A stretch of 64,000 nt of DNA from Cohnella sp. SGD-V74 (GTDB lineage Bacteria; Bacillota; Bacilli; Paenibacillales; Paenibacillaceae). Below, piece after piece: positions 1-64,000 of this stretch. A program made the translations under genes and the position numbers. The stretch spans positions 372,001-436,000 of the forward strand of contig NZ_PVYW01000002.1 of assembly GCF_003001675.1 (NCBI RefSeq). Reading direction: 5' to 3'. Numbering within the stretch: position 1 is the stretch's first letter; each line of letters opens with the position of its first letter. A model generated the notes under the pieces. The model had not been told where the DNA came from and did not search any database. It was given only the letters and a program-made list of their open reading frames with translations.

Positions 1-76
1 CGTTCAGCACCCGGGACACGGTCGCCTCGGACACGCCGGCCAGCTTGGCGACTTCTTTACGATTCGTCAAAGTCAT
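1..76 (-). CDS. LacI-family transcriptional regulator, N-terminal fragment
   Basis: Only the first 25 codons lie inside the window; the gene runs off the left edge. The translated end contains the LacI helix-turn-helix signature (KEVAKLAGVSEATVSRVLN), which recognises an operator half-site and is normally followed by a periplasmic-binding-like effector domain. The ATG is at 76. A near-perfect palindrome lies 20 bp upstream, as expected for autoregulation. The effector cannot be inferred because the ligand domain is missing. Confidence 0.85.
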   Translation of the reverse strand, partial: MTLTNRKEVAKLAGVSEATVSRVLN

Positions 77-95
77 CTTCCTGTCTGAAAACAAT

Positions 96-115
96 TAATG
101 TACGCGTGTACATTA
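96..115. promoter_or_regulatory. Palindromic operator, probable LacI-family site
   Basis: A 20-bp palindrome with one mismatched pair (TAATGTACGC and its complement around a central CG/GT) sits between the truncated LacI gene and the divergent monooxygenase gene. The size and symmetry suit a LacI-family dimer. Binding by the adjacent regulator is inferred. Confidence 0.55.
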
Positions 116-168
116 TGGCACGACAAGACGGGAGCGTCAAGTGAAATTCGCAGCGCGATACCGGGCCA

Positions 169-197
169 TTGACCGCCTCTTTCTAAAATGTTACATT
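169..197 (+). promoter_or_regulatory. Putative sigma-A promoter for the flavin monooxygenase at 251
   Basis: TTGACC (169-174) and TACATT (192-197) are separated by 17 bp and lie about 50 bp upstream of the start codon, in AT-rich sequence. Both hexamers are imperfect, so the assignment is tentative. Confidence 0.4.
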
Positions 198-250
198 TTA
201 TTCACACTATTCTCATTTAAATACTTGTAATTGAACGGAGTGGAGAGAGG

Positions 251-1585
251 ATGACCCAAAGAAGACAAATCAAGCTGTCCGCCTATCTGGTCGGCACGGG
301 CATGCATGTCGCTTCGTGGCGTCTGCCGCAAGCGCCCATCGACGCCAGCCACGATATCGATTATTATCGGAAGCTCGTCCAAACCGCGGAACGGGGCAAG
401 TTCGACATTGCCTTCCTGGCGGACAGCCTGGCGATCAACGAGCAGTCCCACCCGAACATTCTGAACCGCTTCGAGCCGATTACGCTCATCTCCGCGCTGG
501 CCGGCTCCTCCTCGAAGATCGGACTCGTCGCCACGGCGTCCACTTCGTATATCGAACCTTTTAATCTGGCGCGGCTGTTCATGTCGGCGGATCATATCAG
601 CAAAGGGAGAGTCGGCTGGAACATCGTCACGACAAGGGACTTGTCGGGCAATACCGCCCGCAACTTCAACGCCGAGGAGCATCTGGACCATTCGTTCCGA
701 TACGAACGGGCCGAGGAGTTTCTGCAAGTCGTCCGGGGTTTGTGGGACTCATGGGAGGATGACGCCTTCGTCCAGGACAAAGAGAGCGGACGCTTCTTCG
801 ACCGCGATAAGCTGCACCGCATCCGTCATCAGGGCCGCTTCTTCTCGGTGGAGGGACCGCTCAACATCGGCCGTTCCCCGCAAGGCCATCCGGTGCTCGT
901 GCAGGCCGGCAATTCGGAATCCGGACAGAATTTCTCCGCCAAGGTCGGAGAGGTCATCTTCTCCATCAAGTACAATATCGAGGATGCGCAAGACTTCTAC
1001 CGTTCCTATAAGGCCAAAGTCGCCGAAGCGGGCCGAAACCCCGACGACGTGTACGTGCTGCAGGGCATCTCCCCGATTATCGGGCGGACCGAGGAGGAAG
1101 CGCGCGAGAAGCAGAAGCGGCTCGAATCCCTGATTACGGAAGAGACGGGAATCGGCTTTCTCTCGGACTACTTCAAGAGCGTCGACTTCACCGGATACAC
1201 GCTCGACCACCGGGCGAACGATTTCGGACTCGGCCAGCTCGACGAGGGCAAGTCCGATTACAAGAAGCACCAGCTTGTCATCGCCCGGGAGAACCCGACG
1301 CTGCGCCAGGTCTACTCCCTGCTCACCGGCTCCTTCAGCGGGGACGGCTTCGTCGGCACGCCGGACAAGATCGCCGACACGCTGGAGCGCTGGTTCACGG
1401 AAGGCGCCGCGGACGGCTTCATGCTGATGTCGCCCGTCTTGCCGGACGGCCTGGAGGACTTCGTCGAGCATGTCGTCCCCCTGCTTCAGCGACGCGGACT
1501 GTTCCGCGAGGACTACGAAGGCAGCACGCTTCGGGAGCACATCGGCTTGCCGATGCCGCCGAACCGTTTCGCCCAGACGGAATAA
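251..1585 (+). CDS. NtaA/SnaA/DszA-family FMN-dependent monooxygenase
   Basis: This 444-residue protein is a full-length member of the luciferase-like flavin monooxygenase superfamily, NtaA/SnaA/DszA branch. These enzymes use FMNH2 from a partner reductase and O2 to oxidise N- or S-containing organic molecules. Family features visible are the N-terminal strand with GTGMHVASWR, the GRVGWNIVTTRDLSGNTARNF segment near residue 120, and a C-terminal DGFMLMSPVLPDGLEDFVEHVVPLLQRRG block. The ATG follows a GGAGTGGAGAGAGG ribosome site. The nearby sulfonate transporter, metY and a second flavin monooxygenase suggest desulfurisation of an organosulfur compound. The substrate cannot be read from sequence, and no flavin reductase gene is adjacent. 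Confidence 0.88.
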   Translation: MTQRRQIKLSAYLVGTGMHVASWRLPQAPIDASHDIDYYRKLVQTAERGKFDIAFLADSLAINEQSHPNILNRFEPITLISALAGSSSKIGLVATASTSYIEPFNLARLFMSADHISKGRVGWNIVTTRDLSGNTARNFNAEEHLDHSFRYERAEEFLQVVRGLWDSWEDDAFVQDKESGRFFDRDKLHRIRHQGRFFSVEGPLNIGRSPQGHPVLVQAGNSESGQNFSAKVGEVIFSIKYNIEDAQDFYRSYKAKVAEAGRNPDDVYVLQGISPIIGRTEEEAREKQKRLESLITEETGIGFLSDYFKSVDFTGYTLDHRANDFGLGQLDEGKSDYKKHQLVIARENPTLRQVYSLLTGSFSGDGFVGTPDKIADTLERWFTEGAADGFMLMSPVLPDGLEDFVEHVVPLLQRRGLFREDYEGSTLREHIGLPMPPNRFAQTE

Positions 1586-1597
1586 CGCCTCTTCACC

Positions 1598-1642
1598 GCC
1601 TTCGGGCCTACGGGAAAACGTCCCGGGGTCCGAAGGCTTTTT
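1598..1642 (+). terminator. Intrinsic terminator after the monooxygenase gene
   Basis: GCCTTCGG (1598-1605) pairs with CCGAAGGC (1630-1637), with further inner pairing of ACGGGA and TCCCG, and is followed by five T residues. It starts 13 bp after the stop codon, so the monooxygenase is probably a single-gene transcript. Confidence 0.85.
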
Positions 1643-1764
1643 CCTGCATCCGCCCGGTGACAACCGCCCATTGACCTTGACTCTTCTTCGGTTTATAATC
1701 TGGAAAACAAAGAAATCATTACGTTTTCCATGTTTTCTTCATCTTGAGACAATGGAGGCCGGAT

Positions 1765-2178
1765 ATGAGCCGTACGCTCAAAGCGATGATGTGGCTGACC
1801 GACATCGGTTTTATCCTTTATTGGTTCGTCATCTGGATGGAACTCATTCCTCCGGAATACCGGTACAAAGACTACGACAACGAGATTCTCGCCGCATGGA
1901 ACGTCTCCTTCGCGCCGCTGGATCTGCTCATCTCCGCAACCGGTCTGATGAGCCTAAGGTACTTTCGCGCGCGGAACCCGGTTTGGCGCCCCTTGTGCAT
2001 CGTCTCCCTCGTCCTGACTTTCTGCTCGGGACTGCAGGCAATCGCCTTCTGGTCGATCCGGTCCGACTTCGATTGGATGTGGTGGGCGCCTAATCTGTTT
2101 TTGCTGCTCTATCCGTTGTTTTTCTTGCCCGCCTTGATTCAGGCCTCGCAATCCGGCGCGGAAGGGAGAACGCCATGA
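1765..2178 (+). CDS. YvaD-like small membrane protein
   Basis: A 137-residue protein with four predicted membrane segments (about residues 5-25, 45-65, 75-97 and 103-125) and no catalytic motif. The start at 1765 is chosen because ATGGAGG lies just before it; an upstream in-frame ATG lacks a ribosome site. Its last codons overlap the next gene (TetR) by 4 bp, and TetR overlaps an SMR transporter in the same way. The trio matches the B. subtilis yvaD/yvaF/yvaE gene set, where YvaD is an uncharacterised membrane protein. The assignment rests on size, topology and this context. Confidence 0.65.
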   Translation: MSRTLKAMMWLTDIGFILYWFVIWMELIPPEYRYKDYDNEILAAWNVSFAPLDLLISATGLMSLRYFRARNPVWRPLCIVSLVLTFCSGLQAIAFWSIRSDFDWMWWAPNLFLLLYPLFFLPALIQASQSGAEGRTP

Positions 2179-2753
2179 GAAACAGAATTCGGGAAGCGGC
2201 CGTTCAAGAAATTCGGCAGAGAGGTTTAAAGTTCTCGGTAAGAGAGCTTGCGAGCCGGTTGGGAATCAGCACGAAGACGCTGTACCAGCATTATGCGTCC
2301 AAAGAGCTGCTCATCGCCGATCTCGTCGAGCTGTCCATCGCCGGCATGAGGGATCACGAAGCCGAGGTGATGAAGGATGCGGGAACGCCGTTGCTCCGCA
2401 AGCTGTACGAGACGCTGATCATCGTGCCCCGATCATTCGCTTTCAGCGACACCCGGCTTCTGAACGAGCTTAAGAACGCCTACCCGGCGCAATGGCGCGT
2501 GATCGACGAGTATATGAACGAGGGCTGGGACAATATCCGCCAGCTTATCCGGCAAGGCATCGAAGAAGGCGCGCTGCGCCCCTTCGACGTCGATCTGTTC
2601 ATTAACGCGTACGTAGGCGCGATCTATCGATTAATGGACCGCGAAGCCGCCGATGCCGGGCAGGGCGACCGCTCGCTGGGCGAGACGCTCGCAAGCACGG
2701 TCGAACTGCTGCTCTATGGCATCGCGAACGACAGAGAGGAGAAACTCCGATGA
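2175..2753 (+). CDS. TetR/AcrR-family transcriptional regulator
   Basis: 192 residues with the TetR helix-turn-helix at residues 6-50 (VRELASRLGISTKTLYQHYASKE) and a divergent helical ligand domain behind it. The start overlaps the upstream membrane gene by 4 bp and the stop overlaps the SMR gene by 4 bp, so all three are translationally coupled. The likely role is a repressor of its own efflux operon, released by a toxic amphiphile or cation. The inducer is unknown. Confidence 0.9.
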   Translation: MRNRIREAAVQEIRQRGLKFSVRELASRLGISTKTLYQHYASKELLIADLVELSIAGMRDHEAEVMKDAGTPLLRKLYETLIIVPRSFAFSDTRLLNELKNAYPAQWRVIDEYMNEGWDNIRQLIRQGIEEGALRPFDVDLFINAYVGAIYRLMDREAADAGQGDRSLGETLASTVELLLYGIANDREEKLR

Positions 2754-3082
2754 CCAAAGCCTATCTGTTCCTTGCGCTCGCCATCGTCAGCGAGCTCTTC
2801 GGCACTTCGATGCTCAAAGCGTCCGAAGGCTTCTCCAGGCTGTACCCCAGCATCGCTACGATCGCGGCATTCTCGCTGGCGTTCTATTCGCTGTCGCTCA
2901 GCCTGCAGCAAATTCCGCTGGGCGTCGCTTACGCGATCTGGTCGGGCGTCGGCACCGCCTTGACCGCCGTCATCGGCATCGTCGTCTGGAAAGAGACGGC
3001 CAGCCTGACGACGGCGCTCGGCCTCGTCCTCATCGTCGCGGGCGTCGTCGTCTTGAACCTGAAGGGCTCCGGAGCGCATTGA
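2750..3082 (+). CDS. Small multidrug resistance (SMR/EmrE-type) transporter
   Basis: 110 residues with four membrane helices, the SMR length and fold. The conserved Glu of helix 1 (LALAIVSELFGTSMLKASEGF) and the YAIWSGVGTALTAVIG segment of helix 3 are present; these bind protons and cationic drugs in the EmrE dimer. It is the last gene of the trio and ends one base before the convergent flavin oxidoreductase gene. Proton-coupled export of lipophilic cations or guanidinium-type compounds is the family function. Confidence 0.92.
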   Translation: MTKAYLFLALAIVSELFGTSMLKASEGFSRLYPSIATIAAFSLAFYSLSLSLQQIPLGVAYAIWSGVGTALTAVIGIVVWKETASLTTALGLVLIVAGVVVLNLKGSGAH

Positions 3083-3083
3083 C

Positions 3084-4118
3084 TCACGGGGTCTGAACGG
3101 CTTTCCCCGCGACCGGCGTCTCGGCGAACGCCTCCTTCAACAGTTCGTAGGAACGCAGCCGTTTCGCCGCATCGCGAATCGTAGAGATGACGATAAATTC
3201 CTCCACGCCGTATTTGGCCGCCGCCTCCAGCAGCTGCGCGCGCACGGTCTCCTTGGAGCCATGGACAACGTAAGCTTGCCGGGCGTCGATCGTATACTCT
3301 TCCTCCGCCTGCCTGCCGTATTCCTCCGCATGCTCCACCGTCGCCACCGTGATCGTTCGCCCGCTCTTCAGGTGGATCTTGACGATCCGGCATTGCTCGG
3401 CGATGCTCCTCGCTTCCTCGTCAGTGTCGGCGACGATGACGGGAACGGCCAGCAAAGCTTCGGGCCCCCTCCCCTCTGCCGAACGGAAGACGGAGCGGTA
3501 AGCCTCGAACGCCCTCGCCGCCTCCTCTTCGTCGTTGTTGATGAACAGCGCGTACACGTAAGGCAATCCCAGCTCCGCGGCAGTCGCCGCGCTGGATGCG
3601 CTCGCCCCGAGAAGCAGCACGTCCGCGGGCACGCGAGGCACCGGACTGGCCTTCAGTCCGGCGAGCGGATGATCCAGAGGCAACCGGTCACGCGTGTAGG
3701 CAAGCACTTCGGCGATTTTCTCCGGAAGCGTCGCCTGATCGGCTTTGCCTGCCTGCAGCGCCCGGATCGAATGCGGCAGTCCTCCCGGCGCGCGGCCGAT
3801 GCCCAGGTCGACCCGGCCGGGGTTCAGCGACGCGAGCACGTTAAAGTTCTCGGCTACCTTGTACGGGCTGTAGTGCTGCAGCATGACGCCGCCGGAGCCG
3901 ACGCGGATGCGCTCCGTCTTGGCCAGCAAATGGGCGATCAGCACCTCGGGCGAAGAACCCGCCACCAGGTCGGAATCGTGATGCTCCGATACCCAGAATC
4001 TATAGTACCCCCACGCTTCCGCCTTCCTCGCCAGCTCTACCGTATGCTCGAACGCCTCCGTCGGATCTTCCCCTTTGTTAATCAAAGTTTGGTCCAGTAT
4101 GCTCAGTCGAATTCCCAT
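3084..4118 (-). CDS. MsnO8-like luciferase-family flavin oxidoreductase
   Basis: 344 residues, an LLM-class flavin-dependent oxidoreductase of the MsnO8 type. Typical blocks are the N-terminal LSILDQT strand, YRFWVSEHH near residue 42, RVGSGGVMLQHYSPYKVAENF near 75, and LGIGRAPGG near 108. AGGAGG lies 9 nt before the ATG. It is downstream of metY-ssuA and the carboxymuconolactone-decarboxylase-like gene on the same strand, separated by 178 bp containing a hairpin. The context suggests oxidation of an organosulfur compound imported by the Ssu transporter. The substrate is unknown. Confidence 0.85.
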   Translation of the reverse strand: MGIRLSILDQTLINKGEDPTEAFEHTVELARKAEAWGYYRFWVSEHHDSDLVAGSSPEVLIAHLLAKTERIRVGSGGVMLQHYSPYKVAENFNVLASLNPGRVDLGIGRAPGGLPHSIRALQAGKADQATLPEKIAEVLAYTRDRLPLDHPLAGLKASPVPRVPADVLLLGASASSAATAAELGLPYVYALFINNDEEEAARAFEAYRSVFRSAEGRGPEALLAVPVIVADTDEEARSIAEQCRIVKIHLKSGRTITVATVEHAEEYGRQAEEEYTIDARQAYVVHGSKETVRAQLLEAAAKYGVEEFIVISTIRDAAKRLRSYELLKEAFAETPVAGKAVQTP

Positions 4119-4196
4119 GAAATCCAGCCTCCTCTAGGTCGTGTATGCATACTCCGAGGATCGCAGATATGGCCGAATTTTCGTTCCATGCAAGGA

Positions 4197-4236
4197 ACTT
4201 TTGTGAAGGCGTACCGGGGGTACGTCAAGCAAAAGT
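4197..4236. repeat. Nested inverted repeat upstream of the flavin oxidoreductase
   Basis: Two nested perfect arm pairs: ACTTTTG/CAAAAGT on the outside and GCGTACC/GGTACGT (one G-T pair) inside, around GGG. There is no T-run on either side, so it is not a standard terminator. It lies about 80 bp upstream of the gene start at 4118 and could be an operator or a leader hairpin. Confidence 0.45.
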
Positions 4237-4296
4237 GACGCAGCAGGGGGCGAAAAGGCGGTGATAGATGCCTCTGAGCGGGTTTGCATACACGCC

Positions 4297-4824
4297 CTAA
4301 GTCGTAAAATGCAGCAAATATTCGTCCAGTTCGATGCGAAGCGCGCTGTTGAATACGTTCGTCGCGATCATCTGCCCGCCGAACGCGGTCAGAGCGACGA
4401 TCTGCTCGGGCGTATAATACTGGCCCAGATGGGAGAACAGCGCGTTCGGCACGGCGTTCGGCTTGCTCGCCAGATGCCTTCCGTACTGCTCCAGCGCCAA
4501 TTCCTCGTCGTCCAGCAGAAGCTCGTCGGGATTCTCTCCCCGATCGGTGAGCGACTTGCGGAAGTACGTCGAGTTCAGCAAGCTGCCCCCTTCCAGGGAA
4601 ATGGCGTAGCAGAACACGATAAACGCCCTATGGCTAATAAATTGAAGCAATGCTTCGCGCAGTCTGTGCCACTCCTCGTACGCATGGTACGAAGGCAGAT
4701 GGTGCAGCAGCGTCTTCTTCGCGTTCGTCACCGTGCCGTTGATCCGGTATTGGCGTTCGTATTCGGCGCGCGCTTCGGGCGAAGCGTTCTCGTACGCAAT
4801 CGGTTTAATGACCGCGATCATCAT
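4297..4824 (-). CDS. Carboxymuconolactone decarboxylase/AhpD-like protein
   Basis: 175 residues from the ATG pair at 4824/4821, which follows GGAGGG; the longer reading frame upstream runs back through the ssuA 3' end and has no ribosome site. The C-terminal half (QIVALTAFGGQMIATNVFNS) resembles the helical core of carboxymuconolactone decarboxylase-like proteins. The CxxC redox pair of true AhpD peroxidases is absent; the only Cys is single. It follows ssuA by 83 bp with a hairpin between them, so it is probably co-transcribed at a lower level. A role in metabolism of the imported sulfur compound is inferred from position only. Confidence 0.6.
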   Translation of the reverse strand: MMIAVIKPIAYENASPEARAEYERQYRINGTVTNAKKTLLHHLPSYHAYEEWHRLREALLQFISHRAFIVFCYAISLEGGSLLNSTYFRKSLTDRGENPDELLLDDEELALEQYGRHLASKPNAVPNALFSHLGQYYTPEQIVALTAFGGQMIATNVFNSALRIELDEYLLHFTT

Positions 4825-4847
4825 CGTCCCTCCGTTCATATGGAAAC

Positions 4848-4889
4848 GACTGAAGGGCCGGGACCCGTTCAGGGTCCGGCGCTTCAGTC
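4848..4889 (-). terminator. Strong hairpin between ssuA and the next gene
   Basis: GACTGAAG with an inner CCGGGACCC arm pairs with GGGTCCGG and CTTCAGTC around a 5-nt loop. It lies just after the ssuA stop codon and lacks a clear T-tract. It may be a weak terminator or an mRNA-stabilising hairpin that keeps the binding-protein transcript in excess. Confidence 0.6.
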
Positions 4890-4906
4890 CGTATTGCCGA
4901 AATGTA

Positions 4907-5956
4907 TTAATTGCCGTTATAGTCCGGAATCGCTTCGAAGAACAGGCGATCCAGCAGTTCCTTCTCGTCGGTGGAAGCATCGAGAATGCCTTGCGCCTTC
5001 TGTTCCTTGATGAAGAACTCCGCGTTCTTCTTGGCGTTGATCACGCCCGGCTTCCAGTGGTAGGACTTGAGCAGCTTCTCGTTCGTCGCCGCGTCGGCCG
5101 GCACGTACTTCTTGTCCGTCTCGATCTGAGCCGTCTCGGCCGCGTTGTTGCCGACCCATTCCGCCGATTTCAACAGCGCGCGCGTGATCGCCGCAGCCTT
5201 CTCCGGGTCTTTCTTCGTGACGGCTCCGCTTACAACGGAGTAGCAGCAGTAGCCGGATTTGAACGGCTCGTCATGCCCGTTGCTGAGCAGTCGGACGAAG
5301 TTGCCCGTGTCGAGCGCTTGCTGCGCCGCAGGGTCCCATACGATGAACGCGTCGATATCGCCCTTGTCGGCGGCCGTCGACAGCTGCTGGGAAGGATACG
5401 CTCTCCAGTCGATGTCGGTCGGCTCGATTCCATTCTGCTTCAGCGCGATCGACAGCGTAATTTGCGGTCCGCCGCCAATGACGTCTACGCCGATCTTCTT
5501 GCCCTTCAAGTCTTGCAGGGTCGAGATGCCCTTGCCTTTAGGCGCGACCAACTGGATGCATCCCGCGTGAAGGCCGCCCGTCACCTTGACGTCGAGTCCT
5601 TGCTCGATCGGCTTGAACCAGGCGAAGTTGCCGACCGTTCCGTCTACTTTGCCGGAAGAGATGCCGGACTTCAGCGTCTCGAAGTCCATCTGCACCAATT
5701 CGACGTCGAGCCCCTCTTCCTTGAAAAAGCCCTTCTCGATCGCCGTATAGATCGGCGCTTCGCACGTACCCCCGGCATAGGCGAACGTCACCTTCTTCAA
5801 CGACTTGTCGCCCGAACCCGCATTCGACGAAGACGGGGATACCGCCGCCGGGCTTGCCTCGTTGTCGTTTTTCCCGCATCCGTTCAAGACGGCGATCGCC
5901 ATCGTGACGGCGACAGCCGATAAGATCCACTTGCTCTTGGCCAAATGATTTTTCAT
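4907..5956 (-). CDS. ssuA: Aliphatic sulfonate ABC transporter substrate-binding lipoprotein
   Basis: 349 residues from the ATG at 5956. A lipoprotein signal peptide (KWILSAVAVTMAIAVLNGC) anchors it outside the membrane, followed by a low-complexity Ser/Ala linker and an NMT1/SsuA-type periplasmic-binding fold. Family blocks include VTFAYAGGTCEAPIYTAIEKG near residue 55, IDWRAYPSQQLSTAADKGDIDAFIVWDP near 185 and YVPADAATNEKLLKSYHWKP near 290. It binds organosulfonates or related sulfur compounds and delivers them to SsuC/SsuB, which are encoded in a separate operon at 9.0-10.8 kb. It follows metY by 97 bp on the same strand. Exact ligand unknown. Confidence 0.87.
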   Translation of the reverse strand: MKNHLAKSKWILSAVAVTMAIAVLNGCGKNDNEASPAAVSPSSSNAGSGDKSLKKVTFAYAGGTCEAPIYTAIEKGFFKEEGLDVELVQMDFETLKSGISSGKVDGTVGNFAWFKPIEQGLDVKVTGGLHAGCIQLVAPKGKGISTLQDLKGKKIGVDVIGGGPQITLSIALKQNGIEPTDIDWRAYPSQQLSTAADKGDIDAFIVWDPAAQQALDTGNFVRLLSNGHDEPFKSGYCCYSVVSGAVTKKDPEKAAAITRALLKSAEWVGNNAAETAQIETDKKYVPADAATNEKLLKSYHWKPGVINAKKNAEFFIKEQKAQGILDASTDEKELLDRLFFEAIPDYNGN

Positions 5957-6053
5957 TTCCGCTTTCCATCCTTCCGAATGAATGATCGCTCTGTCCCGCA
6001 ACGATTCGCTTCTCCTCAGCGCCCCCTCCTTCCGAAACGGCGTCTCCTTTCGC

Positions 6054-7394
6054 TTAGACGCCGCTGGGCTCGGCTGCCGCCGCGACGGCTCTGCGGATCG
6101 CCTGCTCCAGATCGTCGATCAGATCCTGGGCATCCTCGATGCCGATGGACAGACGGATCAGATCCGGCCTCACTCCCGCCGCGAGCTGCGCCTCCGGCGT
6201 AAGCTGCGCATGCGTCGTGCTGCCCGGATGGATCACGAGCGACTTCGCGTCCGCCACGTTCGCCAGATGGGAGAACAGCTCCAGGCCGTCGATGAATCGG
6301 TTCGCCGTCTCCGGATCGCCCTTCAGACCGAACGAGAAAATGGAGCCCGGCCCTTTAGGAAAATATTTGGCCGCCAGCGCCCGATACGGGCTGCCCTCCA
6401 GCGTCGGATAATTCACCCAGGCTACGTCGGGGTGCCGGCTCAAGTACTCCACGACGCGCGCCGTATTGGCCAGATGCTTCTCCACCCTGAGCGAGAGCGT
6501 CTCCAGTCCCTGCAACAGCAGGAAGCTGTTAAACGGGCTGATCGAAGCGCCGATGTCCCGCAAATACTGCACCCGCACCTTCGTGATGAAAGCCAGCTCG
6601 GCGAACTTCTCCACGTAGACAAGTCCGTTGTAGCTCTTGTCCGGCTCGGTAAATCCGGGGAACTTGCCGTTCGTCCAATCGAATCGGCCCCCGTCGACGA
6701 TCAGCCCGCCGATCGAATTGCCGTGTCCGCCGATGAACTTCGTCGCGGAGTGCACGACGATGTCCGCCCCGTATTCGAGCGGCCGAATCAGGTATGGAGT
6801 GCCGAACGTATTGTCAACAATGAGAGGGATGCCGTTCTCGTGCGCAATGTCGGCTATACGCTCGATATCCGGAATGTTCAGCCCGGGGTTACCGATCGAT
6901 TCGAGGAACAGCGCCTTCGTCCTGTCCGTGATCGCGCGCCTGAAGTTCTCCGGATCGTCCGAATCGACGAACCTCGTCGTGATTCCCAGCTTCGGCAAAG
7001 TGACGTCGAACAGATTGTACGTACCGCCGTACAGCGCGCTCGCCGAGACGATCTCGTCTCCGGAGCCCGCCAGATTAAAGATCGCGTAAGTGACTGCGGC
7101 CGAACCCGACGCCACGGCCAGCGCCCCGACGCCGCCCTCGAGCGCGGCGATCCGCTGCTCCAGCGCGTCGCTCGTCGGATTGCCGACGCGGGTGTAAGTG
7201 TGGCCGAATTCCTCGAAGTTGATGACCGAGCGCGCATGCTCCGTATTCTTGAACACGTACGAGGCCGTCTGATAGATCGGCACCGCCCGCGCTCCGGTAA
7301 CCGGATCGGGCTGCTGACCGGCGTGCACCTGCAGCGTGTCGAAACGCCATTTCTTCGAACCGTTGCCTTCTGTGGATGCCTGTTGCTCGCTCAT
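6054..7394 (-). CDS. metY: O-acetylhomoserine aminocarboxypropyltransferase (O-acetylhomoserine sulfhydrylase)
   Basis: 446 residues, a complete Cys/Met-metabolism PLP enzyme. The PLP lysine is K219 in [11 protein letters not shown]; other blocks are [22 protein letters not shown] near 67-88 and [13 protein letters not shown] near 165. It condenses O-acetylhomoserine with sulfide to give homocysteine and acetate, capturing sulfide released from organosulfur compounds. The length of about 440 residues and the insert around 'NGKFP' fit MetY rather than cystathionine gamma-synthase. It heads the operon metY-ssuA-CMD-like and has its own promoter plus an attenuator-like leader. A GGGAGG site precedes the ATG. 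Confidence 0.92.
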
Positions 7395-7417
7395 CTTCGT
7401 TCCTCCCGTCTCGAATC

Positions 7418-7467
7418 AAAAAAGAGACCGCGCTTTCCCGAGGGAAAGCCAGTCTCCAGAGGTCTGG
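7418..7467 (-). promoter_or_regulatory. Leader terminator with adjacent hairpin upstream of metY
   Basis: On the minus strand the untranslated leader has a small hairpin (CCAGA/TCTGG, 7456-7467) directly abutting a strong intrinsic terminator: outer GAGAC/GTCTC, inner GCTTTCCC/GGGAAAGC, then six U. It lies between the promoter at 7526-7555 and the metY start, so transcription must pass it. The upstream Watson strand lacks S-box or T-box signature sequences that I can recognise. The same order is found before ssuC. Regulation by attenuation is inferred. Confidence 0.7.
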
Positions 7468-7482
7468 TCAACTTTGTCAGGC

Positions 7483-7555
7483 TAATTCCATTAATTCATA
7501 GTAACATTACCGGAATTATAAGGTTATGATACCTCCGAATGTTCGCCGTTGTCAA
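7483..7555 (-). promoter_or_regulatory. metY promoter with downstream inverted repeat
   Basis: TTGACA (7550-7555 complement) and TATCAT (7526-7531 complement) are 18 bp apart. Immediately downstream, TAATTCC and GGAATTA (7483-7489 and 7512-7518) form an inverted repeat at roughly +8 to +43, where a repressor such as a CymR-type sulfur regulator could bind. The regulator identity is a guess based on the GGAATT element. Confidence 0.7.
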
Positions 7556-7677
7556 TCCTCGTTCCAAATTTTTATTTTACTCTCAACTATTGACAAATCG
7601 GAAATCAACAAGTTAATTTTATTAAAACCAATTGGAATTATTGGAATTAACCTTGAAGCAGAAAGCAGGAATCGCGG

Positions 7678-8277
7678 ATGAGCAAATGGCGCAATTGGAT
7701 AATCGTGGCGGCGGCCGCATTGTTATGCGGAATCATTCTGTTCCAGCAATCGTTCTCCGATCGCGGACAACCGGAGCGGCAGGCGGCCAGACTGACCGGC
7801 AACGGCAATGCAGCGGCTCTTCCCGAGAAGGCGGAGATCGGCTATCTCGCCCCTTCCTTCTCGCTGACCGGATTGGACGGCGGCACTTACTCTCTCGAAG
7901 CGCTGAGAGGCAAACCGGTCGTGCTGAATTTCTGGGCTTCGTGGTGCGGGCCGTGCCGGGACGAAGCTCCCTTGTTCACGAAGCTGCACAAGCAGTACGG
8001 AGAGCGGCTGAGCATCCTCGCCGTGAATCTGACCGCGACCGACAGCGCGGAAGCGGCGCGCGAGTTCGCGGAGAGCTATGGATTCACGTTCCCGATTCCG
8101 CTCGATTCGGACGGCGCGGTCGCGGCCAAGTACGAGATTCGACCGATTCCGACGACGATCTTCGTCGATTCCCGGGGAGTCATCACCGACGGCGTTCTCG
8201 GCGCGCTGAATTGGGATCTGCTGCACGAACGAGTCCTCCCGCTACTGGAACCGTCTGCGACCGATTCGGAAAGTTAA
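7678..8277 (+). CDS. TlpA/ResA-like membrane-anchored thiol-disulfide oxidoreductase
   Basis: 199 residues with one N-terminal membrane anchor (residues 6-23) and an extracytoplasmic thioredoxin fold carrying the WCGPC redox pair (C90, C93) and the cis-Pro loop PIPTT. This family reduces or oxidises disulfides on the outer face of the membrane, for example in cytochrome c maturation, but no cytochrome genes are nearby. AGGAA precedes the ATG. It is divergent from metY, and a CCAAT/ATTGG motif lies between them. The last 36 bp overlap the convergent small gene at 8242. Confidence 0.9.
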
Positions 8278-8568
8278 ATATCCCGCGAATAGCGCAATAG
8301 AGCCGACGACCGCCGCCGCGCCCGCGGCGATGCCCAGGCCGGACAAGCCTCCCGGCCCTTCTCCGCTCCCGGCCGCACCCCCGCCGGATACCGACGCGAG
8401 CTTGATCGGCTTGCCATCGTCCCCGGGCATCGCATGGCAAGCCGGAAACCCGCTCGCGAACGAAGCCGGCGTCTCCTCCTTGGCGCCTTCCGCCGCTGCG
8501 GACCCGGCCCCCCAGACCATCCCGGCCAGCAGCAGCGCCGCCGCCCCGATTGCGAACAAGCTTCTCAT
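8242..8568 (-). CDS. Small secreted/membrane protein of unknown function
   Basis: 108 residues: a signal peptide (about 1-26, ending AGSAAA), a short loop with a single Cys-His pair (FPACHAMPGDD), a Gly-rich linker, and a C-terminal membrane helix (about 77-98) followed by a basic RIGRRR tail. This topology resembles a wall- or membrane-tethered protein, but there is no LPxTG motif. It is the last gene of the ssuC-ssuB-lipoprotein operon, 18 bp after the lipoprotein gene, and overlaps the 3' end of the convergent thioredoxin-like gene. Not recognised. Confidence 0.6.
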   Translation of the reverse strand: MRSLFAIGAAALLLAGMVWGAGSAAAEGAKEETPASFASGFPACHAMPGDDGKPIKLASVSGGGAAGSGEGPGGLSGLGIAAGAAAVVGSIALFAGYLTFRIGRRRFQ

Positions 8569-8586
8569 CGCTCTCCCTCCTCTCTC

Positions 8587-8997
8587 TTACGAATGCACGC
8601 TGAACTCGAACGTTTTCATATCATGCAAGCCTTCCGCGGTCGTGACGTGCGCCAGCAAATAGTAATCGCCCGCCTGGGAGAACTCTCCCCTGACGAAGTA
8701 CTTGCCGTCTTCCTCCGACTTGGCGGATAGCTGAGCGTGCTGCTGCTCTCCCTTCGGCCAAATCTCGAAGACGACCGAGGCGCCTTTCACCGGCTTGGAA
8801 CCGTGCTTCACGTTCAGATTCAGCGTGGAGCTCCCGCTGCCGCTCAGCTTCGCCGGCTCCGTGGAAAACCGAAGCTCCAGCGTCCCGATGCCCGAACCGG
8901 CCTCCGGCAAGCGGTCTCCGCCGTCCGAACAGCCGCCCAGCGCAATCGCCGCAAGCAGCAGCATCGCTCCTCCCAGCCAAGGTTTGCGTCTTCTCAT
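8587..8997 (-). CDS. YtkA-like lipoprotein
   Basis: 136 residues from the ATG at 8997, which follows AAGGAAGG. The lipobox LGGC (Cys around residue 22) predicts a lipoprotein. The remaining ~100 residues form one immunoglobulin-like sheet domain of the YtkA/FixH type (LNLNVKHGSKPVKGASVVFEI, then DGKYFVRGEFSQAGDYYLLAHV). Such proteins are often linked to metal or redox functions at the membrane. It follows ssuB by 19 bp in the same operon, an unusual partner for a sulfonate transporter. Function unknown. Confidence 0.72.
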   Translation of the reverse strand: MRRRKPWLGGAMLLLAAIALGGCSDGGDRLPEAGSGIGTLELRFSTEPAKLSGSGSSTLNLNVKHGSKPVKGASVVFEIWPKGEQQHAQLSAKSEEDGKYFVRGEFSQAGDYYLLAHVTTAEGLHDMKTFEFSVHS

Positions 8998-9016
8998 CGT
9001 TCGCCCCCTTCCTTCC

Positions 9017-9817
9017 TTAGACGATATACTCCGGCTGGCCGATCTCCGGCACAAGCTGAAGCGACTCCAGAATGCGCGAACGATATTCGAAGAACGAAGG
9101 ACTGTTGCGCACTCTGGGCCGCGGCAGATCGATGCGGATCGTCTCCTTGATCCGGGCCGGCCGCGGCGTCATAATCACGACGCGGTCGCTCAGGTAGACC
9201 GCCTCGTCGATGTCGTGGGTGACGAACACCATCGTCGTGCCCCGCTCCTGCCAGATGCGCAGCAGCTCATCCTGCAGATTCATCCGCGTGAAGGCGTCGA
9301 GCGCGCCGAGCGGCTCGTCGAGCAGCAGCACCTTCGGATGGTTGATCAGCGCCCGCGCCAATGCGGCCCTCTGCGCCATTCCCCCGGACAACTGATGCGG
9401 ATACGCCTTCTCGAACCCTTTTAACCCGACCAGCTCGATGAATTTGTCCACTTCTTCCTTCCGTTCTTTCAGCACCCCTTGCGCTTCGAGCCCCGTCGCT
9501 ACGTTCTTCCAGATCGTCTTCCAAGGAAACAGCGTCGGGTCCTGGAAGACGAGCCCCCGGCTCGGATGCGCGTCGTCGATCGGCTCCCCGTCCAGCTTCA
9601 GCTGCCCGCCCGTCGGCTTGTCGATGCCCGCGATCAACCTCAGCAGAGTCGACTTGCCGCAGCCGCTCGGCCCGATCAGCGAGACGAACTCTCCCTCTCG
9701 AATGTCCAGATCGACTTTGCTCAACGCGATAACGGCCTGGTCCCCGTCCGTCCGGTCCTCGAACACGCGTGACACGCCGTTGATCGCGATCCGCCCGCCT
9801 TCCGCCGTTTTTACCAT
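9017..9817 (-). CDS. ssuB: Aliphatic sulfonate/nitrate-type ABC transporter ATP-binding protein
   Basis: 266 residues from the ATG at 9817, which overlaps the ssuC stop by 7 bp; the longer frame upstream is only ssuC antiphase reading. It has Walker A GPSGCGKST (49-57), the Q-loop, the signature LSGGMAQRAALARAL near 150, Walker B VLLLDEPLGALD near 170 and the H-loop FVTHD near 205. The SsuB/TauB/NrtD branch is indicated by the DEPLGALDAFTR block. It powers SsuC using ATP and works with the SsuA lipoprotein encoded at 4.9-6.0 kb. Confidence 0.92.
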   Translation of the reverse strand: MVKTAEGGRIAINGVSRVFEDRTDGDQAVIALSKVDLDIREGEFVSLIGPSGCGKSTLLRLIAGIDKPTGGQLKLDGEPIDDAHPSRGLVFQDPTLFPWKTIWKNVATGLEAQGVLKERKEEVDKFIELVGLKGFEKAYPHQLSGGMAQRAALARALINHPKVLLLDEPLGALDAFTRMNLQDELLRIWQERGTTMVFVTHDIDEAVYLSDRVVIMTPRPARIKETIRIDLPRPRVRNSPSFFEYRSRILESLQLVPEIGQPEYIV

Positions 9818-10815
9818 TTGATCAACCCCTTCTGCCAGATCAGCACCCGGTCGCGAATTTTGAACAAAATCGTAATGATCGTCGAGAACAGCACCGCCAT
9901 AATGAAGAGCGCCGCGTACACCTTGTAATACTCCGCCCAGGCCTGCGCCCAGGTGATATAGAAGCCGAGACCGGCTTTCACTCCGATCATTTCGGCGACG
10001 ATCAGCGTGACGAACGAAGTTCCGAGCCCCATGAACAATCCGATGAAAATGAGCGGGAACGCGGCGGGGAACGCCACGCGAAGCACGAGATACCGTTCGC
10101 TTGCCCCAAGCGTCCGCGCAACCTCGAAGAACGACTTGTTCACGCCGGCGATGCCGGACCAGGTCATGACCGTCACCGGAAACCATGTCCCGAGCGCGAT
10201 CAGGAAAATGCTCGCCGTGAAGCTGCTCGGAAACACGATGAGCACGACGGGAATCCAAGCGGTGGCCGGTATCGGGCCGATGAAGCGGAGGAACGGGTTG
10301 ATCCAGTACTGAAAATGCTTATACCAGCCCATCAGCACGCCCGTCGCCAGACCGAAGACAGCCCCGATCACGTAGCCGATGAAGAGCAGCCGCACGGAGT
10401 ACAGAATGCAGACGAGAAGCTTCTCGCGGTCGCCGATCAGCGCGTCCAGTATTTTGACCTGAGACGGAAAATAAGGAAGCGGAAGCGCGCCCGACTTCAG
10501 CGTCAGTAATTCCCACACGACGAGCAAGCCGATGATAAGCGTGATAATGTTGGAGAAATAGAGCAGGGACGCGAGCAGCTTCCGGCGATAAAGCCCGGCG
10601 ATCGCCCATGCCGCGAACAGCCCCAAGGCGATGAGGAGGATCACCGTGTACTCGCTCTTCGACGCGACGATCTGCACGTCGGGGACGAACGCGTGCACGA
10701 GCAGCGAAATAATGAGCGCGGCGGCCGGCAGCGCCAGCTTCGCGATGTCGGCGGGCGAAAGTTTGATCGACGCTTTGGCGTCCGCAGATACCCCGATTCG
10801 TTCCGCAACTTCCAA
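9811..10815 (-). CDS. ssuC: Aliphatic sulfonate ABC transporter permease
   Basis: 334 residues. I place the start at the TTG at 10815, which is 9 nt after AGGAGG; the open frame extends to an ATG at 10917, but that region is the untranslated leader containing the terminator. There are eight or so membrane segments: an N-terminal pair beyond the usual SsuC core, then the BPD_transp_1 domain with the EAA loop (EVARTLGASERYLVLRVAFPAA) near residue 240. It forms the membrane channel for sulfonates with SsuB. The promoter lies at the end of clpP. Confidence 0.9.
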   Translation of the reverse strand: MEVAERIGVSADAKASIKLSPADIAKLALPAAALIISLLVHAFVPDVQIVASKSEYTVILLIALGLFAAWAIAGLYRRKLLASLLYFSNIITLIIGLLVVWELLTLKSGALPLPYFPSQVKILDALIGDREKLLVCILYSVRLLFIGYVIGAVFGLATGVLMGWYKHFQYWINPFLRFIGPIPATAWIPVVLIVFPSSFTASIFLIALGTWFPVTVMTWSGIAGVNKSFFEVARTLGASERYLVLRVAFPAAFPLIFIGLFMGLGTSFVTLIVAEMIGVKAGLGFYITWAQAWAEYYKVYAALFIMAVLFSTIITILFKIRDRVLIWQKGLIKW

Positions 10816-10841
10816 GTCGTTCAGCCTCCTGGTCCGCGGAA

Positions 10842-10891
10842 TACAAAAGACCCCTCTCCATGGCAGGAGCAGGGGTCTCCGGTAAATCCGG
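10842..10891 (-). promoter_or_regulatory. Leader terminator with adjacent hairpin upstream of ssuC
   Basis: The minus-strand leader contains CCGG-ATTTA-CCGG (10879-10891), then a terminator stem AGACCCCT/AGGGGTCT with an inner CTCC/GGAG and a TTTTGT tail (10842-10878). It lies between the promoter and the TTG start of ssuC. The arrangement of small hairpin, then a stem beginning AGAC, then a U-run repeats that of the metY leader. Readthrough presumably depends on sulfur status. Confidence 0.7.
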
Positions 10892-10913
10892 TGGACATCC
10901 ATGTTTGATTTTT

Positions 10914-10980
10914 CCAATAAACCAACTATATAGGTAGGTTTTATTGGTTAAACATTAACATGGATGGGCGAAGCTGTCAA
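10914..10980 (-). promoter_or_regulatory. ssuC promoter and 34-bp palindromic operator
   Basis: TTGACA (10975-10980 complement, overlapping the clpP stop codon) and TAATGT (10952-10957 complement) are 17 bp apart. From 10914 to 10947, right after the -10, lies a near-perfect palindrome: CCAATAAA arms and inner ACC/GGT pairs around a CTATATAG centre. This is the position for a repressor or for a 5'-end mRNA hairpin. Confidence 0.7.
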
Positions 10981-11573
10981 CCGGGAAGATCGGCGGCCGA
11001 GATGATGCGGTCGATTATGCCGTATTCCAGCGCCTCTTCGGCGGACATGTAATGATCCCGCTCCACGTCCCTCTCGATCCGCTCGAGCGGTTGGCCGGTA
11101 TGATCCGCGAAAATCCGGTTCAGCTTATCCCTCGTCCGCAAAATCCTTTTGGCGGTGATCGCGATGTCGCTCGCCTGTCCCTGCGCTCCTCCGCTCGGCT
11201 GATGAATCATGACCTCGCTGTTCGGCAGCGCGAACCGTTTGCCCTGGGCGCCCGACAGCAGCAGGAAAGCTCCCGCGGACGCGGCCATTCCCATGCAGAT
11301 CGTATGAACCTCCGGCTTGATGAACCGCATCGTATCGTACATGGCGAACGCCGACGAGATCGAGCCTCCCGGCGAGTTGATGTACATGCTGATCTCTTTG
11401 TCCGGGTCCTCCGCCGCCAGGAACAGCAGCTGGGCGACGACGCTGTTGGCCACCTGATCGTCGATCGCCGAGCCCAGGAAGATGATGCGGTCCTTCAGCA
11501 GACGGGAATAAATATCGTACGATCTCTCCCCCCGGTTCGTCTGCTCCACGACGTACGGCACGTAATTCGTCAT
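10977..11573 (-). CDS. clpP: ATP-dependent Clp protease proteolytic subunit
   Basis: 198 residues, full length for ClpP. The catalytic triad is visible: Ser99 in [11 protein letters not shown], His124 in MIHQPSGG and Asp173 in [11 protein letters not shown]. Fourteen subunits form the chamber that degrades unfolded and regulatory proteins passed on by ClpX or ClpC. A GGAGG site precedes the ATG. No Clp ATPase is adjacent, so this is possibly one of several ClpP paralogues; the stop codon overlaps the ssuC -35 element. Confidence 0.95.
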
Positions 11574-11813
11574 TGTTCGTTCCTCCGTTTTCCTGTTCGT
11601 ATTGGGAATCGCAATTCACCCCGTAGACGAACGAAAGCTTCGGAAAGATACGGGCGGTCCGGCGAATTCGTCTTTGCTCCGCGGCGAAAATCGAATACAC
11701 TGTAAGGAAAAAAGAAAGTTCGATTTTTCGGCGCTGGCGCGTATCCTTTGGCGCGCTTCGTTCGTTTACGATAGCAAGACGAATTCCGCCTGTGCATGCG
11801 AGGAGGGAATACC

Positions 11814-12569
11814 ATGTACGCAAACCACACCGAAAGCGCGCGCGAGACGGAGGCGTCGACGGCAATACGGGACGTCGCCGAGCTTCACGCCGCGCTGCGA
11901 AAATATTGCCTGTCCTTGGCCGAATCCGCCTGGGAGGCGGAGGATCTGGCCCAAGACGCCTGGCTCAAGGCGCTCGGCGGTCCCCGCTTCGACGCGCATC
12001 CGAATCCGGAAGCCTACTTGCTGCGGATCGCGAAGAACGCCTGGATCGACCGCGCCCGCCGCGGCGTCAAGCTGTCGCGCATTCTGAAGACCGTGCGTCC
12101 GCCGGAGGGAGAAGCGGCCGGCGACGGCGCCCTGGAGATGGAAGCCGCCTTCCGTGCGTTGGCCGAACATCTGCCGCCTCTGCAGAGAGCGGCGTTCCTG
12201 CTGCGCGACGTACTCGGCTATTCGAGCGCGGAGACGGCAGAGCTGCTGCGGGTGACGGAAGGAGCGGCGAAAGCCGCCCTGCACCGGGCAAGGCGGAATC
12301 TTCCGCGGGTACGGGAGGAATTGGAGAGCGGAGAAGGCGGGACTGCCGCCGATCAATCCGGACTGGCCGCCTATGCGCGGGCGATCGCGGCCGCCTACGA
12401 GGCCGGCGACGTCGAGGCGATGCTGGCGTCGTTCGCCGCGATCGACTCCGAGCCGGCACCGGCCATTGGCCTGCTGCATTCGCGACGGCTTCGGTCGGCC
12501 GTCTCTCGCCGGGCGGAAGCTCCTCGAGGGAACGCTCCTATGCCGTCTCTCATGTCGTTCGCTGCGTAA
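11814..12569 (+). CDS. ECF-type RNA polymerase sigma factor with C-terminal extension
   Basis: 251 residues from the ATG at 11814, preceded by GGAGG. Region 2 (CLSLAESAWEAEDLAQDAWLKALG, ~25-50) and region 4 (LQRAAFLLRDVLGYSSAETAELL, ~120-150, then ALHRARRNL) are clear. About 75 further residues follow region 4, beginning AAYARAIAAAYEAGDVEAML, which resembles the start of the SnoaL-like tails of some ECF groups but is too short for a full domain. No anti-sigma gene is adjacent. The extension may sense a signal or be a degraded domain. Confidence 0.82.
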   Translation: MYANHTESARETEASTAIRDVAELHAALRKYCLSLAESAWEAEDLAQDAWLKALGGPRFDAHPNPEAYLLRIAKNAWIDRARRGVKLSRILKTVRPPEGEAAGDGALEMEAAFRALAEHLPPLQRAAFLLRDVLGYSSAETAELLRVTEGAAKAALHRARRNLPRVREELESGEGGTAADQSGLAAYARAIAAAYEAGDVEAMLASFAAIDSEPAPAIGLLHSRRLRSAVSRRAEAPRGNAPMPSLMSFAA

Positions 12570-12637
12570 TCCGATGCCGGACGGCTCCTTTCTTCCTTGC
12601 TATAAGGATAATTATCGACAACGAAAGAGGAAACGCC

Positions 12638-13510
12638 ATGACGATCCGGTCGCTTGACGAGCTTATGCCTACCGTTAATTTCGCCAGCAGGGCGACGACG
12701 TCCGCCGATTCGAAGTGGGGCAGGCGCATTATTCCGGACAGCCAGCTCTTCTACGTCGTCTCCGGCTACGCGGAGCTGTCTGTCGGAGGAAAAACGTACG
12801 AGGTCAGAAACGGGGAGTGCGTGCATTACGGCCCGGAATGTCCCCACGAGCTGTTCGCGGCGGAACGGACCGACTACTACAGCATTCATTTCCATTGGCG
12901 GCACGAATCGACGGCTCCGGTCCATCCGGGGCTGTCGATTCGTTACGCCAGTGAGGAGGACCCGGACGGACAGCCGATCCAGCCGGCTCCCGACATTCCG
13001 CCTTACGGTCCCTCGGCGCTGCCGACGCATTTTACCGTCTCGGGGCTGGAGCCGATCTTGACGAGGATCGTCAAGGAGTACGAGCTGGAGCAGCCGGGAT
13101 ACGGAGCCGCCCTGCGGGGGCTCATGACCCAGGCATTGACGCACGTCTTCAGACAGCTGCTGAACGTCCGCGCCGCGTCTACCGCCGGCGGCAAGATCGA
13201 ACCCGCCATCGCGGCGATGCAGGAGCAGCCGGGCAGAAACTGGACGGTGGCCGAGCTGGCGGCCCTGTGCGGCTACCACCCGATTCATTTCTCCAAGCTG
13301 TTCAAGGAAGAAATCGGCCTGCTCCCGAAGCAGTACGTCATCGGAGAGCGGGTCAAGCAGGCCAAGCGGGCGCTGCTTCAAGGCGAGAAAATCGAGTCGC
13401 TGGCCGAACGCCTCGGGTTCACGAGCATCCACTATTTCAGCCACCAGTTCAAGAAGTTGACCGGGCTGACTCCGACCGAGTTCCGGATGCAAGGGAATCT
13501 TCTTATTTGA
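12638..13510 (+). CDS. AraC-family transcriptional regulator
   Basis: 290 residues. The true start is the ATG at 12638 after AAAGAGGAAA; a much longer open frame upstream is the shadow of the sigma factor gene. The N-terminal cupin-like sensor (LSVGGKTYEVRNGECVHYGP near residues 48-70) precedes two helix-turn-helix motifs (WTVAELAALCGYHPIHFSKLFKEE and IESLAERLGFTSIHYFSHQFKK) ending in the AraC signature. It is convergent with the next AraC gene, 11 bp away. The target is unknown. Confidence 0.9.
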   Translation: MTIRSLDELMPTVNFASRATTSADSKWGRRIIPDSQLFYVVSGYAELSVGGKTYEVRNGECVHYGPECPHELFAAERTDYYSIHFHWRHESTAPVHPGLSIRYASEEDPDGQPIQPAPDIPPYGPSALPTHFTVSGLEPILTRIVKEYELEQPGYGAALRGLMTQALTHVFRQLLNVRAASTAGGKIEPAIAAMQEQPGRNWTVAELAALCGYHPIHFSKLFKEEIGLLPKQYVIGERVKQAKRALLQGEKIESLAERLGFTSIHYFSHQFKKLTGLTPTEFRMQGNLLI

Positions 13511-13521
13511 CGCTTGCAGGA

Positions 13522-14409
13522 TCAACTGCCTTGCGGGAAACCTTTTCTCCATTCGCCCGGGGTAAGTCCGTAAGTGCCCCGGAAAGCCTTAGAGAAATGG
13601 TGAACGTCGGAGAATCCGCAATATTGCGCGATCTGCTCCTGGGACAGATCCGTGTTGCCCAACAGTTCCTTCGCATGCTCCAGCCGCATGTTCAACAAGT
13701 ACCGATGCGGCGTAACGGCGTACCTCGATTTGAACAGAACGCTGAATCTCGATACCGATAGGTTCGCGCGTTTCGCCATCGCTTCGAGCGATAGCGGCTC
13801 GCTCAGATTCGCCGAGAAATGAGCAACGATCCACTTCAAAGGATCCCGTCCGGCCCTCATCGAACCCCCGCTGTGCAGGTACGCTTCCAGAATCGTGACG
13901 ATCAGTTCGTGCATCGACAGACACGCCCTCAATTGCATGATCGGATCGCGCTGCTGCCATCGTTCGACGGTCATGATCAGCGTATCCATCAATTTGGCGG
14001 GCTGGGCTGCTTCGATCCGAACCGGCACGGATAGCCCGAACGCCTCCAGCAAGCTCGGCTGCAGGAGATGCCCATAGGGAGTCAAGTCCAATTGACCGGG
14101 TTTGGTGGGGAAGCTGTCCGCCCTGTCGGGCCGATAGAACATATCGAAATGCGCGAAAGGAGTAATCGTGTCCGTCACTCCTTCCAGAACGACAACGCTT
14201 CCCGGTTGAATCAGGCAGAACTGGCCCGATTCGAACCGATACTCGCGGCCATCCGCTTCAACCTGCAATACCCCTTCCCTTACGCCGATGAACAGATAGT
14301 CCAGCAACCGGCGCGCAGCCGACCTCCATGGCTTGCGTACGGCAAAATCGCTCTCGCGAATATAAGGGACGATCGGGTTCTTCTCCAGAAGCTCCTCCAG
14401 ATCCGCCAT
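13522..14409 (-). CDS. AraC-family regulator divergent from a PhyH-family dioxygenase
   Basis: 295 residues with an N-terminal cupin sensor (YLFIGVREGVLQVEADGREYRFESG) and a C-terminal AraC double helix-turn-helix (LSLEAMAKRANLSVSRFSVLFKSR; LSQEQIAQYCGFSDVHHFSKAFRGTYG). AAGGGAG precedes the ATG. A promoter with TTGTCA and TATAAA, 18 bp apart, lies at 14466-14495 on this strand. The divergent gene at 14563 is the likely target, giving one of three regulator-dioxygenase pairs in this stretch. Confidence 0.9.
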   Translation of the reverse strand: MADLEELLEKNPIVPYIRESDFAVRKPWRSAARRLLDYLFIGVREGVLQVEADGREYRFESGQFCLIQPGSVVVLEGVTDTITPFAHFDMFYRPDRADSFPTKPGQLDLTPYGHLLQPSLLEAFGLSVPVRIEAAQPAKLMDTLIMTVERWQQRDPIMQLRACLSMHELIVTILEAYLHSGGSMRAGRDPLKWIVAHFSANLSEPLSLEAMAKRANLSVSRFSVLFKSRYAVTPHRYLLNMRLEHAKELLGNTDLSQEQIAQYCGFSDVHHFSKAFRGTYGLTPGEWRKGFPQGS

Positions 14410-14465
14410 CGTCGCTCTCTCCCTTCAACAGAAGAAATCATCCTGCCTTTCAGCTTATCAATTGA

Positions 14466-14495
14466 TTTATACAAAAACAAAAGAAAGATTGACAA
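14466..14495 (-). promoter_or_regulatory. Putative promoter for the AraC gene at 13522-14409
   Basis: TTGTCA (complement of 14490-14495) and TATAAA (complement of 14466-14471) have an 18-bp spacer, about 57 bp upstream of the start codon. The same region must carry the promoter of the divergent dioxygenase. Confidence 0.5.
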
Positions 14496-14562
14496 TGACC
14501 GAAACATCGTTTAGCCGATAAGATGTTCCTGTATCGCATTTCATCTGTCGGGAGGCAACCGC

Positions 14563-15402
14563 ATGGCCGAATCCACTTCCGTTTATCCGTCTTTGAACGA
14601 TGATTATGAAATTTCCCAAGAACAGCGGGAGCAGTATGAAGAACGGGGGCACGCTGTCGTCCGCGGGCTTGCTAGCGAAGCGGAGGTCTCGATCTACGAG
14701 CCGCTTATCAGCGACTGGGTCAGACGGCTCAACAACCACGATAAACCGCTGGAGGAGAGGGACACTTACGGGAAAGCTTTTATACAAATCGGAAATCTGT
14801 GGGAGAAACACGATGAGCTTGCCCGCTTCACGCTCGCGAGAAGATTCGCAAGAGTCGCTGCGGAGTTGATGGGCGTAGACGGGGTTAGAATCTACCACGA
14901 TCAAGCTCTGTACAAGGAACCGGGAGGCGGACATACGCCGTGGCATCAGGATCAAATCTACTGGCCTCTCGATACCGATAAGACGATTACGATGTGGATG
15001 CCGCTCGTTCCGGTGCCCGAACAGGTCGGCTCCATGACGTTCGCCTCCGGGTCCCACAAACTCGGTTACATCAACAAAATGCAAATATCCGACGAATCTC
15101 ATCGCACTCTCGGACAATTCATCGACGGGCGGGGGTTTGAGAAAGTATCTTACGGAGCGCTGGCAGCGGGCGACGCAACCTTCCACAGCGGCTGGACGAT
15201 CCATAGCGCGCCGGGCAATCCTACGGAGCTGATGCGCAAAGTGATGACGATCATCTACGTCGCGGATGGAACGACGGTAGCCGAACCGGACAGCAACGCG
15301 CGCAGGAGCGATCTGGGGCAATGGCTGCCAGGCTTGCAACCCGGAGACCTCGTCTCCAGTCCCCTCAATCCGCTCGTCTACAAATCTGCAACCCGAACCT
15401 GA
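14563..15402 (+). CDS. Phytanoyl-CoA dioxygenase (PhyH) family protein 1
   Basis: 279 residues with the double-stranded beta-helix of Fe(II)/2-oxoglutarate oxygenases. The iron ligands are readable as H128 and D130 (TPWHQDQIYW) and probably H214 (HSGWTIHSAPGN). These enzymes hydroxylate a substrate while converting 2-oxoglutarate to succinate and CO2. GGGAGG precedes the ATG. It is divergent from an AraC regulator and convergent with a second PhyH gene. The substrate is unknown; in this family it ranges over lipids, small alkaloid-like compounds and halogenated molecules. Confidence 0.87.
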   Translation: MAESTSVYPSLNDDYEISQEQREQYEERGHAVVRGLASEAEVSIYEPLISDWVRRLNNHDKPLEERDTYGKAFIQIGNLWEKHDELARFTLARRFARVAAELMGVDGVRIYHDQALYKEPGGGHTPWHQDQIYWPLDTDKTITMWMPLVPVPEQVGSMTFASGSHKLGYINKMQISDESHRTLGQFIDGRGFEKVSYGALAAGDATFHSGWTIHSAPGNPTELMRKVMTIIYVADGTTVAEPDSNARRSDLGQWLPGLQPGDLVSSPLNPLVYKSATRT

Positions 15403-15432
15403 CCGAATCCTCACCTTATTTAAAACCTTTGA

Positions 15433-15471
15433 AGCCCCGAGACCGCCGTCCAATTCGGCAGGTCCGGGGCT
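15433..15471. terminator. Bidirectional terminator between convergent PhyH genes
   Basis: AGCCCCG (15433-15439) and CGGGGCT (15465-15471) form a stem with extra CC/GG pairs inside, in the 76-bp gap between the two convergent stop codons. A T-rich CTCTTCGTT follows on the plus strand. Confidence 0.7.
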
Positions 15472-15478
15472 CTCTTCG

Positions 15479-16483
15479 TTACTCCTTCTTCTGAACGACT
15501 GGCATCATCATGCCGTCCTCCATGCCCATCATGCGGACGCTGTCTCCTTCCTCCTCGCCCTCGGATAAGAACACTTCCGTGCCGAAGGCCGGCTCCGCGC
15601 AGGGCAAGTGCGTGCGGCCGCGGGCCAGAATGTGCCGGTAGTTGCCCGACTCGCCCTCATAGCCGTCGTGGTCCCAAGGAATCCAGGAACGGGCGTTGCA
15701 ATAGTGGCATACGTAAGAGCGGCGGAACCGATCGGCCGTCCGGTTCGGGTACGAGCGGTGCAGCAAGTGCGAGTGGAAAAACAGCACGTCGCCGGGACTC
15801 AGCGGCACCGGAATCGGAGGCGGGTACTTCGCCACGACGCGCGACAGCGTATTCGCCTCGTCGTCGAGATGGCTGACGTTCTCCACGCCGTGCAGATCCT
15901 TGAACGCATCGACGGCGTGAACGCTGCCCGAATATTGCCCTTCCGGGGGATAGATCGGCTCGTGGTTGGAACCCGGCACGACCCACAGGCAGCCGTTCTC
16001 CTCGTCGGCGTCCTCCAGGGCGATCCATGCCCCCAGCATCGTGTCGGGATGCGTCTTGATGTAGTACGAATCCTGGTGCCAGCCCTGCCCTCCCCGTCCG
16101 GGAGGATTCAGGAACATCATCGATTGCAGCGCGTACACGTCCGGCCCGATCAGCGCTTCGGTCACGTCGAGGATGCGCGGGTGCAGCATCCCTCTCTCGG
16201 CCGCGGCGTCCCGTCTCGACACCATGTGAACCCGGGTCTGCTCGGCGAACTCTTGTTTCAGCGGATCGTCGTCCCTGGCGGCCGCTCCCTCCGCCTCCGC
16301 CTCCGCCTTCGCCGAACCGAGCCGCGTGCGTTCCGCCAAGTCGTACAGCTCCGCGATGTCTTCTTTTGACAGCAAGCCCCTTACGATCAAGTAGCCGTTG
16401 CGATGATAATGAACGTAATCGTCCACGCTGACCAAATGCCGGTTGTCGTGCTCGCGCGACTTCGGCGTATAAGGAATCCCCAT
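15479..16483 (-). CDS. Phytanoyl-CoA dioxygenase (PhyH) family protein 2
   Basis: 334 residues from the ATG at 16483, chosen because GGAGGG lies 8 nt before it. The iron motif is H136/D138 (GGQGWHQDSYY), followed by LGAWIALEDADEENGCLWVVPGSNHEPI, a block typical of the family, and a third His later (FHSHLLHRSYPNR). An Ala/Glu-rich insertion near residues 57-72 (KAEAEAEGAAARDDD) sets it apart from its neighbours. It lies 88 bp downstream of an AraC gene on the same strand and probably has its own promoter there. Substrate unknown. Confidence 0.88.
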   Translation of the reverse strand: MGIPYTPKSREHDNRHLVSVDDYVHYHRNGYLIVRGLLSKEDIAELYDLAERTRLGSAKAEAEAEGAAARDDDPLKQEFAEQTRVHMVSRRDAAAERGMLHPRILDVTEALIGPDVYALQSMMFLNPPGRGGQGWHQDSYYIKTHPDTMLGAWIALEDADEENGCLWVVPGSNHEPIYPPEGQYSGSVHAVDAFKDLHGVENVSHLDDEANTLSRVVAKYPPPIPVPLSPGDVLFFHSHLLHRSYPNRTADRFRRSYVCHYCNARSWIPWDHDGYEGESGNYRHILARGRTHLPCAEPAFGTEVFLSEGEEEGDSVRMMGMEDGMMMPVVQKKE

Positions 16484-16571
16484 TTTCCCAAACCCTCCAT
16501 GATCGTCGTTGCCTTTATTGTGCAATATGGCGCACGGACCCTCAATGGACGGAACCTCGATTTCGGGGTGT

Positions 16572-17462
16572 TTATTTGATCTGTTCGTTCACGAGGACAT
16601 GCCGGTTGGCGGATACGGAAGCGACCGTATCGGGAGCCGGCAGTGCATGCCGGGCCAGAGAATTCTCGCAGCGCTCGATATAGGACGAGGCCGTCATCCC
16701 CCGCAGACGCTTGTACATTTTGGAGAAATGGTGCTCGTCCCGAAAGCCGACCCGGTACGCGATCTGCTTGACGGTCCACCGGCCGCTCAGCATCAGCAGC
16801 TCCGCCCGCCGCAATCTCCGTTCGAGCAATGCCCGCTTCGGCGATAGGCCGACGGAAGCGACGAACATGCGCGTGAAATGCTCGTGGGACCACCCCGACT
16901 GCCGGGCGATCGCTTCGATCGTAATCGGCTCTTCGAGATGCTCCTCCATATACGTCAGCGCCTGCGATATCGGCAGCGGCAGCGGCCGGGCGAGCTCCTC
17001 CAGCGCGTTGTCCGCGGAAGCGCACAGCTCCTCCAGCGCCGACGACAGGAGCACGGCGAGCCTCCGTTTCCAATGCGCCAACCGGAAGTCGGCGATTCTC
17101 ATCATCTGCCCCAGCAGCGCGGGCAGCAAGCTGTTGCCGCTCACCGGAAGCAGCGGAGAGCCGGCGAGCAGCGACTCGAAGCGCGCGTCGCCCTGCCGAA
17201 GTTCCCCGTAATCGAAGTGAACGAACAGATGTCGAACGTTCTTGTCCGGATCGAAGCGATACCGGTGCCGCTCGCCCGGCCGGGTAAAAATAAAGCACGG
17301 CTTGTCGAGCCTGTAAGTCTCGCCGCCCGTTTCGTAAATCGTCGCCGAGCCGTCCGGAAAGTAGACGAGCTCGTAGTCGGTCAGCCATCTTTCTCCGAGG
17401 ACTGACCCCGCCGCGGCCCATACGTCTCCCACGCTGTGCACGAAAGGCCATCCGCCCGGCAT
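16572..17462 (-). CDS. AraC-family regulator upstream of PhyH protein 2
   Basis: 296 residues from the ATG at 17462, preceded by GGGAGGAG; the longer form starting at 17519 adds a low-complexity Asn/Gly/Glu tract and has a weaker site. The N-terminal sensor (YELVYFPDGSATIYETGGETYRL) and both AraC helices (ITIEAIARQSGWSHEHFTRMF; WTVKQIAYRVGFRDEHHFSKMYKR) are complete. It precedes PhyH protein 2 on the same strand. A TTGCGG-17-TACGAT promoter lies about 80 bp upstream. Confidence 0.9.
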   Translation of the reverse strand: MPGGWPFVHSVGDVWAAAGSVLGERWLTDYELVYFPDGSATIYETGGETYRLDKPCFIFTRPGERHRYRFDPDKNVRHLFVHFDYGELRQGDARFESLLAGSPLLPVSGNSLLPALLGQMMRIADFRLAHWKRRLAVLLSSALEELCASADNALEELARPLPLPISQALTYMEEHLEEPITIEAIARQSGWSHEHFTRMFVASVGLSPKRALLERRLRRAELLMLSGRWTVKQIAYRVGFRDEHHFSKMYKRLRGMTASSYIERCENSLARHALPAPDTVASVSANRHVLVNEQIK

Positions 17463-17587
17463 CGTCTCCTCCCGCTCCCGGCTGTTTTCCCCGTTACCGT
17501 TCCCGTTTTCCTCCGCCATCCCGCCAGCGCCCCTTTCTCTCTATTTTCTCTATCGTAAGGAATGCAGCTTGTTCCCGCAACGGCAAA

Positions 17588-17616
17588 CCCCCTCCGTCCC
17601 GAGCGGGAGGAGGGGG
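17588..17616 (-). terminator. Terminator after PhyH protein 3
   Basis: A GC-rich stem (CCCCCTCC pairing with GGAGGGGG, inner CCC/GGG) lies 14 bp past the stop codon on the minus strand and is followed by TTTGCC. The U-run is short, but the stem is strong. Confidence 0.7.
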
Positions 17617-17629
17617 CTCCTGGCTGCAA

Positions 17630-18472
17630 TCAGCTCGCGCCGACGGCCGAATAGACGACCGGGAAGTGCTGCCCTTGCAAAATATCGCCTTTGTTCACGC
17701 CGACATAAGACAGCATGACATGGTCGTTCGACGGCACGTACCTCGTATGGCCCGGCATGTAGTGGACGGCGATCGCCCGCCGCTTCTTCTCGGACCGGTT
17801 GTTCGGGCTGCCGTGCCAGGTCAGGCTGTGGTGGTAGCCGACCTGCCCTTTCTTGATCTCGAACGGCACCGCCTTGACCTCCGCGCCTTCCGGCAGCAGC
17901 TCCGGGCGGCGATGGTACGGCATGAAATCCTTGTCGCTCGCCAAATATTTCTGCTGATCGCCCCACTTGTGGCTGCCCGGCACCATCCACATGCAGCCGT
18001 TCTCGACGACCGCGTCGTCAAGGGCGACCCAGGCGCTGACGAGATCGGCCGGCTGAATGATCGGCCAGAGCGGATGATCCTGATGCCAGGCGGTCGGTCC
18101 GCCCGTCACCGGAGGCTTATATTGGATCTGGTCGTGCCAGATGCGCACCGTATCGGTGTTGCACAGCTGGGCGATCTCCTCGACGATCGTCTTGTTCGCG
18201 GCATGCTGGAAGAACGCGTCGCTGGCCATCCAGATGTTGACGATCTGAATGACTTTCTCGTTCACGATCATTTTCATTCCGTCGTAGGGAGTCGCTCCCT
18301 CTTCTCCGTCGGCCAGCATGTTGTGGGCCAGAACGGGCTTTTTCACCGATTTCCCCGCCATGACCAGCTCCAGCTCTTCGCGAAGCGCTTCCACCTCGTC
18401 GTCGTTTAACACAACTCCGCCTTTCAGAAAACCGTTGCGTTCGAATTCGGCCAATTGGCTATCGTTCAACAT
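17630..18472 (-). CDS. Phytanoyl-CoA dioxygenase (PhyH) family protein 3
   Basis: 280 residues from the ATG at 18472, which follows GGGGAG by 9 nt; the open frame upstream lacks a ribosome site. Iron ligands H130 and D132 (TAWHQDHPLWP) are clear, with WVALDDAVVENGCMWMVPGSHK next and a distal GYHHSLTWHGSPNNRSEKKRR block that supplies the last His and the 2-oxoglutarate Arg. The N-terminal sequence (DSQLAEFERNGFLKGG) is typical of the family. It is downstream of PhyH protein 4 on the same strand, separated by 122 bp. Confidence 0.88.
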   Translation of the reverse strand: MLNDSQLAEFERNGFLKGGVVLNDDEVEALREELELVMAGKSVKKPVLAHNMLADGEEGATPYDGMKMIVNEKVIQIVNIWMASDAFFQHAANKTIVEEIAQLCNTDTVRIWHDQIQYKPPVTGGPTAWHQDHPLWPIIQPADLVSAWVALDDAVVENGCMWMVPGSHKWGDQQKYLASDKDFMPYHRRPELLPEGAEVKAVPFEIKKGQVGYHHSLTWHGSPNNRSEKKRRAIAVHYMPGHTRYVPSNDHVMLSYVGVNKGDILQGQHFPVVYSAVGAS

Positions 18473-18594
18473 CGGACTCAACTCCCCAGCTCTATTCGGA
18501 TTTGTGATCCATGGCTTCATCATAAGAGTTTCGGGTTCCGATGTATTTCCGATAAACCAAGTTTCATTTGCGTTTTTCTTGTCTCTTCGGCCGG

Positions 18595-19371
18595 CTAGCC
18601 GACAATTCGATAGTCCGGCTTCACCTTGTCGAAGTTGGGATTTTCTCCGCTGATCATCAAGCCCATGCCCCAATCGAAGTGCACGTTCTCAGTCGGAAAA
18701 TCGGCCGGATCGCGGTACTGGAACAGCACGTTCCTTCTCGTCCGCTCGCTCCGGTTGGCCGCCGAGCCGTGAATCGTCAAGTAGTTGAAGAACAGCACGT
18801 CTCCGGCTTCAGCCTGGCACATCGTACCGTCCGAGATCGGATACGTCTTGTGATCGAGATAGTGCCTGCCGACGTGCGGCAGCGGGCCTTGCTTGTGCGA
18901 TCCCGGGACGACCCTGAGGCAGCCGTTCTCTTCGTCCGCGTCGTCCAGATGGATGCTGGCGGCCAGCATCGTATGCTTCTCATGCGGGAAATAAGGCTGG
19001 TCCTGGTGCATCGGGAAAGCCGCGCCGTTCTCCGGCGGCTTCACGAGCATTTTGGAATGGTGCAGCTGCACATTCGGACCGATCAGCTTCGTCAGAACCG
19101 ACGCCATGTTCGGATGGATCGCCGCGCGCATAAACGCCGCATCGTGATAATGAACGTCATGGAAGCCTTTCAGCACGAGCTTCTTCAGCTGCTCCGGAGG
19201 CAGGAAGTCGCCCTGCCAGGCCGCGTTCTCGTCCCGGTTGGCCTCGGCCGCCCTTTGAATAATGCCGTCCACCGCTTTGCGCATCAGCGCGACCTCTTCC
19301 GAATTGAAGACGCCCTTGACCAGCAAATACCCGTTATCTTTGTAAAATTCCGCATCCTCCGCACGTATCAT
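18595..19371 (-). CDS. Phytanoyl-CoA dioxygenase (PhyH) family protein 4
   Basis: 258 residues; iron ligands are H122 and D124 (FPMHQDQPYFPH) and the distal LTIHGSAANRSERTRR supplies the third His and the co-substrate Arg. The substrate-capping block DADEENGCLRVVPGSHKQGP resembles that of proteins 2 and 3. A GGAGGA site precedes the ATG. A promoter-like TACAAT lies in the 143-bp gap to the divergent AraC gene. It probably leads a two-gene unit with PhyH protein 3. Confidence 0.88.
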   Translation of the reverse strand: MIRAEDAEFYKDNGYLLVKGVFNSEEVALMRKAVDGIIQRAAEANRDENAAWQGDFLPPEQLKKLVLKGFHDVHYHDAAFMRAAIHPNMASVLTKLIGPNVQLHHSKMLVKPPENGAAFPMHQDQPYFPHEKHTMLAASIHLDDADEENGCLRVVPGSHKQGPLPHVGRHYLDHKTYPISDGTMCQAEAGDVLFFNYLTIHGSAANRSERTRRNVLFQYRDPADFPTENVHFDWGMGLMISGENPNFDKVKPDYRIVG

Positions 19372-19514
19372 GCCGATTCCTCCCTAGGCAACGATGAGCT
19401 TGAATTGTTTGGTGTTTCGGCTTTATTGTATAGCTATCGGACAGATACGGTCTTTGACCGCAGGCGACCGTTTTTTGCACAATAAGGACATAAAGATCGG
19501 AACGGGGGAGAAAA

Positions 19515-20399
19515 ATGGAGCTCGGCAATGAGACGCAGGCGCTGTTGAACGAGCTGGCGGCGAACGTGCGGACGGGGAACGGGACGGATTTGAAAATTCA
19601 TTACTGGGGAGTCAACCCCCGCCATTTAAGCAATTCGGTGCACAGGCATTCCTTTTTCGAAATTTGCTACGTTCTGGAAGGAGAAGGCGAGTATTCGGAG
19701 AGGGGAGTCGACTATCCCTTACGGGCGGGAACCCATTTCTGCTCCAGGCCCGGCATCGACCATCAGATCCGTTCGCTGGAAGGCATGTATTTGCTGTACG
19801 TCGCATTCGAGGCGGATGAGCGCGGTTCGCGGGACGCGGCGATCGAACCGTTCCACGCCCTGGCCGGATACGGGGAAGCGTGCGTTCACGACGACGAAGG
19901 AAATCTGCCGTCTTCGCTGTTATGGAAGAGCTTGCTGCTGCGCGAGGAAGGCAGAGGCCGTCTGTCTCCGGATGCCCTGCGGGCAGCCGCCGGCGCTCTG
20001 CTGCTGAGCTTCCCCGGCCTCTTCGGCAGCGAAGCCTCCTCCCCGGCACGTTCGTCGGGAAGCTCGGACGTCCTGCTGCGCCAGGCCAAGCTGTACATCC
20101 GGGACAATCTGTCCCGCGATCTGAGCCTGCGGGAGATTGCCGGCAACCTGAACGTCTCGGAGCGCCATCTCTCCCGCCTGTTCTCGGGAGGCATCTGGGA
20201 AAACTTCACGAACTACGTTCGCAGCGAGCGCGTTCGAAGGGCGGCCGAGCTGCTCGCCGGAAGCGATCTTGCGATCAAGGAAATCGCCGAGGCGACGGGC
20301 TTCTCGTCCGTTCACTACTTTACGCGCGTATTTATTCGCGAGAAGGGGGTGGCTCCAGGCCAGTTCCGGCGCAAACACGCCGGAGCTTCGCCGAATTAG
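19515..20399 (+). CDS. AraC-family regulator divergent from PhyH protein 4
   Basis: 294 residues. The cupin sensor (FFEICYVLEGEGEYSERGVDYPLRAG), a variable middle and a C-terminal AraC domain (LSLREIAGNLNVSERHLSRLFSGG; LAIKEIAEATGFSSVHYFTRVF) are present. GGGGGAG lies just before the ATG. An inverted repeat ACGGTC/GACCGT (about 19457-19481) sits in the shared promoter region and could be its binding site. It is convergent with rnz. Confidence 0.88.
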   Translation: MELGNETQALLNELAANVRTGNGTDLKIHYWGVNPRHLSNSVHRHSFFEICYVLEGEGEYSERGVDYPLRAGTHFCSRPGIDHQIRSLEGMYLLYVAFEADERGSRDAAIEPFHALAGYGEACVHDDEGNLPSSLLWKSLLLREEGRGRLSPDALRAAAGALLLSFPGLFGSEASSPARSSGSSDVLLRQAKLYIRDNLSRDLSLREIAGNLNVSERHLSRLFSGGIWENFTNYVRSERVRRAAELLAGSDLAIKEIAEATGFSSVHYFTRVFIREKGVAPGQFRRKHAGASPN

Positions 20400-20485
20400 C
20401 CGCGGAAGCCGAGGACCCGAGCTGTTCGCCTCTGCGACGGCGCTCGGTTGGGCGATTCGCCGCGGCAGCCAGCGCCCGGCTGAGG

Positions 20486-21445
20486 CTATGCGCCGGAGGA
20501 GGGGCTGCGTTCTCCTCTCGAAGAGGCGGGCACCGGATACGGCACCAGCTCCAACGCCGCGTCCGATCGGGGAAACACGCTTCGGGCCTGTTCCTCCAGC
20601 AAGATGAGGTCTTCTCTTCCGTATCGCGAGCTGAAATGCGTCATCAGCAGCCGGGAGACGCCCGCGGCTTTGGCGATTTCAGCCGCCTGCACCGAGGTGG
20701 AGTGGCCGTACATGTCGGCCTTCTCCGCCAGATCGGCGCCGAACGTCGCCTCGTAGACAAGGGCGTCGGCTCCTCTTGCCAGACGTATCGCCCCCTCGCA
20801 AGGCCGGGTGTCTCCCATCACGGCGACGACGCGGCCCGGAATCGGGTCATGCAGCACATCGACGGCGCGAATGATCGTACCGTCCTCCAGCTCGATGTCT
20901 TCCCCGGCCTTCAGCCTGCCGTACGCCGGTCCCGGAGGAACTCCCGCCGCCGCGAGAGCGTCGACGCGAAGAGCGCCGGAGCGCGGCTTCTCCGCGACCC
21001 GATATCCGAAGCAGGCGATTCGGTGATCCAGCATGGCGCATTCGACGGTATATCCTTCGCAATTCAACAGCGGGCCTTCCTTCTCGATCTCGTGCACATT
21101 AAGCGAATAATCGAGATGGGTGCCGGACAGGTTCATCGCGGCATCGATAAATTCGCGCAAGCCCGGAGGACCGTATACGTCAAGCGGCTCGTAGCCTCCC
21201 AGCGACGATCTGCTGCTCAGCAAGCCGGGTACGCCGAACAGATGGTCGCCGTGCAGATGCGTAATAAACAGCTTCGTCAGCCGGCTCAGCTTCAGCGGAG
21301 CTTTGAGCAGCTGATGCTGCGTCCCTTCCCCGCAGTCGAACATCCAGAACGTCCCCTTGGCCCGGGTCAGGTTCAGCAAGACGGACGTCACGTTCCTCTC
21401 CGCGATCGGCATGCCGGCGCTCGTTCCCATAAACCAGATTTCCAC
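20486..21445 (-). CDS. rnz: Ribonuclease Z (tRNA 3'-processing endonuclease)
   Basis: 319 residues from the GTG at 21445, which follows GGAGG by 7 nt; an upstream ATG at 21472 has no ribosome site. Metallo-beta-lactamase motif HLHGDH (H63, H65, D67, H68) and the later VMGDTRP and LLMTHFSSRY blocks supply the zinc ligands. The exosite arm lies near residues 150-180. It cuts the 3' trailer from tRNA precursors. The C-terminus is a short Ser/Arg/Gly-rich tail. Confidence 0.93.
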   Translation of the reverse strand: MEIWFMGTSAGMPIAERNVTSVLLNLTRAKGTFWMFDCGEGTQHQLLKAPLKLSRLTKLFITHLHGDHLFGVPGLLSSRSSLGGYEPLDVYGPPGLREFIDAAMNLSGTHLDYSLNVHEIEKEGPLLNCEGYTVECAMLDHRIACFGYRVAEKPRSGALRVDALAAAGVPPGPAYGRLKAGEDIELEDGTIIRAVDVLHDPIPGRVVAVMGDTRPCEGAIRLARGADALVYEATFGADLAEKADMYGHSTSVQAAEIAKAAGVSRLLMTHFSSRYGREDLILLEEQARSVFPRSDAALELVPYPVPASSRGERSPSSGA

Positions 21446-21702
21446 GCGCTCGCCTCCTTCCTCAGTCAGCATTGACGGGTTGTTCCCCGTTTAACCGGCG
21501 TTTGTTGATCTTTGGTTCAACCTATATAGACAGCCAAGTGTTGAAGCGCAAGTGTTCTTTACGACACTGCAATGCGCGCCATTTCAAGTGATTCATTTGT
21601 ATCGCGATCATGCAACGAAACGTTCAGACGCATTTACACGAAACTTGCGCATTGATCACGAAGATCTCCATCGTGCTCCGGAGTGCCTGAAACAAAAAAA
21701 GG
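21446..21702. other. Gene-free sequence left of the repeat element
   Basis: Between rnz and the repeat element I see no convincing gene, RNA or promoter. Short open frames have no ribosome site and no recognisable protein. Confidence 0.6.
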
Positions 21703-22225
21703 ATGTTGTCAGGTTAAGCGCCGGGAGGCCCCAAGGCCAAAAAGGTGCCTCGGAGCAGCGGCCCCGATTCCGTGAGGGCCAAGAAAGTGCCTTGACGTTG
21801 AGAGGTCGGGAGTGAGCGGAGAGTGTCAAGGCCAAAAAGGTGCCTCGGAGCAGCGGCCTCGATTACGTGAAGGCCAATAAAGTGCCTTGACGTTGAGAGG
21901 TCGGGAGTGAGCGGAGAATGCCAAAGCCAAAAAGGTGCCTCGGAGCAGCGGCCTCGATTACGTGAAGGCCAATAAAGTGCCTTGACGTTGAGAGGTCGGG
22001 AGTAAGCGGAGAATGCCAAGGCCAAAAAGGTGCCTCGGAGCAGCGGCCCCGATTCCGTGAGGGCCAAGAAAGTACCTTGACGTTGAGAGGTCGGGAGTGA
22101 GCGGAGAATGCCAAGGCCAAAAAGGTGCCTCGGAGCAGCGGCCTCGATTACGCGAAAGCCAATAAAGTGCCTTGGCAGTACATACCTGGGGCAGTTGGGG
22201 CTATAATTGCTTATCCTGACAACAT
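21703..22225. mobile_element. Inverted-repeat-bounded element carrying a tandem array
   Basis: ATGTTGTCAGGTTAAGC (21703-21719) is matched by its inverted copy at 22209-22225 with one mismatch. The 523-bp interval between holds almost only the 95-bp tandem array. The element encodes no transposase, so it would be non-autonomous if mobile. No target duplication is obvious. Mobility is inferred from the terminal inverted repeats only. Confidence 0.5.
21733..22174. repeat. 95-bp tandem direct repeat array, 4.65 copies
   Basis: Copies start at 21733, 21828, 21923, 22018 and 22113, each exactly 95 bp; the last stops after about 62 bp. Each unit contains two versions of a 17-bp core (AAGGCCAANAARGTGCC) at offsets 0 and 42, so cores alternate 42 and 53 bp apart. 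Units fall into two variants in the order A-B-B-A-B, differing at several linked bases (for example CCCCGATTCCG versus CCTCGATTACG). Because 95 is not a multiple of three, the array cannot encode a protein repeat. Confidence 0.9.
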
Positions 22226-22365
22226 GTTTGGGTTCCTCCGAGCTGCATCGCTTCTATTACGATTGGAGTTATCTTTTCCTGTTCCAGAACCGGCGGCAAA
22301 CCGCACAGCCTTCTCGTCTCATTGGAAGAAATGAAGAGCGAAGCTTATAAATTCTGTATCGACAC
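22226..22365. other. Gene-free sequence right of the repeat element
   Basis: No gene, promoter or RNA structure is recognised here before the doxX-side terminator. Confidence 0.6.
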
Positions 22366-22397
22366 TTAAAAAGAGGCTGCGCGCTGCGCAGCCTCTT
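22366..22397 (-). terminator. Intrinsic terminator after the DoxX gene
   Basis: Minus-strand stem AAGAGGCTGCG/CGCAGCCTCTT with a five-base loop, followed by a T-rich tail. It is 16 bp past the DoxX stop codon. Confidence 0.9.
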
Positions 22398-22412
22398 CCC
22401 TATTGCTTCTAT

Positions 22413-23000
22413 TTATCCGGATACGCTCGAATCCGACGACTTCTTGCGGTTCCACGGCGTACCGAGCAGCGGCAGCGCCCATCTGTCCAGCCCGTACCAG
22501 CCCGCTACTTTCCAGCCGAGCACGATCCACGTGGCGAGAATGAACAGCAGCGGATTAGTGCTAAGCGTGCCCGCGAACAGGAAGCTCGCGTTCATGAATG
22601 CTCCGAAGAATGCCGCAATCCCCGTAAGCAGACCGAGAATCAGTCCCAGACCGACCAGCACTTCGCCGAACGCGACCACGTACGAGAACAGCTTGGCGTT
22701 GGGCAGCACGGCGTTTTCCAGGAACGAAGCGTACCAGCCGGTCACGTCTTTGCCCTCTTCCGCCTTCCCGATCGCTCCCTTCACGAACCCGGTCAACCCT
22801 GCCCCGGCTTCGCTTCCGACCCACTTCTCGTTAGTCACCTTTTTCCATCCGGCGATCAGCCACGCGTAACCCAAGTAAAGGCGGATAACCAGCCACAGCA
22901 GTCCCGACCTCGTGTTGTTGAACAGAAAGTTCGATACCGGATTATCGGGGATGATGATGTTTTTGCCCTTCAATTCTTCTTTGATCGTCACAGTCTTCAT
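22413..23000 (-). CDS. DoxX-family membrane protein
   Basis: 195 residues with four membrane helices (about 33-55, 97-117, 122-143 and 150-170) and the DoxX-type pattern RLYLGYAWLIAGWKKV near residue 40. Family members include thiosulfate:quinone oxidoreductase subunits and uncharacterised quinone-associated proteins. It is monocistronic with a clear terminator. AAGAGGAG abuts the ATG with very short spacing, so translation initiation may be weak. Function unassigned. Confidence 0.8.
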   Translation of the reverse strand: MKTVTIKEELKGKNIIIPDNPVSNFLFNNTRSGLLWLVIRLYLGYAWLIAGWKKVTNEKWVGSEAGAGLTGFVKGAIGKAEEGKDVTGWYASFLENAVLPNAKLFSYVVAFGEVLVGLGLILGLLTGIAAFFGAFMNASFLFAGTLSTNPLLFILATWIVLGWKVAGWYGLDRWALPLLGTPWNRKKSSDSSVSG

Positions 23001-23194
23001 CTCCTCTTAGGCTTATGTTCCAAACCTTACCACAGATGATTTGCGTAAACTGTAAACAACTTCTCATTTGGGCAACTCAGCCTAATCATACACAATTTTT
23101 TAGGAACAAACCACAATTTTCCTCGAATCAGTGCCAAGCGGGGCTTTAGTTCGCCGCCGCCCTGACCGAAGCTCAAAACATGCGTACACACACA

Positions 23195-23220
23195 AACGGC
23201 CGCCCGTATCGGCGGCCGTT
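23195..23220 (-). terminator. Intrinsic terminator after the small membrane protein gene
   Basis: AACGGCCGCC pairs with GGCGGCCGTT around a 6-nt loop, followed on the minus strand by TTTGTGTGTG. It lies 10 bp past the stop codon at 23230. Confidence 0.8.
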
Positions 23221-23229
23221 GCTCCCTGC

Positions 23230-23490
23230 TTAACCCTCTGCGGTATCCCCTTCCGAATCCGCGTTCGTCACGTAAACGATGATCCGTCTCGCCAGTTGAA
23301 TGCCCTCTTGCTCCCCATCGGCGGAGGAACTCCCCGCGCTCATAACGGGGGACTCCGTCGAGGGAGAAGGCGTCACATCCGCCCTCCACGCGACGAACAC
23401 CGACCAGATTCCGATCAAAATCAGCAAGGCCGCCCCCGTCAACAAAGCTTTAAATACGCCGTCCCGACCCGCTGTCCGATAACCCTTCAT
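23230..23490 (-). CDS. Small single-pass membrane protein, unknown
   Basis: 86 residues: short basic cytoplasmic N-terminus, one membrane helix (about 14-35), and a Ser/Pro/Thr-rich then acidic outer tail. AAAGGAGAGG precedes the ATG and a terminator follows, which supports a real gene. No family is recognised. Confidence 0.6.
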   Translation of the reverse strand: MKGYRTAGRDGVFKALLTGAALLILIGIWSVFVAWRADVTPSPSTESPVMSAGSSSADGEQEGIQLARRIIVYVTNADSEGDTAEG

Positions 23491-23669
23491 TCGAACCTCT
23501 CCTTTTGCATACGTGAAATCTTAACCCCAGTGTATCCGAAAAAGGGAGCGTCTTTTAGTGACGGCGGACACGTGCCGCGTCATGCATGACTCGAGTGACA
23601 GAGCGGGACGGAACTTTCGGCGGGTTCAGGGTGTGCGGTTGTTCGATTCCCGGGTCCGTCGGCTCCGGG

Positions 23670-24314
23670 CTACATCGCCTTGGCGGCCCACAGGCCGGCG
23701 TTCAGAATCAGCTTGCGATAGCTCTCCGTCCGAAACGCGTCCACCCGATGGCCGGGCATCAGATAGACGACTCTGCCAAGTCCGTAATCGTGGGTCCAGG
23801 CAGCGGGCCAGTACGCGCCGTCATGCTCGTATTCGGCCAGAATCGTCGTGCGGATATGCGGATTGAATTCGAAGCGGTAAGGCTCGTCCTCCACGGTGAA
23901 CGGCTCGACGCGGTCCATGATTCGGTGGTTCGGTTCGCGAATCCGGATCGGAAGCGCGGTAAATTCGGGATGGCTCATGAACTTGCCGCCCAGCAGCGCC
24001 GCCAGCTCCTGATTTCTCTGCAAGGAAATGCCGTTGTGAATGGCCAGCAAGCCGCCGCCTCTCGCCACGTACGACAGCAGAGCCGCGGTACGCTCGGCCG
24101 GCAGCTTCTCCTCCAGAAACTCCGTATACGATATGAACAGCCGGTAAGGAGCCAAATATTCCTCCTTCAGCATCCCGTAATCCCCGGTGCACCTGACGTC
24201 TATCCGTTCCCGGAAAATTTGCCGCAGCTCCTCGTCCACTCCTGCGAACGGATGGTAGATCGCGTCCGAATAATTGCCCAGCGCCAAAGCTTGTATTTCA
24301 TTTCCCATGAACAT
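23670..24314 (-). CDS. ThuA-like domain protein
   Basis: 214 residues from the ATG at 24314, preceded by AAGAGGAG. The class-I glutamine-amidotransferase-like ThuA fold is indicated by the AIYHPFAG start, the LLSYVARGGGLLAIHNG strand-turn near residue 92 and the GRVVYLMPGHR block near 185. ThuA proteins are linked to trehalose and other disaccharide use or to trimethylglycine-like ether cleavage in bacteria. Its substrate is unknown. It lies upstream of nothing on the same strand within 180 bp, so it appears monocistronic. Confidence 0.82.
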   Translation of the reverse strand: MFMGNEIQALALGNYSDAIYHPFAGVDEELRQIFRERIDVRCTGDYGMLKEEYLAPYRLFISYTEFLEEKLPAERTAALLSYVARGGGLLAIHNGISLQRNQELAALLGGKFMSHPEFTALPIRIREPNHRIMDRVEPFTVEDEPYRFEFNPHIRTTILAEYEHDGAYWPAAWTHDYGLGRVVYLMPGHRVDAFRTESYRKLILNAGLWAAKAM

Positions 24315-24352
24315 CGCTCCTCTTGTGTACCTATTAAGAAAGCCAGGCTCCC

Positions 24353-24976
24353 TTACACCCGCACATCCATCAACGAACCTTCTCCGCCGTCGAGCCCCCC
24401 GCCACCGCTGCCCGGGTTGCCCGCGATTTCCCTTCCGGCTTGCCGCGCCAGCGCCAGAATCGACAGCCAAGCAAACAGCACGCACAAGGCCAGCACAATC
24501 ACGAAAGGAAGCATCTCCTGCAAAGATTGGTTAAGTTGAAAAGGAAGCTGGAACAGCATTCCGGCTCCGGAGGCGAAGGCGAAATGCCGGCGGTTCCTCG
24601 CGGATTGGGCCAGCCGTTCCTTGTTCCTCTCCAGCGCATCCAGACGGATTCCCTCGCACAAGCCGTACAGCATCGCCAATTCGATCGCAAGTCCCGCCGC
24701 GGTCAGCGCAAGCGCGTTAAGCGAGGGCTCTATGCCGCCCGTCAGCGAGAAACCCGATCGCGTCAGTCCCAGCAGCGCAAGAACGGACAGAACGAGCTGC
24801 ACGGCCGCCGCGTTCCAGGCGAGCTTGTACATGCGATTCCTAGAAACAAGCTTCGCTAAGCCCGCCATCAGCAATCCGTACCCGACGACATCGGGCAGCA
24901 GATCGAACCCGTTAATCGTAATGTCGATCAGCGCCAGCCCCAGCCCCCAAGCGATCCGGGAAAACGCTATCTTCAT
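24353..24976 (-). CDS. Membrane protein, unknown
   Basis: 207 residues with about five membrane helices and no recognised catalytic motif. A His/Arg-rich cytoplasmic loop lies near residues 112-130 (ERNKERLAQSARNRRH). Its start overlaps the upstream gene's stop by 4 bp, so the two are translationally coupled, and it ends in a Gly-rich tail. Function unknown; co-expression with the next gene is likely. Confidence 0.65.
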   Translation of the reverse strand: MKIAFSRIAWGLGLALIDITINGFDLLPDVVGYGLLMAGLAKLVSRNRMYKLAWNAAAVQLVLSVLALLGLTRSGFSLTGGIEPSLNALALTAAGLAIELAMLYGLCEGIRLDALERNKERLAQSARNRRHFAFASGAGMLFQLPFQLNQSLQEMLPFVIVLALCVLFAWLSILALARQAGREIAGNPGSGGGGLDGGEGSLMDVRV

Positions 24977-25830
24977 TCCGCCCTCCCCCTCATCTCTCGG
25001 ACGTAGGCCCGCATTTGCGCGTCGGTCGGATATGGCGTATAGTTCGCGAACACGATATAGTCGTACTTGCTGCCGTCCGGCTCTGTGAAATGCTCTCTTA
25101 ACTGCACGTTATAGACGGACAAGACGTCTGCCGCTTCCTTCAGTTGAAAACGGTAATCGAGCGACAGCATCTGACCTGTGTCCATCTCCAGAGGAACGGT
25201 CGCACTGCTCGGCTGCTGCGGCATTCCGTGCGTATCGTTCGCCTTGATCTCGTACCGGAACGCCCCTCCAAGCTTCTCCAGCCACGCGGAAGAGACGCCG
25301 GAGAGCGTCGCCGGCCGGACCGCCGTCACGGCGGCCGATCCGCTGTTGTCGCTCGAACCCCTCCCGGAACTGAAACGAACCGGCGGCTCCTTGGTCTTAT
25401 CCGGCGGCCAGGCCGGGCGGTACGCGATAATTTCTCCCACGTTCTCCTCCCGCACGCTGCCGTCGCTATACTGTACCTTCAATGCGTTTAACCGGAGAGG
25501 CTCGCCCTCTTGGCGTTCCTGCATCCTGTTCTCGTCGAAATATCCGCGCAAGGCGTAGATCGTCTGACGGCGCAGCTCCTGATGCACCTGCACAGGGTAG
25601 AACCTCAGCGCCTCCAGCCCTTCGGCCGTCGCGGACACCGGTTTACGCTTGTCGTCCTTGTTGGCGACGTACAGCAGGTCGAAGGCGACCGAAGGCGTAT
25701 ACGTCGTCTCGATATAATGTCGGAGAAATCCCGGCTCAGGCAGCCGGTAGTACCGGTAATAACCGTAATTAGCCAGCCAACTGGCCACAATCAGCGCCGC
25801 AGCGATCAGGTAAACGGCTCTGGCTCTCAT
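24973..25830 (-). CDS. Secreted or membrane-anchored protein, unknown
   Basis: 285 residues with an N-terminal signal anchor (about 4-24) and a large extracytoplasmic region rich in Tyr and charged residues, without cysteines near the start. No domain is recognised. It forms a coupled pair with the downstream multi-pass protein (4-bp overlap), which suggests an unnamed two-component membrane complex. The gene has no strong ribosome site visible and its start may be adjusted. Confidence 0.6.
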   Translation of the reverse strand: MRARAVYLIAAALIVASWLANYGYYRYYRLPEPGFLRHYIETTYTPSVAFDLLYVANKDDKRKPVSATAEGLEALRFYPVQVHQELRRQTIYALRGYFDENRMQERQEGEPLRLNALKVQYSDGSVREENVGEIIAYRPAWPPDKTKEPPVRFSSGRGSSDNSGSAAVTAVRPATLSGVSSAWLEKLGGAFRYEIKANDTHGMPQQPSSATVPLEMDTGQMLSLDYRFQLKEAADVLSVYNVQLREHFTEPDGSKYDYIVFANYTPYPTDAQMRAYVREMRGRAE

Positions 25831-26032
25831 CGGTTTCTCCTTCCCGAATCTTCCCTCTATATCATCAGCTATACATATAACGCGACAATCGGTTCAGAGT
25901 TCCTCGGACAGGCGAAAAAAACTGCGACTGCCCCATTCGCGCCCATGGACACATGCTTTTGAGCTCTTCACGAGAGGCGTTGTTCTAAAGAATCGTGCAT
26001 CGGCATCAGTCGAGGGCCTGGCAGTCAAAGAA

Positions 26033-26057
26033 AAACCGTTTCCTCGGAGGAAACGGT
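26033..26057 (-). terminator. Intrinsic terminator after the chemoreceptor gene
   Basis: ACCGTTTCCTC pairs with GAGGAAACGGT around a one-base loop (26035-26057), followed on the minus strand by TTTTTCTTT. It lies 15 bp past the stop at 26072. Confidence 0.9.
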
Positions 26058-26071
26058 AAACGGTTTTCGCG

Positions 26072-27751
26072 TTATTGTTCATCCCTCTGCAATGCCGCGG
26101 ATACTTCCGCCAGCTCGTCCGCGGCCTGAAGCAGATGCCCGGACAGATCAGCCTGCCGAAGGGCTATACCGGACACGCGTACCACGCCGTCGCGCAAATC
26201 GGCGGAGGAATCGACCAGCCGGGCGACGGACACGACGATCTCGTCCAGTCCGGCGGCGACCTCGGCAGCCGCCCTGCTCCATTCCTCCGTCCCGACCGCC
26301 AGCGTCTGACTCTCTCCGGCAATGTCGAGGAACGAACCGACAGCCAATTCGGACTTATGCTTGGTCTCCTCCAATCGGACGGTAAATTGGGTGAAGCCGC
26401 CGGACATGCCTTCCATATCGCTTCTCATCGCGTCCATCAGCGTCCTCGTCTGCTTCGCGAAGCTCTCCGTCTGCCCCGCAAGCTTACGGATTTCCCGAGC
26501 AATGACCGAGAAACCGCCGCCTTGGGCTCCGGCTCTCGACGCTTCAATAGAAGCGTTCAGAGAGAGCAGATTCGTCCGGTAAGCGAGATCTCCGATACCC
26601 GACATGAACCGCAGGGCGTCGTCCATCCGCTCGGCGATCGAACCGACTTGGCCGCCCAGCCGAACCAGTTCCTCGCTCGTCCGCTCGAAGGAAGCGGCCA
26701 ATTCCAGCACCGCCTGTTTGCCCTCTTGAGCATAGCCGTTCGTTTTCTCTACGGAGTTTCTTAGCGTTCCCGCCGCTTCCCGCAGCTGCTCCGAACCCGC
26801 CGACGCCTGCTGCACGACCGCAGATATCGACGCGGTCGCCTCGTGCAGCGATTCGATCCGGACTTGGCAGCTTTCCGCCAGCCGTTGGATGGAGTCGGAA
26901 GCTTCCCGGTTATCTCGGGACTTCTCGAGAAGACTGCCTGTCCAGCTTACCACCTTGCGCCCCGTGTCCCGGTTGGCTTCCAGCATCTCGCGAATTCTCT
27001 CGCCCATCTGCGCCAGGATAAGATCGACGCGGCCGAACTCGTCGCTGCGAACGACGCTTGAGTTGTAGTCGAGACGGCCTTCCCGGTAGGCCTCGATGCG
27101 CCTGATGAGCATCCCCACGCCCCGGTTGACGGACCGCCCGAATAGATAAGCCAGCGCGACAGACAGAACGACGGTGCCTATCGTCAGCCAGATCGCGGTT
27201 CTTGAGCTGTTCGCCAGCGTATCGCCTAATTGTGTCGCGCGCTCCTCTCTCAGCCCGCCGAATATATCCTTCAGCTCCCGATCAATTCTTCCGGCAGCAG
27301 TCGTCTGATTCGTCAGCGACTGAAGGATCGCGGCCGAGTTCAGAGATTCGGGAAGAAACGTCCCGGTAAAATGGTCGGCGTAGAGCGCTTCGTAATCGGT
27401 GTTCAGCTTGGCGAACCAGTTCAGATAGGAGCCCAGCTCGGCGCTGCCCTCCAGTTCGGCGGACAGCTTGCCGGCCGTCGTCCGCAGGCTCTCGAGCTTG
27501 TCCGTATAAGCCTGGGCCTGCTTCTTCTCGTACCCTTCGCTCAGGAAGCGATAGGAGATCGTATTCAGTTCATGATACGTCATCATCAAGCTCTCATACT
27601 CCCGCTCCAACCGGCCGAGCGTCTCGCTCTCCTTGGCCTGCGAGCGGATTTGGCCGTTCGCGCGCAGAATCGCAGCCCCCGTCAGCGTGCTGATCAGCAA
27701 CAGCGCGAGCAAGAGCAACGTTAATTTGCGGATGATCGTCATATGCGCCAA
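26072..27751 (-). CDS. Methyl-accepting chemotaxis protein
   Basis: A transmembrane chemoreceptor: a first membrane segment ([19 protein letters not shown]), an extracytoplasmic region rich in Glu/Tyr, a second membrane helix near residues 175-195, a HAMP region ([19 protein letters not shown]), then the long signalling hairpin with the tip [38 protein letters not shown] place the start at the TTG at 27751 because GGGGGG lies 8 nt before it; the frame begins with a GTG at 27787 and an ATG follows at 27742. The promoter upstream has the same direct repeats as the sugar-binding protein gene, suggesting sugar taxis. Confidence 0.85.
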
Positions 27752-27803
27752 AGTGGCAGCCCCCCGTCCAATGACGTTCGTTCGCACCTAAGTGCCCGCC
27801 ATC

Positions 27804-27870
27804 ATTGTACTGCCGAAGGCGCTGCGCGCTCTGCTCTTTTTGTGACCCGTTCCGATAAAATCGTGACTAT
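27804..27870 (-). promoter_or_regulatory. Chemoreceptor promoter with GTCAC direct repeats
   Basis: On the minus strand, two GTCAC repeats (complements of 27842-27846 and 27863-27867) are exactly 21 bp apart. The -10 element TACAAT (27804-27809) lies 32 nt past the near repeat. There is no good -35, which fits a promoter that needs an activator. The geometry matches two other promoters in this window. Confidence 0.75.
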
Positions 27871-27898
27871 ATCGTTAAGCGAGAGAAGCCACCCCCAT

Positions 27899-29515
27899 TC
27901 ACAATCCCGCTCTGCGAAAAGACTTCCGGTAATCGTGGGGAGTGACGCCGTGAACTTTGCGGAACAATCTGGCGAAATACGAGAAGTTGCCGTAATGGAG
28001 CCGGTCCGCGATTTCGCTGACGCTGTCGTCCGTTGCGGCGAGCAGTTCGGCCGCTTTGCGCATTTTTTCCCGCAGGATGAAATCGGTCAGCACGGTGCCC
28101 GTCTCCTTGCGGAACAGCCGGGACAAGTACGCCGGATTGACGAAAGCGACCGAAGCGAGCTGCTCGCGCGTCAAATCCTCCTCAAGATGGTCGGCGATAT
28201 ACGCCTTGACCTTCTGGATGACGGGGCTTTCGGCCTGCAAATGGGAGAACAGCTTGCCCGCGGCCCCGGCGATGCAACCGGCCCATTCCTTGAACCGGGC
28301 TACCGACCGGGTCGCCTCGTCCGCTCCCGGACAGTCGGCGATCTCGTACAGCTGCTTGGCCTGGAGCCCTTTGCGGTGCATCGCGTAGTAGATGACCTGA
28401 AGCAAAGAATGGTAAGACGAGATCAGCGTATCGACCGTCGCCGTGCCGGCGTCCAGACGCCCCAGCCATTCGTCCAGCCCAAGCGCGAATTCGCGGGTTA
28501 AGCCCTGCTCAAGCAGATCCGCCCAATCCAGCATCGGCTCGGTCAGGCTAGGCACGACTCCCGGCTGTGCCGCGTCTTCGGGGGCAGCGCCCCGAATGAC
28601 GGCATTGGCGACGCCGACGTTGCGGTATTCCCGGTCCAGCAGGCTCAAATAGCCGTTCAGGACATCAGCCAGCGCGGTCGTCTCTCCGACATAACAGGAT
28701 ACCCGGCAGAAGAAATACCGCCTGCAAGCCTCCAAATATTCGCGGCAGCGAGCTTCGAGCTCCTCCACCGAAACCTCCTGCTCCCCCTCGTACAGCACGA
28801 CGAGAATGTTGCCCCGGTGATCCTCAATCACGTTGCCCGCCACCCCCGGCAGCAGCACCTCCTCCGCGGCCTTGCGCAAGGCGAACTCCATAATCAGCTC
28901 GTCCCGCTCGTTCAGCGGTTTGTCCCAGCCTTCGACGCTGATCAGAATGAGCCTGACCACGCTCAACTCGTTCAAATTCATGCCGTAAGCGGATAGAGCC
29001 CGCTCGACCGATACGGGAGAAGGAGAAATTCTGCGTTCGAGCACATCCTGCCAGAAGCGCTCGATCAGAAGCGGCTTGCGGCTGTTCCACAGCTCGACGA
29101 TTTTGCCGTACTGCTCGTCGGCTTCGTTCAGCCTTCTTCGCTCGTTCACCTTCCCGATCGCCGCCAGCAGCGCCTGCTCCAGCTCCGAGTAGACGACCGG
29201 CTTCAGCAAGTATTGCAGGCTGCCGAGGCGGACCGCCTCCTTCGCGTACGCGAATTCGGAATGGCACGTCAGCACGATCGTCTCCGGATGCAGCCCCTCG
29301 TTCTTGACCCACTCCATCAGCTCGAGCCCGTTCATCTCCGGCATCTCGATATCGCAGACGACGATGTCGATCTCCCGTTCGCGAAGAAGCTGCTGCGCCA
29401 TCGGCGCATGGTACGCCTCATGCACCTCGTCGACGCCGATCTCGTCCCATCTGACGCCGGAGATCAGCCCCTTGACCGCGTAAATCTCGTCGTCCACGAT
29501 CAGCACCCGTATCAT
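27899..29515 (-). CDS. YesN-type response regulator (REC + AraC)
   Basis: 538 residues. The receiver domain (1-120) has the acidic pair DD8-9 and the phosphoacceptor D55 (IVVCDIEMPEMNG), and the C-terminus has an AraC DNA-binding pair (LTREQLASVAFVNPAYLSRLFRKE; VSEIADRLHYGNFSYFARLFRKVHG). The ~280-residue middle is typical of YesN. It overlaps the kinase gene by 4 bp. As the third gene of the binding protein-kinase-regulator operon, it is the best candidate to bind the GTCAC repeats at 27.84, 32.95 and 57.17 kb. Confidence 0.92.
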   Translation of the reverse strand: MIRVLIVDDEIYAVKGLISGVRWDEIGVDEVHEAYHAPMAQQLLREREIDIVVCDIEMPEMNGLELMEWVKNEGLHPETIVLTCHSEFAYAKEAVRLGSLQYLLKPVVYSELEQALLAAIGKVNERRRLNEADEQYGKIVELWNSRKPLLIERFWQDVLERRISPSPVSVERALSAYGMNLNELSVVRLILISVEGWDKPLNERDELIMEFALRKAAEEVLLPGVAGNVIEDHRGNILVVLYEGEQEVSVEELEARCREYLEACRRYFFCRVSCYVGETTALADVLNGYLSLLDREYRNVGVANAVIRGAAPEDAAQPGVVPSLTEPMLDWADLLEQGLTREFALGLDEWLGRLDAGTATVDTLISSYHSLLQVIYYAMHRKGLQAKQLYEIADCPGADEATRSVARFKEWAGCIAGAAGKLFSHLQAESPVIQKVKAYIADHLEEDLTREQLASVAFVNPAYLSRLFRKETGTVLTDFILREKMRKAAELLAATDDSVSEIADRLHYGNFSYFARLFRKVHGVTPHDYRKSFRRAGL

Positions 29516-31287
29516 CTTTTATCCCCCCTTGGAGTCTCCTGGTCCTTGCCCTTGTCCAGTCCGATCGGCAGCCGCAGCGTAACGAGCGCCCCTTGGGGCT
29601 CTGCGGACGAGAACGTCATTTTCACCGGCCCCTTAAAATACAGCCTGCATCGGCGAACGACGTTCCACAATCCCAGACTGCGATCCCCCGGCTCGGCTTC
29701 GTGCACTCTCTCCTGCAATTGCTCCGCCTGTTCGTCCGACAAGCCTTTGCCGTTGTCCTCGACCTCGATCAGCAGCGTTCGGTCGCTGCCTTCGCCTTCC
29801 TGCGACACCTTCACGCGGATGCGGAACGGGCTGCCCGTGCGGATCGAGAAGCCGTGCACCATCGCATTCTCGACAAGAGGCTGGATGATCAGCGGCGGAA
29901 TCTCCGCGTCCTCCGTCCCGGGAGCCACGTCGAATTCGAACTCCAGCGTCTCGGGGAAGCGGTATTTCTGAATCGAGAGGTAATGGTAGATATGCTCGGT
30001 CTCTTCCTTGATCGTAATCGTCGATACCTGCGTACGCGTCGTGTATCTGAAATAGCGGACGAGGTGCAGCGCCATGTTCTGTATGACCTCGTAGTCGCGG
30101 ATTTGCGCGAGCTGGTAGACGATGTTGAGAGAGTTCATGAAGAAATGGGGATGAATCTGCGCCTGCAAATGCTTAAGCTCCGCCTTCTGCGTCCGGATCT
30201 GCTCCTCGTAAATGTCGATCTTGAGGTGCTCGATCTGCTGGGCCATCCCGTTAAACGTCTCCTTAAGCGCAAGGAATTCCTGAAGCTTGTAATCTTCCAT
30301 CCGCACGCTGAGGTCCCCTGAGCGGATTTTGCGCATGCCCTTGATGAACTGATGGATCGGCTTGACGATCGAATTTTGCAGGAACAGCAAGTACAGGCCG
30401 AGCATGGCGGCGGCGAGCATCGGGATCAGATAGGTCAGATTGCGGAAAAAGGGCAGCCCCTCCAGCAGAGACCGTTCCGGAAGCATGAGCAGCAGATCCA
30501 TGGCGGCCATCCTCGAGCTTTTCGCCACGAACAAATACGGCTTATCCAGCTTGACGATATTGTAGGCGGCTTTCCCGTCGTCCAGATAGGCCGACAGGTC
30601 CGTCGATCCGAGCGCTTCCCGGACGGCGGCTCCCGTTGCGGACAGGGGTACGCCTTCCCGCGACACGAGCAGCGCTTCGCCCTTGCCATCCTGGCCGAGC
30701 CTTCTCATCGGCTCCATCAGCCGGTTCAGGTCGACCCATGCGCCGATGTAGGAATCGTAGTGCGTATCGACGATGCGGGCCAGCGCGTACTCTCCGTTCT
30801 GCTCCACGAGGCTCCAGCGTCTGCCGCTTCCGTCTGCCGAGCTTGTCAAGATTTCGCGCAGTTTCTCCTGGATGAGCTGCTTCCTCTCGTAAGTCACGGA
30901 TTGCTGCTGGGCGACGAGCAGCTCGTCATGCTTCGCCCCGTAGGCGAACAGGATGTCCGCGGCATCGTAGTAATTAATATTGAGGTTCAAATCGTTCGCC
31001 GTCTGGGTCGTCGCCAAATAATATTCCCAGCTCTCTTTGCCGTACTGGCTCAGCGAGATCAAGCTCTGATCCTGCTCGGCGGTCTTGTACAGGTAGTTCT
31101 CAATTTCTCCGAGCACCTGATCCATGTCGTTCATATACATCGTCAGCATGTTCCGGTTCGACTGCGCCACCTGGGAGTGCACGACCTTGGTCGCGTACAG
31201 GTTGTTCCACAGCAGCGCGATGACGAGGGGAACGGTGACAAGAGCGAAGCCGAGAATCAGTCTGGAGCGCATCGTCGCGGGTCTCAT
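29512..31287 (-). CDS. YesM-type sensor histidine kinase
   Basis: 591 residues: two membrane helices (about 10-30 and 285-305) enclosing an extracytoplasmic sensor, HAMP (IVKPIHQFIKGMRKIRSGDL), then a LytTR-like/YesM histidine kinase core with phospho-His in AQIHPHFFMNSLN and ATP-binding box N/G (IQPLVENAMVHG; EVEDNGKGLS). It autophosphorylates and passes phosphate to the adjacent YesN. Encoded 12 bp after the substrate-binding protein gene, it probably reads the ligand state of that protein. Confidence 0.92.
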   Translation of the reverse strand: MRPATMRSRLILGFALVTVPLVIALLWNNLYATKVVHSQVAQSNRNMLTMYMNDMDQVLGEIENYLYKTAEQDQSLISLSQYGKESWEYYLATTQTANDLNLNINYYDAADILFAYGAKHDELLVAQQQSVTYERKQLIQEKLREILTSSADGSGRRWSLVEQNGEYALARIVDTHYDSYIGAWVDLNRLMEPMRRLGQDGKGEALLVSREGVPLSATGAAVREALGSTDLSAYLDDGKAAYNIVKLDKPYLFVAKSSRMAAMDLLLMLPERSLLEGLPFFRNLTYLIPMLAAAMLGLYLLFLQNSIVKPIHQFIKGMRKIRSGDLSVRMEDYKLQEFLALKETFNGMAQQIEHLKIDIYEEQIRTQKAELKHLQAQIHPHFFMNSLNIVYQLAQIRDYEVIQNMALHLVRYFRYTTRTQVSTITIKEETEHIYHYLSIQKYRFPETLEFEFDVAPGTEDAEIPPLIIQPLVENAMVHGFSIRTGSPFRIRVKVSQEGEGSDRTLLIEVEDNGKGLSDEQAEQLQERVHEAEPGDRSLGLWNVVRRCRLYFKGPVKMTFSSAEPQGALVTLRLPIGLDKGKDQETPRGDKR

Positions 31288-31298
31288 GTTCGTCCTCC

Positions 31299-32879
31299 TC
31301 AGCCGTTCGTCTGCCGTCCGGCGGCCAGCCAGCGGTCGAGCTGCCGCTGCTTTTCCGCCACGACCTTGTCCGCTCCGGCGATCTTCAGCCTCTCCAGATA
31401 CATCGGAATGATTTTCTCGGGGTCCTGCGCCCCGGTGTTGAGAGCGGGCATGAACTCCTTGTCCACGAGAGAGCAGGCCGCGATCTCGGCTTTGACCCGT
31501 TCGGGGTTAAAAACGAAGCCGAGCGCCCTCGATTGGTCCGCGGACTCGTTGAACCTGCGGTACTCCTCCCACAAGCGCGGATTCTCGTTCTGCCACAAGT
31601 AGGAGTTGAGCTGGTTGCCGAACATCCACGGCTGGTTCAGGTTGTAGCCTACCGTTTTGGAATCGACCCCTTGCGGGTACTGGATGACGTTGTCGGCCAG
31701 CTTGACGTAGTGCACGCCTTCGATGCCCCAATCGAGCAGATTGAGCAAATAAGGGTCGGTGTAGAGCAGGTTCAGCAGCATCATCGCTTTCTCCGGATGC
31801 TTGGCGCCCCGGGTAATCGCGAACATGGCGCTCGTCGTATCGGCCGTCGTCGTATACGGCCTGGTCAGCTCCACGCTGACCATCGGATATCCCGTATCGC
31901 GCGAGGCGTGCAGCTCGAAGCCGGGCTTCAGCGATTCCGCGTAGGAGAACGCTTTGCCCGCCTTGACGGCGTCGAACTCGTTATCCTTGGACGTCGTCGC
32001 ATCCGCATTGAAATATCCGGCGCGGTTCCATTCGTACATCAGCTTCGCATATTCCATGAACTCGTCCGTCTCGGCCAGATTCACGACTTTGCCTGCGGCG
32101 CTGTCCCGATGAAGCACGCCCGGCCCTTCTCCGAGCATGTCGAACATGCCGTACTGCATCAGGAACGTCAGCGGACTCCGATCGGCCCGGGCTTGGAGCG
32201 GCGCCATGCCGGGCTCGCTCTCCTTGACGGCTGCGAACACCGGGCCCAAATCCGCCAGCTCGCGGACCGCCGACAAGTCGATCTTCAGCTTGTCGACGAT
32301 GTCCTTGCGCAGCACGAGCCCTTTGCTGGAGGCGAACTCCTTGTTCGTGACGATGCCGTAGATGCTTCCCTCGACTTTGCCCGCCTCCAGAATCGACGGG
32401 TCGAGAATATCCTTGATCCCTTTGCCGTACTGCTCCAGCAGGTCGTCGAGCGGGATGAACTTGCCCTTGGCGATCTCGTCCGCGAACCTCATCCAGCCCG
32501 CGGTGAACATCAGGTCGATCTGCTCTCCCGATGCGAACATCAGCCCGGTCTTATCCCACCACGAGCCCATATCTATCGTCTGGATATCCAGCGTCGCATT
32601 GATTTTCTTCATTAAATAGTCGCTCATGGCCCGTTCGACGAGTTCCAAGTCCTTAGGCACGTTGCCTGCGGGGAACACCATGACGAGCTTATCGGTATCG
32701 GCCGAGGCTCCCGCCGTTTTCTTGCCGTCGGCGCTGCCGGACGACTCCGGCGTGCGCTGGTCCGGCACTTGCCGATCCGGCCCTCCGCTCCGCTCATACG
32801 CCCATATTCCGATAAACAGTGCCGCCGTCAGCAGGGCGACAACAGATGCAAACGCTTTCCATTTGATGGGTCGGTTCAT
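31299..32879 (-). CDS. Extracellular sugar-binding protein, sensor-linked and without lipobox
   Basis: 526 residues from the ATG at 32879, which follows GGAGG by 9 nt; an ATG at 32888 overlaps that site. The N-terminus is a single hydrophobic anchor (FASVVALLTAALFIGIW) with no lipobox Cys. The rest is a family-1/LplA-like solute-binding protein (LDIQTIDMGSWWDKTGLMF; ELTRPYTTTADTTSAMFAITRGAKHPEKAM). No ABC permease gene is adjacent; instead the kinase and regulator follow directly. It therefore may present ligand to YesM. Ligand unknown, probably an oligosaccharide. Confidence 0.85.
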   Translation of the reverse strand: MNRPIKWKAFASVVALLTAALFIGIWAYERSGGPDRQVPDQRTPESSGSADGKKTAGASADTDKLVMVFPAGNVPKDLELVERAMSDYLMKKINATLDIQTIDMGSWWDKTGLMFASGEQIDLMFTAGWMRFADEIAKGKFIPLDDLLEQYGKGIKDILDPSILEAGKVEGSIYGIVTNKEFASSKGLVLRKDIVDKLKIDLSAVRELADLGPVFAAVKESEPGMAPLQARADRSPLTFLMQYGMFDMLGEGPGVLHRDSAAGKVVNLAETDEFMEYAKLMYEWNRAGYFNADATTSKDNEFDAVKAGKAFSYAESLKPGFELHASRDTGYPMVSVELTRPYTTTADTTSAMFAITRGAKHPEKAMMLLNLLYTDPYLLNLLDWGIEGVHYVKLADNVIQYPQGVDSKTVGYNLNQPWMFGNQLNSYLWQNENPRLWEEYRRFNESADQSRALGFVFNPERVKAEIAACSLVDKEFMPALNTGAQDPEKIIPMYLERLKIAGADKVVAEKQRQLDRWLAAGRQTNG

Positions 32880-32914
32880 GTGCAGCATCCTCCGGGAGCG
32901 ACGTTTGATTTCTC

Positions 32915-32980
32915 ATCTTACACCAGACCAAGGGGCGGCGGCTACACCGTTTGTGACCTGGAATGCCAATTTTGTGACCT
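32915..32980 (-). promoter_or_regulatory. Binding-protein promoter with GTCAC direct repeats
   Basis: Minus-strand CAGGTCACAAA occurs twice, with GTCAC at complements of 32953-32957 and 32974-32978, 21 bp apart. The -10 is TAAGAT (32915-32920), 32 nt from the near repeat. The -35 is poor. This is the best-conserved of three sites with the same layout in this window. Confidence 0.8.
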
Positions 32981-33007
32981 GATTCGAGCCCTTGTGAAGA
33001 CGCGAGC

Positions 33008-33808
33008 TTAAAGCCTCATTTTGCGGAAATGATTGGGCGCCGATCCCAGCTTCTTTTTGAACAGATTGGAAAAGTAGAATTCGTCCCCGAAGGAAAGATG
33101 AGCCGCGACTTCCCGTACGGTCATGCCCGTGCTCCTCAGCAGCTTTTGCGCGAAATCCAACTTTAATTGCAGATGATAGTGATAGGGCGTAACGCCGTAT
33201 TCCCGCTTGAACAGACGGATCGTTTGCGATTCGGACTTCCCGATGACCGCCGCAAGCTCGGACAAAGAAACGTTCTCCGATACCCGATGGTCCAGGTACG
33301 TTTTCAGCCGCATCGCATCCGACAGAACGGCCGGCGCATACAGATGCTCGTTCAGCTTGACCAGCAGTTCATGCACGGCCAGCGTACAGTTCAGCACGGC
33401 ATTGTCATCGTTGGCCTGCGCGTTATGAACAATTCGCTGCAGATAATTCATCGCATAGAAATCCGGGATATGGTAGCAGCCCTTCAGCCCGTATCTGCCG
33501 ATCAGATCCGTCAACAGCTCTCCCCTGACGTTGACCCAGATTTTAATCCACGGATCGTCCTTGTCCGAGAAATACAGGTGATCTTGCCCTTGATGCAGGA
33601 AATACGTGTCCCCGGCCTTCGGGTAAAATTCCTGAGAATCGATTCTGACCGTGCCTCGCCCCCGAATAATATACTCGATGCTGCTCACCGCCGAACGGGG
33701 CCGATCGATCCGGTAGCTTCCGTCGCAAAAAGATTTTCCGGCCATCTCGAACTGCAAGCCGAACGGTCCGGCAGCGTTTTCCCTGAAAGAATAGATTTCT
33801 TCTCTCAT
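33008..33808 (-). CDS. AraC-family regulator
   Basis: 266 residues from the ATG at 33808 (GAGG lies 9 nt before it; the two ATGs upstream have poorer sites). Cupin sensor (VSSIEYIIRGRGTVRIDS) and AraC domain (VSLSELAAVIGKSESQTIRLFKRE; MTVREVAAHLSFGDEFYFSNLFKKKLG). It is divergent from a DUF4965-type glycosidase-like gene, with 97 bp between starts, and may regulate it. Confidence 0.9.
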   Translation of the reverse strand: MREEIYSFRENAAGPFGLQFEMAGKSFCDGSYRIDRPRSAVSSIEYIIRGRGTVRIDSQEFYPKAGDTYFLHQGQDHLYFSDKDDPWIKIWVNVRGELLTDLIGRYGLKGCYHIPDFYAMNYLQRIVHNAQANDDNAVLNCTLAVHELLVKLNEHLYAPAVLSDAMRLKTYLDHRVSENVSLSELAAVIGKSESQTIRLFKREYGVTPYHYHLQLKLDFAQKLLRSTGMTVREVAAHLSFGDEFYFSNLFKKKLGSAPNHFRKMRL

Positions 33809-33905
33809 GCGCATTTTCCTCATCCGATCATCGTTTTTATCTATCCCTTGCCCCTATGAACGTCAGTATACTATATGTGAATCGAACAGAACAGGAGATG
33901 ATCGA

Positions 33906-35828
33906 ATGAGCTTCAGACCCTCGGCAGTTCCTCTGATTACCGTAGATCCGTATTTCAGCATTTGGTCCTTCGCCGATCGTTTGTACGACGATCACACGCG
34001 TCATTGGACAGGCCAGCGCAACGGCATGGTCGGATTGATCAAGATCGACGGCGCCGTATATCGATTCATGGGAAAAGTGGAAGCCTTCGGCGAACGCTAT
34101 TACGCCGAACCGCAGGTCATTCCGCAGATCAAGGCGGAAGTGAAGCCGCTGAGCACGATCTACACCTTTGCCAACGAGCAGGTCGAATTGACCTTAACTT
34201 TTCTAACGCCTCTTCTTCCGGATCGGCTTCCTATTCTGTCTCGTCCCGCCTCCTATATCAGCTACGACATCGCCGTCAAAGACGGGCAGCAGCACGAGAT
34301 TGAAGTGTATTTCGATATTGCGGGAGAATGCAGCGTCAATACGATGGATCAGAAGGTCGTCTTCCGCCGCGGCGCCGATTCCGTGTACTGCGGCAATGCG
34401 GAGCAGAAGCCGCTTAACGCCAGCGGAGACAATATCCGCATCGACTGGGGTTATCTGCATGTAGCGCATCCCGGAGCGTTCGTGACCGACTATGACGGAC
34501 GTTATCGCTTCCTGACCGGCGGGGAAGCTGCGCGGGTGGACGACGATGGCGACACCCCCAAGCCTGCCAGCGAATATCGCTGCATCGCGCTGATCAGCGA
34601 CAAGCTGTCCGATACGATCTGCCTTGCCTACGACGACATCAAGTCGATCGAATATTTCGGGGAACAGGTGGATGCCTACTATAAAAAAGAATACGGAACC
34701 TTCGACAACATGCTGAAGCAAGCCGTATCCGACTATGGGCAAGTGAGCGCTTGGGCAGCGGAGTTCGAGGAGAAGCTGAATGGCGAGACCGCGAAAGTGA
34801 ACCGGTATTACGCGGACATCGCGGCTCTGGCCTACCGGCAGACGATCGCCGCCCATAAGCTGGTGCTGCACGAAGGGGAAGCTCTGTTCCTGTCCAAGGA
34901 ATGCTTTAGCAACGGCTGCATCGCCACGCTGGACGTCACCTATCCTTCGATCCCGCTGTTCCTGAAATACAATCCGGAGCTGGTCAAGGGCATGCTGCGC
35001 CCGATTCTGAAATATGCGCGAACCGACGCTTGGAAGTTCGATTTTGCTCCTCACGACTGCGGTCAATATCCGCTGTGCAACGGCCAGGTGTACGGCGAGA
35101 ACAAACTCGAATATCAAATGCCGGTAGAAGAATGCGGCAATATGCTGCTGTCGGTGGCGGCGCTGTCGCGCTATGAAGGCTCGAACGAATTCGCGCTGCA
35201 AGAGAAGCCGCTGCTGGACAAATGGGCGGATTACTTGCTGGTGAACGGCTATGACCCGGGAAACCAGCTGTGCACGGACGATTTTGCCGGACATCTGGCC
35301 CACAACTGCAACTTGAGCATGAAGGCCATCGTGGCGCTGGGGGCGTACGGCAAGCTTGTGAACGAGGAGAAATACATCTCGGCCGCGAAGGCGATGGCGG
35401 ACAAGTGGAGCGCGGAGGCTCGGAAGGAAGAAGGCTCTTTGCTGGCCTTCGATCAGCCGGATTCCTGGAGCCTCAAGTACAACATCGTGTGGGACAAACT
35501 GCTTGAGGTCGGTCTGTTTGACCAAGAGGTATACGAAAGCGAAATCCGGCTGTATTCCGCCAAAATGAACCGTTACGGCGTGCCGCTGGACTCGCGCTCG
35601 GACTACACCAAGCTCGATTGGCTGGCGTGGACGACGGTGTTTACGGACAACGGCGAGTATAGCGAACGCTTGTACAAAGCCATCTGGGATTTCATCAGCG
35701 AAACGGCCGAACGGGTGCCGATCACCGACTGGTATTACAGCTCTACCCCGCACCAGGTGAAGTATTCGCGCTACAGCGGATTTCAGAACCGGACCGTTCT
35801 GGGCGGGATTTATATTAATTTGCTGTAG
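33906..35828 (+). CDS. DUF4965/glutaminase-like (alpha/alpha)6-barrel family protein
   Basis: 640 residues, cytoplasmic as no signal peptide is present. It has the layout of the glutaminase A/DUF4965 family: an N-terminal beta-sandwich (VDPYFSIWSFADRLYDDHTRHWTG near residue 15) and a C-terminal helical barrel (HDCGQYPLCNGQVYGENKLEYQMPVEECGNML near 378; DDFAGHLAHNCNLSMKAIVALG near 459). AGGAG lies 8 nt before the ATG at 33906. Bacterial members are found in sugar-degradation loci; the substrate here is unknown. It is divergent from an AraC regulator and convergent with the GH99-like gene. Confidence 0.82.
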   Translation: MSFRPSAVPLITVDPYFSIWSFADRLYDDHTRHWTGQRNGMVGLIKIDGAVYRFMGKVEAFGERYYAEPQVIPQIKAEVKPLSTIYTFANEQVELTLTFLTPLLPDRLPILSRPASYISYDIAVKDGQQHEIEVYFDIAGECSVNTMDQKVVFRRGADSVYCGNAEQKPLNASGDNIRIDWGYLHVAHPGAFVTDYDGRYRFLTGGEAARVDDDGDTPKPASEYRCIALISDKLSDTICLAYDDIKSIEYFGEQVDAYYKKEYGTFDNMLKQAVSDYGQVSAWAAEFEEKLNGETAKVNRYYADIAALAYRQTIAAHKLVLHEGEALFLSKECFSNGCIATLDVTYPSIPLFLKYNPELVKGMLRPILKYARTDAWKFDFAPHDCGQYPLCNGQVYGENKLEYQMPVEECGNMLLSVAALSRYEGSNEFALQEKPLLDKWADYLLVNGYDPGNQLCTDDFAGHLAHNCNLSMKAIVALGAYGKLVNEEKYISAAKAMADKWSAEARKEEGSLLAFDQPDSWSLKYNIVWDKLLEVGLFDQEVYESEIRLYSAKMNRYGVPLDSRSDYTKLDWLAWTTVFTDNGEYSERLYKAIWDFISETAERVPITDWYYSSTPHQVKYSRYSGFQNRTVLGGIYINLL

Positions 35829-35912
35829 ATGACGTCCCGTTCGGGATTGGCCGCTTGCGAGCGACGTCCATGTCGGTTTTCCGCTGTATTTTGTTCTTCG
35901 TTCATGTGGACG

Positions 35913-35944
35913 GGGAGGAATACGTGACCCACGTATTTCCTCCC
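35913..35944. terminator. Hairpin between convergent glycosidase genes
   Basis: GGGAGGAATACGT pairs with ACGTATTTCCTCCC with one bulged T and a CACC-like loop. It is strong but lacks a T-tract on either strand; its position between two convergent stop codons favours a terminator role. Confidence 0.55.
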
Positions 35945-36007
35945 TCCAAATTGCCGCCGGAGACGCCGGTTGCAAGGACTTATGAGACAGCTCTTCTCGC
36001 TTCTCTA

Positions 36008-37102
36008 TCAATCTTCCGTCTTGCCGAATACATCGCGTATCGCTTCCAAATAAGCCATTCCGTGCTTCGTGTCCGGTTCCAGATAACCGCCTTCCGTCCA
36101 TTCGTTCCAAGCGTACACCGTAATCATCGGCGGTTCGAGGCCTATGCGATCCACGTACGCCTTGGAACGACGAAGCGCCTCTTCGAACTTGCCCGGAGCA
36201 TTGTCGGACAGAACCGGCGTATACGGATATTCCCCGAGCTCGTAAGGAGCATCGGCGTCGCATCGCGGAGACGGGTCCCATCCCATCGTCACGTTAGGAT
36301 AGTAGGGCACTGCATATTCTTCGCGGAGATCGTCCCATTTCGCCATCGCCACTTCCATATACTCGCCGAAGTCCGTATGAGGGAACGACTCCGGATCCGT
36401 ATGGTGAATCCAGACGTAGGAAGTGACGCTGTCCGCTTGGAACAGACGGATAATGGCGTTCGGGTCATCGCCGATGATCGCCTCATGCTTCGCTTGCAAG
36501 CCCCATTCCATCAAATTCAGATGCAGCCCTGGGTAACCGGCCTCCACCGTCTTGCGGCGAAAATCGGCCAGCGCGTCGGCAGTCGCTTCGATGCCGCCCA
36601 GCCCGGCGACGAGCGTATGCGTCTCGTAAATCGAGAAGTACGGCTTGCCGTCGATCTTCAGGAAATTCGACTCTCCGAAATATCGTTCGATCAAGTAATC
36701 GGTCATCGCGTCGAAGCGTTCCCTGTTAAGCTCGTTGTGATTCGCCCACATGATGCCGAAGCGGAGTCGGTCGCGGTTGTTCGCTTGCAGGAACCCTTCT
36801 TCCAGCGCCCGGTGCAGGAAGGGGCCTTCAGCGCCTTGCAGATCCCAGTACCAGTCGTACAGGAACGACGTAATGCCGTGATCGGCGGCCGCGTCGATCT
36901 GCTTCTCGCTGACGCGCGGATCGGATTCGTCAAGCTCTCCCCAGAGCGGGGTCTTCGGTTGCTCGTGGCCGGGGAATCGCGGCTTGGCCGTTCTCAGCGA
37001 AGGCCACTCGGTCCAGCCTTTGCCCTTCTGCTTCTCATTGGTCGGGTCGGAGTGCCATTGCGGAAAATAGTAAACGGCGACTTCATAGGGTTTGCGGCTC
37101 AT
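36008..37102 (-). CDS. Glycoside hydrolase family 99-like (WbsX-type) domain protein
   Basis: 364 residues. The GH99-like TIM barrel is suggested by VAVYYFPQWHSDP at the start, ITSFLYDWYWDLQ near 78, and AWNEWTEGGYLEPDTK near 337. No signal peptide, so it acts inside the cell. It is the last gene of the unit yesM-yesN, binding protein, two permeases, GH99-like, and would process the imported sugar. GGGAGG precedes the ATG; it follows the permease by 28 bp. Actual substrate unknown. Confidence 0.82.
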   Translation of the reverse strand: MSRKPYEVAVYYFPQWHSDPTNEKQKGKGWTEWPSLRTAKPRFPGHEQPKTPLWGELDESDPRVSEKQIDAAADHGITSFLYDWYWDLQGAEGPFLHRALEEGFLQANNRDRLRFGIMWANHNELNRERFDAMTDYLIERYFGESNFLKIDGKPYFSIYETHTLVAGLGGIEATADALADFRRKTVEAGYPGLHLNLMEWGLQAKHEAIIGDDPNAIIRLFQADSVTSYVWIHHTDPESFPHTDFGEYMEVAMAKWDDLREEYAVPYYPNVTMGWDPSPRCDADAPYELGEYPYTPVLSDNAPGKFEEALRRSKAYVDRIGLEPPMITVYAWNEWTEGGYLEPDTKHGMAYLEAIRDVFGKTED

Positions 37103-37130
37103 ATCTGAATTCCTCCCGGGGTACTTGTCA

Positions 37131-37958
37131 TTATCCTTTCACAGATCCCATTACTAACCCTTTGAGCATATATTTCTGCGTGAACAGGAACAGTACGACC
37201 AGCGGCAGCACGGAGAGTACGCTAAGCGCGAATACCGGCCCCAGATTGATCGACTGCTTGTTGGCCATAAATTGTACGATCTGCGGCATAAGCGTCATCT
37301 TCGACGGATCGTTCAGGAAAATAAGCGGCGTAACGAAATCGTTCCATGCTGCATAGATGTTCGTAATGACGAACGTGCCTGTTGCCGGCATAAGCAGCGG
37401 GAAGATAATCATCCAGAATAGACGCAGTCGTCCGCAGCCGTCGATCGCAGCCGATTCCTCAAGCTCGCGCGGAATCGATTTCGTAAACGCCGAATAGAGG
37501 AACGTCGCCATCGGAATGCCCGCTGCAGCCGCCATGAACACGAGCAATGTGCGGGTATTGATCAGCTCAAGCGCGATAGCGAGCTTGAACATCGGAATCA
37601 ACGATCCGACGGTCGGAATAATCAGACCGGACAGAATGAACAGGAAGACGTAGCGGAAAAACCGCTGATTCATCCGCGCCAACACGAATCCCGACATAGA
37701 GGCGACGAGAATGGTCAGCACAAGCCCCCCTAACGTGACATACAGCGTATTGCCGAGCCCCCTGAAGAAAGCGACATCCTGAAAGGCAGCTTTGTAATAC
37801 TCCAGGTACAGCTGATTCGGCAGCTTGAACGGATCATAGAAGATCGCCGGCTGTTTAATGCTCATCATCAGCAAATAACATACGGGAAGCAGGAAGAGCA
37901 GCGCGAGCAGCAGCATTAACGCCTCTATAAGCAGCGGAGGCTTGCGGAGTTGTCCCAT
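37131..37958 (-). CDS. Sugar ABC transporter permease (MalG-like)
   Basis: 275 residues, six membrane helices, and the EAA loop (ELEESAAIDGCGRLRLFWMIIFPLL) near residue 165 that contacts the ATPase. It overlaps the upstream permease by one base. It imports sugar with the partner permease and the binding protein at 38.9-40.3 kb. No ATPase is encoded here, so a shared MsmX-type ATPase elsewhere is expected. Confidence 0.92.
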   Translation of the reverse strand: MGQLRKPPLLIEALMLLLALLFLLPVCYLLMMSIKQPAIFYDPFKLPNQLYLEYYKAAFQDVAFFRGLGNTLYVTLGGLVLTILVASMSGFVLARMNQRFFRYVFLFILSGLIIPTVGSLIPMFKLAIALELINTRTLLVFMAAAAGIPMATFLYSAFTKSIPRELEESAAIDGCGRLRLFWMIIFPLLMPATGTFVITNIYAAWNDFVTPLIFLNDPSKMTLMPQIVQFMANKQSINLGPVFALSVLSVLPLVVLFLFTQKYMLKGLVMGSVKG

Positions 37959-38836
37959 TACAGCTCTACCTCCCTCTTGCTTGTGATTCTGAGCTGGACG
38001 ATCGCAACGATAATGATGAAGAAGGCGAGCACGATGCTTGCAGCCGTTGCATAACCGTATTGCGTATTCTGGAAGGCCGCGTTGTAGACCGCCAGGAACA
38101 GTGTATAGGAAGATGTTCCCGGTCCGCCGTTAGTCAAAATATACGGCAGCTCGAACAGGCGCAACCCGCCCACGACAATCAGGAAAAGCACGACCGACAC
38201 CGTCGTCATCAGCATCGGCAGCGTAATTGTCCGGAACAAAGTAAACCCTTTAGCCCCTTCAATCTCGGCCGCTTCATAGATGTCATTCGGAATGGACTGC
38301 AGACCGGCCAAATAAATAATGGCGCAATATCCGATGCCTTGCCATTGCGTAAGCAGAATGATCGTCGGGAACGAGGTTTGAACGGTGCCCAACCAGTCCT
38401 GAATAATCGACTCCAGACCTAACCGAATGAGAATACCGTTAAATAACCCTTCGTAATTGAGCAGTTGCCCCCAAATAATCGAAGTGACGACAAGACTGAT
38501 CACAATCGGCAAGTACAGGCTGGTTCGCAGAAACGCCTTCGTGCGAAATGGCTTATTCAGCATAACGGCCAGAAACAGAGCGAGCGTATTTTGGACGATC
38601 ACCCCGAAGGCGACCATCTTCATCGTGTTGAAGAAGCCATCCTTCATTCTTTGGTCTTTAAGCAAGTTAACATAATTGTCGAAGCCAATGAATCTTGGCG
38701 GCTTCAGCGCATTCCATTCGGTGAACGAATAGTAGATGCTTTGCAGAAAAGGAAGATAGAAAAACATTCCGAATATAAGCAGCGCGGGCAATAGGAACAA
38801 AACCCCCGACAAGTATAATCTTCTGTTTTGATTCAT
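37958..38836 (-). CDS. Sugar ABC transporter permease (MalF-like)
   Basis: 292 residues, six membrane helices, EAA loop (IYEAAEIEGAKGFTLFRTITLPMLM) near residue 190. It partners with the overlapping downstream permease. It lies 90 bp after the binding protein gene, a gap that holds an intercistronic hairpin and no own promoter that I can see. Confidence 0.92.
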   Translation of the reverse strand: MNQNRRLYLSGVLFLLPALLIFGMFFYLPFLQSIYYSFTEWNALKPPRFIGFDNYVNLLKDQRMKDGFFNTMKMVAFGVIVQNTLALFLAVMLNKPFRTKAFLRTSLYLPIVISLVVTSIIWGQLLNYEGLFNGILIRLGLESIIQDWLGTVQTSFPTIILLTQWQGIGYCAIIYLAGLQSIPNDIYEAAEIEGAKGFTLFRTITLPMLMTTVSVVLFLIVVGGLRLFELPYILTNGGPGTSSYTLFLAVYNAAFQNTQYGYATAASIVLAFFIIIVAIVQLRITSKREVEL

Positions 38837-38871
38837 TGGATGTCACCCGCTTTCCGGTACTGGGCAGAGAA

Positions 38872-38902
38872 GGCCCAACCGCGAACGGCCGGCGGCTGGA
38901 CC
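38872..38902 (-). other. Intercistronic hairpin between binding protein and permease genes
   Basis: GGTCCAGCCGC pairs with GCGGTTGGGCC on the minus strand. No U-run follows. Such hairpins after binding-protein genes typically stabilise the upstream transcript so that the binding protein is made in excess. Confidence 0.5.
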
Positions 38903-38926
38903 CTCTCATGTGCTTGAATGTCGCGT

Positions 38927-40306
38927 TTATTCCGGTAAAGTTACTGTCGCTTTGTCTCTCTCGAGGCTGTCGATCATCGGCTTCAAGTCGGCCGGAGTAA
39001 ACTTCACGCCGGATACGACCTTCGTCGTGACATCGATTAACGCGTTAGCTCCACTTGTCGGAAGATAGCTCTCTAAGCGTACAGGCAGGGATTTCTTACT
39101 CACCGCTTCCTGGACTTCGGAGACGACCGGATCGTCATACGTGACGCTGACGTCCGACAACATGGTCAACGCTCCGCCGCCTACGAGATACGGACCGTAC
39201 AGCTCGGGCGAGGCGACCACGTTAACCAAGTCCTTCGCCTCCTGCATCAATTCCGTCTGAGCGTTAACGCCCAGCGCCTCATTGCTGCCAATGATCATCG
39301 CTGTATTTCCCTTGTCGTCCATTAACGGGAAGAACCCGATATCGAAGCTTTCGAAGCCGCCGTTGGCGATGTTTTCCTTGTTCGCGCCAGGCATCCACGG
39401 TCCCTGAATGATCATCGCCGCTTCGCCTTTGGCGAACAGTTGAGCGGATTGCGGCCAGTCGATGCTGAGCGCGTTTTTGTTGAAGTAATCGTTCTCCTTC
39501 ATCTTCTGGAAGTTAAGGAATACTTCCTGAATGAGCGGATCGTCCAACTTCTTCTCGCCGTTGTAGATTTTCAATCCGAAATCCGGATCTTCGCTGAACA
39601 AATACGGCTGCAGCCAATTAGTGGCGAACATTTGTGCCGTCCAGGCATCTTTGAACCCAAGCGCGATCGGCGTAATTCCCGCTTGTTTGATCGCCTCGGC
39701 GACATCCATGAACTCCTGTGTCGTCTTCGGAGGTTGAAGGCCGAGATCTGCGAAAATCTTCTTGTTATACCATACGCCCCCGCCGATGCTCCCCCCCATC
39801 GGCAAGGCGTACGTTTTGCCTTGGAAATGGGTTTGCAGGTCTGTCTGACCCGCTTCATTCAGTCTGGCTACCCAAGGCTCGTTGGACAAGTCTTCCAAGT
39901 ATCCATCAACCACATATTCTTGGTTCTGATAGAAGATAACGTCAGGCGCCGATCTGGAGGCGAGCTGCGCTTTAAGCTTATCGAAATAAGGAAGACCCAA
40001 CGTGATGTCCCACTGAATTTTGGCGTTCGGATACAGTTCCTTGTACTTATCCTCAATCCCTTGCTTAAAGGCTACTTGATACGAACGATCGTCGATGAAC
40101 CATGCACCTACGCGAATCGTGAACGCTTTGTCGCTGCCCGCTTTCGGCGCTTCCTCGGAAGCGGATTCAGAAGGACTGGCCGCCGGAGCTTCGCTGGCGC
40201 TCGGACTCGGAGAGGCGTTGTTATTCTTGTTTCCGCCGCACGCGGACAGAACGAGACCGAAGCACAGAATCAGCATTAATCCCATCCAGGCTTTGCTTGA
40301 CTTCAT
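38927..40306 (-). CDS. Sugar ABC transporter substrate-binding lipoprotein
   Basis: 459 residues from the ATG at 40306. Lipobox LSAC at Cys23 and a Ser/Ala/Pro linker predict a lipoprotein; the mature part is a family-1 extracellular solute-binding protein (VRLESYLPTSGANALIDVTTKVVSG near the end). AAGGGGG lies 10 nt before the ATG. Located after yesM-yesN (302-bp gap with an inverted-repeat element) and before the two permeases. Ligand unknown. Confidence 0.92.
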   Translation of the reverse strand: MKSSKAWMGLMLILCFGLVLSACGGNKNNNASPSPSASEAPAASPSESASEEAPKAGSDKAFTIRVGAWFIDDRSYQVAFKQGIEDKYKELYPNAKIQWDITLGLPYFDKLKAQLASRSAPDVIFYQNQEYVVDGYLEDLSNEPWVARLNEAGQTDLQTHFQGKTYALPMGGSIGGGVWYNKKIFADLGLQPPKTTQEFMDVAEAIKQAGITPIALGFKDAWTAQMFATNWLQPYLFSEDPDFGLKIYNGEKKLDDPLIQEVFLNFQKMKENDYFNKNALSIDWPQSAQLFAKGEAAMIIQGPWMPGANKENIANGGFESFDIGFFPLMDDKGNTAMIIGSNEALGVNAQTELMQEAKDLVNVVASPELYGPYLVGGGALTMLSDVSVTYDDPVVSEVQEAVSKKSLPVRLESYLPTSGANALIDVTTKVVSGVKFTPADLKPMIDSLERDKATVTLPE

Positions 40307-40332
40307 ATGGTGTAATCCCCCTTTTAGTGGTT

Positions 40333-40499
40333 GTTCAAAAAGTCCAATTTTGATCACGGAGCAGATCAGGAAGCGGATTCGACATCGAATCTTGAATTCA
40401 GCCGGATCTTCCGGTACTCATGTAGCTTCCACTACACTCCGTTCCTCATCACCGGTCTTCATCCAACCTTCTCGGTGCTGAAAATCGGACTTTTTGAAC
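40333..40499. mobile_element. 167-bp palindromic intergenic repeat, MITE-like
   Basis: GTTCAAAAAGTCC (40333-40345) has its exact inverted copy at 40487-40499, and the similarity extends imperfectly inward to about 25 bp. The element can fold into a long hairpin. It lies in the gap between yesN and the binding protein gene. It matches my recollection of a common Paenibacillus intergenic repeat but that was not checked. It encodes nothing; no target duplication is evident. Confidence 0.6.
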
Positions 40500-40608
40500 T
40501 CGCTCTTAAGATATCTTCCCTCTTAAGATAACGCTTCCAGAGCGATTTTCGGATGGTTGGGTTTTGCCTTTTCTTTGCTCCGTTTGACCGATTCGACAGG
40601 TTCCGTAA

Positions 40609-42162
40609 TTAAGGCTTCGGTCGCTGCTCGGCTTGAGCGCGAAAGGCATTGGGGGTAAAGCCGGTCATCTTCTTGAACAAAATATTGAAATGGGAGGAGT
40701 CCTTGAAACCGACCGAGTAGGCGACCTCGTACGCCTTCAAATCCCCGCGCATAAGCTTTGATTTGGCTTCCTCGATTCGATGCTCCCACAGCAAGTCGCT
40801 GAAGTTTTTGCCCGTCTCCCGCTTGATCAACCGGCTAAGGTACGAATAATTGACGTTCAGCTTCTTGGCTGTCGTCTGGAGATTAATATCCTCCATGTAG
40901 CTCTGCTCGATCACTCTCTTCGTCTCCAGCACCAGCGACTTGGACGACTGGCCCAGCGTACTCGACATGCGCGCGGCATAGTCGAGAAGCTGCCGTTCCG
41001 TCAGCGTCATCAGATCGGTCAGAATAACGCAGCTCAGCAACCGTTCCCGAATGTCCACTCTCGCCTCGCTGGAGATGAGGATTTCCGACTCCAGCAGCAC
41101 CTGTTCGGCCTTGTCCAATAAACTAAGACAGACATGCTGCATCTCCTTCTTGCCCGCTCCCGTGGACAACAACTGACGATAGCTGTCTCGCAGCAGCGCC
41201 TTAATGCCTTCCGTATCGACTCGGCGAATCAGATCTCCCAGCCTCAATACAGAGAATTCCGTATCCTTCTTACGTTCGGCGAGCATCGACTCGAGCGCAT
41301 CGAAGGAGATGACCGACTTGCGGCCGAGCAGCATCCGGTACTCCATTCCTTGGGCCGCCTGTTCGATCGCCGATTGCAGATCGAGCGGCGTGGCCAACTC
41401 CCGACTCAACGCAGCGGATAATGTGAACGCTTCGTGATCCGTCTGCTCAATGATCTTCCGGGCGAGAGTCATCGCCTGATCGTGCAGCTCGCCAGGCACC
41501 GCCCCGCTGCGCGCGAAGAGCAGCAAATATACCCCGGAAGCCGTAGTGGCCGCCCAGGCCTTCAGTCCGCTCTCTTCAACAGAGGCCCCAATTTCCCGCT
41601 TCAAAATCAGCTTGGAGAACGGCGTTCTCTCCGGCGCGGTACTTACGATATGATCCACCTCGACATAGAGCAGCAAGCAGGTCTCCCCTGCCAACGCCTG
41701 CTCGGAAAGCCATTCTCTCTTCTCATCGTCGCTCAATGAATCGCTCGTCAACAGGTCGAAAGCTTCCTCCTGTTCCAGCCATGATCGTGTTTCCTTCCGA
41801 TGAGCAATCAGAGCCTCGACGCTCTGGACCAGATCGGCTCCCCGGAACGGCTTCGTCAGGAAATCCGCTACCCCGAGCTTGATCCCCTTCTTGGCGTATT
41901 CAAATTCGTTATAGGCCGTAAGAAAAATAATCGGAAGATCGGACCTGGTTTCCCTGATCTTCTCCGCCAATTCGATCCCATCCATCTCCGGCATGCGAAT
42001 GTCGGTAATGAGCAACTCGGGGCGTATCTCCTCAAACAATTCGAGAGCCTTCACCCCGTTGGCCGCAGAGCCTGCGATGACGCACCCCAAAGCCTCCCAC
42101 TCCGTCATGCTGCAAATGTAATCGCGAATTTCCTTCTCATCGTCCACTACCAGAATTCTCAT
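40609..42162 (-). CDS. YesN-type response regulator (REC + AraC)
   Basis: 517 residues; receiver with D8-D9 and phosphoacceptor D54 (ELLITDIRMPEMDG), AraC DNA-binding end (INLQTTAKKLNVNYSYLSRLIKRETG; AYEVAYSVGFKDSSHFNILFKKMTG). It starts one base after the kinase stop codon. It most likely activates the adjacent binding protein-permease-GH99 unit, though no promoter with the GTCAC repeats was seen there. Confidence 0.92.
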   Translation of the reverse strand: MRILVVDDEKEIRDYICSMTEWEALGCVIAGSAANGVKALELFEEIRPELLITDIRMPEMDGIELAEKIRETRSDLPIIFLTAYNEFEYAKKGIKLGVADFLTKPFRGADLVQSVEALIAHRKETRSWLEQEEAFDLLTSDSLSDDEKREWLSEQALAGETCLLLYVEVDHIVSTAPERTPFSKLILKREIGASVEESGLKAWAATTASGVYLLLFARSGAVPGELHDQAMTLARKIIEQTDHEAFTLSAALSRELATPLDLQSAIEQAAQGMEYRMLLGRKSVISFDALESMLAERKKDTEFSVLRLGDLIRRVDTEGIKALLRDSYRQLLSTGAGKKEMQHVCLSLLDKAEQVLLESEILISSEARVDIRERLLSCVILTDLMTLTERQLLDYAARMSSTLGQSSKSLVLETKRVIEQSYMEDINLQTTAKKLNVNYSYLSRLIKRETGKNFSDLLWEHRIEEAKSKLMRGDLKAYEVAYSVGFKDSSHFNILFKKMTGFTPNAFRAQAEQRPKP

Positions 42163-42163
42163 G

Positions 42164-43900
42164 TCAGTTCTCCTTTTCGACGAGTTGGATCGGCATCGTT
42201 AACCGGACGGTCGTGCTGCCGTTTCCGCGCTGCAGCGTTACGCCGTAATTTCCTCCGTAATGGTGGCGAAGCCGGGAGTTCACATTGTCCAGACCGGAAC
42301 CCAGACCTCGCGGCTTGTTGGTCCTTCTCGAGAACGAAGCTTGCTCTTCCTCGCCCAAGGAGCTGTTCTCGATCTCGATCAGCATCTGGAAATCCCGCTC
42401 TTCCGCACGAATGCGAATGATACCTCCGTCTTCCAATCGATCTATGCCATGAATGACGGCGTTCTCGATCAACGGCTGCAGGATCAGCTTCGGCACGGCC
42501 GCATTGCGGAGCATCCCGGGCAGCGTCACTTCGTAACGAAGACGTTCCCCGTATCTGTAGCGGTGAATATCCAGGTAGGTTTCGGCGAAGCCAAGCTCCG
42601 TCTCGAGCGATACGAACATGCTGCCGGGATGGATCGAGAAGCGGAAGATAGCGGACAACTTGTGCAAAATGTCCGGAACGAGCCGTGCCCGCTCCGCCGA
42701 TTGCGACATAATGCTCGCATATTCCAGCGTGTTGTACAGGAAATGCGGATTAATGTGCATGCGAATCGCCTTAAGCTCCGCTTCCTGCTTGAGCAGCTCG
42801 TTCTTGTAATTGGTGTCGATCAGTTCCTTCGTTCGACGAATCATCTGATTATAGCCGTGACAGAGAATGGCCACTTCATCACTGGACGTGATCTCCTCGA
42901 TCGGAAAATATTGTTCTTGCTCCACCTTGCGCATCAGCCGCGTCAGCCTTTGAATCGGAATAGTGACTTTGCGAAGAAATACGTAAGTAACGATAAATAC
43001 GATAGCCCACGCCAGCAGCGTGATCAAAGAAGCGAATTCGATCTGGTTGCGAACGACGCTGCCGGTAGTGGAATGGAAAAGATCGATGTAGACGAAATCG
43101 GAGGCTCTCGACTTCTGCTTGAGCACGATCAGATCGTTGTTTCGGTTGTCCAGCACTTTGCCGATCTGGCTTCTGTCGACCGAGGAGACGACCAGGTTGT
43201 TGGAGTTCGTGATCAGGAACCTCTCCTCCTCGTACTCCTCGTACAGCGACGTCACCTTGTCCGGGTTCAGGGTCACGATCAGCATCCCGAGGAGGTTGCT
43301 GGTCGTCCCCTCTTCCGAGGTTTCGAAAATGTTCATCACGCAAGCCAATCGATCGTTATCCGTGAAGAAAGCCCATTCCGGAACATGGCGGAATTCGAAA
43401 GGAAGCAATGGATACGCTTTCAAGTGGATCAACCCGACTTCCTTTTCTGTTCCGTACAGCTTGTCCGACAAAGTCAGGACGTAATAGTTGTCGAAGTAAT
43501 CTCCGAATCTCTGCTGCATCTCCGTCAGTTCGATCGACAGCCAGTTGACAACCGTGTTTTCCAATTGTGCCTGTTCCTCTTCTTGGGCGATCCCGACATC
43601 GGGATTGGCGTCCGCTTTAAGCAGCTCTTGCAGAGGGTTGAACGCTTGCATCTCCAGCATCCGCTTCTTGATCTGCTGCAGCTTGTCGTCAATGGCGTTA
43701 CCTTTCTCCGCCAAATTCTGCTGCATCTCTTCGGTAGCTTTTCTTTCGATCAATTTGCCCGTTCTTGCGAAGAACGTCGTACTGACGACGATCAGCGGTA
43801 CGAGCGTCAGCAACGAATACACGATCAGCATCTTGTACAGCATCCGGGAACGAATGACCTGCAGCAGTCTTCCCGGCAAGGAGAGCAGATAAGATTTCAT
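42164..43900 (-). CDS. YesM-type sensor histidine kinase
   Basis: 578 residues: membrane helices near residues 20-40 and 285-305, an extracytoplasmic dCache-like sensor, HAMP (PIQRLTRLMRKVEQEQYFPI), phospho-His in RMHINPHFLYNTLEY and ATP boxes (LQPLIENAVIHG; GLGSGLDNVNSRL). It is divergent from the DUF5060/DUF4038 glycosidase at 44.2 kb, with 285 bp between the starts, and leads its own operon with yesN. It probably senses a cell-wall or plant-derived oligosaccharide. Confidence 0.92.
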   Translation of the reverse strand: MKSYLLSLPGRLLQVIRSRMLYKMLIVYSLLTLVPLIVVSTTFFARTGKLIERKATEEMQQNLAEKGNAIDDKLQQIKKRMLEMQAFNPLQELLKADANPDVGIAQEEEQAQLENTVVNWLSIELTEMQQRFGDYFDNYYVLTLSDKLYGTEKEVGLIHLKAYPLLPFEFRHVPEWAFFTDNDRLACVMNIFETSEEGTTSNLLGMLIVTLNPDKVTSLYEEYEEERFLITNSNNLVVSSVDRSQIGKVLDNRNNDLIVLKQKSRASDFVYIDLFHSTTGSVVRNQIEFASLITLLAWAIVFIVTYVFLRKVTIPIQRLTRLMRKVEQEQYFPIEEITSSDEVAILCHGYNQMIRRTKELIDTNYKNELLKQEAELKAIRMHINPHFLYNTLEYASIMSQSAERARLVPDILHKLSAIFRFSIHPGSMFVSLETELGFAETYLDIHRYRYGERLRYEVTLPGMLRNAAVPKLILQPLIENAVIHGIDRLEDGGIIRIRAEERDFQMLIEIENSSLGEEEQASFSRRTNKPRGLGSGLDNVNSRLRHHYGGNYGVTLQRGNGSTTVRLTMPIQLVEKEN

Positions 43901-44049
43901 GATGCCCGTTCCCTTCGCAATAGTTCGAATATTCTTTAATTATACTATGATCAATCGTTTTGAATAGGAGGTTCGATTCCAGTTGACCTGATTCGACGAA
44001 TGAAGCATAGTGAAGCAAATGAAAAGTCAAACACAGCCATTTCTTTATG

Positions 44050-44063
44050 TGCAAGCGCTTTCT
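44050..44063 (+). promoter_or_regulatory. cre-like catabolite repression site
   Basis: TGCAAGCGCTTTCT at 44050-44063 matches the CcpA site pattern TGWAARCGYTWNCW except at the third base. It lies about 120 bp upstream of the glycosidase start, which fits glucose repression of a secreted enzyme. CcpA itself is not encoded in the window. Confidence 0.5.
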
Positions 44064-44185
44064 TAAACTGATAGAGAGAGGAGGTCGGAGCAGCACCTCG
44101 ATAAACTTGCCGAACGGACTCCCGGCATTCCGTGCGCCCGCGCGCCCGTGCGGCCCCATCCCATTCACGAAAGGACGTGTTTGAT

Positions 44186-46708
44186 TTGACTTTGGCTGCT
44201 GGATTCAATATCTCTCGCAAGGCGTTCTCCCTTCTGTTGGCTCTCTCCGTCGCTTTGGCCGCGTTGACCTTGCCCGGAACGGCCTATGCCGCCGACTACA
44301 CGGTGCAGCGCTGGCAGACGGTCGAAATCCCGCTCACCAGCACCGTCGCTTACTCCGACCCCTTCCTGGACGTCGACGTTACCGCAACGTTCTCCGGTCC
44401 CGGCGGCGCCACCATTACGCGCCCGGCCTTCTGGGACGGCGGCTCCGTCTGGAAAATTCGCTTCGCGCCCACCGTTACCGGCAACTGGAGCATGACCACT
44501 TCCGCCTCGGACCCGACGAACGCCGGACTTCACAACATCACGAAGACGATCCAGGCCGATGCCTATTCCGGAAGCTTGGCGATCTATCAGAAAGGATTCC
44601 TCAAGCCAAGTCCGAACGGCCGCTATTTGACTTACAACGACGGCACTCCTTTCTTCTATCTCGGCGATACGCACTGGATCTTGCCGCACGAGAGGTTCAA
44701 CACCTCCAACGCCCCGGGCGTCGCTTCGCAATTCAAATACATTGTGGACAAGCGTGTCGCGCAAGGCTTCACAGTCTATCAGTCGGAACCGATCTGGCAG
44801 CCGCACGGCGGCGGCGCACACTCCGATCCGGACGAGGAAGACGTGGCCAATCTGAGCGACGGCTTCTCTGCCGCGGACCTGCCCGGCTTCGCCAATCTGG
44901 ATCGCAAATTCAAGTACATCGCCGACCAGGGGCTCGTTCACGCTAACGCTCAAGTAACTTGGGCGCTCGATCCGGCCAGCTATCCGGGCGTGTACACGGA
45001 AGCTTACATGGAGCGAATCGCCCAATATTGGGTGGCCCGGTACGGCTCTTATCCGGTGATCTGGACGATCGCCCAAGAGATCGACCGCAATATGTACGGC
45101 GCTTACGACGGGACGACGCTCGGCAAATGGTTCGCAGTCGGCCAGAGCCTCTCCGACAACGACGCTTACGAGCAGCCCATTATGCCCCATATGGAAAATA
45201 CGAGCACGGCGGTAGCCTCGAATTCCACCTGGGCCAGCCAGCCGTATCATGACGGATGGGCGGTTCAATGGCAAGGCGATATGACCGGTATGGGTACGGC
45301 CAAAGACTTCTGGAACTATTCGCCAACCAAACCGTCCGTCCTCTACGAGCCCGCTTACGACGGTTTCTGGACCGATCATCGCGGAGCGCTGGGAGCCGCC
45401 TACAAATCGTTCCAGTACGGCATATACGGCTATGGCTACGGAGCGTCGGGCACCTGGAACGACGTCTATTCCAAGCCGGGAGACCCCGACGACTTCGGCA
45501 CCGGATACGAGCTGCCCGCGCGTTATACGTGGTGGTACGATGGGGCCAACTTCGTCACCGGCGATCAACTAACCTACTTCAAAGACTTCTACACTTCCCT
45601 GGAGTGGTGGAAGCTGATTCCCCGCTTCGATGATTCGGCTTGGGGCTCGTTCAGCGATACGTCCCGCTCCCTGCTTTCCTCGGACGGCAATGACACTTAT
45701 GTTGTCTTCTTCTTCAACGGCAGCACGGCGACGGGTGCTCTGAGACAGATGGACAACGACTATTATTACGAAGCCAAGTGGTATAATCCCCGCACGGGGG
45801 CCTACACGGCAATAGGCAGCACCGTACAGGCCATCTCCGGGCAATGGGCGATTCCGGCGAAGCCGGACACGAACGACTGGGTGCTTCTCGTCGAGAAAAC
45901 GGCGAATCCGGTAGCTTCCCTGCCTAATCTGGCCTTGGGCAAATCGTACTCGAGCTCCTCCTCCTGGGATGGCAGCCAGACCGCGGACAAAGCGTTCGAC
46001 GGCTCTTATTCGACGAACTGGCAAGCCTGCGCCTGGTGCTGGAGCGGAGAGACGCTGGAAGTCGACTTCGGCGCAGCGACGACGTTCAACAAAGTGGTGC
46101 TGACCGAATACGACAACCGCACGACCGGGTACAGAATTGAATACTGGAACGGCTCCGTTTGGTCGACCGCCTATACGGGAACGTCGATCGGTGCTTCCCA
46201 TGTTCCCAAGACGATCTCTTTCCCCGCGGTGACCGGCAGCAAGGCGCGCATTTATTTCACTTCCGGAACGGCTCATGCGCCGATCATTTACGAGTTCGAA
46301 ATCTATTACGACACCTCTAATCTGGCGCTAGGCAAGACATACTCCAGTTCTTCTTCATGGGATGGAAGCCAGACGGCGGACAAGGCATTCGACGGTTCCC
46401 TCGGCACGAACTGGCAAGCTTGCAGCGGCTGCTGGAGCGGCGAGACGCTAGAGGTCGACTTCGGCGAGGAGATTGCGTTCAGCCGGGCGGTTCTCACCGA
46501 ATACGACAATCGGACGACCGGGTTCCGCATCGAATACTGGAACGGCTCGACGTGGGCGACCGCCTACAACGGAACGACGATCGGCGCCTCTTACGTTCCT
46601 CTGACGGTCAACTTCTCGGCGGTAACGGCCAGTAAGGCTCGAATCTATTTTACGTCCGGCACAAGCTTCGCTCCGATCATCTACGAATTCGAGCTGTATA
46701 ATCCGTGA
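44186..46708 (+). CDS. Secreted glycosidase: DUF5060 + DUF4038 + two discoidin domains
   Basis: 840 residues from the TTG at 44186, nine nt after AAAGGA; the open frame extends upstream but without a ribosome site or ATG. A Sec signal peptide (SLLLALSVALAALTLPGTAYA) is followed by an Ig-like DUF5060 domain (~30-115), a TIM-barrel DUF4038 domain (~125-470; FFYLGDTHWIL and YPVIWTIAQEID carry the probable acid) and a C-terminal barrel cap. Two F5/8 type C modules (~587-710 and ~715-840) end the protein and are nearly identical. It degrades an extracellular polysaccharide; GH140-like activity on pectin side chains is one possibility. Confidence 0.85.
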   Translation: MTLAAGFNISRKAFSLLLALSVALAALTLPGTAYAADYTVQRWQTVEIPLTSTVAYSDPFLDVDVTATFSGPGGATITRPAFWDGGSVWKIRFAPTVTGNWSMTTSASDPTNAGLHNITKTIQADAYSGSLAIYQKGFLKPSPNGRYLTYNDGTPFFYLGDTHWILPHERFNTSNAPGVASQFKYIVDKRVAQGFTVYQSEPIWQPHGGGAHSDPDEEDVANLSDGFSAADLPGFANLDRKFKYIADQGLVHANAQVTWALDPASYPGVYTEAYMERIAQYWVARYGSYPVIWTIAQEIDRNMYGAYDGTTLGKWFAVGQSLSDNDAYEQPIMPHMENTSTAVASNSTWASQPYHDGWAVQWQGDMTGMGTAKDFWNYSPTKPSVLYEPAYDGFWTDHRGALGAAYKSFQYGIYGYGYGASGTWNDVYSKPGDPDDFGTGYELPARYTWWYDGANFVTGDQLTYFKDFYTSLEWWKLIPRFDDSAWGSFSDTSRSLLSSDGNDTYVVFFFNGSTATGALRQMDNDYYYEAKWYNPRTGAYTAIGSTVQAISGQWAIPAKPDTNDWVLLVEKTANPVASLPNLALGKSYSSSSSWDGSQTADKAFDGSYSTNWQACAWCWSGETLEVDFGAATTFNKVVLTEYDNRTTGYRIEYWNGSVWSTAYTGTSIGASHVPKTISFPAVTGSKARIYFTSGTAHAPIIYEFEIYYDTSNLALGKTYSSSSSWDGSQTADKAFDGSLGTNWQACSGCWSGETLEVDFGEEIAFSRAVLTEYDNRTTGFRIEYWNGSTWATAYNGTTIGASYVPLTVNFSAVTASKARIYFTSGTSFAPIIYEFELYNP

Positions 46709-46753
46709 AGCGGTTAGCCGCTTCGCGATAGAGAAACCGAGTACGATGCAGTT

Positions 46754-46807
46754 GAAGGCATGTACCTCCCTACGCCGCTATGCGGTCTCCGGGAGATACA
46801 TGCCTTC
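46754..46807. terminator. Bidirectional terminator between convergent glycosidase genes
   Basis: GAAGGCATGTACCTCCC and GGGAGATACATGCCTTC form a long stem with one mismatch. A TCTCTTGCA tail follows on the plus strand and several T's on the minus strand. It separates the convergent stop codons at 46708 and 46844. Confidence 0.8.
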
Positions 46808-46843
46808 TCTCTTGCACGATGTTGGGGTGAGGCAGAGGCGGTA

Positions 46844-49800
46844 TTAATTCATGAAATCGACGGCCTGCAGCAACCGTCTCAGAGCGACTATCGCTTCCGC
46901 TCGGGTAGCTGAGTCTCCGGGAGCGAATGTATTCGAAGATCTCCCTTGCATGATTCCTTCGCGAACAAGCTCGTCTGCGGCAGAGCGCGCCCAGTTCGGG
47001 ATCGGCTCGCGATCCCCGTCGAAGCTCTTGACGCTCCCCGAATCGGATGACGATACGCCCGGCGCTGCCGTCTTGGCCAGCCTCATCGCCTGGGCAAGCA
47101 TGACCGCCATCTCCGCGCGAGTCACTTCCTTGTCCGGCGCGAAGCTTCCGTTAGTATGGCCGTTAACGATGCCGTAGCTCGCCGCCGCATTCACGTAAGA
47201 CGCGTACCATGCAGACGGAGCGACATCCGCGAAGCGATTGCCGGCGCCGGAATCGGGCTGCAGGCCAAGCGCCCGGACGATCAGGGTCGCCATCTCCGCC
47301 CGGCTGACATTGCGGTTCGGCGCGAACTTATTGGCGGCCGTACCGTTGACGAGCCGCTTGTTCGCCATCCGCTCAATGTCCGTACGGGCCCAATGCCGGG
47401 CAATATCCTCGAACGTCTCGTCCGTTATGGCTACCGCATAGATGCTGTTCGTCGCGCTCTTCACCGTCGCAAGCGTGCGACCGTCAGCCGCGGAGAACAT
47501 GGCCGGAACGGTGCGGAACACTCCATTAACCGGATCGAAGACGACGACGGAATAATGATCGATGTCGGACGCGCCTTCTACTGTGAACGTTCTCGTCAAG
47601 AAACGTTGACCGAACCGATGAATCGGGATCGATTGTCCGCCCGCTTCGAGCGTCATATCGAAGATAACCAGCATTCCCGCGATGCGGAAGCCGCTTGTCT
47701 CCGCCTTGATCTTCAAATCGGCCTCCTCCTGATCGGAGGTATACGAGAGCTTGATCTTCAGCTTGGCATCCGCCTCTTTGGCCAACGGATATCCGGCTGC
47801 CCCCAGCACGTCGAGAATGTCCGTCGGCAGCGAGTAGCTTAAGTCTCCGAACTTCAAGACGATGACGGCGTTCGGCAGCGATGCCGCGGCCGCTCGCAGC
47901 GCTTCGGAGGTGAATTCTGCTTCTCCTCCCGACTCGCCGGCAAGATCGATCACGATCTCCTGTCTGCCCTCGGCCACCGCCTGTTTCAACGGCGCATCTT
48001 GATTGGCTGCGGTTTGATCCGCAGTGCCGCCTGCACCGGAGGCGGAGCCGCTGCCGCCAGAGCCGCCGGAACCGTTGCCTCCCGGTTGCTTCGTTAACGT
48101 CCTCAGCTCGAATTCCGCTCCCATCGCGTTAAAGACGGAACCTAGCTTCGGATTGCGAATGAGGACGTTGTCCAGCTCCACGGAGCCGGTAACGCTGCTG
48201 TTGACATGTATGCCCCAAGTGCCGGCTCCGTCGATCACGTAGTTCTGAATGCGGACACGGCGCGGCGAATCGGCGATCGGATGCGGGCCGTTGATGTACA
48301 GCCCCTGGTAAGTGCTGTCTGCCGCGACATTGTCCCGGATGAGGATGTCCGCGTCGATCGGCTTGTCGCCGGTGAAAATCCAGATCGCGCCGAAGTCCTG
48401 ACCCCAGTTGGGTTCGCGCCCTCCGGTACGAATGAGCGTATTCCGCTCTACGATCGTCGTTCCGTCGAACGCGACCGGATTAAACCGGGTGGAGATGGCG
48501 ATTCCCGCGCCGAACCCGACCGTATCGGAGATCACGTTGTCCTGCACCTTGTTATCCCGTCCGCCGAAAATGGCGACATTATCGGCAAGCCAAGGAAGTT
48601 GAATCGTGTTGAAGCGAATCGTGTTGTTGCTCGTGCGGTAATCGTCGTCCGGCGCTTCGGGAGGCGCGTCGTCCGGTCTCTGCGACCACAGCGCGATGCT
48701 GTCGTCTCCCGAGTTGCGAATGTGCGTCTGCTCGATCATCGTGCTGCGGGTTCCGGACGTCAGGTTGATGCCGTCCGCATACGTATTGCGAATACGTACG
48801 CCGCCGATATACAAGCCGTCGGTCGCCACGCCTTCGTCGCTGCGCATCGACCAGATGCCGGCTTTGGCATGCTCGATCCATACGTTCTGAATGACCGAGC
48901 CGGCGCCGAACGTGCCGTCGAATCCGGCTTCCCGCTCCTCGTCGCGCCGGGACGTCACGTCCACGTCCAGCAGCAAGTCGTACACGCGAATGTTGCTGCC
49001 TTCGGCCATAAAGCCTGCGCCCTGCAGCGTCGTATGCCACATGCCCGCGCCGCGGATCGTGACATTGTCGACGTACAGCGGGCCTTGTCGCAGTTGGAAC
49101 GTCCCTGCGGGAATCCACAAACCCTTGTCCTGCGCCTTCGCCGCGGCAATCGCGTCACGGAAAGCATTCCAGTCGTCGCCCGCATCGTCCGCGACCGCGC
49201 CGAAATCCATTACGCTCAAGTATCCGTCCGGCTTCGCATACGCCTCAGGCGCTTGCTCCAGCTCCACCAGGTCGACGATCACATACTCCGCCTGATCATC
49301 TGCATCCTTCTGCAAACGAACTGTCGCTCCCTCGGGAATCGGGTCGGTCAGCATCCGTGATTCGTCGTAAAACCGGTGAGCGTCTCCGTCCGCCGGGTCG
49401 TTCGTCCACGGATACGCGCCGTACACCCAGCTATGCTCGCTCGACAGCGCGAGCTTGCCGCGCTTGACGCCGTTCACGTACAGCGTCAGCGTCTCCTCGA
49501 TTCCGCCCCCCTCCTGAGCGTCGGGGATGATGTAACGAACAACGAGAGAGTTGGCATCTTTAACTGCCGTAAACTCCACGTACTGACCCTCCGCATCCAG
49601 ACGAACAGCCTGCCTTCCGGATGCTTCCGAGGCGAACGTCTTGTACGTGCGGTCCGGCTCCAGCAAAGCGCCGTTCGTTCGGCCATGCTCCGCCTCGTAC
49701 GTCGTGAAGGGCAGCGTAGCGCCGCGATAATCCGGTTTGCTCGTTCCCCGCACCGCAATCGCATCGATGTCCACGCCCGAAGACGCCGGGGCCGCTTCAT

Positions 49801-52800
49801 CGGATTGCAAAGTCACCGTATTCATACCGGCACGAAGAGACAGTGTGACGACAGTCTCGGACCAACTTCCACCCAAAGCCGGGAGGGCCAACCCGCCGTT
49901 TTGCTCCAGTCCGTTAACGGATAATCCAAGCGTCTTCCCGCTTCCGGAGCTGTTGCGATAGCGAACAACGGTCTCGTAATCTCCGGCTTCACCCGCATAC
50001 ACCGAAAACAGCAATGCTGCATTTTCGCTGCCGAATCCCGTTGCATAGCTGCCTCCTGACACAACGCCGCCGGTCATGAACGCCTGCTCCGCTTCATACC
50101 GCGCGTCTCCCGCCACCAACTCCAGCCGCCAATGCGCCTCGACTGCGGACGGATTCGCTGCCTGCGACACCGCTTCTCCAACTGGGGAGCGCACCAGGTA
50201 TTCGCCAGAAGCAGCCGCAGCGTTGCGAAGCACCCGATACCCCGCATAGTCGTCGATCTTCCATTGGGATGCCAGCCCGGCTCCGTCGAAGACGGCCGCG
50301 GCCTTCCCGTCGCCGCCGATGGCGAGCATCCGGCCGCTCGCTGGATTGACGAGTCGCTTGTGTCCGTTATAGTCGTACGGCAGCCAGCGGGAGGCCGCTT
50401 CGTTCGTCTCGGAAGGCGTCTCCAGCGCGACGGCTCCTCCCCGCGCAACCAGTACCTTGCCGGAAACCGCGTCTACGATCCTGACTTCGTTCGTCTCCGC
50501 GAGCTCCGGCGTTACCCCGTTCGCGGGGCCGTTGTCCCAAGGAACGTTAATCGCTTCGGCCGGAGCTTCCTCGAACAGCCACTGAACGCCTCGGCTCTCC
50601 ACCGACCTTAACTCGAATTGCGCGTAGCCCTGAGCATCTTCCGTATGCATGTAGCCGTCTTCGTATCCGCTGGCTTCGCTGCGAAGGAGATAAACTCCGG
50701 ATTCCGGCCCCCTCTCGATCGCCCAGCGAGCTTTCCCGCCCGGCGGCACGCTCTCCGTCTCCAGATAGCTCCGTCCGCCCGCGATGGAAATCGCGTTGCC
50801 GGTCGCCCGATTTTCGATCCGCACCGCTCCGTCCGCCTCGATCAGCTTCCAATGCGATGCGGCGTTATTTTCCGCCGGAGTTCCATACAGTACAGCCCGA
50901 TTGCCATTCTCGAACAAATACTGGCCGGAAGCCCTGTTTTTGATCCGAATATAACCGTCAGGAAGCTCAACAGGCGCAGCAGGCGCCGGCTCGACGATCC
51001 ATTGCGCGCTGCCCCAATCCTGCGGAATGTCGCTCGCCTGCGCATACCCCGTGCCGTCCTCGACGTGAATGACCGCCGTCCCGCTCCACTGGTTGCTGAA
51101 CGTTTTGACGGAAGAGCCGGGGTCGCCGACCTCGTAGACGGCCCACTGCACGCTGCCCCACGTCGGATCAAGCTCCAAGCTCTCCAGCGGAGTCAGATGC
51201 CATTCCGGAACGCTTCGGGCGATCCGTTCGTTGGAAATGAAGCGCCCCGTCGCGCGATTGACGATGCGAACACCCTCCGAGCCTTGCTGAAACGACCAAT
51301 GTGAGCTTGCATCGGAAGCGTCCGGCTGTCCGTATGCGACCTTGCCATCGCTGTCCTCGTACAAGTACGTTCCGCGGTAGCTGTTTTTCAGCCGGACATA
51401 CTCCGAAGCCGTCTCCGTCACCGGATGGAACTCCCATTTCGGGCTGCCCCAATCTTTGGGCACGACGCCGTACTGCGCATGCTTGAGCTTGTTCTCGACG
51501 TTGACGTAGCTGCCGGAAGCCTCTCCCGCACGGCTGATCAACTTGTAGCCCTGGTACGTCTCGATCGTCCAGTCCCCGGCCGTCGAGCCCGGCGCCGGCT
51601 CAACCGCTTTGAGCGCATCCCGCGCGCCGCTCACGCCTTCCAAGCTGACGTAATGGCCGGTCGCCCGGTTTTTGATCCGCTGCACGCCGCCCGCTTCCTC
51701 GATCTGCCAATGCGCCCGCTGATCCGCGGCGTCAGCGTTGCCGTATTTCACGGTCCCGTTGTCCTCGTACAAATAAAGCTGCAGCCAGTTGTTCTTGATC
51801 CGGATATACGGATTAACCGGCCCCGTCGGCGGAGCCGGGTCCTCCAGCTTCCACTGCGCGCTGCCCCAGGTCGCTTGCGCCCAGTTGTTGCCCTGTGCGT
51901 AGCCGTCCTGGTTTTGCACGTTGATGAAGCTGCCCGCATTCGCCAGACTGCGCAGCGTGACGAAGCCGTCAACCTCGCCGCCTCCGTCGTTTCTCGCCTG
52001 CTCCATGAGCCAGACCGAATCCGGGCCGGCCCCGGCGTTAACCGCCAGCGGCGTTGCGCCTGCATGATCGATCGTCGTCGCATATCCGCCGGAGCCGACA
52101 TTCCGTAAGCGCTTACCGTCAACGCCGTCTTCGACGATCCACTGAGAGCTTGCATCGTCATAATTCGGCTCGCCGTATTTGACCTGTCCGTTATCCTCGT
52201 ACAGATAAGCGCCCGTCCATTGGCTGCGGAGGCGCTTCGGGGCTGAATCGGACGCCGCCTCCAGCTTCCAGACGGCGCTGCCCCACGACTTCTGCGCCCA
52301 ATTGTTCACGCGAACGATGCCGTCCGGCCCGCCGCCCGTTCCTTGGATGTTGACGATCCAGCCCGCATCCCGCGAGCTGACGATGTTGACCGATCCGTTG
52401 CCGGCATCCTCCAGCGTCCACAGATCGGACGTCCAGCCGCTTCCGATGTCGGAGATGCCGATCGGATGCGTAATCGTCTCCGCCGTCACATCCTGCGAAT
52501 GCAAGTAGTGTCCGGTCGCCCGATTGCGCAGCCGTTTGTAGCCGTCTTTGTCCTCGAGGAACCAGTGAGAAGTGGTGTCGTTAAGGGACGGGCGACCGTA
52601 TTTGACCTCGCCGTCCTGCTCGTACAAATACGAGCCGTCCCACGGATTCGCGATTCTGACCGGCGCCGTTGCCTCCGCGGGTTCGAACGACCAGACGGCG
52701 CTGCCCCACGATTTTTGCGCCCAGTTGTTCGCCTGCACGAAGCCGTCCTGGATTTGAAAATTGACGATCCAGGCCGAGTTGCGCGAGCTCACGATATTGT

Positions 52801-53194
52801 AGCCGCCCGGATTGTCCGGAGCGGCGGCAATTTCCCACGTGTCCGACGTCCAGCCCGCCGGAATGTCCGAGCTTTCCAGCGCGTTCGTGATGTTCGGCTC
52901 GGTGACGCTCTGCGAATGCAGGTAATGCCCGGTCGCCCGGTTACGCAGCCGCTTGTAGCCGTCCTTGTCCTCGATCTTCCATTGAGAGGCCGGATCGTTC
53001 ACCTGCGTGAAGCCGTATTTGACTTTTCCGTCCGACGCCTCGTACAGGTAATAGCCTTGCCACGTATTTTTGATTCTGACGTACTCCGCGGCCTCCGACG
53101 CGCCCCCGGAACCGCCTTCCGCGCGGGCGGAAAGCGGCGGGATCGCCAGAAGCAGCGCCAGAACCGCGATCATCAACCTTTGCAGCCCTTTCAT
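46844..53194 (-). CDS. Multimodular S-layer-anchored GH87-type alpha-1,3-glucanase
   Basis: 2116 residues. Signal peptide (LQRLMIAVLALLLAIPPLSARA); seven ~135-residue beta-trefoil-like repeats (about 35-1025; hallmark WxGxYLYE...HW..E...RATGHY); a CBM35-like module (~1030-1155); a second such module (~1160-1320); a right-handed beta-helix (~1323-1690, GYLSVMDFGAVADD) and, after a Gly/Ser linker, three SLH domains (~1920-2116) that bind the cell wall. In the helix, D1474 and the DD pair 1497-1498 have the same spacing I recall for the catalytic triad of GH87 alpha-1,3-glucanases (mutanases/mycodextranases). AAGGAGG precedes the ATG. It may attack fungal alpha-glucan or bacterial mutan. Confidence 0.85.
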   Translation of the reverse strand: MKGLQRLMIAVLALLLAIPPLSARAEGGSGGASEAAEYVRIKNTWQGYYLYEASDGKVKYGFTQVNDPASQWKIEDKDGYKRLRNRATGHYLHSQSVTEPNITNALESSDIPAGWTSDTWEIAAAPDNPGGYNIVSSRNSAWIVNFQIQDGFVQANNWAQKSWGSAVWSFEPAEATAPVRIANPWDGSYLYEQDGEVKYGRPSLNDTTSHWFLEDKDGYKRLRNRATGHYLHSQDVTAETITHPIGISDIGSGWTSDLWTLEDAGNGSVNIVSSRDAGWIVNIQGTGGGPDGIVRVNNWAQKSWGSAVWKLEAASDSAPKRLRSQWTGAYLYEDNGQVKYGEPNYDDASSQWIVEDGVDGKRLRNVGSGGYATTIDHAGATPLAVNAGAGPDSVWLMEQARNDGGGEVDGFVTLRSLANAGSFINVQNQDGYAQGNNWAQATWGSAQWKLEDPAPPTGPVNPYIRIKNNWLQLYLYEDNGTVKYGNADAADQRAHWQIEEAGGVQRIKNRATGHYVSLEGVSGARDALKAVEPAPGSTAGDWTIETYQGYKLISRAGEASGSYVNVENKLKHAQYGVVPKDWGSPKWEFHPVTETASEYVRLKNSYRGTYLYEDSDGKVAYGQPDASDASSHWSFQQGSEGVRIVNRATGRFISNERIARSVPEWHLTPLESLELDPTWGSVQWAVYEVGDPGSSVKTFSNQWSGTAVIHVEDGTGYAQASDIPQDWGSAQWIVEPAPAAPVELPDGYIRIKNRASGQYLFENGNRAVLYGTPAENNAASHWKLIEADGAVRIENRATGNAISIAGGRSYLETESVPPGGKARWAIERGPESGVYLLRSEASGYEDGYMHTEDAQGYAQFELRSVESRGVQWLFEEAPAEAINVPWDNGPANGVTPELAETNEVRIVDAVSGKVLVARGGAVALETPSETNEAASRWLPYDYNGHKRLVNPASGRMLAIGGDGKAAAVFDGAGLASQWKIDDYAGYRVLRNAAAASGEYLVRSPVGEAVSQAANPSAVEAHWRLELVAGDARYEAEQAFMTGGVVSGGSYATGFGSENAALLFSVYAGEAGDYETVVRYRNSSGSGKTLGLSVNGLEQNGGLALPALGGSWSETVVTLSLRAGMNTVTLQSDEAAPASSGVDIDAIAVRGTSKPDYRGATLPFTTYEAEHGRTNGALLEPDRTYKTFASEASGRQAVRLDAEGQYVEFTAVKDANSLVVRYIIPDAQEGGGIEETLTLYVNGVKRGKLALSSEHSWVYGAYPWTNDPADGDAHRFYDESRMLTDPIPEGATVRLQKDADDQAEYVIVDLVELEQAPEAYAKPDGYLSVMDFGAVADDAGDDWNAFRDAIAAAKAQDKGLWIPAGTFQLRQGPLYVDNVTIRGAGMWHTTLQGAGFMAEGSNIRVYDLLLDVDVTSRRDEEREAGFDGTFGAGSVIQNVWIEHAKAGIWSMRSDEGVATDGLYIGGVRIRNTYADGINLTSGTRSTMIEQTHIRNSGDDSIALWSQRPDDAPPEAPDDDYRTSNNTIRFNTIQLPWLADNVAIFGGRDNKVQDNVISDTVGFGAGIAISTRFNPVAFDGTTIVERNTLIRTGGREPNWGQDFGAIWIFTGDKPIDADILIRDNVAADSTYQGLYINGPHPIADSPRRVRIQNYVIDGAGTWGIHVNSSVTGSVELDNVLIRNPKLGSVFNAMGAEFELRTLTKQPGGNGSGGSGGSGSASGAGGTADQTAANQDAPLKQAVAEGRQEIVIDLAGESGGEAEFTSEALRAAAASLPNAVIVLKFGDLSYSLPTDILDVLGAAGYPLAKEADAKLKIKLSYTSDQEEADLKIKAETSGFRIAGMLVIFDMTLEAGGQSIPIHRFGQRFLTRTFTVEGASDIDHYSVVVFDPVNGVFRTVPAMFSAADGRTLATVKSATNSIYAVAITDETFEDIARHWARTDIERMANKRLVNGTAANKFAPNRNVSRAEMATLIVRALGLQPDSGAGNRFADVAPSAWYASYVNAAASYGIVNGHTNGSFAPDKEVTRAEMAVMLAQAMRLAKTAAPGVSSSDSGSVKSFDGDREPIPNWARSAADELVREGIMQGRSSNTFAPGDSATRAEAIVALRRLLQAVDFMN

Positions 53195-53229
53195 GCTTCC
53201 ATCCTCCTTGTATCGTATCTATTGAGCCT

Positions 53230-53432
53230 ATATCGGTTGAACCCACGCAAGCGAAGCCCATTGCATTCCGAAAGGGATGGCTTTGCCGGCTTCAGACAGG
53301 TTGTTTTGAGTTGCTTGGATCGATAAGACCTTCATAGATTAGCAACTCAAAGCCAAAAGGCGCGGGCAAAACCATTCCCTTTCTCCATTTCATTGGGTTC
53401 GTTCTTCGACGTATCTTGGGTTCAACCGATAT
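53230..53432. mobile_element. 203-bp fold-back inverted-repeat element
   Basis: The end sequence ATATCGGTTGAACCCA (53230-53245) is perfectly inverted at 53417-53432. The arms continue imperfectly inward, and a further TTTGAGTTGCT/AGCAACTCAAA pair surrounds a central loop of about 25 bp. The whole element can form a long hairpin. It lies between malG-like and the GH87 gene, where it may also terminate transcription. It encodes nothing. Confidence 0.6.
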
Positions 53433-53451
53433 CGTTCCGGATACCGACCGA

Positions 53452-54294
53452 TCAGCCCTTCGTCGCGCCGTCGGCGAGGCCGGAAATCAAATACCGCTGA
53501 AGCAGCAGGAACACCGTCGCGATCGGCAGCGCGATCAGAATCGTGCCCGCGGCAAAAATCGTAAAGTTGTTCGCGAACTTGTCGTTGATGAAGTTGTACA
53601 AGCCCAGCGCCAAGGTGAACTTCTCCGGGCTGCGGATAATGATGCGCGGCGTCAGGAAGTCGAAGAACGGCGCCATGAACGTGAACAGCGCCACGACCGC
53701 GACGATCGGCTTCGCCAGCGGAATCAGGATCCGGAAGAAAATCGTCATATACCCCGCTCCGTCCATCTTGGCCGACTCGTCCAGATCGCGCGGGATCGTG
53801 TCCAGATACCCTTTTACGAGGAAAACGTTCATCGGCAAGCCCCCGAACACATAGATCAGGATCAGTCCGGTAAACGTGTCCAGCAGATTGACCGTGTTCA
53901 GCAGCAAATAGATCGCCACCATGCCCATCAGCACCGGAAACATCTGCAGCAGCAGGAACGTGTAGATGCTGTTTTTCCGCCCGACGAACCGGAACCTGGA
54001 GAACGCATACGCCAGAATAGTGACAAGGCAGACGGAGGCGATGCCGTTGGCGAACGCAACGATCAGCGTGTTTTTGTACCAGAGCGCATAGTCGCTTCTC
54101 GGGTTCGTGAACAGCCAGCGGTAGTGCTCCAGCGACCAGTTGTCGGGAATGAGCTTCAGCGCGAACAGGCTCGTGCCCGGATTCAGGGACATGCTGAACG
54201 CCCAGACGAGCGGATACAAAATGACGGCGAACATGATCAGGACAATAACGTAAATGCCCGACACTTCGAGAGCGGATCTCATGGAAGCTTTCAT
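53452..54294 (-). CDS. Maltose-type ABC transporter permease (MalG-like)
   Basis: 280 residues, six membrane helices, and the EAA loop with DESAKMDGAGYMTIFFRILIPLA near residue 175. It begins one base after the MalF-like stop and is the third gene of malE-malF-malG-like. It imports maltodextrin-like oligosaccharides, perhaps products of the neighbouring GH87 enzyme. A shared MsmX-type ATPase would be needed, as none is encoded here. Confidence 0.93.
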   Translation of the reverse strand: MKASMRSALEVSGIYVIVLIMFAVILYPLVWAFSMSLNPGTSLFALKLIPDNWSLEHYRWLFTNPRSDYALWYKNTLIVAFANGIASVCLVTILAYAFSRFRFVGRKNSIYTFLLLQMFPVLMGMVAIYLLLNTVNLLDTFTGLILIYVFGGLPMNVFLVKGYLDTIPRDLDESAKMDGAGYMTIFFRILIPLAKPIVAVVALFTFMAPFFDFLTPRIIIRSPEKFTLALGLYNFINDKFANNFTIFAAGTILIALPIATVFLLLQRYLISGLADGATKG

Positions 54295-54295
54295 T

Positions 54296-55600
54296 TTAAT
54301 ACATGTCCTCCTCTCGGAAAGACCGGGTTCTGCGGAATTGATAGAAGGCGAACGCCGCGACGACGATGCCCATGATGATCGAGATGGCCGCCGCCATCTT
54401 GTAGTTGTTCTCGTTAAACGTCAGGCTGTACACCCAGGAAATGAGAATGTCCGTAGCTCCCGAGTTCTGGCCCGATACCGGCGGACCGCCCTTGTTGAAC
54501 AAGTAGATCAGGTTAAAATTGTTGAAGTTCTGCGAGTACTGCATGATCAGCAGCGGAGCGGTGGCGTACAGCACGTGCGGCATCGTAATGTAGCGGAATT
54601 TCTTCCAGCGGCTGCCTCCGTCCACGTCCGCGGCCTCGTACCAGTCCTTCGAGATGCTCTGCAGCACCCCGGTAATGAGCGTGAACACATACGGAAAGCC
54701 GAGCCACACCTGAATGCCGATAATCGCGATCCTCGCCCACAGCGGGTCGGACAGCCACGGAATCATAACGCCGAAATGGGAGAAAATGTCCCGGTTGATC
54801 GCCCCGAAATTGTCGTTGAACATCGCCGCGAACACGAGCACCGTCATGAACGAAGGGACCGCCCAGGGCAGGATGAACACGGTTCGGATCAGCTTCTTGA
54901 ACCTCACCCGGCTGTCGTTGATCATCACCGCGAGGAAAAAGGCCAGCGTAATCTGCAGCGTCGTGGCGACCAGCGTCCAGACGACGGTCCAGGCGAGCAC
55001 GGACAGCAGGCTCTTGCTCCATACCGCCTCGGTGAACAGCGCCTTGAAGTTGGCGAAACCGACCCAGTCGAGCAGGTGCGCAGGCGGCGAATTGTACAGG
55101 TTGTAGTTCGTAAACGCGAGCGAGATCATGAACAGCAGCGGAAAAATGACGATCAGCGCCATCATGATGAAGTTCGGAATGACGACGAAATACGGGAAGC
55201 CGTGCTCCCAGCTGTCGTGAAAAGCTTGCCGGACGGAGGGCGTGCGAACGCCCGCCTGCCGCTTCTTCGCGTCCCGGTAAGCGTCGTTCAGGTTCAGCGC
55301 GTACAGCCCCAGCAAAATGACCGTCAGGATGACGGAGAGAATGCCCTGTACGAGCAGCGTGCGCGAATCGTCCAGCTCCGGGTCGTCGCCGAGGCCGATC
55401 AATCCGACGATGCCGTTAAAGAGCGGAACCGACAGCGTATAGATCAGGCTCAAGCCGAAGACAAGCAGCAGCACGCCCTTGATCCAACGCCGGTTGTACA
55501 GCTGTCCCAATCCGGGAACGACGGACAGCAGCGCAGCCCATGCGGGATTGTGCCCGCTGTACGAGTGGCGCTGTTCGCCGATCGCGTTCTTGATGTCCAT
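54296..55600 (-). CDS. Maltose-type ABC transporter permease (MalF-like)
   Basis: 434 residues from the ATG at 55600 (GGAAGGTG lies about 8 nt before it). The N-terminal ~100 residues (PGLGQLYNRRWIKGVLLLVFG) precede the six-helix core, as in the long MalF of Gram-positives; the EAA loop is EAADVDGGSRWKKFRYITMP near residue 313. It follows malE-like after an intercistronic terminator-like hairpin. Confidence 0.93.
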   Translation of the reverse strand: MDIKNAIGEQRHSYSGHNPAWAALLSVVPGLGQLYNRRWIKGVLLLVFGLSLIYTLSVPLFNGIVGLIGLGDDPELDDSRTLLVQGILSVILTVILLGLYALNLNDAYRDAKKRQAGVRTPSVRQAFHDSWEHGFPYFVVIPNFIMMALIVIFPLLFMISLAFTNYNLYNSPPAHLLDWVGFANFKALFTEAVWSKSLLSVLAWTVVWTLVATTLQITLAFFLAVMINDSRVRFKKLIRTVFILPWAVPSFMTVLVFAAMFNDNFGAINRDIFSHFGVMIPWLSDPLWARIAIIGIQVWLGFPYVFTLITGVLQSISKDWYEAADVDGGSRWKKFRYITMPHVLYATAPLLIMQYSQNFNNFNLIYLFNKGGPPVSGQNSGATDILISWVYSLTFNENNYKMAAAISIIMGIVVAAFAFYQFRRTRSFREEDMY

Positions 55601-55676
55601 GTTTGCTTCACCTTCCATAGTCCGCAAACCGGCCGCCATCGTCTCTGCGCCCCGCCGAACGGGCATCGCGATGGCA

Positions 55677-55701
55677 AAAGGGGCCCTCCGAGAGCCCCTT
55701 T
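55677..55701 (-). terminator. Intercistronic attenuator after malE-like gene
   Basis: AAAGGGGC pairs with GCCCCTTT around a loop of about 9 nt and is followed by TTTGCC on the minus strand. It lies 25 bp past the malE-like stop. Partial termination here would make binding protein in excess over the permeases. Confidence 0.75.
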
Positions 55702-55726
55702 CCGGTTGCCTGCGGCTGTTTAGTTC

Positions 55727-57055
55727 TTATTTCGCGCCGGCCATTTTCATCTTGTCGTTGATCAGTTGCACCGCATCGTCGAGCGACGCTTGCACGTCCT
55801 TGCCGTCCGTAATGAACTTCAGCGCGTTCGCCATCGGGTCCCATACGTGGTCGAGCTCGGGAACGGTCGGGAACGGCTGGCCGTATTGGATCTGTCCGGA
55901 GAACCCGGATACGAGCGGATCTTCGGTCAGCACCGGGTTGTTCAGCACGCTCTTGACCGGAGGCACTTCCCCCGTCTGTTGGAAATATTCCAGCGCGTTC
56001 TCTTCGTTCGTCAGGAATGCCGCGAAGTCTGTCGCCCACTCCGGATGCTTGGAGAACTTGGAGAGCATCCAGCCCTTTACCCCGATGAACGAGGTCGGGT
56101 GCGAGCCGTCTTCCAGCGCCGGAAGCGGAGCTACCGCCAGGTCGTCGCCCAGCGCCTTCTTGAAGTCGGTGATCGCCCACGGCCCGTTAATGACCGCCGC
56201 GACTTTGCCTTGCGTGAACAGGCCGCCGACGATGTCGCCGTTGATGCCCTTAGGCAGATAGCCGTTGTTGAACCAGCTTTGGATCAGCTTGCCGCCCTTC
56301 ACCGTGCCTTCCTTGTTCAGGCCGATGTCGTTGATGTCGAAGACGCCGTTGTTGTCCTTGAAAATGTAGCCGCCGCTGCCCCCGAGGAAGCCCCAGGCGA
56401 AGTAGAAGTTGGCCGCTTCGAACAGGAAGCCGTACTCCTGCTTCTTCGCGTCAGTCTTCTCCTTCATGAGCGCTTCCAGCTCTGCGATCGTCGCCGGAGG
56501 CTGCGGAACGAGCTTCTTGTTGTAGAACATCGCGTACGTCTCGGTGACGAGCGGAAGTCCGTACAGCACGCCGTCCTGGCTGAGCGCCTGCAGCGCTTCC
56601 GGCGTGTAAGTATCCTTGATCGAGTCCGACGGTTTAACCTCTTGCACGAGCCCTTTCACGACCAGGCTCCCGATGCCCGGCTGGTAGAACAGATCCGGTC
56701 CTTTGCCCGCCGGGCCGTCGAGCGCCAGCACGTCCGGCTGATCGTTCATCGCCACCGGCTTGATGTTGATCTTGATGCCGGTCTGCTCCGTGTACTTCTG
56801 CGCGGCCGCTTCGATGACAGCGAGTTTGTCCGCGTTGTCGTCCGGCCAGATCGTCAGCTCGGCCGGCTTCTCCGGACCCGATTCGGCGGCGGAAGCCGAA
56901 GCGCTTGGCGATTCCGCCGAAGCGGACGGAGATGGGCTGGATGCAGAGGGCGAGCCGCTTGCACCGCCATTGTCTTTGTTGCCTCCGCACGCCGTCAGCG
57001 ATAACGCGGCCAGCATGACGCAGAGCGTGAGCATCGTCTTTTTGTGTTTGAACAT
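55727..57055 (-). CDS. Maltodextrin-type ABC transporter substrate-binding lipoprotein (MalE-like)
   Basis: 442 residues with lipobox LTAC (Cys23) and a Ser/Ala/Pro-rich linker. The mature part is a MalE-like solute-binding protein (ELTIWPDDNADKLAVIEAAAQKY; INGPWAITDFKKALGDDLAVAPLPAL). GAAGGGAGAC precedes the ATG. Its promoter carries the GTCAC repeats shared with the orphan binding-protein operon. The ligand is probably an alpha-glucan oligosaccharide. Confidence 0.93.
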   Translation of the reverse strand: MFKHKKTMLTLCVMLAALSLTACGGNKDNGGASGSPSASSPSPSASAESPSASASAAESGPEKPAELTIWPDDNADKLAVIEAAAQKYTEQTGIKINIKPVAMNDQPDVLALDGPAGKGPDLFYQPGIGSLVVKGLVQEVKPSDSIKDTYTPEALQALSQDGVLYGLPLVTETYAMFYNKKLVPQPPATIAELEALMKEKTDAKKQEYGFLFEAANFYFAWGFLGGSGGYIFKDNNGVFDINDIGLNKEGTVKGGKLIQSWFNNGYLPKGINGDIVGGLFTQGKVAAVINGPWAITDFKKALGDDLAVAPLPALEDGSHPTSFIGVKGWMLSKFSKHPEWATDFAAFLTNEENALEYFQQTGEVPPVKSVLNNPVLTEDPLVSGFSGQIQYGQPFPTVPELDHVWDPMANALKFITDGKDVQASLDDAVQLINDKMKMAGAK

Positions 57056-57129
57056 TTTAAGTCTCCCTTCTCATGGTCAACCTTTTTGGGTGAGTCGTTC
57101 CGCACCCGTCGGCGCGGTTTATGAGCCTA

Positions 57130-57195
57130 ATTGTACGGCCGGGGCGACGTCCTCAACTACCAATCCGGTGACCTGAAAGGCTAAGATTGTGACTT
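57130..57195 (-). promoter_or_regulatory. malE-like promoter with GTCAC direct repeats
   Basis: On the minus strand, GTCAC repeats lie at complements of 57168-57172 and 57189-57193, 21 bp apart. The -10 TACAAT is at 57130-57135, 32 nt past the near repeat. There is no good -35. This matches the promoters at 27.8 and 32.9 kb base for base in geometry. Confidence 0.8.
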
Positions 57196-57203
57196 GCGCA
57201 ATG

Positions 57204-57220
57204 TTCACACTTTTTTTACA
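57204..57220 (+). promoter_or_regulatory. Pho-box-like repeats upstream of phoX
   Basis: TTCACA (57204-57209) and TTTACA (57215-57220) are separated by 5 bp, an 11-bp period. They fit the Bacillus PhoP half-site pattern TT(A/C/T)ACA. Flanking turns are weaker. They lie about 95 bp upstream of the PhoX start, suggesting control by PhoPR under phosphate starvation. Confidence 0.55.
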
Positions 57221-57312
57221 ATCCGCTGTTTTCCATCTAATCCCCCCTTGATACGGAACCTCTATGCTGTTGATGATGACCCAATTTGTCCAAATGGGAG
57301 TGTGCCAAAATC

Positions 57313-58992
57313 ATGATCGAAAATCAGAAAATGGACCGCCGCAAATTTTTGTCCTACCTGGGAACGGGAGCTGCCGCGCTCGCAGCCGCATCCGCCGGAC
57401 TGGGCACGCTGGAGGGCAAAGCCTCCGCCGCATCCAAGACGGCCGATCATCTCTTCGGCTACCAAACGAACCGGGTAAGCGGATTTTTCGAATCGATTCA
57501 AGCGTCCGATTCCGACCAGCTTGTCCTGCCGAAGGGCTACCAGTATGACGTCGTAGCCGCCTTCGATGACGTGATCAACAGCGCGGGCGACAAATTCGGA
57601 CAAGGCGCGGACTACAACGCCTACCTCCCGATCAACGGCTCCAACTCTCACGGTCTGCTGGTCACCAACCACGAGTACACGAACATTTTTCTGCATGGGG
57701 AAATCAAGGACGGCAAAATGACGGCGGAGCAAATCCGCAACGAACTCTACTACCAAGGCATGTCGGTGATCGAAGTCAAACAGGGCGAAGACGGGGTCTG
57801 GAAAATGGACACGTCTTCCAAATACGCCCGTCGCATCAACGGCTTCAGCAAATTCGAGCTGACCGGCCCTGCCCGCGGCGCCAAGGCGCTCGGCGGCGTC
57901 TCCTCCGTAACCGGAACGTTCGCGAACTGCTCCGGCGGCGTCACGCTGTGGAACACGGTCATGTCCTGCGAAGAGAACTTCGAAGCGACTTCCGGGGCCG
58001 CCAGCCTGAACGCGACGCATTACGGCTGGGTCGTGGAAATCGATCCGTTCGACGGCAAGTTTCTGAGAAAGCATACGGCTCTGGGACGTTTCCACCATGA
58101 AAATACGGCGATGGGCATCGCCAAAGACGGCAGGGTCGTCGTGTATATGGGCGACGACGTAAAAGACGCATGCGTATACAAATTCGTAACCAAAGGGAAA
58201 TACGATCCGGCGGCCGGACGCCGCAATTCCGACCTGCTCTCCGAAGGCACGCTGTATGTCGCCAACTTGAAAAGCGGTCAGTGGCTGGAAGTCACGATCG
58301 AGGCGGTGCGCAAAGCGCTGGAGAAAGAAGGCTTCAAAGCTCCAAGCGGCGTTAAGGGAACTCAGGAGGAGTTGCTGAAAAAATACCAAACCCAAGGCGA
58401 TATCGTTACCAACTGCGCGGAAGCGGCGCTGCTGGTCGGCGGCACGCCTACGGATCGCCCGGAGGATGTGGAAGTTTCTCCGTTCGACAACACAATCTTT
58501 ATTTGCCACACGAACAACGACAACCACGGCAACATCCATGGACACATCACACGCATTTTCGAAAAGGACGACGATCTGGGTTCGACGGAGTTCGACTTTG
58601 AAATTTTCGCGGCAGGCGGCCGCCAATCGGGCTTCAGCTCGCCGGACAATCTGGCTTTCGATTCCAACGGCAGCCTGTGGGTCGTGACGGACATTTCCTC
58701 CGGCAGCCTGAACAAAGGCGTGTACACCAGCTTCAAAAACAACGGCCTGTTCGTCATCCCGACGGTCGGACCGAGCAAGGGCGAAGCGCTGCAATTCGCC
58801 TCCGGCCCCCGCGAATGCGAAATGACCGGACCTTTCTTCTCGCCCGACGAGCGCACGCTGTTCCTGTCCATCCAGCATCCCGGCGAGAATACGACGGATG
58901 TCAGCAAGCCGACCAGCATGTGGCCGCACCGCAAGGGCGACAAAATCCCGCGCGAAGCCGTCGTGGCCATCCGCGGATTCAAGCTTGGCTAA
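57313..58992 (+). CDS. PhoX-family alkaline phosphatase, Tat-exported
   Basis: 559 residues from the ATG at 57313; upstream in-frame TTG at 57286 is less likely. The Tat signal (DRRKFLSYLGTGAAALAAASAG) carries the twin arginines, so the enzyme is exported folded. The mature DUF839/PhoX domain uses Ca and Fe to release phosphate; family blocks are LLVTNHEYTN near residue 115, SCEENFEATSG near 216, and LGRFHHENTAMG near 253. TatA and TatC genes follow directly on the same strand, a dedicated exporter as in B. subtilis phoD-tatAd-tatCd. Confidence 0.9.
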   Translation: MIENQKMDRRKFLSYLGTGAAALAAASAGLGTLEGKASAASKTADHLFGYQTNRVSGFFESIQASDSDQLVLPKGYQYDVVAAFDDVINSAGDKFGQGADYNAYLPINGSNSHGLLVTNHEYTNIFLHGEIKDGKMTAEQIRNELYYQGMSVIEVKQGEDGVWKMDTSSKYARRINGFSKFELTGPARGAKALGGVSSVTGTFANCSGGVTLWNTVMSCEENFEATSGAASLNATHYGWVVEIDPFDGKFLRKHTALGRFHHENTAMGIAKDGRVVVYMGDDVKDACVYKFVTKGKYDPAAGRRNSDLLSEGTLYVANLKSGQWLEVTIEAVRKALEKEGFKAPSGVKGTQEELLKKYQTQGDIVTNCAEAALLVGGTPTDRPEDVEVSPFDNTIFICHTNNDNHGNIHGHITRIFEKDDDLGSTEFDFEIFAAGGRQSGFSSPDNLAFDSNGSLWVVTDISSGSLNKGVYTSFKNNGLFVIPTVGPSKGEALQFASGPRECEMTGPFFSPDERTLFLSIQHPGENTTDVSKPTSMWPHRKGDKIPREAVVAIRGFKLG

Positions 58993-59018
58993 ATCTTGAA
59001 TAGCGAGGAGACTTTATT

Positions 59019-59267
59019 ATGCCATTCGGAAACATCGGCATCGGCGGCCTGATTCTGATCCTGATCATCGCGCTTATCATTTTCGGACCGTCCAAGCTGC
59101 CTGAATTGGGACGAGCCTTCGGCCGCACGCTCAGCGAATTCAAGAGCGCTACCCGCGGCATGATCGACGGCGACAAGGATGACAAGGACAAAGGCGCAGC
59201 GAGCGAAGCCTCCGACGCATCGGAGCAAAAGCCGCGCCTGGCCGCGGTCGAGTCCAACAAAGGCTAA
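59019..59267 (+). CDS. tatA: Twin-arginine translocase subunit TatA
   Basis: 82 residues: short outer N-terminus, one membrane helix ([15 protein letters not shown]), the [10 protein letters not shown] hinge and an amphipathic helix, then a charged tail. It polymerises into the protein-conducting pore together with TatC. The AGGAG site lies just before the ATG, 26 bp after PhoX. Confidence 0.95.
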
Positions 59268-59278
59268 GGAGGCTCGAC

Positions 59279-60007
59279 ATGAAGGCCGAAAGCGCGGAAG
59301 TCAGCTTTGTCGGCCACTTGGGCGAAATGCGCCGCAGAATCATTTTTACGCTGATCGCGTTTCTGGTGTCTCTCTGCGGCGCTTTCATCTACGTGAAGGA
59401 GATCTATCACTGGCTGGTCCGGGATCTGGATTTCAAGCTGGCGATTCTGGCTCCGTCCGACGTCATCTGGGTCTATCTGAAGTTGGCGGGCGTTGTCGCC
59501 ATTGCCGTCACCCTGCCGGTCGCCGCCTGCCAGGCTTGGCTGTTCGTCAAGCCGGCCTTGAAGCCTCAGGAACAGCGGGCTACGCTGGCGTATATCCCCT
59601 GGCTCCCCGTCTTGTTCGCGGGCGGGATCGTCTTCGGGTACTTCGTCATCTATCCGATGGTGCTGCAGTTTCTGGAGGGAATGTCGGGGGATTTTGCCAC
59701 GATGTATACGGCGGACCGGTACTTCTCCTTCATGCTGAGCATGACCGTGCCCTTCGGGCTGCTGTTCGAAATGCCCGTCACGGTCATGTTCCTGACCCGG
59801 ATTGGCATCCTGAATCCGGCCCGGCTGGCCAAGGGACGCAAGCTGTCTTACTTCATCCTGACCGTCACCGCCGTCATGATCACGCCTCCGGACATCATGT
59901 CCGACGTGCTCGTGATCATCCCGCTTTTCGTCCTGTACGAGGTGAGCGTGGGGCTGTCCAAGTGGATTTATGGCAAGAAGGAAAAACTGGATGCTTCCTA
60001 CGAGTAA
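59279..60007 (+). CDS. tatC: Twin-arginine translocase subunit TatC
   Basis: 242 residues, six membrane helices, and the TatC signature FVGHLGEMRRRIIFT at the start, with the conserved inner-face residues that recognise the twin-arginine signal. It is 11 bp after tatA with AAGGAGG before the ATG. It forms the receptor complex for the PhoX signal peptide. Confidence 0.95.
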   Translation: MKAESAEVSFVGHLGEMRRRIIFTLIAFLVSLCGAFIYVKEIYHWLVRDLDFKLAILAPSDVIWVYLKLAGVVAIAVTLPVAACQAWLFVKPALKPQEQRATLAYIPWLPVLFAGGIVFGYFVIYPMVLQFLEGMSGDFATMYTADRYFSFMLSMTVPFGLLFEMPVTVMFLTRIGILNPARLAKGRKLSYFILTVTAVMITPPDIMSDVLVIIPLFVLYEVSVGLSKWIYGKKEKLDASYE

Positions 60008-60008
60008 A

Positions 60009-60050
60009 AATCGCCCCGCAATTGGCCGTTTGGTCCGTTGCGGGGCGATT
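60009..60050 (+). terminator. Intrinsic terminator after tatC
   Basis: AATCGCCCCGCAA pairs perfectly with TTGCGGGGCGATT, followed by GTCGTTCCTT. It starts one base after the tatC stop codon and ends the phoX-tatA-tatC unit. It could also serve the convergent gene at 60067. Confidence 0.85.
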
Positions 60051-60066
60051 GTCGTTCCTTCATGAA

Positions 60067-63000
60067 TTAATTGCCGGTGAGCGAGAAGTCGTCAAAATAG
60101 AATGTTCCGCGCATATCGTTAAAATAAGGATAGATGCGGACTTTAGCTGTACCTGAAGGAGCTGTGTACGACGCATGAACGTTAACGAATTCAGACGTTG
60201 TGCCCGTGAAGACAGCAGCCACATGGTCTGCGAGAATCGTTCCGTTTGCGCTTAAGAACTGAATCTTGAACCTCAGTGTACTTCCATTGTTCACAGGAAT
60301 GTTCACGTAACCGTCGAACGTGTAGGTTGTACCCGCGATCGCATCAACATCCTGGTACCACCCCATCCACGGACCGGAATCTCCGTTAACTCTCAGCGAT
60401 GCGGAGCCTGAACGATAGACGGACGTGTTGCGCGAAATGTAATAGTCCTGCTCATAAATCCAGGAGGCCGGCCTCCCGCCGCTATCCGCCTCGAAGCCCG
60501 GATTAACGAGCAGGTTGCCCCCGGAGGAAGGCGCGTTCGTCGTCACGTTCAGAGCATCGCTGGCGGCGGAGACGTTGCCGGCCGCGTCTTTGGCTTTGAC
60601 CGTAAAGCTGTACGCTGTGCTTGCCGTCAGGCCGGTTGCCGTGAACGTCGTTGCTCCGGTCGTCGAACCGACAAGCGTCGCTCCGCGATATATATCGTAA
60701 CCCGTGACTCCGACGTTGTCCGTCGATGCGGTCCAGGACAGGCTTACCGTCGTGTCGGACTTCGATGGCGACGTCAAACCGGTCGGCGCTGAAGGCGCTT
60801 GGGTGTCCTCAGGCGGCGCATACGGGCTCAGAAAGCTTCCGTCGACGACCGTCGTCGTCGCGATGTCCGGTCCGGTCCAGCCGACGGCCAAGTTGTCGCC
60901 GCCGTCGCCTTCCTTGTGCAGAACTTCCACATAGTAGGACTGTCCGGCTGTCAGCGATTTCGCGGCAGACTGCTGCGAGCCGTACTTGTTCCATTCCCTC
61001 GAATTGGTCCAGCCTGTCACGGAAGCGATCTTCGTTTTGTTCGCCGGGTTGGCGTCCGTGCTCAGCCACAGCTCGCTGTCGTCGTCTCCGGCGATCCAGA
61101 ACGTGTACGAGCCGGTCGTTCCCGGCGTAATATAGCCGCGGATTCTCGTACCGTAATCGTCCGCCCAGTTCGTCGGGGCTTCCAGACTCGTTAACGTGTT
61201 CGTGCCGCTTGGCGCCGTCGTCAACGGAATGGAGGAGATCGAAGTTCCGCCGATGCCGGTCCAGTATTCGCGCGTAATGCTGCCCGTTCCGCCGCCTGTC
61301 GCGGCGTTCGTCGTGACGCTCAGCGCGGAGCTGGCGGCGGAGACGTTGCCTGCCGCATCTCTGGCCTTGACCGTAAAGCTGTAAGTGGTATTCGGCGTCA
61401 AGCCGGTTGCCTGGAACGTTGTCGTCGAACCGCCGACCGAACCGGCGAGCGTTGCGCCATTATAGACGTCGTAGCCCGTCACTCCCACGTTATCGGTAGA
61501 CGCGGTCCAAGACAAATTGACCGTCGTTGCCGTTTTCGAAGGCGATGTCAAGCCCGCTGGCGCTGACGGAGCAAGCGTGTCTCCGGAACCGCCGCCGCTT
61601 GCGGTAAGCGAGAAGTCGTCGAAGTACAGAGCGCCGCGCAAATCTTTCATGTAAATATAAACTCTCGCTTTAGCCGTATTCGCCGGGGCAAGCCGGGAGC
61701 CGTTCACGTTGACGAAGCCCGTCGTTGTGCCCGTGTGCGTGTAGAGCAGCTCATCCTGAAGAACGTTATTCGAAGCGTCAAGGAAGCGAAGCTTGAAGTC
61801 GATCGTCGTCCCGTTGTTCGAGGCGGCATTGTAGTATCCGTCGAACGTATAGGTCGTGCCGGCCGCCGCTGCCGCGTCCTGATAGAAGGCGAGCCAAGGC
61901 CCGGTGTCTCCGGACATTCTCATCGACGCGGTACCGGATCTCTTGACCGCGGTGTCGCGGTAGCAGAAATAATCGTTCTCACAGATCCACGAATCGGGCT
62001 TGTTGGAGCTGTTGCTCGTATCGAAGCCAGGGTTCGCCAACTTGTTGACCGGAATCGGCGGCAGCGTGGTGACGCTGATCGTATTGCTCGCCGCGGATGC
62101 GTTATTCCTTGCATCGCGCGCTTTGACGTAGTAACTGTAAGTCGTTTCAGCCGTTAGACCGGTATCCGTGAACGTCGTTGAGGTGCCGCTGACGGTTCCG
62201 GACAACGTTCCGTCCCGGTAGATATCGTATGCGGTCACTCCCACGTTGTCCGTGGAAGCGGTCCACGACAAGGTCACCGAGACGTCCAGCTTGGAGGGTG
62301 AAGACAAACTGCCCGGCGCCGTCGGAGGCGTCGTATCCGGCGGGTTCGTCGTGACAGTCAGGGCTGAGCTCGCCGCAGAGACATTGCCCGCATTGTCCTT
62401 CGCTTTGACGGTAAAGGTGTAAGACGTATTAGCGGTCAAATTCGTCGCTGTGTAAGCGGTAGCGCCGCCCGTCGAGCCGACCAGCGTAGAGCCGCGGTAC
62501 ACGTCGTAGTCCGTTACGCGGACGTTGTCGGTGGAAGGAGACCAGGTCAAGGTTACTGTCGTATCCGTCTTGGATGGAGACGCCAGGTTCGTCGGAGCGG
62601 CAGGAGGAGTCGTGTCCGGCGCGTCGCATCCTTCGCATTCGATTTTGACCGCGATATCCCTCGTAAACGAAGGAACGCTCACCGTCAAGCTGCCGCCGGT
62701 CGCCTGCACGCTTGAAGTCGTACCGTATGCTCCCGTATAGGTATTGTAGAACGTCACATCGTAGTATCCGTTCGGCATTGGAATGGTCAACGACATTCCG
62801 CTAACCGTCGGCGGGGATGACACCGTGTGATTTCCTTGCGGATCATTAATCCACAAGTAGGCGCGTGAATTGCTCTTGAAACCGCCTGCCTTCGTGCCGT
62901 TGGATTGCAGCCCGTAGTCCACGTGCGGCATATCGATCAGATGGTCTTCGACCGGCTGAACGAAGTCGGCCAAGCGAGTATGGATCGCTTTGAAACTTGC

Positions 63001-64000
63001 CGGAAGCGCGAATCCGGTTTCAAAAATCCACCACAAGCTGCCGCCGGCGGCTCCTGCGCGGAAAATCGGAGCCCAAAGAGCATTGTGCATGTATTCGTCA
63101 ATGGTCGGATCAGTCGTCTGATCTTCGTGAGTACGGCCTACTTCCCCAATGAAGGCAGGCTTGCCTGGTACCATGGACAGCAAGTTCTCAATGTTCTCCT
63201 CCCAAGCGTCTATGACATTGGCGCTGCTGTCGTAACGGTGGACATTCGTCGCATCGAGCGTCGTCAAGGTTTGCCAAGATTGCTGCCCGGAGCCCGCGTG
63301 GTCTTTCCAGGCGAAGCTTGTCGTAGTCGGATGATGGTAAAAATCCAGCGACTTCCAGTAATTATCCATTTCGGTATGCCATGCACCGCGAATGGATGCC
63401 GTCGTGTCGACGCGATTGTCCGCTTCATTCCAATACTCGATCATACCGAGCGCCCGGCTATAGCCATAGCGGGCAAACACGTAGCGCAGAAGCTTTTTGT
63501 AGTATGCCTTCGCCGTCGCGTCCGTCCAAAATCCGGCGTTGTTCTCGGAATACGTCGTCGGCCCGCCGTTCGCCTGGTTGTAAGCGTTAACATTCCACTG
63601 ATAATAGAAGTCTCCGAAGCTGAGCAGCGTCAGCATGATGTAAACGTCGTTCGCCTCGGCGGTCTCCAGCATGAGATCCATCCGGGCTTGGTTATCCAAC
63701 TGATACCGTCCGATGCCTTCGTAAGGAATAGTCAAGCCGGCTTCGTTCGCCACGATTGGTCCCCATTCCGGAGCGAGGCTGCTCCACCAGCAAGAATACC
63801 AGACGCGGAGCAAGTTCATTTTCGCAGGCTTCAAGTTCGGGATTTCGTCGATGACGGCATTCGCATTCGGATTGTTCCATGCGAAGTTCGTTCCGATGAG
63901 CGTGATTTGCGACCCATAGCTGTCTGCGAACCGCGTGCCTTGTGTGCTCATAAATCCGCGGTTATTGCCCGGGCCTCCAGCCGTGAACGTATACGTCGAA
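60067..64000 (-). CDS. Multimodular clan-A glycoside hydrolase, 5' end outside window
   Basis: At least 1310 residues are inside; the frame is open at the right edge, with 16 codons before the ATG at 63951. The catalytic barrel (GH5-like, to about residue 440) has the acid/base Glu in MIEYWNEADN and nucleophile Glu in AFIGEVGRTHED. Then come two FN3 domains, a CBM4/9-like module (DSWICENDYFCYRDTAV), FN3, a PA14 module (GSITREYWTGIGG...), FN3 and a second CBM. Repeated linkers begin DTTPP/APSAP. It is probably a secreted mannanase- or glucanase-like enzyme; signal peptide not visible. Confidence 0.85.
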   Translation of the reverse strand, partial: STYTFTAGGPGNNRGFMSTQGTRFADSYGSQITLIGTNFAWNNPNANAVIDEIPNLKPAKMNLLRVWYSCWWSSLAPEWGPIVANEAGLTIPYEGIGRYQLDNQARMDLMLETAEANDVYIMLTLLSFGDFYYQWNVNAYNQANGGPTTYSENNAGFWTDATAKAYYKKLLRYVFARYGYSRALGMIEYWNEADNRVDTTASIRGAWHTEMDNYWKSLDFYHHPTTTSFAWKDHAGSGQQSWQTLTTLDATNVHRYDSSANVIDAWEENIENLLSMVPGKPAFIGEVGRTHEDQTTDPTIDEYMHNALWAPIFRAGAAGGSLWWIFETGFALPASFKAIHTRLADFVQPVEDHLIDMPHVDYGLQSNGTKAGGFKSNSRAYLWINDPQGNHTVSSPPTVSGMSLTIPMPNGYYDVTFYNTYTGAYGTTSSVQATGGSLTVSVPSFTRDIAVKIECEGCDAPDTTPPAAPTNLASPSKTDTTVTLTWSPSTDNVRVTDYDVYRGSTLVGSTGGATAYTATNLTANTSYTFTVKAKDNAGNVSAASSALTVTTNPPDTTPPTAPGSLSSPSKLDVSVTLSWTASTDNVGVTAYDIYRDGTLSGTVSGTSTTFTDTGLTAETTYSYYVKARDARNNASAASNTISVTTLPPIPVNKLANPGFDTSNSSNKPDSWICENDYFCYRDTAVKRSGTASMRMSGDTGPWLAFYQDAAAAAGTTYTFDGYYNAASNNGTTIDFKLRFLDASNNVLQDELLYTHTGTTTGFVNVNGSRLAPANTAKARVYIYMKDLRGALYFDDFSLTASGGGSGDTLAPSAPAGLTSPSKTATTVNLSWTASTDNVGVTGYDVYNGATLAGSVGGSTTTFQATGLTPNTTYSFTVKARDAAGNVSAASSALSVTTNAATGGGTGSITREYWTGIGGTSISSIPLTTAPSGTNTLTSLEAPTNWADDYGTRIRGYITPGTTGSYTFWIAGDDDSELWLSTDANPANKTKIASVTGWTNSREWNKYGSQQSAAKSLTAGQSYYVEVLHKEGDGGDNLAVGWTGPDIATTTVVDGSFLSPYAPPEDTQAPSAPTGLTSPSKSDTTVSLSWTASTDNVGVTGYDIYRGATLVGSTTGATTFTATGLTASTAYSFTVKAKDAAGNVSAASDALNVTTNAPSSGGNLLVNPGFEADSGGRPASWIYEQDYYISRNTSVYRSGSASLRVNGDSGPWMGWYQDVDAIAGTTYTFDGYVNIPVNNGSTLRFKIQFLSANGTILADHVAAVFTGTTSEFVNVHASYTAPSGTAKVRIYPYFNDMRGTFYFDDFSLTGN

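What the first reader, a model, noticed from the sequence alone, without database searches (positions are those of the whole stretch)
32915..32980. A new conserved promoter architecture: two GTCAC direct repeats at fixed spacing from the -10
Seen: upstream of the orphan binding-protein gene, CAGGTCACAAA occurs twice, 21 bp apart, and the near GTCAC is exactly 32 nt from TAAGAT. The same two numbers (21 bp between repeats; 32 nt to the -10) hold at 27.84 kb before the chemoreceptor and 57.17 kb before malE-like, always in the direction of the gene, and never with a good -35. Established: AraC-type activators often bind two direct half-sites about two helix turns apart, just upstream of the -35. 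Inference: the YesN at 27.9-29.5 kb, in the operon with the first site, is the activator of all three.
Basis: partly seen in the sequence, partly recalled or inferred. Interest (0 to 1): 0.82.

Follow-up and report, generated by a model that had tools for sequence, protein, structure and literature searches.

The report
Conserved switch for an α-glucan regulon
Three promoters in this soil bacterium carry the same two-part landing site, most likely for one sensor-controlled activator that switches on sensing of, probable swimming toward, and digestion and uptake of a fungal-type sugar polymer; the promoter layout itself is the classic one known from the E. coli arabinose operon.

Summary
All three promoters carry GTCAC-N16-GTCAC with the -10 starting 37 nt after the second GTCAC (32-nt gap). 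A model trained only on orthologous binding-protein promoters finds just these three in the 8.24 Mb genome at E<=2.1e-5; the next hit has E=0.53. In the 15 genomes (own included) with an orthologous SBP-kinase-YesN trio, 27 of 27 hits outside the training class lie before malEFG(-GH87), a second GH87-like gene, or the chemoreceptor. A GGTAG box also belongs to the operator. Of the window's AraC-type regulators only the trio's YesN is conserved at the locus; its recognition-helix signature is absent from 19 of 19 examined paralogues without such a site. The activator inference is well supported, though binding is untested. The "new architecture" claim fails: E. coli araBAD has identical 21/37 geometry. 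Missed: malEFG sits beside a surface-anchored GH87 alpha-1,3-glucanase-like enzyme, so this looks like an alpha-1,3-glucan regulon run by a three-component system of the CuaDSR kind. A paralogous trio in the same genome has similar half-sites 22 bp apart, so spacing may help keep paralogues apart.

The parts
32953..32978 (-). Operator A: half-sites GTCAC at 32978-32974 (distal) and 32957-32953 (proximal), 21-bp period
   Evidence: R1 52.5 bits over 32980-32910 (this site is in R1's training set); PWM made without window sites 42.9 bits
32915..32920 (-). -10 TAAGAT of the SBP-HK-RR operon, 37 nt from the proximal GTCAC
   Evidence: TAnnAT invariant in the 14-sequence alignment A1
31299..32888 (-). 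Solute-binding protein (SBP_bac_1 + DUF3502), no permease gene beside it; proposed extracellular sensor subunit. Likely true start is the second ATG, 32879 (inference from the GGAGG position)
   Evidence: relatives of 59-76% identity in 16 other genomes
29512..31287 (-). Histidine kinase (HAMP, His_kinase, HATPase_c), YesM type
27899..29515 (-). Response regulator, YesN type (Response_reg + HTH_18/HTH_AraC): proposed activator; NPAYLSRLF and NFSYF in the two recognition helices (helix assignment recalled)
27842..27867 (-). Operator B: GTCAC at 27867-27863 and 27846-27842
   Evidence: R1 27.5 bits, E=2.0e-5 in the whole genome, not in training
27804..27809 (-). -10 TACAAT before the chemoreceptor
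26072..27787 (-). Methyl-accepting chemotaxis protein; the GTG at 27787 is too near the -10, so the true start is probably the ATG at 27742 (inference)
   Evidence: MCPsignal
57168..57193 (-). Operator C: GTCAC at 57193-57189 and 57172-57168, followed by GGTAG
   Evidence: R1 27.4 bits, E=2.1e-5, not in training
57130..57135 (-). -10 TACAAT before malE-like gene
55727..57055 (-). MalE-like solute-binding protein (SBP_bac_8)
   Evidence: best solved relative 2zyk, E=2.3e-99
54296..55666 (-). MalF-like permease
53452..54294 (-). MalG-like permease
46844..53194 (-). GH87-type alpha-1,3-glucanase-like enzyme, 2116 aa, CatAgl_D1/D2 + ricin-B + CBM35-like + 3 SLH stretches; no operator of its own found, presumed co-transcribed from site C (inference)
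   Evidence: PDB 7c7d E=1.5e-82; three catalytic Asp kept; no R1 hit before it

Best explanation
The repeats are one operator: two direct half-sites bound by two subunits of the YesN-type response regulator at 27899-29515, placed exactly as araI1-I2 is in E. coli araBAD, so that the bound activator replaces the missing -35 contact (class II activation). The extracellular binding protein (31299-32888) senses a saccharide and signals through the kinase (29512-31287) to the regulator, a three-component system that also activates itself (site A). Targets: the malE-malF-malG transporter operon, probably with the adjacent surface-anchored GH87 enzyme (site C), and a chemoreceptor (site B). The substrate is most likely alpha-1,3-glucan or its oligosaccharides. 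Shown by computation: operator, geometry, conservation, regulon membership, co-occurrence with this regulator. Inferred: binding, activation, phosphorylation dependence, ligand, co-transcription of GH87.
For: Whole own genome with R1, trained on 14 SBP promoters only: A 3.1e-13 (in training), B 2.0e-5, C 2.1e-5, next 0.53. Across 148 genomes (stricter filters), the 15 with an orthologous regulator give 41 hits at E<=0.05. By gene context all 41 lie before SBP (14, the training class), malE (15), a second CatAgl gene (9, one of them weak) or an MCP orthologue (3), so 27 of 27 hits outside the training class are coherent. malE operator in 14 of 14 other genomes. Close MCP orthologue in 3 of 15 genomes, and all 3 carry the site. 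The other AraC-type regulators of the window (33008-33823, 40609-42162) do not appear in the 19-20 kb stretches L096-L109 (E<=1e-20). Regulators with the 21-bp site form one clade (100/96); NFSYF in the second recognition helix in 15/15 of these, 13/13 of the 22-bp clade, 1/2 of the G123/G134 sister pair, 0/19 paralogues without a detected site. araBAD geometry identical. GH87 identity. Five further strong named examples: Paenibacillus catalpae, P. lupini and three genomes labelled P. glycanilyticus.
Against: No binding, expression or phosphorylation data. In G070 the SBP promoter has a degenerate pair (GTCAT/GTCAC) and no -10 at 36/37. Near-perfect operators occur in G067 and G146, where no orthologous regulator and no plausible target was found. 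Operator B lacks the GGTAG box (GCAGA). Weak -35 similarity is slightly commoner than in shuffled spacers (24 of 39 sites with 3 or 4 of 6 matches, against 40% in shuffles), so a residual -35 is not excluded at some sites. Substrate is read from enzyme homology only: the window enzyme is a divergent GH87 (CatAgl_D2 about 110 bits against 761 for the typical enzyme elsewhere in the genome), and GH87 also holds mycodextranases (PMC10696023). In G021 no GH87 lies at the locus. Regulator and site co-inheritance could in part reflect linkage, since SBP and malE sites sit in one cluster; the unlinked GH87-like sites (8 genomes with R1) speak against that. One of the 19 'no-site' regulators (L216, G007) sits in a system with a weak R3 hit (E=0.0015) in which no half-site pair was seen.
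Confidence: 0.82

Rival explanations
1. The operator belongs to another AraC-type regulator of the genome (for example the AraC at 33008-33823 or the YesN at 40609-42162), and the trio's own YesN acts elsewhere.
For: The genome gives 147 matches to an AraC-type HTH at E<=1e-12, with 150 of 292 candidates scored, and two other such regulators lie near site A.
Against: Neither appears in the stretches around the conserved locus in 14 other genomes. Every one of the 15 genomes with the orthologous regulator has sites. The recognition-helix signature fits.
Confidence: 0.08
2. A new kind of promoter architecture.
For: A -10 at 37 nt (33) or 36 nt (6) in 39 of 40 related promoters with the 21-bp pair.
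Against: E. coli araBAD: TAGC boxes 21 bp apart and TACTGT 37 nt after the second. The layout is the textbook AraC class II arrangement (recalled).
Confidence: 0.03
3. Same operator and regulator, but the ligand is another alpha-glucan or oligosaccharide (nigeran, starch-like or cyclodextrin-like), not alpha-1,3-glucan.
For: The window enzyme is a divergent GH87; the best solved relative of the MalE-like protein, 2zyk, is titled only 'Solute-binding protein' (that it binds cyclodextrin is recalled). Sister sites in G134 sit near GH14 and GH31 genes.
Against: All three GH87 catalytic Asp are kept; the best solved relatives are alpha-1,3-glucanases; a second CatAgl gene is the recurrent unlinked target.
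Confidence: 0.3

Closest known systems
E. coli araBAD promoter, AraC on araI1-I2 (class II AraC activation)
   Same: Two direct half-sites 21 bp apart; proximal box start to -10 start 37 nt (measured); activator site reaches the -35 region (site assignment recalled)
   Different: Different half-site sequence (GTCAC...GGTAG, not TAGC); regulator is a receiver-domain YesN beside a kinase gene, not a sugar-binding AraC
CuaDSR of Ruminiclostridium cellulolyticum (SBP-HK-RR three-component system)
   Same: Sensor SBP, kinase and AraC-type response regulator in one operon control an ABC sugar importer; CuaR induces a reporter from the region upstream of cuaA in E. coli (PMC5663094, PMC10384115; passages seen)
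   Different: cuaDSR is reported constitutive, here the trio carries its own operator; cellobiose and a phosphorylase instead of a GH87 enzyme; the terms 'binding site' and 'direct repeat' do not occur in PMC10384115; no chemoreceptor target in the passages seen
AraPST of Geobacillus stearothermophilus and the related xylo-oligosaccharide two-component system
   Same: Sugar-binding protein, kinase and regulator controlling an ABC transporter (recalled; only a mention of araPST and the reference list were seen in PMC4194401)
   Different: Arabinose or xylo-oligosaccharides; operators could not be compared (PMC1800775 not held)
XydS/R of Clostridium cellulolyticum
   Same: AraC-type response regulator controlling polysaccharide-degradation genes; its effector domain shifts target DNA (PMC3572039, passages seen)
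   Different: Several candidate repeats listed but no defined operator; xydRS reported as not autoregulated; no binding-protein partner in the passages seen
GH87 alpha-1,3-glucanases (Agl-KA, Agl-FH1, Agl-ST)
   Same: CatAgl_D1/D2 catalytic unit and the three catalytic Asp
   Different: 2116-aa SLH-anchored, ricin-B-rich protein; the listings showed no paper on control of GH87 genes by a two- or three-component system

Membership tests
AraC-type class II promoter (araI1-I2 geometry) | Regulator with AraC/XylS double-HTH domain | tested here: met
   HTH_18 1.7e-20, HTH_AraC 3.6e-13
AraC-type class II promoter (araI1-I2 geometry) | Two direct half-sites two helix turns (21 bp) apart | tested here: met
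   relatives
AraC-type class II promoter (araI1-I2 geometry) | Proximal half-site at the -35, fixed distance to the -10, poor -35 | tested here: met
   -10 at 37 in 33, 36 in 6, none in 1 of 40 sites; best -35 match at most 4 of 6 in the 39 sites with a -10; araBAD 37
AraC-type class II promoter (araI1-I2 geometry) | Regulator binds and activates | not testable with these tools
   needs gel shift, footprint and reporter
SBP-HK-RR three-component sugar-sensing systems | SBP, His_kinase and YesN genes contiguous in one operon | tested here: met
   31299-32888, 29512-31287, 27899-29515 with gaps of 11 and -4 nt; same order in the 14 orthologous loci, the regulator of G008 matching in two pieces
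SBP-HK-RR three-component sugar-sensing systems | Regulator controls an ABC sugar importer | tested here: inconclusive
   operator before malEFG in 15 of 15 genomes; control not measured
SBP-HK-RR three-component sugar-sensing systems | SBP contacts the kinase and modulates it | not testable with these tools
   needs interaction assay
GH87 | CatAgl_D1 + D2 catalytic unit | tested here: met
   160 and 110.6 bits against cut-off 27
GH87 | Three catalytic Asp (D1067/D1090/D1091 of Agl-KA) | tested here: met
   aligned ADG and GDD motifs, 23 residues apart
GH87 | Alpha-1,3-glucanase activity | not testable with these tools
   needs enzyme assay

The most novel reading that the evidence does not exclude
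Paralogous three-component systems in one genome share a similar half-site and similar recognition helices and are kept apart largely by half-site spacing: 21 bp for the GH87 trio, 22 bp for the permease-SBP-HK-RR system on contig C38, with the proximal half-site held 37 nt from the -10 in both. If so, one base pair of helix rotation, set by the dimer geometry of the two response regulators, is the specificity determinant.
Probability: 0.28. Interest if true: 0.68.

Novelty: new member of a known kind. Interest (0 to 1): 0.52.

Why it matters
AraC-type regulators are very numerous in this genome (147 HTH matches), and none of the passages I saw in four papers on such response regulators (PMC10384115, PMC5663094, PMC3572039, PMC11034029) gives a base-resolved operator confirmed by footprint. 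This finding gives a conserved, base-resolved predicted operator for one clade, a recognition-helix signature shared with the 22-bp clade but absent from 19 of 19 examined paralogues without a detected site, a predicted regulon that couples sensing, uptake, a surface alpha-1,3-glucanase-like enzyme and (in three genomes) chemotaxis, and a natural 21 versus 22 bp pair that makes specificity by spacing directly testable.

Tried and rejected
Considered and rejected: the full 11-mer CAGGTCACAAA as the motif (not enriched); a CRP-like inverted site (the GTCAC repeats are direct); the AraC at 33008 or the YesN at 40609 as regulator (not found around the conserved locus). SBP relatives L016-L030 (15 loci, 45-59% identity) have no pair with this geometry within 500 nt upstream of the match, but three of their systems have a site farther upstream, before permease genes: L016 and L017 (G134, G123) and L029 (G026, 22-bp class). 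A 106-residue HTH search in G067 and G146 to find the regulator of their lone operators gave no clear candidate (the motif pattern used there matched only some loci). R3 (22-bp model, four training sites) has a built-in preference for 22 bp, although it also found four 21-bp sites, so the 21/22 split rests on the regulator clades as well. In one search the 21-bp period was imposed when reading out the pairs (GTCAC mismatches at most 1 per pair in 38 of 40, 2 and 3 in the others); the -10 offset was free between 32 and 42. The extra 'other' class of 8 sites was left out of the count of 40, and two later second-GH87 sites (L173, L174; 21 bp with the -10 at 37 and 36) are not in it either. Literature: ten searches ran; two searches were rejected for word format and rephrased. 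No structure prediction was run: it would not have tested DNA binding.

Full report
Observation. The three sites are as described. On the minus strand GTCAC-N16-GTCAC occurs at 32978, 27867 and 57193 (start of the distal repeat), each with the -10 (TAAGAT, TACAAT, TACAAT) starting 37 nt after the start of the proximal GTCAC, i.e. a 32-nt gap. Exact GTCAC pairs at period 21 number 4 in the window against 0.07 expected; the fourth is inside a kinase gene and has no -10. The pair plus TAnnnT at +37 occurs 3 times against 0 in 200 simulations. The wider 11-mer is not enriched. A weight matrix made from 36 sites of other genomes, none from the window, ranks the three window sites first with 55.3, 42.9 and 31.0 bits; the fourth place in the window scores 1.9.

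What stands downstream. Site A precedes a solute-binding protein with DUF3502 (31299-32888), a HAMP/His_kinase protein (29512-31287) and a YesN-type response regulator (27899-29515), with gaps of 11 and -4 nt. Site B precedes a chemoreceptor (MCPsignal). Site C precedes MalE-, MalF- and MalG-like genes. Behind malG on the same strand lies a 2116-aa protein with the GH87 alpha-1,3-glucanase domains D1 and D2, ricin-B and CBM35-like modules and three SLH stretches. Its closest solved relatives are alpha-1,3-glucanases (7c7d, E=1.5e-82), and the three Asp reported as important for catalysis in Agl-KA and Agl-FH1 (passages of PMC6814745 and PMC10696023) are conserved.

Conservation. In a set of 148 genomes (own and 147 relatives), 16 others have an SBP relative of at least 59% identity; 14 of them have the orthologous trio (in G008 the regulator matches in two pieces). 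All 14 carry the repeat pair before the SBP gene; in G070 it is degenerate and has no -10 at 36/37. Fifteen further SBP relatives (L016-L030) have none within 500 nt upstream, though L016, L017 and L029 have a site farther upstream, before permease genes.

Regulon. A sequence-only model (R1) of 14 SBP promoters, the window's included, was searched through the 8.24 Mb genome: A 52.5 bits, B 27.5 bits (E=2.0e-5), C 27.4 bits (E=2.1e-5), next 13.4 bits (E=0.53). B and C were not in the training set. In the 148 genomes R1 gives 54 hits at E<=0.05 with the stricter filters. The 15 genomes with the orthologous regulator hold 41: 14 before SBP, 15 before malE, 9 before a second gene with CatAgl domains (8 unlinked, 1 linked and weak, in G089) and 3 before an MCP orthologue (assignment). 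Thus 27 of 27 hits outside the training class make sense. R2, trained on 40 sites, adds two more unlinked sites next to CatAgl_D2 genes in G021 and G005 (not inspected further). The other 13 R1 hits are in 11 genomes: G123 and G134 (sister regulators), G017, G041 and G071 (22-bp class, below), and G012, G014, G067, G095, G137 and G146, which are weak or unexplained. In named genomes, R1 (E<=0.01) finds the site within 350 nt before the SBP match in 17 of 79 loci: 17 of the 20 with SBP identity of 62% or more, 0 of the other 59.

The operator. Over 40 sites (15 SBP, 15 malE, 7 second GH87-like, 3 MCP) the -10 starts 37 nt after the proximal GTCAC in 33, 36 nt in 6 and is missing in 1 (the 21-bp period was imposed there). 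Column counts give GTCACaATcTT..C.TT..aGGTCACnA...TgGTAGt: besides both GTCAC boxes, the G's at 12 and 15 nt after the proximal repeat start are nearly invariant (40/40 and 39/40), in a GGTAG-like box that is worn in site B. This fits a double-HTH regulator reading two boxes in the proximal half-site (inference). The best -35 match is at most 4 of 6 in 39 sites (15 with 2, 20 with 3, 4 with 4); that is somewhat above shuffled spacers, 40% of which reach 3 or more.

Not a new architecture. In E. coli K-12 the TAGC boxes before araB, which I recall as parts of araI1 and araI2, are 21 bp apart and the second starts 37 nt before TACTGT. The geometry is that of araBAD to the base.

The regulator. 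Around the conserved locus only the trio's YesN is shared; the other two AraC-type proteins near site A have no match there at E<=1e-20. In a tree of 49 regulators the 15 with the 21-bp site form one clade (100/96) and the 13 with the 22-bp site another (100/100); NFSYF in the second recognition helix is in 15/15, 13/13, 1/2 (the G123/G134 pair) and 0/19 (paralogues without a detected site; one of these, L216, has a weak R3 hit nearby without a half-site pair). Ten own-genome HTH loci were returned out of 147 matches; a helix pattern was found in 5 of the 10, and only the trio's regulator and the C38 paralogue show NPAYLSRLF with NFSYF.

Spacing classes. The own genome's C38 system (permeases, SBP, kinase, regulator 38% identical to the window's) has the half-sites 22 bp apart and TATAAT 37 nt after the proximal one. 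A model of four such sites (R3) found 12 new 22-bp sites, 11 with the -10 at 37. By position 9 of the 12 lie upstream of an SBP and a regulator match, one upstream of an SBP near a contig end, and two elsewhere. The two classes also differ in some bases, and the 21-bp model R2 still sees the C38 site weakly (21.9 bits against 38-56 for A, B, C, which are in its training set), so spacing need not be the only discriminator.

Mechanism and confidence. Best reading: ligand-loaded SBP acts through the kinase on YesN, which binds the two direct half-sites and recruits RNA polymerase in place of a -35, activating its own operon, the importer with its surface glucanase, and a chemoreceptor. Operator and regulon are well shown by comparison; regulator identity is strongly supported; activation and ligand are inferred. 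The nearest described system is CuaDSR (PMC5663094 and PMC10384115, passages), where cuaDSR is reported constitutive and no chemoreceptor target was seen in what I read.

Noticed in passing
window 33008-46708: In the own genome about 13 kb (AraC, unknown 692-aa ORF, WbsX/GH99-like, ABC transporter, second YesMN pair, apiosidase-like protein) lies between GH87 and the SBP operon; sites A and C are 24 kb apart against 4.7-16.5 kb in 14 other genomes. GC drops to 0.53 at 36-44 kb, which may mark an insertion.
   Followed up: partly
L112:9979-10047(-) (G146) and L113:9963-10032(-) (G067): Near-perfect 21/37 operators (45.8 and 49.9 bits with R2) in genomes without a detected orthologous regulator, beside a transposase fragment and spore-germination genes (G146) or TIR and AAA genes near spore-germination genes (G067); no plausible target.
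   Followed up: partly
L170:8790-8866(-) and L188-L195, L197, L198, L203, L204: A second operator class with a similar half-site at 22-bp period, most of it before SBP-HK-RR systems.
   Followed up: partly
L110, L133, L175 (G134): Sister-clade sites (21 bp, -10 at 36): L110 lies behind a GH14 beta-amylase gene, L133 before an AraC regulator and GH31 alpha-glucosidase, L175 some 3 kb before a GH87-like match; again an alpha-glucan theme.
   Followed up: no
L107 (G008): malF, GH87 and the regulator each match in two or more separate pieces at the conserved locus, suggesting decay or assembly errors.
   Followed up: no
window 24973-25830(-): Gene P0006 without a Pfam match, downstream of the chemoreceptor, conserved in L096 (46%) and L116 (47%); in L116 no chemoreceptor match lies before it.
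   Followed up: no
whole genome G000: 147 AraC-type HTH matches at E<=1e-12 in one 8.24 Mb genome, with only 150 of 292 candidates scored.
   Followed up: no
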